NCBI GenBank assembly: GCA_014874475.1
Contig: JADBJJ010000008.1
Location: 64,893-104,321 of the forward strand
Reading direction: 5' to 3'
Origin: Chloroflexota bacterium
GTDB lineage: Bacteria; Chloroflexota; Anaerolineae; B4-G1; DUEL01
DNA length: 39,429 nucleotides
The notes under the pieces are model-generated. The model was given only the letters and a program-made list of their open reading frames with translations. It had not been told where the DNA came from and ran no database searches. The position numbers and the translations under genes were made by a program. Below, piece after piece: positions 1-39,429 of the stretch (the first letter of the stretch is position 1; every line of letters begins with the position of its first letter).

Positions 1-2450
1 CGGAAGCCATAGGTGACAATATCCCGGTAAAGGACAATCACCTGGCAATCCGGATTGAGCATCTTGATGCGGATGGCGTTTTTCATCGTGTTGGTGCAGC
101 AGATACGGCTGCAGTAGCCGACCTCGCCCTCCGGCCAAACGCACTGGATGAAGACGACCTGGTCCAATTCGGCGATGCGGTCCGGGCGATGGACGATCAT
201 CTCCTCCAGTTCCATAGAGGTGACCACGCGCGGGTCTCGCCCATACATGTAGACCGCCCCCCGCCACTCCTGCCCGCCGGTGGCGACGACCGTCACACCG
301 TGGCGGATTTCCGCCTCCACCGTCTCGCCGGTGCGGGTGGTAGTGCGCAGGACGGCGCGGAAATCGCCCACGTGGCCGGTGTGAGAGACGACTTCGGTGC
401 GGGTGAGGACGCGGATGCGCTCATGGCCCACCAGCCGGTTGACCAAGTCCCGCAGGAGCCGCTGCGGGTCCTCTCCCTCCGCCACATAGTAGACGTAGCG
501 GAGATTGCCGCCCAGTTCCGGCTCCCGCTCCACCAGGACAACCTCGTAGCCCGCGTCGGCGATGGTGAGAGCGGCGGTCATCCCGGCGACGCCGCCGCCG
601 ATGACCAGCGCGCGGGGTTCCGGCACAACCGCCTCCTTATACACCGGTTCCGCTAGCCGCACGCGCGCCAGCGCCGTCCGCAGCATCTCCTTCGCCTTCC
701 GCGTTGCACCCGCCGGATCGTCCACATGCACCCACGCGCAGTGCTCCCGCAAGTTGACCATTTCCATCAGGTACGGGTTCAGCCCGGCCTGGCGGGTCAC
801 TTTCTGGAAGAGGGGTTCGTGGGTCCGGTGGCTGCATGCACCGACAATGACCCGGTTCAGATGGTGCTCCTGAATGGCCTTCCGGATGGCGTCCTGTCCG
901 GCCTCAAAGCAGCCGTAGTCCACCAACTGGACGTGGGCCACATCGGGTTGGGTGCGGGCCCAGGCCGCCACTTCCTCCACGTCAATGACGCCATCCAGCG
1001 TGGGGGTGCAGCGGCAAAGGAAGACGCCCACGCGCGGGGACTCGCCGCGCACGTCCCGCTCCGGCACCAGTCCATCTGGCCTCCAGAGAAAGGGGTACTC
1101 CCGGCTGGACAGATGCTCGCCCAGGTGCTCCCGCAGGAGCCGCATCACATCGCCCGCCGCGCCGGCCGCATCTATGATCGTCTCAGCAATCTCTTTGGGC
1201 GATTGGAAGGTCCCGCAGACGTAGATGCCAGGCCGGCTGGTCTCCAGCGGGTTGAACTTGTCGGTCTCGCAGAAGCCATAGGGATTCAGGTCAATGCCCA
1301 GCACGCGCGCCAGGTCACGGGCGCCGTCTGGCGGACGGGAGCCCAGGGAGAGGACCACCATATCAAACCGGTCCTCCCGCATCCGGCCCTCCTCGTCCGG
1401 GTAGCGAAGAATCAGGTCGTGGGTCTGCGGGTCCTCCTTGACCGCCGAGAGGCGGCAACGGGTGTACTCTATCTGGTACTCTTTCTGGGCCCGCTCGTAG
1501 TAGGCGTTGAACTCCTTATTGAAAGCCCGCTCGTCCATAATGAAAATCTGGCAATGGACATCGGGAATGCGCTCCTTGGCAATCATCGCCTCTTTGGTGG
1601 CGTACATACAGCAGATGGACGAGCAGTAGGGGTACTTCTGGTCCCGCGAGCCGATGCACTGAAGCCAGGCAATGCGTTTGGGGACCCTGCCGTCGGACGG
1701 GCGCAGGACGATGCCCTCCGTGGGCCCAGACCGGCTGGCCAGCCGCTCGTACTGCATGGAGTGGATGACGTTGGGGAAACGCCCGAAGCCCAGTTCGCCA
1801 TACTCTTCGGGGTCGGAGAGAGCGTAGCCCATGGAGAGGATGATGGCTCCGACGTTCAGGTTCTGTTCGCAGGGCTCCTCATCCAGGTTCACCGCGCCCG
1901 TCGGGCAGATGGACTCGCACCGTCGGCAAATCTCGCAGCGGGGGACTTTATCCACCGTATAGGCATCGGGCAGGGCGCGGGGGGCCATTTTGTAGATGGC
2001 CTTGCGAGTGACCAGTTCCTCCTCAAAGAAACTGGGCATATCCACCGGACAGACCGCCGTACAGAGGCCACAGTTAATGCATTTTTCTGGGTCTACATAA
2101 GTGGGCCGGCGCCGTACAGTGACGGTGAAATCGCCTGCCCGACCCTCCACCCGGATCAGGTCGGTGTTGGTGAGAATCTCAATGTTGGGATGGCGGTTGA
2201 AGTCCAGGAACGCCGGCGAGATAGACGGCCGGGTGCAGCCGTAACCGTGGTCGGACGTGCCGCGACAGAGGACGCAGTCGTGGGTGGGGAACATGTAGCC
2301 CAGTTGGGCCACCCGCCCGCCCAGCCAGGGCAGACTCTCCACCAGATAGACCTTCAGACCAGCCTCGGCCAGGTCCACGGCGGCGCGCATCCCGCCGACA
2401 CCGCCACCAACAACCAGGACGGATGATGTGGGGTGATGTGGAATTGCCAT
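1..2450 (-). CDS. hdrA: Tandem (double) HdrA-type flavoprotein, C-terminus cut by window edge
   Basis: Reading leftward from ATG 2450 (GAGGA just upstream) gives an uninterrupted frame of 816 codons that leaves the window, so the gene is 3'-partial. The first HdrA module has an FAD-binding VVGGGVGGM motif near residue 15, then an inserted pair of 4Fe-4S motifs (CINCGLCTAVCP near residue 124 and a second set about 50 residues later) and CIGSRD / YCSSICCMY signatures. From about residue 470 a second module begins with an HdrA N-terminal domain keeping its cysteines (CRC, YGC, GACS, REHC), followed by a second FAD site near residue 615. The family carries electrons between flavin and iron-sulfur partners and can bifurcate them (established for HdrA). 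It follows the fumarate-reductase-like pair, probably in one transcript. By comparison with its full-length paralogue at 10968-14036, about 200 residues with two C-terminal ferredoxin motifs are missing off the edge. Confidence 0.9.
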   Translation of the reverse strand, partial: MAIPHHPTSSVLVVGGGVGGMRAAVDLAEAGLKVYLVESLPWLGGRVAQLGYMFPTHDCVLCRGTSDHGYGCTRPSISPAFLDFNRHPNIEILTNTDLIRVEGRAGDFTVTVRRRPTYVDPEKCINCGLCTAVCPVDMPSFFEEELVTRKAIYKMAPRALPDAYTVDKVPRCEICRRCESICPTGAVNLDEEPCEQNLNVGAIILSMGYALSDPEEYGELGFGRFPNVIHSMQYERLASRSGPTEGIVLRPSDGRVPKRIAWLQCIGSRDQKYPYCSSICCMYATKEAMIAKERIPDVHCQIFIMDERAFNKEFNAYYERAQKEYQIEYTRCRLSAVKEDPQTHDLILRYPDEEGRMREDRFDMVVLSLGSRPPDGARDLARVLGIDLNPYGFCETDKFNPLETSRPGIYVCGTFQSPKEIAETIIDAAGAAGDVMRLLREHLGEHLSSREYPFLWRPDGLVPERDVRGESPRVGVFLCRCTPTLDGVIDVEEVAAWARTQPDVAHVQLVDYGCFEAGQDAIRKAIQEHHLNRVIVGACSHRTHEPLFQKVTRQAGLNPYLMEMVNLREHCAWVHVDDPAGATRKAKEMLRTALARVRLAEPVYKEAVVPEPRALVIGGGVAGMTAALTIADAGYEVVLVEREPELGGNLRYVYYVAEGEDPQRLLRDLVNRLVGHERIRVLTRTEVVSHTGHVGDFRAVLRTTTRTGETVEAEIRHGVTVVATGGQEWRGAVYMYGRDPRVVTSMELEEMIVHRPDRIAELDQVVFIQCVWPEGEVGYCSRICCTNTMKNAIRIKMLNPDCQVIVLYRDIVTYGF

Positions 2451-2508
2451 ACTGTCCTCACATCCTGCGATAAGTGTTTCATCCCTCCCCCACCCCCTGC
2501 TTCCTCTT

Positions 2509-2538
2509 CTCTCCCGCCCGCCTCGGGCAGCGGGAGAG
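2509..2538. repeat. GC-rich hairpin in the gap before the tandem hdrA
   Basis: CTCTCCCGC (2509-2517) pairs with GCGGGAGAG (2530-2538). The flanks extend it as a pyrimidine-rich left side and purine-rich right side, making an imperfect dyad of roughly 70 bases that fills much of the 147-base gap 2451-2597. There is no T-run on either side, so it is not a convincing intrinsic terminator. It looks more like a dispersed repetitive palindrome or an mRNA-stabilising structure. Confidence 0.5.
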
Positions 2539-2597
2539 GGGAGAAAGGGGGAGAAGGGCCCCAAACAGGAGAACAGGCGGATACCCGACCTACATCC

Positions 2598-4202
2598 CTA
2601 CTGATGCCGGGTGTAATCCGGCAACAGGATGGGGGAGACCACCTCCGTATCCACTCCCATCTCCTCCAATTCGCGGTTCCACTTTTCCAGATGGGCCAGG
2701 GTAGGTGTGCCGGGCCTGGCCTGATGGGCCCAGAGCGCAGCACTTCGGCCCGACCGTCGGCCAAAGACCAGAATTTCCAGCAGGGAATTGCCCATGAGTC
2801 GGTTGTGGCCGTGGACGCCCGCGCTGACCTCCCCGGCGATGTACAGACCGGGAATCTCGGTGGAGCCATCGGCTTTGAGCCGCACTCCCCCGTTCTGGTA
2901 GTGCAGGGTCGGGTAGACCAGCATCGGCTCTTTGGTGATATCAATCCCGAAGCGGGCGAACTGGCGCACCATAGCCGGAAGCGCCCGCTGAATCGTGCCG
3001 GGGCCGTGGATAATATCTATCATCGGCGAATCCAGCCAGACACCCGGCTGTCCGGTCGGGGTGACGACGCCGTTGCCCCGCGCGCACTCCCGGATGAAGG
3101 CCGCCGACTCCACATCGCGCGGCTCCAGTGGGTAGACAAACTGATCGCCGTACTTGTTGACGACCTGAGCGCCCAGCCCGCGCACTTTCTCGGTCACCAA
3201 CAGTCCCAGAATCTGCTCCGGGAACGCTGCGCCGGTAGGATGGTACTGCATAGACTCCAGATAGCCCAGCGGCGCGCCGACCCGATAGGCCAGGACGACA
3301 CCATCGGCGGTGGCGCCGTAGTGATTGGTGGTGGGGAAACCCTGATAATGAAGCCGCCCACCGCCGCCCGTCGCCAGGATGACCGCCTTCGCTTTGATGT
3401 AGCCTTTCGCGCCCGTTTCCAGATTCATCACCACCGCGCCGGCGATCTGCCTTTTATCGTCCAGCACCAGTTCTATCGCCGGAGAGAACTCTATGACGGT
3501 GATATCCGGTTCCCGGTTGCGGGCTTCGTCCCGCAGTACCCGCATAATCTCGGCGCCGGTGTAGTCGCGAGCGGAGTGCATCCGCCTGCGGCTGGTACCA
3601 CCGCCATGGGCTTCCACCATAGTCCCGTCCGGCTCTTTATCAAACATCATCCCCAGTTCTTCCAGCCATTGGATGACGAAGGGAGCATCCGTCACCAGCG
3701 CTTCCACCAGTTCCGGGATGTTGGTGAAGTGGCCACCGCCGATGACGTCCAGGTAGTGAATCGCGGGGCTATCGTTGGGACGGTCGGCTGCCTGAATGCC
3801 GCCCTGGGCCATCATGGTGTTGGCGTCGCCCAGGCGGAGTTTGGTCACCAGGATGACCTTCGCGCCGTTCTCCTGAGCCAGGAGCGCCGCCGACACGCCA
3901 GCGCCGCCGCCGCCGATGACCAGGACGTCGGTCTCGGCAATGGGATCGGAGAGGTCAAAATCGGGGCCGATATGAGGCCGGCCCTCCACGATGTCCGCCA
4001 GTTCCAGCGGCATCCTCTGCCCTTTACTGACGCCGACGCGAATGGCGCGGAAGGTCTCGTCCTTGTAGTCGGGGTGGTAGGCCTTCAGAATCGCCTCCCG
4101 CTCCTCCAGCGTCATCGTCGGGAAGGTCTCCTTCAGACGTCGCGGGCGGGTTGCCTCCACCAATCGGATTGACTCCTGCATCTCCGGCGGGTAACCGCTC
4201 AT
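2598..4202 (-). CDS. Fumarate reductase/succinate dehydrogenase-type FAD flavoprotein (soluble, TfrA/SdhA-like)
   Basis: 534 residues; ATG 4202 is preceded by GGAGG. An 85-90 residue N-terminal extension of unknown role precedes the FAD-binding VIGGGGAG (95-102). Family signatures follow: AQGGI (132-136), MQYHPTG, and GHNRLMGNSLLE near the C-terminus. At the position where SdhA/FrdA carry the histidine that covalently binds FAD (SHT before the AQGG), this protein reads ANT, so FAD is probably non-covalent, as in soluble members such as L-aspartate oxidase or thiol:fumarate reductase. The usual long C-terminal helical domain is mostly absent. It follows the iron-sulfur protein by 30 bases and no membrane anchor gene is present, so a soluble two-subunit reductase attached to the neighbouring Hdr proteins is likely. 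The substrate (fumarate, an enoate or another acceptor) is not determinable. Confidence 0.85.
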   Translation of the reverse strand: MSGYPPEMQESIRLVEATRPRRLKETFPTMTLEEREAILKAYHPDYKDETFRAIRVGVSKGQRMPLELADIVEGRPHIGPDFDLSDPIAETDVLVIGGGGAGVSAALLAQENGAKVILVTKLRLGDANTMMAQGGIQAADRPNDSPAIHYLDVIGGGHFTNIPELVEALVTDAPFVIQWLEELGMMFDKEPDGTMVEAHGGGTSRRRMHSARDYTGAEIMRVLRDEARNREPDITVIEFSPAIELVLDDKRQIAGAVVMNLETGAKGYIKAKAVILATGGGGRLHYQGFPTTNHYGATADGVVLAYRVGAPLGYLESMQYHPTGAAFPEQILGLLVTEKVRGLGAQVVNKYGDQFVYPLEPRDVESAAFIRECARGNGVVTPTGQPGVWLDSPMIDIIHGPGTIQRALPAMVRQFARFGIDITKEPMLVYPTLHYQNGGVRLKADGSTEIPGLYIAGEVSAGVHGHNRLMGNSLLEILVFGRRSGRSAALWAHQARPGTPTLAHLEKWNRELEEMGVDTEVVSPILLPDYTRHQ

Positions 4203-4232
4203 AAGTCCTCCGCAAATACGGTTAAGGTCTGC

Positions 4233-4925
4233 TCAGTCTCCCGGCTCTATATCCCGCGCCCTGTAGCGGGCCTTCAGTTCATCCACGCTCATATTCTTCA
4301 GGGCCTGAATTTCGGCATCAAATTTGCCGTTCCGAATCTCCTCCAACCGGTCCTCCAGATGTTTGGAGCGCGGGGCCAGGTAGCGGCCATAGAGGCGACG
4401 GGCCAGAATGGCGATGTTGTACTGGGCCTCCTCCGCCGGACAGCGGGCCGCGCAGAGGCCGCACATAATGCAGTCAAAAGAAAGATCGGCCATACGGGCG
4501 ATATCGCCGCGCATCCCAGCCGCCATATAGGCCCGGACGTCTATCTGCTGCGGGCAGGCTTTGGTACATGTCCCACAGCCCAGGCAGCGCAGGAGTTCCG
4601 GGTACAGGCCGAAAAGCGTAGTAGGAGTCGGCTCCAGTTGAGTAGTATTGTAAGTCGCCCGTCGGGCCGGGAAAAAGGGCAACTGGGCCAGATACATATT
4701 CGGCTGCACCACCGTCTGGCAGGCCAGGCCGAAATAGAGTTTGGGGTCGCCCTGGATGCGGTAGACCGTGGCACACGCGCCGCAGAACCCGCCGCGACAG
4801 CCCGCCCCGCGCACCAGTTTGTACCCCGCGTACTCCATGGCCTTCATAATAGTCAACCCGGCGGGGACCATATACTGCTTGCCCATAATGAAGACAGGGA
4901 TCAGATTCTCCTGCTGCTCAGTCAT
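4233..4925 (-). CDS. 2Fe-2S / two 4Fe-4S electron-transfer subunit (SdhB/TfrB N-terminal-like)
   Basis: 230 residues from ATG 4925, with GGAGG four bases upstream. The N-terminal half is a plant-type 2Fe-2S ferredoxin (C43, C48, C51, C69). The C-terminal half has two ferredoxin-type sets, C114/C117/C120/C124 and C152/C155/C158/C162, both with all four cysteines. Classical SdhB has a 3Fe-4S centre as one of its clusters, so this is a variant of that fold. Methanogen thiol:fumarate reductase TfrB has the same front half plus an HdrB-like CCG domain. Here the CCG domain is missing and might be supplied by the HdrD encoded upstream in the same run (inference). It presumably wires the FAD protein encoded next to the Hdr/MvhD chain. 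Cytoplasmic; no signal peptide or membrane segment. Confidence 0.85.
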   Translation of the reverse strand: MTEQQENLIPVFIMGKQYMVPAGLTIMKAMEYAGYKLVRGAGCRGGFCGACATVYRIQGDPKLYFGLACQTVVQPNMYLAQLPFFPARRATYNTTQLEPTPTTLFGLYPELLRCLGCGTCTKACPQQIDVRAYMAAGMRGDIARMADLSFDCIMCGLCAARCPAEEAQYNIAILARRLYGRYLAPRSKHLEDRLEEIRNGKFDAEIQALKNMSVDELKARYRARDIEPGD

Positions 4926-4934
4926 ACCACCTCC

Positions 4935-4962
4935 TCACGCTTCACGCCTCACGCTTCACCCC
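4935..4962. repeat. Four tandem heptamers (TCACGCT type)
   Basis: TCACGCT, TCACGCC, TCACGCT and TCACCCC lie head to tail and fill almost all of the 38-base gap between the FrhB-like and 2Fe-2S genes, ending just before the ribosome-binding site of the latter. Same period as the repeats at 6102-6129 and 33279-33299, with a different unit sequence. Confidence 0.7.
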
Positions 4963-4963
4963 C

Positions 4964-6079
4964 TCACCGCTCCTCCCCCATCTCCAACCACTCATCTTCG
5001 CGGAAGGTGATCAGCGGCAGAGGCTCCTCCACACTGCGACCGGGGACATACTCAAAGACCGCCTGGAGTTGCTGGCCGACGGTCCGGAAGACCCGGCCCA
5101 CCGGCAGGTCAGCGGGACACGCGTCGGTGCAGAGGCCACAACCGATGCAGGAGAGCACCATATGATTGAGCCGGGTCAGGTGGAAGAGCATGGTATCTGC
5201 CGGGAGCCGGTACGCGCCTTTCCGCCGCGCCCAGGCCATATACTGAATCGGCTCGTGCTCCATCACCGGACTCTTAAAGAGGCAGGTCTTGCAGTAGCAG
5301 ATCGGGCAGGCAGTCATACAATTATGGCAGCGGACACAGGCAGCGAAGACACCCTCAACGCCCTCCTTCTCCAGCCGGCCGCGCATCTCGGCGAAGACGG
5401 CATCGCGGGCCTGAATACGGCTCCGGGTGATCCTATCCACCGCCTCGGCCCGGCGGCCATCCTCCGGCGCAGCCTCCAGGCCCAGCCGTCCGGCCAATTC
5501 ATCCGCAAGGACGACAGGGATACCCTCCGAGAGGTCAGCGCCGAAGAATTCTATGCGGACATCGCCGGCCACAGCCGCGAAGTTCTCGCATATCTGGCAG
5601 GCGTCCCGGAACGCGTAGCCGGCTTGAGACGCCAGGTCGCCCGTCCGCATTCCGGCCAGCAGGGCCGACCGGTCTACCCCGCCGTTCGCGCGCATCTTCT
5701 GATAGTCGGGGACGGTGTAGGTGCCGGGGCAATCTACCACCACCGTCACCAGGTCCTCCAGGCTGGTCTGCTGGAGTTTGACCAGTTCTATCAGTGCGCG
5801 GTACTCACAGGGGCGCAGGACGGCAGCAATCCGCCCGCGCGGCTCGCGGATGGTCACCGGCCCCACAGCGCGCGCGGCATTCAGGCCCAGCACTGGCGCC
5901 AGCGGGTCCGCTGCATCCAACAGCGCCGGGTCCGCCACCAGCGCCGGCGTGACCGCGCCGGACGGCGTCTCCATTGGCACCAGAACGGCCTCCACCACCT
6001 CCGTCTCCAAAAGCCGCTGGAGAAAGCCCCTCAGGGCCGCCAACATGTCCTGATTTTCAACGGGAATCCGTGCTCTCAT
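4964..6079 (-). CDS. FrhB/FdhB-family iron-sulfur flavoprotein subunit
   Basis: 371 residues; ATG 6079 follows AAGGAG. The N-terminal and central part resembles the coenzyme F420 hydrogenase/formate dehydrogenase beta-subunit family (conserved LRPCEYRAL near 88 and a cysteine-containing DACQIC near 159-164). The C-terminal part has a cysteine-rich 4Fe-4S region at 248-266 and a second motif, CIGCGLCTDACP, at 311-322. In this family the subunit carries FAD and exchanges electrons with F420, NAD(P) or ferredoxin. Which carrier is used here cannot be told. Its position after mvhD and hdrA suggests it feeds or drains an HdrA-MvhD complex, as FdhB does in formate-dependent Hdr complexes. No catalytic formate dehydrogenase or hydrogenase subunit is present in the window. 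Confidence 0.78.
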   Translation of the reverse strand: MRARIPVENQDMLAALRGFLQRLLETEVVEAVLVPMETPSGAVTPALVADPALLDAADPLAPVLGLNAARAVGPVTIREPRGRIAAVLRPCEYRALIELVKLQQTSLEDLVTVVVDCPGTYTVPDYQKMRANGGVDRSALLAGMRTGDLASQAGYAFRDACQICENFAAVAGDVRIEFFGADLSEGIPVVLADELAGRLGLEAAPEDGRRAEAVDRITRSRIQARDAVFAEMRGRLEKEGVEGVFAACVRCHNCMTACPICYCKTCLFKSPVMEHEPIQYMAWARRKGAYRLPADTMLFHLTRLNHMVLSCIGCGLCTDACPADLPVGRVFRTVGQQLQAVFEYVPGRSVEEPLPLITFREDEWLEMGEER

Positions 6080-6101
6080 CGCGTCTCCTTGCGTCTCGCT
6101 T

Positions 6102-6129
6102 ATCGCACATCGCTGATCGCATATCGCAG
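6102..6129. repeat. Four tandem heptamers (ATCGCNN type)
   Basis: ATCGCAC, ATCGCTG, ATCGCAT and ATCGCAG are contiguous in the 73-base gap between mvhD and the FrhB-like gene, just upstream of the latter's AAGGAG ribosome-binding site. The last two bases of each unit vary and the first five are constant. Confidence 0.7.
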
Positions 6130-6152
6130 TTGCTTCTGCGACCGGCTCCCTG

Positions 6153-6581
6153 CTACACCGCCCACTCCTTTTTCATCGGATTAGGCCCTTTCTCTTTCAG
6201 GTATTGCGTCATCTGGCTGACCGTGTCGGCAAAGCGCTGGCCCTCCGAGGCGGAAATCCAGCGCAGCCAGACCCGGTCCTCCTCCAGCCCGGCCTGCTTG
6301 AGGATTTCCTTGAGAGCGATGATGCGCCGCCGGGCCTTATAGTTGCCGGATTGGTAGTGGCAATCGCCGGGGTGACAGCCGCCGACGAGCACCCCGTCGG
6401 CCCCGTCCAGCAACGCTTTCAGGACGTAGGTGGGGTCCACCGAGCCGGTGCACATCAGGCGAATGATGCGGACGTTGGGCGGGTACTGAATGCGAGACGT
6501 CCCCGCCAGGTCCGCCCCGGTGTAGGTACACCAGTTGCACAGAAAGGCGACGATTTTGGGTTCAAAGCCGTTATCGGACAT
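6153..6581 (-). CDS. mvhD: MvhD-type 2Fe-2S electron-transfer protein
   Basis: 142 residues from ATG 6581, chosen because GGAGG stands just upstream; an in-frame start further upstream would fall inside a strong hairpin. The protein is the typical MvhD/FlpD domain (LCNWC at 14-18, MCTGSVDP from 43, GCHPGDCHY at 68-76) with C15, C18, C44, C69 and C74 available for the 2Fe-2S cluster. In methanogens and in the Moorella MetFV-HdrABC-MvhD complex this subunit passes electrons to HdrA. Here it follows a full-length HdrA; the same HdrA-then-MvhD order is found fused in one chain in QmoB of sulfate reducers. No selenocysteine or truncation is seen. Confidence 0.93.
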   Translation of the reverse strand: MSDNGFEPKIVAFLCNWCTYTGADLAGTSRIQYPPNVRIIRLMCTGSVDPTYVLKALLDGADGVLVGGCHPGDCHYQSGNYKARRRIIALKEILKQAGLEEDRVWLRWISASEGQRFADTVSQMTQYLKEKGPNPMKKEWAV

Positions 6582-6592
6582 GTTTCCTCCCC

Positions 6593-6637
6593 AAAAAGAT
6601 GCCGGTACTTGCGACGGCTCTGTTGCCGCAAATACCG
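6593..6637 (-). terminator. Intrinsic-terminator-like hairpin between hdrA and mvhD
   Basis: On the minus strand CGGTATTTGCGGC (6637-6625) pairs over 13 bp with GTCGCAAGTACCG (6615-6603); two pairs are G-U. The loop is 9 bases. Six bases later comes TTTTT (6597-6593). The structure ends just ahead of the mvhD ribosome-binding site, so it could attenuate transcription into mvhD and the genes beyond, or protect the 3' end of the hdrA message. Confidence 0.55.
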
Positions 6638-6644
6638 ATAGCAT

Positions 6645-8342
6645 TTACCATCCCACCAGTGCCTCTACCTGGGCCAGAATCTGGTCGGGCGTGAAGTGCT
6701 GGAGACGGATCGCCTTGGACGGGCAGGTGACCGCGCAGGCGCCGCAGCCCTTGCAGAGGACGGCATTCACCCGCGAGACGCCCCAGAGGGGGTCCAGCGC
6801 CGGCGCGCTGTACGGGCAGATTTCCACGCACATCCCGCACCCGGCGCAGAGTTCCGGGTCCACAACGGCTGTCGCCGCCTCCATCGGGACGACGCCCCGC
6901 ATCAGCGGGATGAGCGCCGAGGCCGCCGCCGCCTTCGCCTGCGCGACGGTATCCGGGATATCCTTCGGGCCCTGGCAGCACCCCGCCAGGAAGACCCCGT
7001 CCACCGCCGTATCCACCGGGCGGAGTTTCGGGTGAGCCTCCAGCAAGAAACCGTCGGCGGAACGCGGGAGTTTCAGGAGTGCGGCGATATCGGCTGCCTC
7101 CGGGCGCGGCTCCATCCCCACGGCCAGCACCACCAGGTCCGCCTCGTGCTCCACCGTCCGCGCCAGCAGTGTGTCCTCCACCCGCACCACCACCCGCTCG
7201 CCCCGGCGGTAAATCTCCGAGACGTTGCCCCGGCGATAGCGCACCCCCGCCCGGCGGGCCTCGTCGTAGAACTCCTCCCCCCGCTTGCCGAAAGTCCGGA
7301 CATCCATATAGAAGACGGTGACCCGCGCATCCGGCAGGGCCTGGCGGACCAGTTGCGCCTGTTTGGCACTGATCATGCAGCAGACCCGGGAACAGTACGG
7401 GCGACCCAGTTGCTGATCTCGTGAGCCGACGCACTTGATAAACACCACCTCCTTCGGCGTCTTGCCGTTCACCGTCAGGTCGCCCGAAGATAGCCGCTGC
7501 TCCAGTTCCAGCGTGGTCACCACCTGCGGGTAAATGCCATATCCGAACTCCGGCTTGAGGCGCGGGTCAAAGACATTGTAGCCAGTGGCGATAACAATGG
7601 CCCCGACCTGGATCTGAGCCGGTGCAAGGCCGGCCTCTATGGGCCCCACCCGGGCCTCAAAATTGCCCACAAAACCCGTAATATCGGTCACGCGGGAGTT
7701 CAGATAGACGGTGATGTTCGGGTGGCGCCGGACCTGGTCCACCAGTGCGGGAAGCCATTCAGCGACGGGCTCCAGGTCCGGGAAGGTGCGATTCAATTCG
7801 GCAACGCGACCACCCAGACGGTCGCTCCTCTCTACCAGATGCACCGGAAACCCGGCATCGGCGATATCCAGCGCAGCCACCAATCCCGCGACACCGCCAC
7901 CAATGACCAGCGCGCCGGGCGTCACGGGCGCTTCCCGTTCCTCCAGCGGCTCCAGGTGGGCCGCCTTCATCACCGCGGCGTAGACCAGCGCCTTCGCCTT
8001 GTCCGTCGCCTCATGGCGGTCGGGGTGAACCCAGGAGCATTGCTCCCGGATGTTGGCCATCTCAACCTGATACGGGTTGACCCCGCCTTCATGGGATGCG
8101 GCGCGAAAGGTCGGTTCGTGCATCCGGGGCGAGCAGGACGCCACCACCACCCGGTTCAGCCCCAGCGTCCGGGCGTCCTCTTTGATAAGGGCCTGGCCAG
8201 GCTCGGAGCACATATACGTGTAGTGGCGAGCGATAACCACACCCGGCAGCGTAGCGGCGAACTCCGTCACCGCTTCTACGTCCACCGTCGCGGCGACGTT
8301 GGTCCCGCAATGACAAATGTAGACACCGATGCGCGGTTTCAT
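6645..8342 (-). CDS. hdrA: HdrA, full-length single module
   Basis: 565 residues. ATG 8342 is preferred over an in-frame ATG 39 bases upstream because AAAGAGG lies just before it and the protein then begins exactly at the conserved HdrA N-terminus. N-terminal cluster domain cysteines are all kept: C10/C12 (CHCG), C45 (YMCSEPGQ), C70 (ASCSPRMHEP), C102 (REQC). Next come the FAD site VIGGGVAG near 148, LGGRVAEL, CVGSRD and YCSRVCCM, then two C-terminal ferredoxin motifs (CAGCGMCVEICP, CKGCGACAVTCP). HdrA is the flavin subunit that splits electrons between a high- and a low-potential acceptor. Ten bases separate it from hdrD, and MvhD, its usual partner, is next. With MvhD it matches the domain order of QmoB. 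Confidence 0.95.
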   Translation of the reverse strand: MKPRIGVYICHCGTNVAATVDVEAVTEFAATLPGVVIARHYTYMCSEPGQALIKEDARTLGLNRVVVASCSPRMHEPTFRAASHEGGVNPYQVEMANIREQCSWVHPDRHEATDKAKALVYAAVMKAAHLEPLEEREAPVTPGALVIGGGVAGLVAALDIADAGFPVHLVERSDRLGGRVAELNRTFPDLEPVAEWLPALVDQVRRHPNITVYLNSRVTDITGFVGNFEARVGPIEAGLAPAQIQVGAIVIATGYNVFDPRLKPEFGYGIYPQVVTTLELEQRLSSGDLTVNGKTPKEVVFIKCVGSRDQQLGRPYCSRVCCMISAKQAQLVRQALPDARVTVFYMDVRTFGKRGEEFYDEARRAGVRYRRGNVSEIYRRGERVVVRVEDTLLARTVEHEADLVVLAVGMEPRPEAADIAALLKLPRSADGFLLEAHPKLRPVDTAVDGVFLAGCCQGPKDIPDTVAQAKAAAASALIPLMRGVVPMEAATAVVDPELCAGCGMCVEICPYSAPALDPLWGVSRVNAVLCKGCGACAVTCPSKAIRLQHFTPDQILAQVEALVGW

Positions 8343-8352
8343 AGACACCTCT

Positions 8353-9477
8353 TTACAGCGCCATCGCCACCAACTCGGCAATGTCCATCACCCTCAGCCG
8401 CTCGGAGAGCCCCTTCACCTTCACTGCGTCGTCCAGCATCGCCATACAGAAGGGACAGGCGACGGCGAGAATCTCGGCGCCGGTATCGGCGGCTTCCTGG
8501 ACCCGCTGGAAGGCCAGCCGTCCCTCGGTGTTGGTCCCTTCAAACCACATCCGCCCGCCGCCGCCTTCGCAGCAGAGGCTCCGATCCCGGATGCGGTCCA
8601 TCTCCACAAACTTCACACCCGGAATGGCCTTCAGGACCTCCCGAGGCTCGTCAAAAATCCCGTTCTGCTTGCCCAGGAAGCACGGGTCATGGTAAGTAAC
8701 CACCTTTTCCACCCGACCCGTCATATTCAGCCGCCCTTCCTCCAGGAGACGAGCCAGCGCCTGGGTGTAGTGCAGGACATCCATCCCCAGTTGGTACTCG
8801 TGGCGGAAGGTGTTCATACAATGCGGCGAGGTCGTCACCATCCGCGCCACGCCGACCTCCTCCAGCAGTGGCTTTCCTTCCTCCACCAGCATCTCAAAAA
8901 GGCCCATCTCCCCCACCCGGCGCACCTCGTTCCCACAGCAGGTCTCCTCTGTGCCCAGGTGGCCCAAGTCCACCCCGGCGGCCTGGAGCACCCGGACCAG
9001 CGCCTTCGTCGCCGCCTGGGCGCGGATATCGTAGGCGGAACTGCAACAGGTGAAGAGGAGCGTCTCGCAGCCCTCCTGGGCCGATTTGACCTCCAGCCCG
9101 TCCATCCAGGCAATCCGGTCCTCCCGCGCGTACCCCAGCGGGTTACCCTGGCGGAAGATGCCCATCAGCGCGTTGCCAATGGTGCTGGGCACCTTTCCCT
9201 CCTCCACCAGCAAACTCCGCAGGGCGATGATGACCTCCGCCGGACGGACGTCCTTTGGACAGCGCTCCACACAGGTGAAGCAGCAGGTGCAGTCCCAGAG
9301 TGCCTCCTCGTGGATCGGTCCTGCGATGTCACCGATCAGCGCGCCGTAGACCAGGGAGCGAACGTTCAGCACCGTCGTCATAGAAACGGGACACCCACCG
9401 GTGCACTTCCCACACTGGATGCAACTGAAGAGGTCCAGGCCCAGTCCGATTTCCCGCGCGTGCTGCTGGATGTCCAT
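8353..9477 (-). CDS. hdrD: HdrD-type iron-sulfur protein (HdrC and HdrB fused)
   Basis: 374 residues; ATG 9477 with GGGAGG upstream. The N-terminus has two 4Fe-4S sets (C19/C22/C25/C29 and C63/C66/C69/C73), as in HdrC. The rest is a two-repeat CCG domain (FTCCSSAYD, EETCCGNE, HDPCFLG, CCEGGGGR, CPFCMAML), as in HdrB/HdrD, GlpC and related oxidoreductases. In HdrB-type proteins the CCG repeats hold non-cubane clusters acting on a disulfide. The second repeat here reads CCEGGGGR, as in HdrD/LutA-like members, so the substrate may be a small-molecule disulfide, DsrC-like protein thiols or none (relay). No membrane anchor (HdrE) is adjacent, which suggests a soluble partner of the flanking HdrA proteins, comparable to BamD in class II benzoyl-CoA reductase complexes. 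Confidence 0.88.
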   Translation of the reverse strand: MDIQQHAREIGLGLDLFSCIQCGKCTGGCPVSMTTVLNVRSLVYGALIGDIAGPIHEEALWDCTCCFTCVERCPKDVRPAEVIIALRSLLVEEGKVPSTIGNALMGIFRQGNPLGYAREDRIAWMDGLEVKSAQEGCETLLFTCCSSAYDIRAQAATKALVRVLQAAGVDLGHLGTEETCCGNEVRRVGEMGLFEMLVEEGKPLLEEVGVARMVTTSPHCMNTFRHEYQLGMDVLHYTQALARLLEEGRLNMTGRVEKVVTYHDPCFLGKQNGIFDEPREVLKAIPGVKFVEMDRIRDRSLCCEGGGGRMWFEGTNTEGRLAFQRVQEAADTGAEILAVACPFCMAMLDDAVKVKGLSERLRVMDIAELVAMAL

Positions 9478-9605
9478 AAGATTATGCCTCCCGAATCATC
9501 AATTTCACTGATTGAGTAGCCATCCGGCCTACCCAACCGTTTGGACACATAAGAACTTCTCATCAGAGGCAACCGGTGGACATTGGTCTATGGCCACCCT
9601 GCACC

Positions 9606-10919
9606 TCACCGAGAACGCGTCTGATGCAAAACCACCAGCGCCGAAGCCGCCGCGGCCTTCGCCTGGGCGACCGTATCCGGAATGTCCTTGGGGCTCTGGC
9701 AGCAGCCCGCCAGAAAGACCCCCGTTCGGGCGGTCTCCACCGGTCGGTACTTGGGATGGGCCTCCTGGAAAAACCCATCGGGCGAGCAGGCCAGGCCCAG
9801 CAACTGGGCCACAGCGGGCGTGTCGGCCCTCGGGACCACCGCCGTCGCCAGCACCACCAGGTCGGCCTCCACCTCCACCGTCCGGCCCAGCAGCGAGTCC
9901 TCCGCCCGCACCACCAACCGGTCCCCCCGCCTGTAGACTTCCGACGGCTCCCCCCGTCGGTAAATGACCCGCTCCTCCTTCACCCGGTCGTAGAACTCCT
10001 CGTACCCCTTGCCGAAGGCCCGCATATCAATGTAAAAGACGGTGATCCGGGCGTTCGGGAGTTTATCCCGCACCAGGTGCGCGTGCTTGGCAGTGTACAT
10101 GCAGCAAATCCGGGAGCAGTACGGGACTCCAGTGTGCGGGTCCCGGGAACCGACGCAGTGGATAAAGACCACGTCCTGCGGCTCATTCCCGTTGAGGACG
10201 ACTTTCCCTCCCGTCGGCCCGGACGCCGAAGAGAGCCGCTCAAACTCCAGCCCGGTGATGACGTTCGGATAGACCCCGTAGCCGAACTCCGGCTTTGTGC
10301 GCGGGTCCATCAGGTCAAAGCCGGTGGCGACGATAATTGCCGCGACATCTACCTTCACGATGCGCTCTTTCTGCTCAAAGTTGATGGCGTCTGCGGGGCA
10401 GGCATCCTTGCACAAAAAGGTCTTGCCGCAGACGCCGCGGGTCAGATAGAGACAGGTCTCGGGGTCTACGGTGTAAATAAGGGGGACCGCCTGGGGAAAG
10501 GGGACGTAGATGGCCGACCGTTTGCTCAGTCCCTGGTTGAACGTATCCACCACCCGCCCCCGCATCCGGCAGGCCTGGGCACATGCCCCGCAACCGCGGC
10601 AAAGGTCCTCCTCCACGTAGCGAGGCTTCCTGCGGATGGTGACGTGAAACGCCCCCGCCTCCCCCTCCACAGCAACCACCTCGGAGTAGGTCATCAGTTC
10701 AATATTCGGGTGCTGGCCCACACTCACCATCTTGGGCGTGAGAATACAGGACGAACAGTCCAGCGTCGGGAAGGTCTTATCCAGTTGGGCCATCCGGCCC
10801 CCCACGCTGGGCTCCCGTTCCACCAGATAGACGGGATAACCGGCATCAGCAATATCCAGCGCGGCCTGAATGCCGGCGATGCCCGCACCGATGACCAGTG
10901 CTGCTGGTTTCTGGGCCAT
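9606..10919 (-). CDS. Short HdrA-like flavoprotein (QmoA-like)
   Basis: 437 residues from ATG 10919 (AGGAGG upstream). It starts directly with the FAD motif GAGIAG (11-16), so it lacks the HdrA N-terminal cluster domain. It has the inserted iron-sulfur region (C107/C110/C113/C117, then C156, C164, C170, C174) and the CVGSRD and YCSRICCMY signatures. It stops right after the AKAAAASAL helix, exactly where full HdrA proteins continue into two ferredoxin motifs, and those are absent. I found no continuation of a ferredoxin domain in the 128-base gap downstream, so this appears to be a true short form. The layout is that of QmoA in sulfate reducers. With HdrD, HdrA and MvhD following, it would be one of several flavin subunits of a larger soluble complex. 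Confidence 0.88.
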   Translation of the reverse strand: MAQKPAALVIGAGIAGIQAALDIADAGYPVYLVEREPSVGGRMAQLDKTFPTLDCSSCILTPKMVSVGQHPNIELMTYSEVVAVEGEAGAFHVTIRRKPRYVEEDLCRGCGACAQACRMRGRVVDTFNQGLSKRSAIYVPFPQAVPLIYTVDPETCLYLTRGVCGKTFLCKDACPADAINFEQKERIVKVDVAAIIVATGFDLMDPRTKPEFGYGVYPNVITGLEFERLSSASGPTGGKVVLNGNEPQDVVFIHCVGSRDPHTGVPYCSRICCMYTAKHAHLVRDKLPNARITVFYIDMRAFGKGYEEFYDRVKEERVIYRRGEPSEVYRRGDRLVVRAEDSLLGRTVEVEADLVVLATAVVPRADTPAVAQLLGLACSPDGFFQEAHPKYRPVETARTGVFLAGCCQSPKDIPDTVAQAKAAAASALVVLHQTRSR

Positions 10920-10945
10920 AAAAATTGCTCCTCCTAAAGTGAACC

Positions 10946-10966
10946 TTCACCGGCCTCTGCGGTGAA
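10946..10966 (-). other. Perfect 7-bp hairpin directly after the tandem hdrA stop codon
   Basis: TTCACCG and CGGTGAA flank a 7-base loop. It starts two bases past the TAA stop of the tandem hdrA and ends before the ribosome-binding site of the next hdrA. There is no T-run, so a role in RNA processing or stability between two unequal cistrons is more likely than termination. Confidence 0.4.
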
Positions 10967-10967
10967 T

Positions 10968-13900
10968 TTACACCACTGCATCCACCATCTCATACACCCT
11001 GCGCGCGGCGTAGCCGACCTGCTGAGTTGCCTTGTTCGGGCAGACAGTCGCGCAGACGCCGCAGCCCATACAGAGGGCCTCTATCACCTCCGCGTACGGC
11101 CCGCCCGGTTCCAGCACTCGCGCCTCATACGGGCACGCCTCCACACAGAGCCCGCAGGCCGAACAGAGTCGGATGTTCACCCGTGCCACCGTCCGGACGA
11201 CCTCTACCTGGCCCTGTGCCAGCAGCGCCGCCGCCCGCATCGCCGCCCCCCGGGCCATCAGAATCGTCTCATCGGCCGCGCGCGGCGAATGAGCCAGCCC
11301 GCAGACGAAAATCCCCCGCTTGGTGAAATCCAAGGGCCGCATCTTCGGGTGCTCCTCCCGGAAGAACCCGTGCGCGTCCACCGGCACTCCCAACGCCTCC
11401 GCCAGAGCCCGGCTGTCGTTCGGCTCCAGCCCCGTACTGAGCACCACCAGCCCCGCCGGGAGCACCACCTCCTCCCCGGCAATCGGCTCCACCAGCCGGA
11501 CCCGAAGGCCTTCCGGGCCCGCCGTCACCTGGGGCTTATCCGGCAACTCGTAGCGCAGGAAGACCACCCCTTTCTCCCGCGCCAGCCGGTACGCGTCCTC
11601 TCGGAAGCCATACGTCCGCATCTCTCGGTAGAGGACGGTCACCTGAGCGTTGGGATTGCGCTCCTTGATCGCCAGCGCGTTGATCACTGCCTTGGTGCAA
11701 CAGATACGGCTGCAGTAGGGCCGCCCCGGCTCTCGCGATCCCACGCACTGAATCATCACCACATCGGACGGGATTTCCTTCCCCTCCGCCAGCATTTTCT
11801 CCAGTTCCCGTTGGGTTACGACGCGCGGGTCCTGGCCGTAGAGATACTCCGTCGGGAGCACCTCGCGGCCGCCGGTGGCGACAATGACGGCCCCGTACGT
11901 CTCCTCCTGCTCCCCCTTCGGCCCAACCAGACGGGCGCGGAACTGCCCCAGCCGACCCGATACCCCCTGAACCTCCGTCTTCATCAGCAGCCGGACGCGC
12001 GGCTCCTGGCTCAGTCGCTCCAGCAGTGTTATCAGCGCGGCCTGGGGGTCTCCGCTCAGACCTTTTGTCCGCGCCCACTCGCGCCACTCGTTGCCCCCAA
12101 CCGTCCGCAGTTCCCGCAACTGGCCGCCCAGCGTATCCGTCCGCTCCACCAGGTCCACCGGATAGCCCAGGTCCGCCAGCGTCAGCGCGGCGGTCATCCC
12201 CGCCAGCCCGCCGCCAATCACCAGAACCCTTCGGTTCAGCGGCTCCGCAGACGGCTGGAAGGGCTCCTGTCGGACCGCGCCCGCTACCGCCATCGCGACC
12301 AGTTCCTTGGCCTTTTCGGTGGCGATCTTCCCGTTGCGGGCGTGGGCCCCGGCGACCTCCCCCCGCAGATTGACCAGTTCCAGAAGATTGGGATTGAGGC
12401 CAGCGGCGCGCATCATCTCCGCGAAGGACTCCGCCCGGCGGATATCCGTGTACCCCGCCAGGACGACCCGGTTCAGCCGCTCCTCCCGCACGATGCGGGC
12501 GATCTCCTCCATCCCCTGGCGGGAGAGGCCGTCCCCTACCACCATCGCCTGGGCGACGTTGGGCAACGTGCGGGTGCGCTCCGCCACCGCCTCCAGGTCA
12601 ATCACCTCGCCGATCTCCCCGCGGTGGTCGCAGAAGAAGACCCCCACGCGCGGCCACTCCCAGGTGACATCGCGCTCTGCGGGCGCGCCCTCTGGGACGA
12701 CGGGCGCTTCCGCGCCGGGCGCCCCGGCAGTGGCGAGGGCTGCGGCCGCTGCGGCCACCGCCGACGCCTCCACCACCGTCTCCGGAATGTCCTTCGGCTC
12801 CCGGAACGCGCCGGCCACCAGAACACCGGCCCGCGAGACCCGCTCCGGAGCGAAAAGGTCCGTCACCGCAAACCCGTACTCATTCAGTTCCACCCCCAGC
12901 GCCTGACCCAGCGCCTGCGCCCCCAGCGGCGAGCCGAAGCCCACCACCAGGACCACCAGGTCAAACTCCTCCTCCCCCACCTTTCCGTCTTCGGCGACCG
13001 TCTTCAACAACAGGTTCCGGGTCTTCGGTCGCTCCTGGACGGCGGAGACCATGCAGCGGCAGTACGTCACCCCAGGAAGGGCCTTCGTCTCCTCTAAATA
13101 GGTCTCGTAGTCCTTCCCGTAGGTCCGGATGTCCATAAAGAAGACGGTGATCTCGGTATTCGGCGCCAGCGCCTTGACCACCCGCACGTGTTTGGCCGTG
13201 TGCATACAGCAGACGGAGGAGCAGTACCCCCGGCCAATGGACATATCCCGCGAGCCGACGCACTGGATAAAAGCGATGCGGCGCGGCCGCTCCCTGTCGG
13301 ACGGGCGGACAATGTGGGCGCCAGTGGAGCCGGCGAAACTGACCATCCGCTCAAACTGAATGCTGGTGAGGACGTTCGGGTAGTACCCCCAGCCGAACTC
13401 CCCCTTCAAGCGAGCGTCAAAAGGCTCAAAGCCCGGGCTGAGGATGACCGCCCCCACCTGCACCTGGCTCTCGGTTGGCTGCATATCCAGGTCAATCGCC
13501 TCCGTCGGGCAGACCTCCACACACTTCCCGCAGCGGGTACAGACCGACATATCAATGACGTAGGCCGGCGGAATCGCCCGCAGCGGCGGACGGTAAATCG
13601 CCCTGACCTTCGCCAGGTCGCCCTCATAGAGGCCAGGCCGTTCAACCGGGCAGACCCGGGCGCACTTCCCGCAGAGGATGCACCGCTCCGGGATGACGTA
13701 GCGCGGCCTGTGATGGAGACGGACGGTGAACGCACCCGGCTCCCCTTCCAGCCCTACCACGTCGGTGTACGGGACAATCGTGATCCGGGGATGCAGGTCG
13801 CACTCAATAGTGGGACAATACGCTGGGCGCCCCGGGACCATATAGCAGATACCGCAGGAATCGGTCGGGAAGGTTCGATCCAGCAGGTGGAGCGACCCGC

Positions 13901-14036
13901 CGATGCCGGGCGCGCTGTCCACCAGAACGACCGGATAGCCGGCCTCCGCCAGAAGCAGCGCCGACTGCATCCCCCCAATCCCCGCGCCGACGACCAGAAT
14001 AGAAGTGGAAGTTGGAATACTGACGTTGTCGGTCAT
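10968..14036 (-). CDS. hdrA: Tandem (double) HdrA flavoprotein with degenerate internal cluster domain
   Basis: 1022 residues, about twice a normal HdrA. Module 1 (1-440): FAD site VVGAGIGG (15-22), two inserted 4Fe-4S motifs (C119/C122/C125/C129 and C166/C169/C172/C176), CVGSRD and YCSSVCCMH. A low-complexity Ala/Pro linker (425-460) joins module 2: an HdrA N-terminal-type domain (463-590), FAD site VIGGGLAG (606-613), CVGSRE, YCSRICC, and two C-terminal ferredoxins (C958-C969 and C989-C999). In the 463-590 domain the usual cluster cysteines are gone except C469: FFCDHRG, VVGDGLS, LAGYTD and NLRGEV replace CHCG, YMCS, ASCS and REQC. So this HdrA copy probably lacks that 4Fe-4S cluster, unlike its paralogue at 1-2450. 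It is the first gene of the left-hand Hdr run and follows a 291-base gap. The start has only a GGGGGAACGG-type ribosome-binding site. Confidence 0.92.
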   Translation of the reverse strand: MTDNVSIPTSTSILVVGAGIGGMQSALLLAEAGYPVVLVDSAPGIGGSLHLLDRTFPTDSCGICYMVPGRPAYCPTIECDLHPRITIVPYTDVVGLEGEPGAFTVRLHHRPRYVIPERCILCGKCARVCPVERPGLYEGDLAKVRAIYRPPLRAIPPAYVIDMSVCTRCGKCVEVCPTEAIDLDMQPTESQVQVGAVILSPGFEPFDARLKGEFGWGYYPNVLTSIQFERMVSFAGSTGAHIVRPSDRERPRRIAFIQCVGSRDMSIGRGYCSSVCCMHTAKHVRVVKALAPNTEITVFFMDIRTYGKDYETYLEETKALPGVTYCRCMVSAVQERPKTRNLLLKTVAEDGKVGEEEFDLVVLVVGFGSPLGAQALGQALGVELNEYGFAVTDLFAPERVSRAGVLVAGAFREPKDIPETVVEASAVAAAAAALATAGAPGAEAPVVPEGAPAERDVTWEWPRVGVFFCDHRGEIGEVIDLEAVAERTRTLPNVAQAMVVGDGLSRQGMEEIARIVREERLNRVVLAGYTDIRRAESFAEMMRAAGLNPNLLELVNLRGEVAGAHARNGKIATEKAKELVAMAVAGAVRQEPFQPSAEPLNRRVLVIGGGLAGMTAALTLADLGYPVDLVERTDTLGGQLRELRTVGGNEWREWARTKGLSGDPQAALITLLERLSQEPRVRLLMKTEVQGVSGRLGQFRARLVGPKGEQEETYGAVIVATGGREVLPTEYLYGQDPRVVTQRELEKMLAEGKEIPSDVVMIQCVGSREPGRPYCSRICCTKAVINALAIKERNPNAQVTVLYREMRTYGFREDAYRLAREKGVVFLRYELPDKPQVTAGPEGLRVRLVEPIAGEEVVLPAGLVVLSTGLEPNDSRALAEALGVPVDAHGFFREEHPKMRPLDFTKRGIFVCGLAHSPRAADETILMARGAAMRAAALLAQGQVEVVRTVARVNIRLCSACGLCVEACPYEARVLEPGGPYAEVIEALCMGCGVCATVCPNKATQQVGYAARRVYEMVDAVV

Positions 14037-14098
14037 CCGTTCCCCCGCTGGTAAAGGGTTGGGTTCATCGGTAAACTCCTCGCCGGTGGCAAATGCGA

Positions 14099-14112
14099 GT
14101 GATGTGAATCAC
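14099..14112. promoter_or_regulatory. CRP/FNR-like dyad GTGAT-N4-ATCAC
   Basis: Perfect 5+4+5 inverted repeat located 63-76 bases upstream of the tandem hdrA start. The geometry equals that of FNR/CRP-superfamily boxes (TTGAT-N4-ATCAA), with G/C in the outermost position. Without a clear promoter beside it the role is uncertain. Confidence 0.3.
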
Positions 14113-14233
14113 GCTATCTTTGCTTTCAACGGCTCCCATCAGCACGACCTCGCCGTTCATCTACTCATAGGCTCCAGGCCAGCCGCATTGGGAAGCCCCC
14201 TCTCTACTCTACATCCGTCGCACCGATAACTCC

Positions 14234-14249
14234 AGTGTCAACTTACACT
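14234..14249. promoter_or_regulatory. Dyad AGTGT-N6-ACACT
   Basis: A 16-base inverted repeat with 5-bp arms and an A/T pair inside, in the AT-rich part of the hdrB-hdrA gap. It could be an operator for the downstream Hdr run. No regulator gene is in the window. Confidence 0.3.
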
Positions 14250-14327
14250 ATCCAATAAGACAGACGTCATATTCTAATCATTGTCGTCTTGCATATTTTG
14301 CACCTATCCTGTTAGCCCCCAGAAACT

Positions 14328-15170
14328 CTATCCGACCCTCTGGAGCACCGGCCTCGGATCGATCATATGCTTCCCCCACCACTTCTCCACTCCGGGCAGG
14401 CCGAAGGCCAGCCCCATCAGTTCGGTGAAGTAGAGGACGGGGATTTTCTTTTCCAGGTTCTGGCGGGTATCCAGGTTGATCTGACACATCCCGCAGGCGC
14501 AGGCGATAACGTCCGCCCCGGCCTCCTGGGCCTCCTGTGCCAGACGGGAAGAGAGGGTTACGACCACCCCGCTCCGGCTGAGGGAGAGGCTGGCTCCACA
14601 GCAATCCACCTTATATGACCACTCCACCGGCTCCGCGCCCAGCGCGGCCATCAGCCGGTCCATCCGGGTGGGATGCTCCGGGTCATCCCAGCCGGTGAAC
14701 TCCGGCGGGCGGACCAGGACGCAGCCGTAGTACGAGGCCACCCGCAGCCCCTTCAGCGGACGGGTCACCCGCCTGCGGACAGCCTCTATGACCTCCGGCT
14801 CCGTCAGCACCTCCAGCAGGTGACGGACGCGCGGCTGGCCCGTGTAGGTGAACCCCAGCAGCGCTTCCATCTCCTGCCGCCAGGCCAAATCCCCCCGCAA
14901 TTTCATATCCGCGACCAGGACATGCTGGTAACAGGCCGGGCACGGTGCGACGATGTCCAGCCCGTCCTTCTGGGCCAGGGCGACGTTACGCGCCGGCAGC
15001 CGCAGCGCCAGTTCGTGGTCCAGACTGTGGGCCGACGAGGCTCCACAGCAGTTCCAGTCCTCCAGTTCCGCCAACTCCACCCCCAGCGCTTCACAGACCG
15101 CGTCGGTAGAGAGGCCAAACTCTACAGCAGTGGTGCCAATGGTGCATCCGGGATAGTAGGCGTACTTCAC
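14328..15170 (-). CDS. hdrB: HdrB-type protein, second copy
   Basis: 280 residues. The start is GTG 15170, with GGAGGACACACT directly upstream. Two complete CCG repeats are visible: first C9, CCG at 42-44, and a later CPACYQH; second YYGC, DCCGAS, and CGMCQINLD. This is the classical arrangement binding two non-cubane 4Fe-4S clusters where HdrB reduces the disulfide in methanogens. It follows the longer hdrC (58-base gap), making an HdrCB pair distinct from the pair at 19442-20750; the two HdrB proteins differ clearly in sequence. No CoM-CoB chemistry is expected in a bacterium, so the natural acceptor is unknown. It is the last gene before the large control gap. Confidence 0.93.
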   Translation of the reverse strand: MKYAYYPGCTIGTTAVEFGLSTDAVCEALGVELAELEDWNCCGASSAHSLDHELALRLPARNVALAQKDGLDIVAPCPACYQHVLVADMKLRGDLAWRQEMEALLGFTYTGQPRVRHLLEVLTEPEVIEAVRRRVTRPLKGLRVASYYGCVLVRPPEFTGWDDPEHPTRMDRLMAALGAEPVEWSYKVDCCGASLSLSRSGVVVTLSSRLAQEAQEAGADVIACACGMCQINLDTRQNLEKKIPVLYFTELMGLAFGLPGVEKWWGKHMIDPRPVLQRVG

Positions 15171-15228
15171 AGTGTGTCCTCCTCGCTGAAGAAAACGAGC
15201 AGACAGGGCGACAAGGAAGCCCGCTTAT

Positions 15229-15783
15229 CTACTGGTGTCCCCCTTCGCCGGTATCCCCTTTCTGATACAACCGCCGGACCTCCGAGACCCCCCGAATCCG
15301 CTCCGGCAGGAAGGAAATCTTCCCCTTCAGGATCAGGCCAAGGCCCATCCCCAGGTCAGAGAAGAGGTCGCGGCTCAGGAGTTTGTACTCCATCAGCATG
15401 CTCAACTCATGCACCCGGCCCCAGAGGCGAATGCTATCCAGGAAGGACCGGTGGAGCGCGTAGACCATCGGGTCGGGCTTATAGCCCTCTTCCAGCGCCA
15501 TATAGCGCAGCGTATCAAACATCGGCGCCAGCCGGATGTGGTTGGGACAGCGGGTCCCGCAGGCCTCACAGCCCACGCAGAGCCAGATTGCGGAACTGGA
15601 GAGGACCTTCTCCTTCCGCCCCAACTGCACCAGCCGGATCACCTGGGCCGGTTTGTAATCCATCACAAAAGCGACGGGACACCCCGCCGAGCACTTCTGG
15701 CAAAAGTAGCAGCGCAGAACCGGCTCTCCGCTCCGCTCCTGCACTGCCCGACTGAACGAAGGCTCTATCGCTACAACCGTCAT
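15229..15783 (-). CDS. hdrC: HdrC-type iron-sulfur protein, second copy
   Basis: 184 residues from ATG 15783 (GGAGG upstream). Two 4Fe-4S motifs: C25/C28/C31/C35 (CYFCQKCSAGCP) and C69/C72/C75/C79 (CVGCEACGTRCP). HdrC links HdrA to HdrB. The protein is longer than the 134-residue copy at 20346-20750 because of a C-terminal helical tail (about 80-184) without cysteines. It is followed by hdrB and preceded by a GNAT gene and an hdrA, so it can form an HdrABC set with the hdrA at 16421-18109. Confidence 0.92.
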   Translation of the reverse strand: MTVVAIEPSFSRAVQERSGEPVLRCYFCQKCSAGCPVAFVMDYKPAQVIRLVQLGRKEKVLSSSAIWLCVGCEACGTRCPNHIRLAPMFDTLRYMALEEGYKPDPMVYALHRSFLDSIRLWGRVHELSMLMEYKLLSRDLFSDLGMGLGLILKGKISFLPERIRGVSEVRRLYQKGDTGEGGHQ

Positions 15784-15800
15784 TCCCTACCTCCGATAGC

Positions 15801-15814
15801 CTTGCGTCTTGCGA
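15801..15814. repeat. Two heptamers (CTTGCGT/CTTGCGA) in the GNAT-hdrC gap
   Basis: Two near-identical units and a degenerate third (CCTGCAT) occupy much of the 43-base gap. A weaker case of the heptamer repeats at 4935, 6102 and 33279. Confidence 0.35.
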
Positions 15815-15826
15815 TCCTGCATCGTT

Positions 15827-16402
15827 CTAAAACTTCCCCTTCTGCTCCACCAGATGCAGGACGAGAATCGCCATGTCCAGCGTTTCGCCGGTACTGGTGA
15901 TGAAGTAGTCCCGGAGCGTCGTGGCATGCTGGAAGCCCAGGTCCAGGAACGCGCTGATGACCTGGGGCTGGGTGGCGACGATTTCGCCGTACAACTGGTA
16001 GAGTCCCACGCGACGGGCAACCTCAATCAGGCTCTGCAACATCAACGTGCCGATACCCTGCCGCCGGTATTCTCGATCCAGGAAAACGCGCACCCAGGCG
16101 AGATGCCGGTGGTAGTGCTCTCCAAAGTGCAGAGTGGCGTTGCCGATCAGTTTGTCGTTGACGAAAGCGACCAGCGGGAAGACGCGCCGATAGTCCAGAT
16201 TATCCACCCAACTGGCGACGACGGTTGGGTCAGCAGCATCTATCCGGTACCATTCCAGGTCCTCCCGCGAGGCGCGGACGAAGAGGTCCACAAAAGCCTC
16301 CTTGTCCTCCTTCCGGAGGGGCCGCAGGAGCAGCCGCGCGCCGCCGGGCAGCACCTTCGTCTTGCGGTAGTTGACAATCTGATCCCAGACTTCGTTAGAC
16401 AT
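15827..16402 (-). CDS. GNAT-family N-acetyltransferase
   Basis: 191 residues, ATG 16402 with AAGGAGG upstream. It shows the GNAT fold pattern: an N-terminal LLLRPLRKED strand-helix, the LIGNATL strand, and the acetyl-CoA pyrophosphate loop (R/Q-x-x-G-x-G/A) as REYRRQGIG (110-118), followed by a helix and a LDLGF motif. GNAT enzymes move an acetyl group from acetyl-CoA to an amine; the target cannot be read from sequence. It is embedded between hdrA (18 bases upstream) and hdrC (43 bases downstream), so it is co-transcribed with Hdr genes in a cluster whose product is acetyl-CoA. Protein acetylation as feedback is a speculative possibility; a maintenance or antibiotic-type acetyltransferase carried along is equally possible. 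Confidence 0.85.
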   Translation of the reverse strand: MSNEVWDQIVNYRKTKVLPGGARLLLRPLRKEDKEAFVDLFVRASREDLEWYRIDAADPTVVASWVDNLDYRRVFPLVAFVNDKLIGNATLHFGEHYHRHLAWVRVFLDREYRRQGIGTLMLQSLIEVARRVGLYQLYGEIVATQPQVISAFLDLGFQHATTLRDYFITSTGETLDMAILVLHLVEQKGKF

Positions 16403-16420
16403 TTGTGCCTCCTTATGTGG

Positions 16421-18109
16421 TTAAATGACCACATCTGCCATCGCCAGCACCTGGACCGGCTCCCAGTTGTGGATGCGGCTGGCCTTATTGGGACAAGCCA
16501 CCACGCAGGCCCCACAGGTCTGGCAGAGCGCAGGATTGACCGTCGCGATGGGCCGTACCGGGTGGATCTCCCGCGCCCCGTATGGGCAGACCGCCACGCA
16601 CGCGCCGCAGGCCGAACAGAGGTCTTCTATCACATAGGCGACGGTCGGCTCCTGAACCATCGCGTCCTGGGCAAAGAGTTGGATGACCTTCGCCGCCGCG
16701 GCCGCCGCCTGCGCTACCGTCTCCGGGATGTCCTTGGGCCCCTGCCCGACCCCTGCCAGGAAGACCCCCGCCGTCAGACTCTCCACCGGCCGCAACTTGG
16801 GATGCGCCTCACTGTAAAATCCGTACTGGTCGGCCTGGATGTGAAGCGTCTGGGCCAGGGCCAGCGCCTCCCGGCTGGGCAACATCGCCGTCGCCAGCAC
16901 CACTAAGTCGGCCTCCAACTCCAATGGCCGGCCCACCAGGGTATCGGAGCCCCAGACCACCACTCTATCGCCCCGGCGGAAAATCTTGCTCACCTTGCCC
17001 CGGAGATAGAGGACATCGTACTCCTCCATCGCCCGCTGGACAAACTCGTCGTACCCCTTCCCGCCGGAGCGGATGTCAATGTAGAAGACGTAGGCCTGCC
17101 CACCCGGGACCCGTTCCTTGTACATCATCGCCTGCTTGGCGACGTACATACAGCAGACCTTGGAGCAGTAGGAGACACCGTGCTCGGGGTCGCGGGAGCC
17201 CGCGCACTGGACGAAGACGACCTCCTGCGGCACTCGCCCGTCCGATGGGCGCTGCAGCCCCGTCCGCAGCATCTCCTCAAAGGTCAGGCCGTCCACCACA
17301 TCGGGAATCTGCCCCCCGCCATACTCCGGCAACCGCTCCAGCGGGTACGGATCCCAGCCGGTGGCGACGACGACGGCCCCCACCTCCTCCGTCCGGGGGC
17401 CTTCCGACATCTCCACCGTCACAGCGAAGTTGCCCACGTAGCCTTCCAGTTTCGTCACCCGCGCGTTGAAGAGGACCTGAATGTTCGAATGCTCCAGGAC
17501 CTGGCGGATTTTCTCCTCCAGCAGGCCCGGCGCGGCTTCAAAGTTCAGGTATGTGCTGGAGAGACGGGCCATCTTGCCGCCCAGGCGGTCCTCCCGCTCC
17601 ACCAGCACCACCGGGTAGCCCGCGTCGGCGATGTTCAGCGCGGCCTCCATCCCGGCGATGCCGCCGCCGACCACCATCGCCCGCCGGACAATGGGCAACC
17701 GCAGCGGGACCAGTTCCTCATCCCGTTTCACCTTCTCCACCATTGTCCGGACGATGTCCACAGCCTTGGCCGTCGCCTCTTCCCGTTCGTGCTGGTGGAC
17801 CCAGGAGCACTGCTCGCGGATGTTGGCCATCTCGCAACGGTACGGGTTCAGCCCCGCCGCGGCGACGGCCTGCCGGAAAGTCCGCTCGTGCATCGCCGGA
17901 GAGCAGGCTACGACGACGACACCGTCCAGGCCGTGCTCGGCAATCGCCTGCCGGATGAGGCTCTGGCCCGGGTCGGAGCACATGTACTTGTAGTGAGTGG
18001 CGAAAGCGACGCCGGGCATCCGGCCCGCCTCCTCCGCGACCCGCTCCACATCCACCGTCGCAGCGATGTTGATTCCGCAGTGACAGATAAAGACGCCGAT
18101 ACGACTCAT
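16421..18109 (-). CDS. hdrA: HdrA, full-length single module
   Basis: 562 residues; ATG 18109 overlaps the aminotransferase stop (ATGA), implying translational coupling. The N-terminal cluster domain is intact (C9/C11, C44, C69, and REQC near 101). The FAD site VVGGGIAG, LGGKMARL, CAGSRD and YCSKVCCMY follow, with two C-terminal ferredoxin motifs (CSACGACVAVCP, CQTCGACVVACP). This is the HdrA closest to the Wood-Ljungdahl genes and is flanked by two HdrCB pairs, so it most probably forms an HdrABC complex. In Moorella an HdrABC-MvhD set couples NADH to methylene-H4F reduction with MetFV. Here the HdrABC sits next to folD/acsE but no metF or mvhD is adjacent. Confidence 0.95.
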   Translation of the reverse strand: MSRIGVFICHCGINIAATVDVERVAEEAGRMPGVAFATHYKYMCSDPGQSLIRQAIAEHGLDGVVVVACSPAMHERTFRQAVAAAGLNPYRCEMANIREQCSWVHQHEREEATAKAVDIVRTMVEKVKRDEELVPLRLPIVRRAMVVGGGIAGMEAALNIADAGYPVVLVEREDRLGGKMARLSSTYLNFEAAPGLLEEKIRQVLEHSNIQVLFNARVTKLEGYVGNFAVTVEMSEGPRTEEVGAVVVATGWDPYPLERLPEYGGGQIPDVVDGLTFEEMLRTGLQRPSDGRVPQEVVFVQCAGSRDPEHGVSYCSKVCCMYVAKQAMMYKERVPGGQAYVFYIDIRSGGKGYDEFVQRAMEEYDVLYLRGKVSKIFRRGDRVVVWGSDTLVGRPLELEADLVVLATAMLPSREALALAQTLHIQADQYGFYSEAHPKLRPVESLTAGVFLAGVGQGPKDIPETVAQAAAAAAKVIQLFAQDAMVQEPTVAYVIEDLCSACGACVAVCPYGAREIHPVRPIATVNPALCQTCGACVVACPNKASRIHNWEPVQVLAMADVVI

Positions 18110-19251
18110 CCAGCCAATCCCACCATACTGGCTCCCGCCGGCACAGCGAACCCCTTCCCCCGCAGGAATTCCTCCACGGCGAAGAGGAACTCCATCAGGA
18201 AAGGTCGGGTGGACGCCTTGCCCATATGGCCGACGCGGAAAATCTTGCCCGCCAGCGGCTCCAGGCCGCCGGAGATGAGGATGCCGTGCTCCTGGGCCAA
18301 GTAGTCCATCAGTTCCCGGACGGAGAACTCAGGACGAGCCTTCACCGCTGTGGCGATGGGCGACGCTACGGGCCCGTCCGGGACGAACATCTCAAAGCCC
18401 ACGGCCTCCAGCCCCCGCCGGACTGCCTGCGAGGCCCACCGGTAGCGGGCGAAGTGGGCCTCCAGCCCCTCCGCCAGGATGCGCCGCAGGCTCACCCGCA
18501 GCCCCAGGACGTTGTTGGTAGGCATAGTGACCGGCGTCGGGTGCCAGGCCCCCCAGTTCTCGGCGTACCAGCGCCACGTGCGCAGGCTCAGGTACCAGCC
18601 GTGGCGGCTCTCGTTGCGGTCCACCCACTCCCAGACGGTTGGACTCACCGAAATGAAGGCCAGCCCGGGCGGGCATTCCAGACACTTGTTCGTCACCGTC
18701 ACGCAGACGTCAATGCCCCAGTCGTCCACTGGCAGCGGCACTCCCCCCAGCGAGGAAACGGCGTCCACGATGATGGGCAGGCCCGCCTGGTGGGTCACCT
18801 GGGCCAGTTCCCGCACCGGGTTCATCACCGTTGTCGCAGTCTCGTGGTGGACAACGGCGACGGCCCGGGCCTGCGGGTGCTCCCGCAGGACCCGCCGCAG
18901 GTCATCCGGCTCCAGTGGCTGGCCCAGCGGCGCGGTGAAGGGCACGACGCGCAGGCCGTGGGATTCGGCAATTGTCCCCATCCGCTCGCCGAAGAAGCCG
19001 TTCATTCCCACAACAATGGTCTCCCCCTCGGCCAGCATGCTCCCAAAAGCCATATCCAGGAGCGCCGACCCCGCCGCCGGGACCATAAAGAGGTCATTCC
19101 GGGTGCCGAAGACCTGCTTCAGCATACCGATAGTCTCGTGATACATCTCCACCCACTCCGGGCCGTAGTGGCGCGGAGTGGGCTGAGCCATCGCCGTCAG
19201 GACTTCCTCGTCCACCTCACAGGGCCCGGGGATATACAACTTGTAGCGCAT
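18106..19251 (-). CDS. Class V PLP aminotransferase (alanine-glyoxylate / serine-pyruvate type)
   Basis: 381 residues. ATG 19251 is chosen because AGGAGG lies 8 bases upstream and the protein then begins with the family's N-terminal PGP motif; the frame is open further upstream but through non-coding repeat-like sequence. Visible signatures: HHETATT (135-141), VDAVSSLGG (162-170, Asp163 for the PLP pyridine nitrogen) and TNKCLECPPGL (187-197) with the probable PLP lysine K189. These enzymes transfer amino groups among alanine, serine, glyoxylate and pyruvate, making glycine or hydroxypyruvate. Placed between hdrB and hdrA and overlapping hdrA by 4 bases, it is translated with electron-transfer genes. 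A link to glycine/serine C1 units feeding the H4F pool is plausible but inferred. Confidence 0.88.
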   Translation of the reverse strand: MRYKLYIPGPCEVDEEVLTAMAQPTPRHYGPEWVEMYHETIGMLKQVFGTRNDLFMVPAAGSALLDMAFGSMLAEGETIVVGMNGFFGERMGTIAESHGLRVVPFTAPLGQPLEPDDLRRVLREHPQARAVAVVHHETATTVMNPVRELAQVTHQAGLPIIVDAVSSLGGVPLPVDDWGIDVCVTVTNKCLECPPGLAFISVSPTVWEWVDRNESRHGWYLSLRTWRWYAENWGAWHPTPVTMPTNNVLGLRVSLRRILAEGLEAHFARYRWASQAVRRGLEAVGFEMFVPDGPVASPIATAVKARPEFSVRELMDYLAQEHGILISGGLEPLAGKIFRVGHMGKASTRPFLMEFLFAVEEFLRGKGFAVPAGASMVGLAG

Positions 19252-19401
19252 AGATGATGCCTCCTGAAAGGCAAAGGATGACTCCTCCGGAGCAATCCGG
19301 AACGGCACATAGTCGGAAACCGCTACCAGACCGGCATCCATCGCTGCCCAACCGGGCCTGGCAAGGTTTTCCGGCCATCCTGCCTGTCCGTTTCCGCAGT
19401 A

Positions 19402-19416
19402 CAGGCTCTCAGCCTG
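19402..19416. repeat. Hairpin-bearing repeat-like sequence in the hdrB-aminotransferase gap
   Basis: CAGGCT-CTC-AGCCTG is a perfect 6-bp hairpin. The surrounding gap (19252-19441, 190 bases) is rich in GGCAGG/CCTGCC-like words and short GC dyads (also CTCCGGAG near 19292), resembling dispersed GC-rich repeats found between genes of some GC-rich genomes. It separates hdrB from the aminotransferase; no promoter is evident. Confidence 0.35.
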
Positions 19417-19441
19417 CACCTGGCGGGCGGGACGGCCTGCG

Positions 19442-20320
19442 TTACACAGACTCAACGGCCTGCACTACGTTTCGCAGCAGCGGGTACGGGTCGGTGTACA
19501 TCCCCTCTATGCCCCAGTCCTCCTCCGGCAACCCCAACGCAACGGCCATCAACTGGGTGAAGTAGAGGACCGGAATTTCATCGCCGGTGCGCCCGAAGGC
19601 CGTCTCCCGCTGGGGCCATTCCAGGTTGAACTGGCAGAGGGGACAGGCCGTCACCAGCACCTGCGCGCCCGCCGCCCGCGCCGACGCCACAATCTCCCGC
19701 GAGAGCGTCTCCGAGACGGTCGGGTCTTTCACGGTCAGGTAGGAGCCGCAGCACTCAATGCTGAAGGGAAAATCCACTGGTTCTGCTCCCACCGCCCGGA
19801 TCAGGTCGTGCAGGATGGTTGGCGCCTCGGGGTTATCCAGGCCGATTTCATCGTACGGGCGCAGGAGCAGGCAGCCGTAGTAGGGGGCCACGCGCAGCCC
19901 AGTCAGCGGACGGACCACCCGTCGGGCCAGTTCTGCCCAGCCCAGATAGTCCCGCAGGAGTTCCAGCAGGTGGACCACCCGCACGCGGCCCTCGTACCCC
20001 TGCTCGGTAAACCAGTTGATGCGCTCCCGCATTGCCGGGTCTCGCTCCAGCGCCGTCTGAGTGCGCTTGAGGACATGGTAGCAAATCGCGCAGAGCGCGG
20101 CCACCTGCTCCCCTGCCTGCTCGGCCTGGTAGAGGACACGCGTCGGGGCAATGAGCGCCATAGAGTTATCCGTCGCCAGAGGGAAAGTGGCCCCGCAGCA
20201 TTGCCAGTCCGGCAGTTCCACCAGTTCCATCCCCAGCGCGGCCGCCACCGCCCGCCCGGAGCGATCGTACCCCTTCGCCTTTGTGGAAAGCGTGCAACCG
20301 GGATAGTACGGGATTTTCAT
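19442..20320 (-). CDS. hdrB: HdrB-type protein, first copy
   Basis: 292 residues. Two CCG repeats with standard spacing: C9, C41-C42, C77, C80 and C150, C190-C191, C226, C229, the ligand pattern for two non-cubane 4Fe-4S clusters. It follows hdrC by 25 bases; the ribosome-binding site is weak (CGGAATCCGTC before ATG 20320), suggesting coupling to hdrC translation. Together with that hdrC it forms the first HdrCB pair, immediately downstream of folD. The disulfide or other acceptor is unknown. Confidence 0.93.
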   Translation of the reverse strand: MKIPYYPGCTLSTKAKGYDRSGRAVAAALGMELVELPDWQCCGATFPLATDNSMALIAPTRVLYQAEQAGEQVAALCAICYHVLKRTQTALERDPAMRERINWFTEQGYEGRVRVVHLLELLRDYLGWAELARRVVRPLTGLRVAPYYGCLLLRPYDEIGLDNPEAPTILHDLIRAVGAEPVDFPFSIECCGSYLTVKDPTVSETLSREIVASARAAGAQVLVTACPLCQFNLEWPQRETAFGRTGDEIPVLYFTQLMAVALGLPEEDWGIEGMYTDPYPLLRNVVQAVESV

Positions 20321-20345
20321 GACGGATTCCGTACGGCGTGTTCGC

Positions 20346-20750
20346 TCACTTAATGTATTTGCGGAAGCCGCCGACGATAGCCAGTTGAGGGAGTTCCCGC
20401 ACCAGGTCCGGCGGCAACCGGTCCAGGTCTATCTCCGAGGCACCGGAGCGCAGGGAGATTTCCCGCAACGCCTCCATCAGACGAGGCAGGTCCACCCCCT
20501 TCGGGCACCGGGCGACACAGGTCAGGCAGGAAGCGCAAATCCAGATCGTCCGGCTCTGAAGGACCTCCGTCATCCCCAGTTGGGCCATACGGATGACCTG
20601 GCTGGGGAGCATATCCATCGCCGCCGCGACGGGGCAACCGGCGCTGCACTTGCCGCACTGGTTGCAGGCCAGCAGGTCCTCCCCGCTGATCTCTTCTACG
20701 TCGCGGACGAACTGGCTGCGCAGTTTGGCAACAGAGATGGTCGTCCGCAT
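20346..20750 (-). CDS. hdrC: HdrC-type iron-sulfur protein, first copy
   Basis: 134 residues with two 4Fe-4S motifs, C29/C32/C35/C39 and C72/C75/C78/C82. ATG 20750 lies only 6 bases after the folD stop and has no good ribosome-binding site, so it is probably translated by coupling with folD. That tight link ties HdrC, and therefore an HdrABC complex, to the methyl branch of the Wood-Ljungdahl pathway. It is shorter than the HdrC at 15229-15783, lacking that protein's C-terminal tail. Confidence 0.92.
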   Translation of the reverse strand: MRTTISVAKLRSQFVRDVEEISGEDLLACNQCGKCSAGCPVAAAMDMLPSQVIRMAQLGMTEVLQSRTIWICASCLTCVARCPKGVDLPRLMEALREISLRSGASEIDLDRLPPDLVRELPQLAIVGGFRKYIK

Positions 20751-20756
20751 GATAGC

Positions 20757-21644
20757 CTACGGTATCAATCCCGCCGCCCGCTTGGCCGCCGTCAGGGTGT
20801 TCTTCAGGAGCATCGCGATGGTCATCGGGCCAACACCACCAGGCACTGGGGTCAGATATCCCGCCACCTCTTTGACCTCTTCAAAGTCCACGTCGCCAAC
20901 GATGCGGTAGCCCTGCTTGGCCGTGGGGTCGTCTACCCGGTTGATGCCCACGTCGATGATGGCAGCCCCTGGCTTCACCCAGTCGGTCTTGACCATCCGG
21001 GGGCGGCCGACGGCGGCGATGAGGATGTCGGCGCGGCGACAGATGCCGGGCAGGTCATGGGAGCGAGAGTGGCAAATGGTCACCGTCGCGTCCCGCTTCA
21101 GGAGCAGCATGGAGACCGGCAGCCCGACGATGTTGCTCCGGCCCAGGACCACTGCCTCCTTCCCGGCAATCTCAATGTTGTACCGGTCCAGCAACTCAAT
21201 ACAACCCGCTGGGGTGCAGGGCACGAACTTGGGCTCCCGGCCCTTCATCCCCAGTTCGCCGATGTTGACCGGATGGAAGCCGTCCACGTCCTTCTCAATG
21301 GGGACAGCGCTCAGCACCCGCTTCTCGTCCAGGTGGCGCGGCAGGGGCAACTGGACCAGGATGCCGTGCACCTCGGGGTTGGCCCCCAGTTCCCGCACCA
21401 GTCCCTCTACCTCCTCCTGCGTTGCAGTCTCCGGCAGGTCATAGCCGAAGGAGCGGATGCCCACCTCGCCGCACTTCTTCTGTTTGGAGCGGACGTAGAA
21501 CTGAGAGGCGGGGTTGGTGCCCACCAGTACCGTCGCCAGGCCGGGGACGATGCCGTATTTGGTCTTCAGTTCCTCCACTTCGGCGCAGATCTCTCCGTGA
21601 ATGGCAGCGGCTACAGCATTGCCGTCTATCAGGGTTGCGGTCAT
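20757..21644 (-). CDS. folD: Bifunctional methylene-H4F dehydrogenase / methenyl-H4F cyclohydrolase
   Basis: 295 residues, typical FolD length; ATG 21644 with GGAGG upstream. Catalytic Y50 and K54 in YVRSKQKKC, the QLPLPRH substrate motif, GRSNIVGLPVSMLL at the dinucleotide-binding site and the C-terminal PGGVGPMTIAMLL are all present. It interconverts methylene-, methenyl- and formyl-H4F using NAD(P), the middle steps of the methyl branch. It sits 13 bases after acsE and 6 bases before hdrC. Fhs, the preceding enzyme, is at the head of the same cluster. Confidence 0.97.
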   Translation of the reverse strand: MTATLIDGNAVAAAIHGEICAEVEELKTKYGIVPGLATVLVGTNPASQFYVRSKQKKCGEVGIRSFGYDLPETATQEEVEGLVRELGANPEVHGILVQLPLPRHLDEKRVLSAVPIEKDVDGFHPVNIGELGMKGREPKFVPCTPAGCIELLDRYNIEIAGKEAVVLGRSNIVGLPVSMLLLKRDATVTICHSRSHDLPGICRRADILIAAVGRPRMVKTDWVKPGAAIIDVGINRVDDPTAKQGYRIVGDVDFEEVKEVAGYLTPVPGGVGPMTIAMLLKNTLTAAKRAAGLIP

Positions 21645-21657
21645 GATGTCCTCCGAG

Positions 21658-22581
21658 TCAGAATTTCAGATACGACGGGGTGTAGATGACCTTATTCAGC
21701 AGCACCTGGACCGTCTTCCAGATGTCCACCTGCGCCGGGTCGGAGAAGTCCACGTCCTCAGGCTGGGGCTCCTCGCTGGCCGCGATCCGGTCATAAATCT
21801 TCAGAAGCAGACGGCCCACCGGAGTGGAGTCGTCTCGTTCTTCCACAATGCGAATCCACTCCATCAGTTCGGGGTCCAGCGGGTCGGCGATGACCATGTC
21901 AATCCCGGCGCCCATCAACATGACCATGTAGGTGCGGTGGAGCAGGGGCCGGAGTTCGGCAGGCACCTGGTTGGAGACGTTGGAGAGGCCTCCGTTGGTC
22001 AGCGGCGGCGGCTCCCAGGCGTACTTCAGGATGCGCACCGCCTCAATGCACTCCGGGCAGTACTCCTGACAGCCAGAAACGGTGAGCACCAGCGGGTCAA
22101 TGATCAGGTCGTTGATCGGGAAATCAATTTCCAGCATGCGGGGGATAAGAATCTCCAGCGCGATGTTGACCCGTTCGTCAGCCTTGACAGGGATCATCCC
22201 TTCGCCCATCGTGAGGGCGATGAGGCGGGTGTTGTACTTTTTGGCGACGATGGGCACTTTTTCCAGCCGCTCCGGCGCTGCCGAGGTAGAGTTGATAATT
22301 GGCTGGGCTTTGGTGACCACCTGACAGGCCGCCTCAATAGCCGCCAGGTTGGTGGTATCAAAGCAAAGCGGCACGTCCACGACCTGCTGCACCACCTCCG
22401 TCAGCCAGGGCAGAATCTCATGCCCGGCTTTCTTCTGGGGGCCGATATTCAGGTCTATCGCGCTGGCCCCGGCGTCCACCATCCGGACAGCCAAGTCCTG
22501 GAAGAATTTGGCATCCCGGTTGGCGATCGCCTCCTTGACTTTTGGCGAAATGATATGAATGTTTTCGGCAATTATGTACAT
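21658..22581 (-). CDS. acsE: Methyl-H4F:corrinoid iron-sulfur protein methyltransferase
   Basis: 307 residues; ATG 22581 with GGAGG upstream. A pterin-binding TIM-barrel methyltransferase: AIDLNIGPQKK (41-51), FDTTN (74-78) and INSTSA (96-101) match the H4F-binding residues of AcsE/MeTr. It moves the methyl group of methyl-H4F to cob(I)amide of CFeSP (AcsCD). It is about 45 residues longer than the Moorella enzyme because of a C-terminal tail (after about 262) that I do not recognise. Neighbours are cooC upstream and folD downstream. Confidence 0.95.
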   Translation of the reverse strand: MYIIAENIHIISPKVKEAIANRDAKFFQDLAVRMVDAGASAIDLNIGPQKKAGHEILPWLTEVVQQVVDVPLCFDTTNLAAIEAACQVVTKAQPIINSTSAAPERLEKVPIVAKKYNTRLIALTMGEGMIPVKADERVNIALEILIPRMLEIDFPINDLIIDPLVLTVSGCQEYCPECIEAVRILKYAWEPPPLTNGGLSNVSNQVPAELRPLLHRTYMVMLMGAGIDMVIADPLDPELMEWIRIVEERDDSTPVGRLLLKIYDRIAASEEPQPEDVDFSDPAQVDIWKTVQVLLNKVIYTPSYLKF

Positions 22582-22632
22582 TGTCTGCCTCCTCAGGCAA
22601 TTGAGTGATGGCTACTGTTTCCAATTCAGCAA

Positions 22633-22651
22633 GGAATGCCTCTGGCATCCC
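22633..22651. repeat. Hairpin in the cooC-acsE gap
   Basis: GGAATGCC-TCT-GGCATCCC forms an 8-bp stem with one imperfect pair in the 143-base gap 22582-22724. The gap also has a G/C homopolymer palindrome (GGGGCCCCCCC) near 22711. There is no T-run; it resembles the repeat-like hairpin at 19402. Confidence 0.35.
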
Positions 22652-22724
22652 TCCTGCTACCGCTGGCTGCTGCAAACACCTGGCGTTCCCGCGGCCAGTT
22701 CCCGATGAAGGGGCCCCCCCATTG

Positions 22725-23510
22725 TCACTGGCCACCCTCCAGCGCCTTCTGTGCGATCTCCCGCACCGCCCGATAGACCGCTGTATCCAGTGGCAACTGA
22801 ATGAGCGGGCGACCGCGAATCTCAAACTCCGCCATCGCCAAGTCCTCCGGCACGGTTCCAATCAGTTCCAGGCCGGTCCGGGCAACAGCCTCCGCCAGCG
22901 GCGGCGGTAGCCCATCCCGCACCCGGTTCACCACCAGATACATCCGCCCCACCCGGATATCTAGTCCGGGGACCATCCGCGCCATTTCTCGGGCGGCCGC
23001 AATGCCTCGTTGGGTCGGGTCGGTCACCAGCAGCAGAACATCCACATCGCGGGTAGTGCGCCGGCTGAGATGCTCCATCCCGGCCTCGTTGTCAATGACC
23101 ACGTACTGATAATTGGCGCTCAGCCGGTCCACAATGACCCGAAGCATCTGGTTGGCCGCGCAGTAGCAGCCAGGCCCCTCCGGGCGCCCCATCGCCAGCA
23201 GGTCCACCCGCTCCCCTTCCGCCAGGGCCATCTTGACCTGGTAGGCCAGATAGTCCTGCTTGCTCATCCCTCCGGGCATAGACCCCGCCAGCGCGCCGCT
23301 GGATTGTACCAGGTCCAGCATATCCTCGCGGATGTCGCCGACGGTGGTCTCTACCTCTATGCCCAGGACCAGGGGCAGATTCATCGCCGGGTCGGCATCA
23401 ATGGCCAGCACAGAACCTCCCCGCTCCTCCAGCAGGTAGCGGATGAGACAGGCCGCAATGGTCGTTTTTCCAGTACCTCCTTTACCAGCCAGGGCAATAG
23501 TGGTCGTCAA
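22725..23510 (-). CDS. cooC: CooC-type nickel-insertion ATPase for CODH/ACS
   Basis: 261 residues, MinD/ParA-type P-loop ATPase. The start is TTG 23510: GGAGG stands 7 bases upstream and the protein then begins MTTTIALAGKGGTGKTT, with the Walker A at 9-16. The CxC metal-binding motif that defines CooC is C115/C117 (GPGCYCAAN), and IDNEAGMEHLSRR follows the Walker B strand. CooC dimers bind Ni(II) through this motif and use ATP to load the CODH C-cluster (its relative AcsF serves the ACS A-cluster). It lies between the RACo/HEPN genes and acsE. The rare TTG start may keep its level low relative to CODH. Confidence 0.95.
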   Translation of the reverse strand: MTTTIALAGKGGTGKTTIAACLIRYLLEERGGSVLAIDADPAMNLPLVLGIEVETTVGDIREDMLDLVQSSGALAGSMPGGMSKQDYLAYQVKMALAEGERVDLLAMGRPEGPGCYCAANQMLRVIVDRLSANYQYVVIDNEAGMEHLSRRTTRDVDVLLLVTDPTQRGIAAAREMARMVPGLDIRVGRMYLVVNRVRDGLPPPLAEAVARTGLELIGTVPEDLAMAEFEIRGRPLIQLPLDTAVYRAVREIAQKALEGGQ

Positions 23511-23585
23511 CTTGTTCCCTCCTATACCTCACATTACCGTTCAGCGAAGCCTGCGCCCCGCCGGATAATCTCCCAAACCAGCGGC

Positions 23586-23849
23586 TTACTCCGTCACCCG
23601 TACGAGAAACGCCTCTTGTTCCGTACTGAGCGGAAGTTTTCCCTTCTCTGCCAGGTAACGCAGATTGTGGGAGACAGGTGCGGGTTCACCGGTAACCCGC
23701 ACTACCCGTGCCTTCAAAACTTTCTCCAGATAAAGATAGCCAAAGAAGAGCGCGTGGGGATAATCGTCACTGGTCAGCAGGTGCTCGGCCGCGACCCAAT
23801 CACCCTCTGCGGTAGTCAACCGGTACTGAACGACCTTCTCAACGTCCAT
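23586..23849 (-). CDS. Short HEPN-domain protein
   Basis: 87 residues starting at ATG 23849, overlapping the end of the RACo-type gene by 11 bases. The sequence has the HEPN look (AEGDWVAAEHLL at 14-25, DYPHALFFGYLYLEKVLKA at 29-47, SHNLRYLAE at 60-68). Family members of this type usually run to 110-140 residues, and here the frame ends just after the LSTEQEAFLVRVTE segment, so the C-terminal helices are missing. HEPN proteins are often the toxin half of HEPN/MNT pairs; no MNT nucleotidyltransferase antitoxin is present. It may be a decaying remnant or a small stand-alone protein; no role in CODH maturation is known. Confidence 0.65.
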   Translation of the reverse strand: MDVEKVVQYRLTTAEGDWVAAEHLLTSDDYPHALFFGYLYLEKVLKARVVRVTGEPAPVSHNLRYLAEKGKLPLSTEQEAFLVRVTE

Positions 23850-25800
23850 GCTCCTTCTCCATCAGCGCCGCCACCGACGGGAACTGGCTCAGGTCAGTAT
23901 GGGGCAGGAAGAGGGCCGCGTTGAACTCGTCAAAAAAAGTGTTATCGGCAGAAAGTTCCAGATAGGTCATCATCCGGCCCACTTCGGTCAACCGACGACG
24001 CATCTCGCGGGAGACCAGAGCGTAGTATGCGCCCCGCACCGAGGTATTGCCCAGGAAGTGAAACCGGTCGTAGGGCATATCCGGGAGCATGCCGATCTGG
24101 ATAGCCTTCTCCACGTTAATGTACTGACCGAAAGCGCCGCCGATGAGCAGCCGCTGCACGTCCTGCAGGCTCAGACCGACGCTCCGGGCCAGGACGGAGA
24201 AACCCGCGTAAATGGCAGCCTTGGCCCGCATCAGATTGTCTATGTCCACCGCTGTGATGACGATGTCGCGGCCGATCGCCGTCTCATCGGCCCAGGCGAC
24301 GATGTACTCCGGCCCGTGTTCCCTCCGACGCACCCGCTCCGTGGGCAGGTCCAGATTGATGTTGCCACTTTTATCCACCACTCCGGTGATAAACATCTCC
24401 GCCAGAAGCGAAATGAGGCCAGAGCCACAGATACCTCGGGGTGGCTCATCGCCGATGACTTTGTAGGTCGCCTCGTAGGTCTCCGGGTTAATCCAGACCT
24501 CCTCAATAGCCCCGGCGGTCGCCCGCATCCCGTGGACGACGCCCGCGCCCTCAAAGGCCGGACCGGCGGAGCAAGCGCAGGAGATGAGCCAGGAACAGTC
24601 CCCCAGCACCATCTCCCCATTGGTGCCAATATCTATAAAGAGCGAGAGGTCGCCCGAATCGCAGAGGCCGGAACTGAGCACCCCAGCAGTGATGTCGGCC
24701 CCCACGTAGGACGCGATGCCGGGCAGGCAGTCCACCGTCCCCTCCGGGTTGATCTCCAGCCCGACCTCCCGGGCCGGGAAGGTGGGCAGGTGGTTGACCA
24801 CCGAGATGAAGGGCATCAGGCGGATAGATTCCGGAGGGATGCCCGCGAAGAGATGAATCATCGTGGTGTTTCCGGCGACGGTCGCCTTGTAGATTTCGTC
24901 CGGGCGGATGTTCTGCTCGGCGGCGACCTGGGCGATGAGCCGGTTCAGCGTGTCTATCACCAGTTCCTGCAGTTCCTGCAGGCCGTTCCCCTTAGAGGCG
25001 TAGATAATGCGGGAGATGACATCCTCCCCCCGGGCAATCTGGCCGTTGTAATCGGCGGCCTGGGCCATCACCTGCCCCCGCATCATGTCCACCAGCCAGA
25101 CGACGTTGCTGGTGGTGCCGATGTCAATCGCCACCGCCCAGAGGCTCTCCAGACGCTCACCGGGCAAGAAATCTATCAGCCGCGGCGGCCCCTCTGGATG
25201 GTCCCAAGAGTCCAGTTCCACCACCACCGTCACCGTCCAGTCCCCCTCCCGCAGCGCACCGGGCAGTCTCCGCAGGACCGGGAGCGACGCCTGAAGGTTG
25301 CGGAGCCCGTAACGACGGGCCAGTTCCCGCTGGAGTCGGGACCAGTCATCGGTCTGGTCGGCCAGAGAGGGGGGCTCCAGGGTGACGGCGAACTTGCGCA
25401 GCGGTTGGTCGTGGCGGTCGTAGGGGAACGGGAGTTCAATCTTTGCCGCGCGCTTGGTCTCCTTGATGCGGCGCTCAATCCGCTCCTGCGGCGGGACGAA
25501 GACGACGACGTCGCTCTCCACCAGAGTCTGGCAGGCCAGCGCGTATCCCGCCGCGATGTCGTCCGGGGAGAGGCGTTGGGTGGAGCGACGGCGAACTGAG
25601 CCGGATTCCACGATCACCGCGCAACGGCCACAGCGCCCCTGCCCGCCGCAGGGCATCAGGACATCCACTCCGGCCAGGCGGGCTGCGTCGCTGAGAAGGG
25701 TGCCCGGTGGGACCTCTACCCGCTTCTCATAGGGACGAAAGACAACGGTGAGCAGAGGAGCAGAGGTATTGGGGGGCAAGGGGGCAGAGGTGGTGGTCAT
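23839..25800 (-). CDS. acsV: Reductive activator of corrinoid iron-sulfur protein (RACo / AcsV type)
   Basis: 653 residues from ATG 25800 (GGAGG 8 bases upstream; an in-frame ATG 57 bases earlier is less likely). The N-terminal plant-type 2Fe-2S domain has C51, C57, C60 and C90. A linker follows, then an ASKHA ATPase domain starting at AVAIDIGTTSN with a second signature, LFIDIGTNGEMV, and a GGAFGQY motif near the C-terminus, as in RACo. RACo uses ATP hydrolysis to push an electron from its 2Fe-2S cluster onto inactive Co(II) CFeSP, returning it to Co(I). This fits its place after acsC and acsD. The N-terminal Pro/Ser/Thr-rich 15 residues are likely disordered. Confidence 0.93.
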   Translation of the reverse strand: MTTTSAPLPPNTSAPLLTVVFRPYEKRVEVPPGTLLSDAARLAGVDVLMPCGGQGRCGRCAVIVESGSVRRRSTQRLSPDDIAAGYALACQTLVESDVVVFVPPQERIERRIKETKRAAKIELPFPYDRHDQPLRKFAVTLEPPSLADQTDDWSRLQRELARRYGLRNLQASLPVLRRLPGALREGDWTVTVVVELDSWDHPEGPPRLIDFLPGERLESLWAVAIDIGTTSNVVWLVDMMRGQVMAQAADYNGQIARGEDVISRIIYASKGNGLQELQELVIDTLNRLIAQVAAEQNIRPDEIYKATVAGNTTMIHLFAGIPPESIRLMPFISVVNHLPTFPAREVGLEINPEGTVDCLPGIASYVGADITAGVLSSGLCDSGDLSLFIDIGTNGEMVLGDCSWLISCACSAGPAFEGAGVVHGMRATAGAIEEVWINPETYEATYKVIGDEPPRGICGSGLISLLAEMFITGVVDKSGNINLDLPTERVRRREHGPEYIVAWADETAIGRDIVITAVDIDNLMRAKAAIYAGFSVLARSVGLSLQDVQRLLIGGAFGQYINVEKAIQIGMLPDMPYDRFHFLGNTSVRGAYYALVSREMRRRLTEVGRMMTYLELSADNTFFDEFNAALFLPHTDLSQFPSVAALMEKEHGR

Positions 25801-26029
25801 CGGGCATTCCTCCTGGGCAATAGCCACGGTCTGGGATTGGCCATCATATTGACCCATTTGTCGATGATGAAGTCGTGGACCTGATGCACTCCTGACCAGT
25901 CTCCTGCATCAGATAGCCACATCTTACCAAGGAGTGAGGCCCGGCCTGTATTTCGGCCGCCTCCGTTTCGGCATCGCTCATCGCGGCATCAAAGGCCAGC
26001 CGACACGCTTCCAGTCCTCTGATGCCCAT
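25797..26029 (-). pseudogene. Small, probably frameshifted ORF between acsC and acsV
   Basis: A frame opens at ATG 26029 behind GGGGTGATTC and looks coding at first (GLEACRLAFDAAMSDAETEA), then turns compositionally odd and ends at 25844. A different frame takes over at about 25925 and continues as MWLSDAGDW...DFIIDKWVNMMANPRPW to a TGA at 25797, which overlaps the acsV ATG by 4 bases. That is typical of a translationally coupled upstream gene. The simplest reading is one small gene broken by an indel near 25925-25940; a genuine 41-residue ORF from ATG 25922 is the alternative. I recognise no family. Confidence 0.35.
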
Positions 26030-26064
26030 GAATCACCCCTATCCCTCCGCTCCTCTGCTCTTCT

Positions 26065-27414
26065 TCAGAACGACTTCCACAACTTGAGATACCCGGGCAG
26101 GTCCACCGCCTCTCGCGGCCCGACCAGAATCTGCCAGCCCGGCAGTTCCTCCTCCACCTCTCCCATCAGGACAGCGACCGCGCCAGGGATGATGAGTTTG
26201 CGGTGGGTGATTTTCTCCTCAATGCCCGTCGTCTTCACCGTTTTAGCGATTTTTTCGGCGTCAAACTTACCCGCGGCCCAGGCAGTGAGGACGCTCATCC
26301 CTTCCGCATCCGCCACCAGCAGCCAGCCCGGCAAACCGCTCCCATCCACCTCGTTGGCGACGGAGAAGTAGGTGATGGAGAAGTTGGTGGTGATCATCAC
26401 CGGCGCGTCAGCCGTCGGGCTGTTGATCTCGTAGATGCCCGGCTGGACCTTGATAGGCTCCTGCGGGTTGGTGTAGATGTTGACCCGCCAGGCCAGGAGC
26501 GCATAAGCCATCTCCGGAGCGAAGCGGTCCAGGACGATGAAGCCCGCGTACTTGGCGATGTGCTCGGCGGCCAGTTGCGCTTCCTCTATCACGTCGGACG
26601 CCCCCTCGCCGGGGAAAGTAATGATGGGGAAGCCCAGCGGGCGGAAATTCTTCTTCAACGCCAGGCGGCGCAGTTGGGTGAGCGTGACCAGCGTCCCAGC
26701 CGGGTCCCGGACACCGGGGTCCAGCACGATATCCTGAATCCCTGCGCCTTTCACCTTTTCGGTCAGGTCGGCCAGGTCATCCAACGAATCGGCCCGGACA
26801 GCGACGGGAACGTTGGCCGATTTGGCGATTTCCGCCACCGCCTGCCAGTTCTCCGCCGTGGCGGCGTAGAGGAGCGGTCGGGTGCCATCAGCCGCGGTCA
26901 GTCCGGCCTTCAACGCTGCTGGGTCAGAGGCCATCAGGATGAGCGGACGGTCCGTCACCTCCTGCACTGCCTTCACTGCCGCCGCGAAGGTCTCCGGGTC
27001 GCCCGAGGCGGCCTCCACTGCCACGCCGTCCAGGTGAAGGTTCATGCCCACATAGATGACGGTGTAGTCCATCGCCTCCTTCGCCGCGCCCTTGACCTGT
27101 TCCAGGGGCCAGGAGTCCTTCACCCGCAGGAACAGGCCCGGCGGATGGTAGAAGGTCTTCTCATGGCGGAAGATGACCGTCTCATTGCCCACCTCCACCC
27201 TGTGCCCGGGCCCCGCTACCGAGACCAGACGGATGGGTGGCGCAGCAGCGGCATCCAGTTGGGCCTTGGCCTCTTCGGAGACGTAGGGGCAGGCGGAGAG
27301 TTCAGCCTGTTTGGCCGCCAGTTTCATCGCGAAGGCCAGGCAGGTAGGAAAGCCGCACTCCTTACAGTTGGTCTGCGGGAGCAGTTTGTAGATTTGCAAT
27401 CCAGTGAGTGCCAT
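26065..27414 (-). CDS. acsC: Corrinoid iron-sulfur protein large (gamma) subunit
   Basis: 449 residues, close to Moorella AcsC. ATG 27414 follows GGGAGGGAG. The N-terminal 4Fe-4S domain is C17, C20, C25, C42 (NCKECGFPTC...CP). The central TIM-barrel part is followed by a C-terminal B12-binding region. AcsC with AcsD forms CFeSP, which takes the methyl group from AcsE and hands it to AcsB. The gene starts 11 bases after acsD, so the two are made together, consistent with a 1:1 complex. Confidence 0.96.
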   Translation of the reverse strand: MALTGLQIYKLLPQTNCKECGFPTCLAFAMKLAAKQAELSACPYVSEEAKAQLDAAAAPPIRLVSVAGPGHRVEVGNETVIFRHEKTFYHPPGLFLRVKDSWPLEQVKGAAKEAMDYTVIYVGMNLHLDGVAVEAASGDPETFAAAVKAVQEVTDRPLILMASDPAALKAGLTAADGTRPLLYAATAENWQAVAEIAKSANVPVAVRADSLDDLADLTEKVKGAGIQDIVLDPGVRDPAGTLVTLTQLRRLALKKNFRPLGFPIITFPGEGASDVIEEAQLAAEHIAKYAGFIVLDRFAPEMAYALLAWRVNIYTNPQEPIKVQPGIYEINSPTADAPVMITTNFSITYFSVANEVDGSGLPGWLLVADAEGMSVLTAWAAGKFDAEKIAKTVKTTGIEEKITHRKLIIPGAVAVLMGEVEEELPGWQILVGPREAVDLPGYLKLWKSF

Positions 27415-27425
27415 TGTCTCCCTCC

Positions 27426-28388
27426 CTATTTCGCCATCAGCCGTTCAATGAAGGTCCGGACCCGCTTCACAGTCTCCGGGTGGCGCAGGACCACGATGTC
27501 GGCGCCGGCGAGGATGAGATCGGACGCCGTCAGCGCCTCCCAGAGGACTGCCCGCTGGCGCCAGTCGCCCCAGGATGCGGGCACGCCCTCGCCGACCTTC
27601 GCCTCTTTCTGCCGCCAGGCCTCAAAGCCAGGGGTGACCAGCATGGGGAATTGGGTCATCTTATCGCCCTGGAGGGCTGCCAGACGCAATCGCTCCATCA
27701 CCGAGTAGCCGTACTCTATGCCGTAGCCTAGGCTAGCAGTCGTCGGGTCCATAATGATGCGATCCAGCGGCAGGCCCATATCGGCGATGAGAATGTTCAA
27801 CTGCTTGGCCAGGTTGACGTCCATGGCGGTCCGGCCGTTGACCAGGTGGCCGTTAGCCATTGCGGCGGCGACGATGGTGCGGTAGTTCTTCTCTTCGCAG
27901 ATGCCCAGGACGATACGCTCGCCCGCCGCCTCCTCGGCCACTGCCACCAGCAACTCGTTATCGGCGTCCACCTGGCCGGGGCCGAAGACCAGGATGGGGA
28001 GCCCCGTCGCCTGCAAGACGGCGCGCGTCAGGGCCTTCGCGTCCGCGGCAGTGGTGGGGTTGCCCCCATCACGCGTCAGGGACAACTGGAGAAGCACCAA
28101 ATCGGCCCCGGCCTCCTCGGCGGCCTTCGCCCATTTCGCCGGATCGTCCACCACATCCCCCCAGGCCTCCAAGAGAAGCGGCGACCACTCCGTCGGACGG
28201 CGGTCGGCGATCTCAATGGCGATGCGGGGCAGATTGGGCATCTCGCCGTCGGTGAACAGAAAGGGGAGAGTGTTCTCGCCGCCCACTTTCACCACCCGGC
28301 TGCGCGTCCCCCCCTCCGCCGGGTTGGCTCCGATGGTCTCTTCTATGACCCGACCGGGCCACTGTTCTACAGGAATTTCTACCGGCAT
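27426..28388 (-). CDS. acsD: Corrinoid iron-sulfur protein small (delta) subunit
   Basis: 320 residues; ATG 28388 with AAGGAGG upstream. A TIM-barrel AcsD/CdhD protein with the conserved DPTTASLGYGIEYGYSVMER segment. It binds the corrinoid jointly with AcsC. Its gene has its own consensus-like promoter (28432-28460) and is preceded by two terminator-like hairpins, so CFeSP expression can differ from that of CODH/ACS upstream. Confidence 0.96.
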   Translation of the reverse strand: MPVEIPVEQWPGRVIEETIGANPAEGGTRSRVVKVGGENTLPFLFTDGEMPNLPRIAIEIADRRPTEWSPLLLEAWGDVVDDPAKWAKAAEEAGADLVLLQLSLTRDGGNPTTAADAKALTRAVLQATGLPILVFGPGQVDADNELLVAVAEEAAGERIVLGICEEKNYRTIVAAAMANGHLVNGRTAMDVNLAKQLNILIADMGLPLDRIIMDPTTASLGYGIEYGYSVMERLRLAALQGDKMTQFPMLVTPGFEAWRQKEAKVGEGVPASWGDWRQRAVLWEALTASDLILAGADIVVLRHPETVKRVRTFIERLMAK

Positions 28389-28431
28389 ATAGGACCTCCT
28401 TGCATGACCTGAAGATCACACATCTGCCCAA

Positions 28432-28460
28432 AAGATACTCCCACCCAGCCTGAATGTCAA
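28432..28460 (-). promoter_or_regulatory. Sigma70-type promoter for acsDC
   Basis: On the minus strand a perfect TTGACA (28460-28455), a 17-base spacer and TATCTT (28437-28432). The expected start near 28425 leaves a leader of about 37 bases with AAGGAGG before acsD. Confidence 0.7.
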
Positions 28461-28489
28461 GCCAGAAGCGGGGTTGAAGTGGGGGTTTA

Positions 28490-28514
28490 CGGCGGGCAGT
28501 TTTGCCGCCCGCCG
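28490..28514 (-). terminator. Hairpin 2 between acsB and acsD
   Basis: CGGCGGGC pairs perfectly with GCCCGCCG (8 bp) around a 9-base loop, directly ahead of the acsD promoter. The strand read by RNA polymerase continues TAAACCCCC, so there is no U-run. It probably works with the hairpin at 28538-28569. Confidence 0.5.
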
Positions 28515-28537
28515 CAGACCCTCATTTTTCAACAACA

Positions 28538-28569
28538 GGGGGCCACCGCCATCGCTGACGACGGCCCCC
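28538..28569 (-). terminator. Hairpin 1 after acsB
   Basis: GGGGGCC pairs with GGCCCCC (7 bp), with further pairing possible inside. It is followed on the transcript by TGTTGTTG, a moderately T-rich tail. A small AGGAT-TTT-ATCCT hairpin (28584-28596) lies between it and the acsB stop. Likely a partial terminator. Confidence 0.55.
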
Positions 28570-28606
28570 CTCGCCGCCGGAGCAGGATTTTATCCTACAG
28601 TACGGT

Positions 28607-30892
28607 CTAGAACAACGGCGGCATACTCAGCGCCGGATGGCCCTTCTCCTCCAGGAAGGCCAGCAGACCCTCCACATCGGTGCAGATGGTCTCATCGGCA
28701 ATCTTATCCAGCAGGTCCGGGTCGCCCTCCCGTTCGCAGACTTTCTTCAACTCCTCGGCCATCGTCTGCTTCAGGAAGGAGGACATCCAGACCACCCGCT
28801 TGAAGCCGCCATCGGCGGAGATGAACTTGGGGCTGGTCAGGTAGTACTTGCCGACGCCCATCACGCCCGGGGTCTGCAGGCCGCCGCCCGCCATGCCCGC
28901 CAGCGTGGAGAAGGTCATCCCGGCGGGGGTCATGCTCGGATCCTCCCGGCTGACGACCATCACGCCGTTGGCCTCGGGGATGACCATAACGATGCACTCA
29001 AAGCAACCGCAGGCGGTCATGGGGTTCTCCATGATGGAGTACACCGCCACTGATTCCACCTTCCCCTGCGAGGCCACGCGAACGTACTCGTTGACACCCG
29101 TGAAGTAGCCCTTCTCCGGGTCCAGGCACTGGCCCTTCTGGATGGGCTGGTTGGGTCCGGTAGGGTTAATCTCGTAGGACGCCTTGCAGTCCAGCCAGTT
29201 GTAGGCACCGCAGAGGCCCAACCGCTGCGGGCTGATGACACAACAGTGGGTGGGAGCAAAGGACTGACAGAGAACACAGGAGTAGAAAGTGTCCACCGCC
29301 TCGTCCACCAGGTCTGCCAGGCGGCGGTTACGGTACTCGTAGGCCTCGCGGGCTTTCTGGAGCCACTCCGCGTGGAGCGCCGGGTCGGTGATAATCTTCA
29401 CCTGCACCTTGTCCACGATGGCGCCGAAGTCGGCGTGGAAGCGAGTATAGAGGATATCCCCGAAGTGGCGCAAGTTGAAGCCCTTCTCCGCTGCCGTCTT
29501 GCTGATGCGGATCCAGGCGATATCCCGCTGACCGATGTGCTGAACGCCCGATGCGCCGTTGATGAAGTAGTGAATTTGGCGCTCCAGCACTGGCTCAAAG
29601 TCCTCCTGCATCTTCCGCCCGGCGACCTCCACCAGAATGCCCAGGTCCATTGCCCCGCCCACAGGCACATCCTCAAAGCCAGGACCAATGACTTCTATCT
29701 TTCCGTCCTCCACCTGGTCCATAGGCACCATACGGAGATACTCAAAAGCGCGGCTGGCGCGGCCGCCGAACTCCACCCGCATGTCGGCCTTGCGGACCAC
29801 CTCGCCCTCAAAGGCGGAGCCGTAGGGGACGGGAATGGGCACTTCGGTGATCTTCACCTTGACGCCGCGGACTTCAATGCACTTCTGGACCAGGCGGGCC
29901 GCCTTCTCCTCGTCCGTCTCGGCCTCTATCTCCTCCCACGGCATGGAGATGACGTGTTCGTAGCGAGTGATGCCAGTGGGGAGAATCTGGGGGATGACGG
30001 TATCGGCGATGACGGGGAAGCCGTAGGAGATAGCACCGGCGGCGGTGGCGTACTTCAAGTCGTCCACCTCCCCCAGGGCCAGGACGAAGGCGAAGACGCG
30101 GTACTTGTTGTATAGGAGAATCTCCCGCCACTGGCCCGGCTTGAGGCCGCCGAAGGTGAGCGCGGAGCGGGTGGCGAAGCCCAGCGGGTAGATGGCGGCG
30201 ATGGTGTCCCGGCCAAAGGGGACGATGTAGGTATCGTACCCCATCTCCACCCCTTCCTCATGCAACTGGTCAATGATGGATCGGCCATTGACGTTGCCGC
30301 AGAGGAAGACCAGGATGTTGCGCCGCTGGAGTTCGCGGACGATGGCCACAGCGGCCCGGTTGGTGCGCGCGGCGCCGACGATGGCGGCAAACGCCGGCAT
30401 CCGGCCGTCTACCAACTGAATGCCCCAGGAGCGCAACTGGATATCGTCAATGGGGCCATTCAGATAGCCACCGCCTTCCTCTCCGGTTTCAAACTCCGGG
30501 CTGGTGAAAGAGGCGCTGCCGGTCATACGGAAACCGGGATACCGCTCCGGCTGTTCGCCGTAGACAAAGCGGATGCCCTCAATGATTTCCTCCGCCAACA
30601 GCGTCGCCATCCCGCAGTCCAGCGTCTCCCCCAGATAGGGGACCCACCACTTCTCATCGGGTGGGGGGTGGAGCAGGCTCTTGGCATACTCCAGGACGGG
30701 CACCATATCCCCAATCTTGCTCACCGGATGGCTCAGCATAGCGTAGATAACAGGTAGGTAGTACGCGGTATTGGTGAACGCAACAGGGGTATCGGGCCCC
30801 TTCTCAGCCAGTGCTTTCTGCAGCAGGGCCTCCGCCTCGGCGACGATAGCATTAGCCCCGCGAATGGCTCGGGTTGCGATGTATCTGGACAT
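28607..30892 (-). CDS. acsB: Acetyl-CoA synthase, CODH/ACS bacterial type
   Basis: 761 residues, ATG 30892 with AGGAGG upstream. The A-cluster ligands are all visible: C539, C542, C551 and C561 for the 4Fe-4S cluster, and the C628-G-C630 motif that holds the distal nickel (ACGCFEC). C542 is also the expected bridging residue. Numbering is offset by 33 from Moorella AcsB (506, 509, 518, 528, 595, 597). The N-terminal 310-residue domain that docks on CODH is present, which marks the bacterial rather than the archaeal CdhC form. It condenses CO, the methyl group from CFeSP and CoA into acetyl-CoA, or runs in reverse. It starts 12 bases after cooS. Confidence 0.98.
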   Translation of the reverse strand: MSRYIATRAIRGANAIVAEAEALLQKALAEKGPDTPVAFTNTAYYLPVIYAMLSHPVSKIGDMVPVLEYAKSLLHPPPDEKWWVPYLGETLDCGMATLLAEEIIEGIRFVYGEQPERYPGFRMTGSASFTSPEFETGEEGGGYLNGPIDDIQLRSWGIQLVDGRMPAFAAIVGAARTNRAAVAIVRELQRRNILVFLCGNVNGRSIIDQLHEEGVEMGYDTYIVPFGRDTIAAIYPLGFATRSALTFGGLKPGQWREILLYNKYRVFAFVLALGEVDDLKYATAAGAISYGFPVIADTVIPQILPTGITRYEHVISMPWEEIEAETDEEKAARLVQKCIEVRGVKVKITEVPIPVPYGSAFEGEVVRKADMRVEFGGRASRAFEYLRMVPMDQVEDGKIEVIGPGFEDVPVGGAMDLGILVEVAGRKMQEDFEPVLERQIHYFINGASGVQHIGQRDIAWIRISKTAAEKGFNLRHFGDILYTRFHADFGAIVDKVQVKIITDPALHAEWLQKAREAYEYRNRRLADLVDEAVDTFYSCVLCQSFAPTHCCVISPQRLGLCGAYNWLDCKASYEINPTGPNQPIQKGQCLDPEKGYFTGVNEYVRVASQGKVESVAVYSIMENPMTACGCFECIVMVIPEANGVMVVSREDPSMTPAGMTFSTLAGMAGGGLQTPGVMGVGKYYLTSPKFISADGGFKRVVWMSSFLKQTMAEELKKVCEREGDPDLLDKIADETICTDVEGLLAFLEEKGHPALSMPPLF

Positions 30893-30904
30893 ACGATCCC
30901 TCCT

Positions 30905-32899
30905 TTACTTCCGACCGTATACGGCTTCCAGCCGTTCCTCCAGCGGGAGTTCCAGCACCTCGCGGATGCGCCAGTCGCCGGACTTGCCCCACTTGGCCGG
31001 ATTGTATTCCTCCAGCCCAAGGGCTGCCCGCTTCTTGTCAATGTGGGCCAGGGCGCGGCGGACGATCTCCTCCGGGTCTTCCAAGAACTCCAGTCGCCCG
31101 CCGACCTTCTTCTCCCAGCCCTCGGTGATCAACTGGGTGACGAGTGGACTTCCGGCCACCGGGTTGCGGACGCCGCCCATGATGACGTAGGCGCCGGAGG
31201 CGACGCAGTAGGTAGCGATGGCCAGCGCCTTCTCGCTCATCCACTCGGAAGCCATCCCGACGGCAGGGATATCGGAGATGTCGTCGCCCAGACCGGTCTC
31301 GGAGACCATTTGGGCCAGAACCGTCAGGATGCGGGAGTTATCCACGCAAGCGCCCAGATGGAGCACCGGCGGGATACCGATGGCCTCGCAGACTTCCCGC
31401 AGGCCCGGTCCGGCGTACTCCATCGCCGCCTCAGGGGTCATATAGCCCCTCTTGGCACTGGCGATGGCGCCACAGCCAGTCTGGACCACCAGGACATCGT
31501 TCTTCAGGAATTCAGAGACCACGTAGTAATGGTTTTCGTCGTGGCAGAGGCGGGCGTTGTTGCAACCGATGTCGGCGACGACTCCCCGGATGCGCCCAGC
31601 GATGATGGCGTCGTTCAGCGGGCGGAAAGAGCCGCGATAGGTGCCGCCCAGCGCGTAGTTGATGTACTCATGGGAAAAGCCGGGTACCAGCGGGCTGCGG
31701 ATATCCGGTATGAAGACCTCGCCCCGCTGCGGGAAGCGGTCAATCGCGGTGCGGAGAATCTCTTTGGCGATCTCCAGCGCCCGGTGCTCGTCAAACTCTA
31801 TGTGAACGGCACCGGTCACTTTCACTTTAGGCGAGGTGGTGATCAGCGCGGTGTGGAACCGATTGGCCAGCGGAACCAGGCCCTCCATGATGCACTGGAC
31901 GTCCACCACCATAGCATCCACTGCGCCGGTGAGGATGGCCAGTTCCTGCTGGAGGAAGTTGCCCGCCAGGGGGATGCCCTCCCGCATCAGGACTTCGTTG
32001 GCGGTGCAGCAGATACCGGCCAGGTTGACGCCCTTTGCGCCCTTGCTCTGGGCGTAGGCGATGACTTCGGGGTCCTGCGCAGCGGCGACGATAATCTCAG
32101 AGAGGGTAGGCTCGTGGCCGTGAATGATGACGTTGACCATGTCCTCCCGCAGGACGCCCAGGTTGGCCTCGGAGCGGACGGGCGCGGGAGTGCCGAAGAG
32201 GATATCGGTGATGTCGGTGGCCAGCATAGAGCCGCCCCAGCCATCAGCCAGCGCGCAGCGCATCGCCTGATCCAGCAGGTGTTCCGCGTCCTGGTCATTG
32301 CCCGCGTGAGTCCGGTGAAGGAGATCCACCACCTCCCGGTCAATTGCGCGAGGAGCGATGCCCAGGTCATACCAGATTTTCTGCCGTTTGGCCGGGGCGC
32401 GCTTCAGATAGAGCAGCGTGCCCTGGATGCGGCCAAACTCGCCCAACGCGGCCAGAGCCACGTCACGAGCAATCTCATTGATCGGACGGTCACCGACCTT
32501 GATACCCAGGTAGCGAGCGACTTCGTAGAGTTTATAGGGATCGCGGATTTTGTAGTCGGGGGCATGGCCCTCGGCGGCCGCCAGGAGGGTGTAGGCCAGG
32601 TCACGGGCGTGGTCGGAGTGGGAAGCCGAGCCTGCGGCCACCGAGCGGGCAAAATTGCGGGCCACTACAGTATCTCGCGTTGCCCCGCAGACGCCCATAT
32701 CCACATCGCCCACCAGGCGACAGGGGCCCATGGCACAGAAACGGCAACAGAGGCCTTCGGCGCCGATGGGGCAGGGAGTAATCTCATCCGCCCGATAGAA
32801 ACAGGTTTCGGCGCCGATTTCCAGGGCCCGTTCCAAGAGGGCAATCGCCGCCGGATCGCGGCTGGCCTCCTGTGGGGTTCGAACTTTCTTCTTCGCCAT
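30905..32899 (-). CDS. cooS: Nickel carbon monoxide dehydrogenase catalytic subunit (CooS / AcsA)
   Basis: 664 residues, ATG 32899 behind GAGGTG. N-terminal cluster B/D cysteines are C43, C51, C52, C55, C60 and C71. The C-cluster ligands are H262 (HGHEP), C298, C336, C446, C476 and C518. The enzyme reduces CO2 to CO or oxidises CO. Encoded directly before acsB, it is the AcsA of a CODH/ACS complex rather than a stand-alone CooS. CooC, encoded about 7 kb downstream, would supply nickel. Confidence 0.98.
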   Translation of the reverse strand: MAKKKVRTPQEASRDPAAIALLERALEIGAETCFYRADEITPCPIGAEGLCCRFCAMGPCRLVGDVDMGVCGATRDTVVARNFARSVAAGSASHSDHARDLAYTLLAAAEGHAPDYKIRDPYKLYEVARYLGIKVGDRPINEIARDVALAALGEFGRIQGTLLYLKRAPAKRQKIWYDLGIAPRAIDREVVDLLHRTHAGNDQDAEHLLDQAMRCALADGWGGSMLATDITDILFGTPAPVRSEANLGVLREDMVNVIIHGHEPTLSEIIVAAAQDPEVIAYAQSKGAKGVNLAGICCTANEVLMREGIPLAGNFLQQELAILTGAVDAMVVDVQCIMEGLVPLANRFHTALITTSPKVKVTGAVHIEFDEHRALEIAKEILRTAIDRFPQRGEVFIPDIRSPLVPGFSHEYINYALGGTYRGSFRPLNDAIIAGRIRGVVADIGCNNARLCHDENHYYVVSEFLKNDVLVVQTGCGAIASAKRGYMTPEAAMEYAGPGLREVCEAIGIPPVLHLGACVDNSRILTVLAQMVSETGLGDDISDIPAVGMASEWMSEKALAIATYCVASGAYVIMGGVRNPVAGSPLVTQLITEGWEKKVGGRLEFLEDPEEIVRRALAHIDKKRAALGLEEYNPAKWGKSGDWRIREVLELPLEERLEAVYGRK

Positions 32900-32933
32900 A
32901 GTTCACCTCAAGAATCAATCCTCCGAATCTTTC

Positions 32934-33272
32934 TCACCATTTCCGGAAGTCGCCGGACATCTCCAAGTCAGCCCGATAGGTCTGGCTCATCCGGAAACTC
33001 ATAGCGCTCCAGCGCGGGTCACGCCGCTTCTCGGTGGGCTCCACCAGGATGGGAGTCTGGCCCTGGCCCACCGGGTACCCGGCCTGGCCCAGCGCCTGCT
33101 CAATCCGGGCGCGGTCCACCTTCGCCGGGTCGTACTTCACCAGCACCTGCTTCCACGCCGAACTGGCGTAGACGTCCTCCACGCCGTCCAGCTTGGTCAG
33201 CGCATTGCGGACCTTCATGACGTGGTGGTCCGCCCACATCAGCGGGACATCCAGAACTACCTTCTCCATCAT
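32934..33272 (-). CDS. HMA-like (heavy-metal-associated fold) small protein lacking the CxxC motif
   Basis: 112 residues; ATG 33272 or the adjacent ATG 33269 (the second has better spacing from GAGGTGAG). Residues 1-68 follow the HMA beta-alpha-beta-beta-alpha pattern (KVVLDVPL, ALTKLDGVEDVYAS, VLVKYDPAKV, EQALGQAGYPV). Where metal chaperones have GMxCxxC, this one has LMWADHH (11-17), with no cysteine at all in the protein. A His-based metal site is conceivable. The C-terminal 40 residues are polar and unrelated to HMA. It lies between fhs and cooS, which suggests a role with CODH/ACS, perhaps metal handling or assembly, but this is inference. Confidence 0.7.
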   Translation of the reverse strand: MMEKVVLDVPLMWADHHVMKVRNALTKLDGVEDVYASSAWKQVLVKYDPAKVDRARIEQALGQAGYPVGQGQTPILVEPTEKRRDPRWSAMSFRMSQTYRADLEMSGDFRKW

Positions 33273-33278
33273 CTCACC

Positions 33279-33299
33279 TCACTTTCCACTTTTCACTTT
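33279..33299. repeat. Three tandem heptamers (TCACTTT type)
   Basis: TCACTTT, CCACTTT, TCACTTT are contiguous in the gap between fhs and the HMA-like gene, just upstream of the latter's ribosome-binding site. Confidence 0.6.
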
Positions 33300-33306
33300 A
33301 CTATCG

Positions 33307-33340
33307 GGTGGCGGGGGAGGATGGCCCTCCACCCACCACC
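33307..33340 (-). terminator. GC-rich hairpin after fhs
   Basis: GGTGGCGGGGGAGG (33307-33320) and CCTCCACCCACCACC (33326-33340) pair over about 13 bp with one bulge and a short loop in the 87-base gap after the fhs stop. There is no U-run, so an attenuator or 3'-end stabiliser is as likely as a terminator. Confidence 0.4.
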
Positions 33341-33359
33341 AAGACCGGGGACGCGGGGG

Positions 33360-35213
33360 TTAGAACAGCCCCTTCACTTTGCCGGTCGCCAGGTCAATAT
33401 CCACATCCACGAAGGCGGGGCGGCTGGGCAGACCGGGCATCGTCCGCATCGCGCCGCAGAGGGGGTAGAGGAAGCCCGCCCCTACGCTGGCGCGGATATC
33501 GCGAACAGGCAACCGGAAGCCGCGCGGCGCCCCCTTTAGTTCGGGATTGTGGGAGAAAGATAGATGGGTCTTGGCCATGCAGAGGGGCAGGCGATCATAG
33601 CCCATTGCGGTGTAGAGTTCAATCTTCCGCTCCGCCTCCGGCATATAATCCACCCCATCGGCGCGGTAAATCTCGCGGGCGATGGTCTCAATCTTCTCCC
33701 TGATGGGGATGTCCAGCGGGTAGAGGAAGCGGAAGTTGCTGGGCTGCTCGCAGGCCCGGACCACCGCCTCGGCCAGCGCCGCACCGCCTTCCCCGCCCTT
33801 GGCCCACACCTCGCTGACGACGCAGTCAAACGCGCCGGCCTTCATCGCCGCTTCCCGGATCACGCCGATCTCCCGGTCGGTATCCGTCTTGAAGCGATTG
33901 ATGGCGACCACCACCGGGATGCCGAACTTCAGCACGTTCTCAATGTGCTGAATCAGGTTGGGCAGACCCGCCTGGAGCAATTCAACGTTTTCCTCAGTGT
34001 ATGCTTTGTCCAGCGGACGACCGGGCACCACCTTGGGGCCACCGCCGTGCATCTTGAGGGCGCGGACGGTGCAGACCAGCACGACGCAGTTGGGGATGAG
34101 GCCGGAGTAGCGGCACTTAATGTTGAAGAACTTCTCCATCCCGCAGTCGGCGCCGAAGCCGGACTCAGTGACCACAAAACCATCCGGTCCCACCAGTTTG
34201 AGGGCAATCTGGTCGGCGATAATGGAGTTGTTGCCCTGGGCGATGTTGGCAAAGGGGCCGCAATGCACGAACGCCGGAGTGCCTTCCAGAGTCTGCATCA
34301 GGTTGGGCATCAGGGCGTCCTTCAGGAGCACCGTCATCGCGCCGGCCACCTTCAGGTCTTCGGCAGTCAGTGGGCGCCCGTCCTTGCTGAAGCCCCAGAC
34401 GATGCGGCCCAGCCGTTCCCGCAAGTCTGCCAACCCCTTGTAGCCGTCCACCAGGGCCAGGATAGCCATAATCTCCGAAGCGACGGTGATGTCGTAGCCA
34501 GTGACTCTAGGGACGCCATCGGTGCCGTAGGGAAGATTGGCCACCACCTCCCCCAGCGTGCTGGCTCCTTCCGGCAGCGGCTCGCCGACCTGCCCAGCCT
34601 GGAGGCCAATGATGATGTTGCGCAGCGCCCGGTCGCTGATGTCCACAACCCGGTTCCAGAGAATGGAGTTGGGGTCAATGTCCAAACGGGGGATTTCCGG
34701 GCAGAACTTCGCCAACTGCTCGTCGGTCATCTCCCACTCGTGGAGGATACGGGCGTCAATGGCCGCCGCCAGCAGGTTATGAGCCGCGCCCACCGCGTGG
34801 ATGTCGCCGGTCAGGTGGAGGTTGAAGTCCTCCATCGGCACCACCTGAGAGTAACCGCCGCCGGCCGCGCCTCCCTTGATGCCAAAGGTCGGCCCCATAG
34901 AGGGCTGGCGAATGCAGGTGATCACCTTTTTGCCAATATAAGCCAGCCCCAGGCTGGTGCCGATGGTGGTGACGGTCTTTCCCTCCCCCAGCGGGGTCGG
35001 CGTGATGGCCGTCACATCCACATACTTGCCGTTGGGCCGATCCTTTAGCCGATGCAGGACGTCCAGGTGGACCTTGGCCTTATACTTGCCGTAGAGTTCC
35101 AGGTCGTCCTCGCTGAGCCCAACGCTGGCCGCGACCTCTGCAATGGGGATCAATTCGGCCATCTGGGCAATTTCAATGTCGCTGGGTACTGGATAGACTC
35201 GTTTGACGGGCAT
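33360..35213 (-). CDS. fhs: Formate--tetrahydrofolate ligase
   Basis: 617 residues; ATG 35213 with GGAGG 7 bases upstream. The P-loop is [10 protein letters not shown] (71-80). Characteristic segments include [54 protein letters not shown] and [16 protein letters not shown]. It activates formate to 10-formyl-H4F with ATP, the first H4F step of the methyl branch. It is some 60 residues longer than the Moorella enzyme, nearer in length to the synthetase domain of eukaryotic C1-THF synthase. It is the second gene of the Wood-Ljungdahl transcript. A small TGCGT-TTC-ACGCA hairpin (35274-35286) sits between it and the DUF166 gene. Confidence 0.97.
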
Positions 35214-35286
35214 AGGTGTTCCTCCTTTTTGAGTTACGGGATGGTTGGACGCTCACAATCAGGGTTTGAGAGGTGCGTTTCACGCA

Positions 35287-36402
35287 TTATGCCGACCGTC
35301 CCTCGGGCACCAGATAGGCGGCCCGGGGCAGGAGCGGCGCGACTTCCACTTCCACTGCTTGCCGCATCAGTTGACCAGCCACATGCAACAAAGTATCGCC
35401 CAGCGCCCGCTCTATGGTCATCCCCGCCAGGCAGGGATAGTGATGGTGCAAAATGCCCGCCTGCAAGATAGCCTCCCCCAGCGACACTCCGACCAGGTGT
35501 TCGGCGACGAAGCGGGCGCCGCCACAGGCCGTATCCCGTTCTACCTCCACTGCTTGGACCACGCCGTTGGCGGCGCGGATGCGAAAGACGGGGCGGCCGA
35601 AATAGCGGGCAAACTCAGAGATCCAGGGGTTGGAACAGGCCACTCGCTGATGGCGAACATTGTAGCCATCCTCAGTGAGCGAACAAAAGGGTCGCGGGAA
35701 AACCGCCGCGACCCCCATCTGATTCAGACGGACCTCCAGTTGGCGGATGAGCCCTTCCGGAAGCCAGGCGCTGTGGTCCACTGGGGCGATGACCGCTTGC
35801 GCGCCGGCTCGTCGGGCGATATCGGGGATCAGTTGGGCGACGGCGGGGCTTTCGCCCAGCGCCAGGATGAGGTCCGCCGGAGGGACGTGGAGAGGGAGAT
35901 AGGATTCCGGGTCATCTATCATTGCCGGAAGTTCGGGCGCCCGCCAGCACTCCACCGTCCAGCCTCGGGGACCGTGGGCGCGGACGTTCTCCACAATGCG
36001 CTGTCCGTAGTGGCCCTGGATGATGGCAAAGATGCGCATCCGGGCCGGACGAGGCCGTCCCCACTCCAGCGGCTGCCGGATGGCCTCTACCAGGTCCTCT
36101 ACTTGCCGCCCCACCTTCGTCTGACGGTAGTGAATGTGGATCCGGTTATCGTCCAGGTTGAGCACCACCACCTTGAGGCCGGGGAGGACCTGAAAGACCT
36201 GGGCAACCACGGCTTCCTGCTCTTCGCCTGGGGCACCGATGACCACCACATCGGGCGCCATCTCCTGGATACGGACAAAGGTCTCGGGAGAAATGTCGCC
36301 ACTGCCGACGACCTCCAGCCCCGACTGTTCCCGCAGGAGCGTCTCCACGCCCTCCGCGAAGAGAGGATGCCCAGTGAGGATAAACACGCGACAGATGGAC
36401 AT
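35287..36402 (-). CDS. Pseudo-receiver fused to DUF166
   Basis: 371 residues, ATG 36402, no clear ribosome-binding site because an operator palindrome abuts the start codon. Residues 4-110 resemble a NarL-type response-regulator receiver (VFILTGHPLFAEGVETLL, PDVVVIGAPG), but the position of the phospho-accepting Asp at the end of strand 3 is Gly56, so it is probably not phosphorylated. Residues 122-355 match the DUF166 family: ADLILALGES, AVIAPVDHSAWLP, PFCSL (C240), TACGG (C293), HHYPCLAGM (C324), DTLLHVAGQ. The function of DUF166 is unknown; the conserved cysteines suggest a metal or redox site. As first gene of the Wood-Ljungdahl cluster it could be a sensor or a cofactor or assembly protein. 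No DNA-binding domain is present. Confidence 0.8.
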   Translation of the reverse strand: MSICRVFILTGHPLFAEGVETLLREQSGLEVVGSGDISPETFVRIQEMAPDVVVIGAPGEEQEAVVAQVFQVLPGLKVVVLNLDDNRIHIHYRQTKVGRQVEDLVEAIRQPLEWGRPRPARMRIFAIIQGHYGQRIVENVRAHGPRGWTVECWRAPELPAMIDDPESYLPLHVPPADLILALGESPAVAQLIPDIARRAGAQAVIAPVDHSAWLPEGLIRQLEVRLNQMGVAAVFPRPFCSLTEDGYNVRHQRVACSNPWISEFARYFGRPVFRIRAANGVVQAVEVERDTACGGARFVAEHLVGVSLGEAILQAGILHHHYPCLAGMTIERALGDTLLHVAGQLMRQAVEVEVAPLLPRAAYLVPEGRSA

Positions 36403-36428
36403 ACTGACCGCCGGTCAGTTACTGACCG
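36403..36428. promoter_or_regulatory. Triple half-site operator at the Wood-Ljungdahl promoter
   Basis: ACTGACCG (36403-36410), C, CGGTCAGT (36412-36419), T, ACTGACCG (36421-36428): three identical 8-mers in alternating orientation, giving two overlapping perfect 17-base palindromes. It spans the predicted transcription start and touches the ATG at 36402, so a bound protein would block both transcription and ribosome access. Palindromes of this size are typical of TetR-type repressors (inference); no regulator gene is in the window. Confidence 0.8.
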
Positions 36429-36434
36429 CTTTTC

Positions 36435-36462
36435 ATGATACACCATCTGGTTGCCTTGTCTA
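36435..36462 (-). promoter_or_regulatory. Sigma70-type promoter of the DUF166-fhs-CODH/ACS run
   Basis: Minus strand TAGACA (36462-36457), a 16-base spacer, TATCAT (36440-36435); five of six consensus bases in each box. The start is expected near 36427, inside the operator, giving a leader of about 25 bases. Confidence 0.7.
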
Positions 36463-36494
36463 TAGCACAATGGGACTATTTGAGAGGCGTTGGT

Positions 36495-36508
36495 AGTCCT
36501 TTAGGACT
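36495..36508. other. Small palindrome AGTCCT-TT-AGGACT after the GH94 gene
   Basis: A 6-bp hairpin 11 bases past the GH94 stop. There is no T-run, so termination is uncertain. A further TAGTCC/GGACTA pairing with 36472-36477 is possible. Confidence 0.35.
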
Positions 36509-36519
36509 GTAACCGCTGC

Positions 36520-38913
36520 CTATTCCAGGATGACCCGTACCCTCACCCCGCTCTGTCCGGCGGGCGGGAAGGGCACCACGTTGCCCTCTACGGGTTTGCC
36601 GTCCACTTCCAGCCGGGCAGTGTTGCCCGGCCCCTGCCGCTCCACCTGAATGTGGTAAGTCACACCGCGGAAGACCCGGCGGGCCCGGAATCCAGGCCAA
36701 GAGGAGGGGATGGCAGGTAGGACCTGGAGGCCCCGAAAGGTGGGACGGATGCCCAGAATCCACTCCGTCGCCGCCACGAACATCCAGGAAGCCGTCCCGG
36801 TCAGCCAGGCGTTCCGCCCGTAGCCGAACTGGGGATGGGTGGGGCCAGCGATGTTGCCACAATAGACATAGGGCTCCACCTGATACCGATCGTTATCCTG
36901 CCGGGCCAGTGGCATCATCTGGCGATAATACTGGTATGCCCGATCCACCCACCCCAGCCGGACCGCCGCAATGACTGCCCAGGGATTGGTGTGACAGAAA
37001 ATGCCGCCGTTCTCCTTAGCGCCAGGCGGATAAGTCGTGGTACCCCGTACCCGCTCGTCCCCTCGTTCGTAGGGAGGCCAGAGAAGTGCCAGCCCAAAGG
37101 GGGTGTTCAGTTTCTGGTGGGCGCTCTCCATCGCCCGCTCGGCCCGCTCCCGGGGCGCACATTCGCCGATGACGGCCCAGGTCTGGGTGTTGAGGCTAAT
37201 TTTGTGGTACGGTTCGCTCTTGACTCCGACCGGTCTGCCTTCATCGTCAAACGCGCGGGCGTACCATTCACCGTCCCAGGCCACCTCGTTGATAATGCGG
37301 GCCATCTCCTCTTTCAACGCGCGAAACCGCGCCGCCTCTTCGGTCCTGCCCAGCGCGTCGCAGAGGTCCGCCAGGTCCAGGGCCACACGGCAGAACTGCT
37401 GAGCCGCCATGACCGACTCGGCCTTGCCGGAGCCGTGGTCCAGGTTCATCGTGTCGTCCCAGTCGGCAAAGCCCAGACGGGGCAGACCATGCGGGCCCCG
37501 ATGGTTCAGCGTGAACTCCACCGCGCGCAGGATGTGCCCCCAAACGGTATCCTCGCCGCCGTCCTGATAGGGGAGACGGGTCTCCAGATAAGCGAAGTCG
37601 CCGGTCTCCCGCAAGTAGGCCACCGTCGCCAGGATAAGCCAGAGGTGGTCATCGCAGAACCACTGAGGCCATTCGGGGAACTCTGCCGCCAGGCCAGGAC
37701 CGCCCTCTCCGGTAAGCGGAAAAACCTGATGCCAGGTGTGGCCGTCCTGAAACTGTAATTTCCAGAGCATGGTGAGCGTCTCCCGCACTCGATCGGGAGC
37801 GTTATGGGCTGTCGCCAGCGAGTCCTGGGCCGAATCACGCGTCCCCATGCCCCGTCCCAGGCCAGTCTCGTAGGCGGAGACAAACCGAGACCAGAACAGC
37901 GTAGCCCGGCATTGAATCTGGTTCCACCCATTGAGCATCGCGTTCATCTCCGGGTCGGGGGTTTGCACCTGGAATTTGCCCAGATATTCCTGCCAGTCGG
38001 CCCGGAGGGCCTCAAAGGCCGCTGCTACGTTTTCTGGCCGACTGTACTTCTCCACCAGCGCGGGGATGGTTTCCGGCTCGTCGGTCACACCCAGGAGGTA
38101 AATGATCGTCTGTTCCTCGCCGGGCGGCAGGATCAGATCGTGGCAGAGGGAGCCAATATGGTTTCCGCGCGGCGCCTGGCTGTTCCGCGGTTCGCCGGTC
38201 ACCACGACGATGGGGTTGGCAAGACTGCGGTACCGGCCAACGAAGACCTCGCGGTCCGTATCAAATCCCATCGGCGCGACGCTGCTGGCGAAGAACGTAG
38301 TGGTCGGACGGAACCGGGTGGCAGTGCGAATGATGCCGTCCTGAAAGCGGCTCTGGAGGATGTGCTGACCCCAATCCAGGTTGTGCAGGTCTATTTCCGC
38401 GCCCCAGTAAGAGAACTCCCCATAGGAGAAGGAGCGCAGGTCGCGCATCCGGCCTGTCCGATTCCGGACTTTCAGGACCCAGATTTCGCCGGGGAAGGGA
38501 GAGAAGGCCGCTGGAGGGACGAAGTAGAGGATTTCAGCCGCGATTCCGCGGTACTCACTGCGGATGCGAGTGTAGCCGGGCCCGTGACGACACTCATACT
38601 CGTCCAGGGCGCGCTCGGGGACGGGCTGCCAGGTGATGCTCCAGTAGTCCCCCGTCTCCATATCCCGCAGATAGATGTAGCGCCCCGGTTGGTCGGCGGG
38701 AATGGCATTGTAGCGGTAACGGGTGACGCGGCGGTATTTGGGGTCCCGGTCAAAGGAATAGCCGCCGCCGGTGTTGGAGACGATGCCCCCGTACCGCCCC
38801 TCGCCGATGTAGTTCATCCACGGGGTCGGGGTATCGGGCCGAGTGATGACATATTCGCCAGTCTCTTCGTCCAGGTAACCGTAAGCGTTCTGGATACGGT
38901 GAGTCGTGGACAC
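36520..38913 (-). CDS. GH94 family phosphorylase (cellobiose phosphorylase-like)
   Basis: 797 residues from GTG 38913, chosen because GGGAGG lies 7 bases upstream and a strong promoter just before that; the frame stays open for another 109 codons upstream but across that promoter. Matches to cellobiose phosphorylase run the full length: YVITRPDTPTPWMNYIG (21-37), DRDPKYRRVTRYRYN, YECRHGPGYTRI, GLGRGMGTRDSAQD (351-364), the catalytic-acid motif ADWDDTMNL (483-491), TTYPPGAKENGGIFCHTNPW and YGRNAWLTGTASW near the C-terminus. These enzymes split a beta-disaccharide with phosphate into a sugar 1-phosphate and free sugar. Cellobiose is the first guess, but other GH94 specificities cannot be excluded. 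Cytoplasmic; unrelated in function to the Wood-Ljungdahl genes downstream. Confidence 0.9.
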   Translation of the reverse strand: MSTTHRIQNAYGYLDEETGEYVITRPDTPTPWMNYIGEGRYGGIVSNTGGGYSFDRDPKYRRVTRYRYNAIPADQPGRYIYLRDMETGDYWSITWQPVPERALDEYECRHGPGYTRIRSEYRGIAAEILYFVPPAAFSPFPGEIWVLKVRNRTGRMRDLRSFSYGEFSYWGAEIDLHNLDWGQHILQSRFQDGIIRTATRFRPTTTFFASSVAPMGFDTDREVFVGRYRSLANPIVVVTGEPRNSQAPRGNHIGSLCHDLILPPGEEQTIIYLLGVTDEPETIPALVEKYSRPENVAAAFEALRADWQEYLGKFQVQTPDPEMNAMLNGWNQIQCRATLFWSRFVSAYETGLGRGMGTRDSAQDSLATAHNAPDRVRETLTMLWKLQFQDGHTWHQVFPLTGEGGPGLAAEFPEWPQWFCDDHLWLILATVAYLRETGDFAYLETRLPYQDGGEDTVWGHILRAVEFTLNHRGPHGLPRLGFADWDDTMNLDHGSGKAESVMAAQQFCRVALDLADLCDALGRTEEAARFRALKEEMARIINEVAWDGEWYARAFDDEGRPVGVKSEPYHKISLNTQTWAVIGECAPRERAERAMESAHQKLNTPFGLALLWPPYERGDERVRGTTTYPPGAKENGGIFCHTNPWAVIAAVRLGWVDRAYQYYRQMMPLARQDNDRYQVEPYVYCGNIAGPTHPQFGYGRNAWLTGTASWMFVAATEWILGIRPTFRGLQVLPAIPSSWPGFRARRVFRGVTYHIQVERQGPGNTARLEVDGKPVEGNVVPFPPAGQSGVRVRVILE

Positions 38914-38949
38914 AGCCGCACCTCCCGGAGAGGATCCATAACCGTCCCA

Positions 38950-38977
38950 ATTGTACCCACAGGAGGGAATCTGACAA
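38950..38977 (-). promoter_or_regulatory. Sigma70-type promoter of the GH94 gene
   Basis: Minus strand TTGTCA (38977-38972), a 16-base spacer, TACAAT (38955-38950). The predicted start near 38943 leaves a 30-base leader containing the GGGAGG site, which supports the GTG start at 38913. Confidence 0.75.
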
Positions 38978-39132
38978 GAGGGCCGCTCTACCCGAACCCT
39001 CTCTCTGTGAGCCGTATAACGGAACCGCCCGATGAGTCTATCTGAAAATTCGCACGGCTGCCCAGATAGAGGACTGGAGGCAATCGCCTTCGGCCATTGT
39101 TGCCCCATCCTCTCCCCTGAAGGGCCGGCAAC

Positions 39133-39160
39133 TTGCGTCTTTTTCCACCTTGAATATAAT
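39133..39160 (+). promoter_or_regulatory. Promoter of the acyl-CoA dehydrogenase gene
   Basis: A perfect TATAAT at 39155-39160 with a weak TTGCGT 16 bases upstream (39133-39138). The palindromic operator starts inside the -10 box. Confidence 0.65.
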
Positions 39161-39174
39161 GACCGATAGTCAGT
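39158..39174. promoter_or_regulatory. Operator palindrome at the acyl-CoA dehydrogenase promoter
   Basis: AATGACCG, A, TAGTCAGT: the same 8+1+8 geometry as 36403-36419, matching those half-sites in 7 and 6 of 8 positions. It overlaps the -10 box and the start region, where binding would repress. Confidence 0.65.
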
Positions 39175-39196
39175 TATTCCACGCCGGAGGAATCCT

Positions 39197-39429
39197 ATGG
39201 ACTTTTCCCTGACCCCTGAGCACGAAATGGTCGTCCGCATGGTGCGGGACTTCGCCGAGAAAGAGGTGGCCCCCTATATCAAAGAGTACGACCGCGCCCA
39301 CAAACCCTTCGTCCGGGCTATTGAACGGATGGCGGAACTGGGCATTATGGGCATTTGCATCCCCGTCCGCTACGGCGGGCAGGGGATGGACTACATCAGC
39401 CTGGGGCTGGCCTGCGAGGAACTGGAGCG
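39197..39429 (+). CDS. Acyl-CoA dehydrogenase, N-terminal part (cut by window edge)
   Basis: 77 codons are visible from ATG 39197 (CGGAGG seven bases upstream). MDFSLTPEHEMVVRMVRDFA, the AEKEVAPY segment and IPVRYGGQGMDY match the N-terminal helical domain of FAD-dependent acyl-CoA dehydrogenases. The family oxidises acyl-CoA to enoyl-CoA and passes electrons to ETF. The acyl chain specificity lies outside the window. It is the only plus-strand gene, divergent from GH94, and shares an operator type with the Wood-Ljungdahl promoter. Confidence 0.93.
   Translation, partial: MDFSLTPEHEMVVRMVRDFAEKEVAPYIKEYDRAHKPFVRAIERMAELGIMGICIPVRYGGQGMDYISLGLACEELE

Follow-up and report, generated by a model that had tools for sequence, protein, structure and literature searches.

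The window, by which we mean the whole stretch of 39,429 nucleotides that was analysed (contig C5, 64893-104321), comes from the 3.0-Mb genome of a hot-spring-type Chloroflexota bacterium. The nearest named relatives of this genome are Thermoflexales/Thermoflexus and Anaerolineae metagenome genomes, also of the Chloroflexota. The gene under study, TA1, lies within a same-strand run of hdr genes (Table 1), followed by genes of the acetyl-CoA pathway, namely those for FolD, a methyltransferase, AcsV, acetyl-CoA synthase, CO dehydrogenase and formate-THF ligase. Between TA2, the paralogous tandem HdrA, and the FdhB-like gene lie genes for a TfrA/FrdA-like flavoprotein and for a TfrB-like protein with Fer2 and Fer4 (window 2598-4925). 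An aminotransferase gene (window 18106-19455; best model pyridoxamine-pyruvate transaminase, below the cut-off) sits between the HdrB-like and HdrA genes, and its position is conserved in Thermoflexaceae.

Table 1. Genes and domains of the hdr run, in window positions. NTD, N-terminal domain; Fd, ferredoxin.
Feature	Position	Strand	Remarks
TA2, paralogous tandem HdrA	3-2450	-	cut by the window edge; full gene C5:64244-67456, 1070 aa
TA2 NTD	645-1043	-	all four cysteines
FdhB/ElpB-like electron-input subunit	4964-6079	-	
MvhD/FlpD	6153-6644	-	
A578, HdrA	6645-8381	-	intact NTD and C-terminal Fd; no Cys197, no inserted Fd
HdrD-like	8353-9477	-	HdrC+HdrB fusion: Fer4 and two CCG
A437, HdrA	9606-10919	-	Cys194/Cys197 and inserted Fd; no NTD, no C-terminal Fd
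TA1, tandem (type II) HdrA	10968-14036	-	1022 aa
TA1 C-terminal 2[4Fe-4S] Fd domain	11007-11189	-	residues 950-1010; 8/8 cysteines present
TA1 second TrxR/FAD domain	11202-12239	-	residues 600-945; no Cys197, no inserted Fd
TA1 second-half NTD	12243-12659	-	residues 460-598; 3/4 cluster cysteines gone
TA1 first half, TrxR/FAD domain	12717-14036	-	residues 1-440; E356/K409 equivalents present, no NTD
TA1 inserted Fd domain	13467-13697	-	residues 114-190; 8/8 cluster cysteines present
TA1 interface loop	13791-13868	-	residues 57-82; DSCGIC-x9-CPTIEC with C61, C64 (= Cys197), C74, C79
HdrB-like	14328-15170	-	two CCG
HdrC-like	15229-15783	-	
A562, HdrA	16421-18109	-	intact NTD; no Cys197, no inserted Fd

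Aligned with HdrA proteins whose structure is known, TA1 covers residues from about 139 to 576 with its first half and residues 2-650, minus the inserted ferredoxin, with its second. TA1 combines two TrxR/FAD domains in a single chain. As in the N-terminal half of a type II HdrA, its first half has the inserted ferredoxin and Cys197 and lacks the NTD and the C-terminal ferredoxin, while its second half has the NTD fold and the C-terminal ferredoxin and lacks Cys197, as in the C-terminal half of this type. C61 and C64 are the equivalents of Cys194 and Cys197. The four-cysteine cluster site of the second TrxR/FAD domain (C764/C775/C779/C780) is intact. TA1 departs from the type in its NTD cluster cysteines, of which one of four is kept, and is thus a variant of type II HdrA and not a canonical member. 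It departs also in the second half's K409. Being a tandem, it also differs from the canonical single HdrA (type I), a homodimer with one TrxR, an NTD, an inserted ferredoxin and a C-terminal ferredoxin. An AlphaFold2 model of TA1 (mean pLDDT 83, pTM 0.81; residues 57-72 below 50) placed the first half on 8rwn_A with an rmsd of 2.4 Å over 423 residues. In this model residues 460-1022 match full HdrA chains at a Z of about 30, and the NTD fold is retained.

Each half of TA1 aligns over its domains with the HdrA of Methanothermococcus thermolithotrophicus (5odc) and Methanothermobacter marburgensis (8rvu). These are homodimers of a single HdrA with two NTD clusters, whereas TA1 is one polypeptide without a canonical NTD ligand set. 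The type II HdrA known from methane-metabolising archaea (classes A3/A4; PMC12054007, PMC9012536) is built on the plan of TA1. It shares with TA1 the two TrxR/FAD halves, an N-terminal half that resembles class A6 in lacking the NTD and the C-terminal ferredoxin, a C-terminal half with the NTD fold and the C-terminal ferredoxin, and a place in the same gene run as HdrBC, HdrD, MvhD and FdhB-like genes; the order of the HdrA3/4 halves is worded in reverse in PMC9012536. TA1 differs from the archaeal proteins in its host, in the loss of NTD ligands and in an extra Cys-rich loop beside Cys197. It also lacks the second-half K409, whereas K409 and E356 are reported in both halves of the archaeal type II HdrA (PMC12054007). 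The Moorella thermoacetica MetFV-HdrABC-MvhD complex resembles TA1 in its acetyl-CoA-pathway context and in its fused HdrA with complementary NTD and Cys197, a complementarity reported for fused HdrAs (PMC9012536). The Moorella HdrA harbours two FAD (PMC5861303). Earlier publications cover fused HdrAs, the complementarity of NTD and Cys197, and the variable retention of cysteines in HdrA. The open papers that we searched describe neither NTD-ligand erosion together with a compensating loop nor a type II HdrA lacking the second K409.

We examined the NTD by alignment to the Methanothermococcus HdrA (5odc_A). Reference residues C11, C13, C46 and C71 correspond to C469, H471, L504 and Y529 of TA1, and so C469 alone remains; that all but one of these cysteines are replaced had been noticed from the sequence alone. 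TA2, described in the same sequence-only reading as the paralogue that keeps these cysteines, indeed has all four. It was also considered that orthologues might keep the cysteines, which would have pointed to a sequence error. All same-family orthologues that span the NTD (L011-L017, L022-L026) instead lack two or three of the four and read CHLY, CHFY, YCFC or GCFP. The same pattern in the independent assemblies L011, L012, L013, L014 and L017 excludes, for practical purposes, an error of sequencing or of the draft assembly. All four cysteines are present in relatives at 50-60% identity (L020, L027, L029-L035, L098, L099). CCCC was found in 102 complete NTDs of the collected loci, and every loss is confined to the TA1 protein type; this comparison with the same-family orthologues excludes chance as the source of the loss. 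The most advanced cases are L041/L044/L108, where all four ligands are lost, and L069, likewise without a remaining NTD cysteine.

The leftover cysteines vary: C469 is kept in Thermoflexus-like members, and the C13 and/or C71 equivalents in others. Such differences between sisters (CHLY, YCFC, GCFP) fit ligands that are no longer needed. On these alignments, the cluster ligands of the NTD are lost through stepwise decay. The domain itself is under purifying selection (dN 0.04-0.09, dS 0.25-0.34 among Thermoflexus-like species), no weaker than in the relatives that keep the cysteines. Set against the second TrxR domain, NTD dN differs little between pairs that have the cysteines and pairs that lack them, and the NTD as a whole is therefore not decaying.

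In the first half, tandem HdrAs with NTD loss share the loop consensus SCGxC-x9-(Y/F/L)CP-x3-E(C/S), which adds C74 as a third cysteine and, in most of them, C79 as a fourth. Across the 13 rows that have lost NTD ligands, cysteine fills 39/39 cells at C61, C64 and C74, against 12/52 at the four NTD sites. C79 is replaced by serine in L016, L036, L037, L041, L044 and L108, so a set of four loop cysteines is not universal. H50 is invariant across the 13 rows and is a candidate fourth ligand only. Among the Thermoflexus-like species compared, loop dN was 0. All eight cysteines of the inserted ferredoxin are present in every readable row with NTD loss. The invariance of C61, C64 and C74 in all loss lineages suggests that a metal centre remains at the interface between the first half and the NTD. 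TA2 equals TA1 in architecture, but it has CCCC and K409 and a different loop, HDCVLCRGTSDHGYGC (window 3-2450 and L009). In TA2-type tandems the third loop cysteine is present too, yet the NTD cysteines are retained; it is therefore not sufficient for the loss and may have another role.

Our census of fused HdrAs covered Chloroflexota. In the tree, the loop was gained once (27/71 rows, SH-aLRT 100), and the losses of NTD ligands, at least three, all fall inside the clade that has the SCGxC-x9-CP loop. The loss lineages are Thermoflexaceae, G307 (L069), and the lineages f11 plus f30 (L036/L037 and L041/L044/L108). The last pair counts as one or two events, since two long branches meet there. 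A search for relatives from G307 matched no genome besides G307 itself. In a tree of 106 NTD-bearing rows the loop clade makes up 29% of the length, giving P of about 0.025 for three losses there and about 0.007 for four if losses are taken as uniform over branch length. Confinement of the losses to the loop clade beyond chance is thus suggestive, not conclusive. All three or four events fall in a single clade, and its members may share another relaxing condition.

We asked whether the separation of TA1 from MvhD could be the cause of the loss and rejected this, since TA1 is separated in L125-L127 with the NTD intact. Between the TA1 orthologue and MvhD, several genomes, including two NTD-loss lineages, carry genes that by eye resemble CBS-domain genes (L059:12050-12712, L064:11631-12986, L066:10621-12027).

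E356 and K409 are reported as marks of the bifurcating flavin (PMC12054007). Both are present in all readable first halves. In the second half of TA1 the E356 equivalent is kept and the K409 equivalent is I785. This pattern implies that only the first flavin of TA1 bears the bifurcation signature, and type II HdrAs need not hold two bifurcation-competent flavins. The second-half K409 is replaced by I, V, T or A in Thermoflexales members and by R in L041/L044/L108. In Thermoflexales its loss precedes that of the NTD cysteines, as L098, L020 and L099 lack the lysine but have CCCC. TA2 and a third tandem of 1496 aa keep both the NTD ligands and the second-half K409. The proposal of two specialised, asymmetric fusions is supported by this, since among these tandems the NTD ligands and the second-half K409 are lost only in TA1. 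The accompanying idea that the NTD is only a scaffold fared less well, given the invariant loop cysteines.

Other HdrAs of the genome divide the same parts between separate chains. A437 and A578 flank the HdrD-like gene and form unfused complementary halves arranged as in TA1. They are likely a split heterodimer. The likely Cys197 partner of A562 is A437b (L134:7319-8770), which in this genome lies on contig C8, outside the hdr run, and is 68-73% identical to A437b of L059, L064 and L066. A437b stands beside A562 in L125, L059, L061 and L064-L066 but not in Thermoflexaceae; in G101 and G009 it is likewise elsewhere.

In published models, the partner HdrA completes the NTD cluster with its Cys197, and the low-potential branch runs through this cluster (PMC9012536). 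The low-potential electron is described as carried by clusters HA3, HA5 and HA6, with a 21.5 Å gap that needs movement (PMC6019823). From cysteine counts we infer that HA3 is the NTD cluster, whereas PMC12350162 assigns HA3 to the C terminus. The position of C64, the Cys197 equivalent, in the half without an NTD fits this reported ligation of a partner NTD cluster. We tentatively favour the reading, to which we give slightly less than an even chance, that TA1 is an intramolecular HdrA heterodimer whose first half bifurcates, whose interface cluster has passed to the first-half loop, and whose NTD is a cluster-free docking domain. The interface cluster may thus have changed its holder instead of vanishing. 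Electron bifurcation by TA1 is itself inferred from the family.

On this reading, bifurcation and exit would belong to the first half, which contains the FAD site, the E356 and K409 equivalents, the Cys197-type residue and, as the putative low-potential exit, the inserted two-cluster ferredoxin. Entry would fall to the second half, whose C-terminal two-cluster ferredoxin would take electrons from MvhD, and the NTD would act in docking only. The putative cluster between FAD and the inserted ferredoxin would be held mainly by C61, C64 and C74, with C79, H50 or another residue as the fourth ligand. The methanogen Hdr is thought to move this cluster to and fro on a mobile arm; in TA1 it would then be a fixed relay seated on the half that bifurcates. 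That the cluster linking the bifurcating FAD to the ferredoxin exit moved from the mobile NTD to a loop on the stationary half, as a fixed relay fixed at least three times independently, is possible but on balance rather doubtful.

A live rival, although an unlikely one, is that the interface cluster is gone and the NTD is purely structural or a docking domain, with electrons reaching the inserted ferredoxin otherwise or with no bifurcation at all. The extent of the ligand loss (3/4 in TA1, 4/4 in L041/L044/L108), the retained fold under purifying selection and the additional loss of the second-half K409 agree with it. It sits poorly with C61, C64, C74 and the eight inserted-ferredoxin cysteines, which are invariant in every loss lineage. 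Without an NTD cluster, C64 would be deprived of its only reported role, that of Cys197, and the exit ferredoxin would have no feeder, yet both are invariant; for this reason we favour relocation of the cluster to the loop over its disappearance. Relocation has its own weak points. Residues 57-72 of the loop were modelled with pLDDT below 50, and the loop ligands are sequence-based candidates. Moreover, the loss of the second-half K409 before the NTD cysteines in Thermoflexales would fit a general decay of the second half too.

The cluster could also be supplied in trans: another HdrA, for instance A562, would dock with its NTD on the first half of TA1, where C64 would complete the cluster, and TA1's own NTD would have become redundant. 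A562 is encoded in the same gene run as TA1, A437b is absent beside it in Thermoflexaceae, and cysteine donors and intact NTDs at first appeared equal in number. However, A437b is merely relocated (contig C8, L134), which leaves these counts unbalanced. In addition, f11 and f30 have A437b next to A562, yet their TA1 NTD cysteines are lost. We consider this improbable, and less likely than a cluster-free scaffold. About as improbable is a shared-ligand cluster, in which the residual C469 with H471 and D470 of the NTD would join C64 and the loop cysteines, so that relocation would be incomplete. Members with partial loss do have a cysteine to offer, C469 in the Thermoflexus-like ones and the C13 and/or C71 equivalents in others, but the retained cysteine differs between sisters, and L041/L044/L108 and L069 have none. 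A lineage with repeated NTD-ligand decay, in which the exit ferredoxin and the docking cysteines stay intact, is a natural test of the need for the shuttle.

The 1496-aa tandem HdrA is encoded just outside the window, downstream (L009:13121-17611, minus strand; C5:59120-63610). It has a GltD/NfnB-type insertion in the inserted-ferredoxin region of its first half. This type of insertion (type III) was described in single HdrA (PMC12054007). Among the Chloroflexota genomes that were searched, many encode proteins of about this length.

We also observed an in-frame TGA at the Cys197 position (FPTLDCSTU) of two single HdrAs of this genome, L137:3413-5380 and L138:3133-5124, with a third candidate at C12:138525. 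The same in-frame TGA occurs at this position in a tandem HdrA of L079. It likely encodes selenocysteine, and its presence in the single HdrAs indicates that the Cys197 residue matters.
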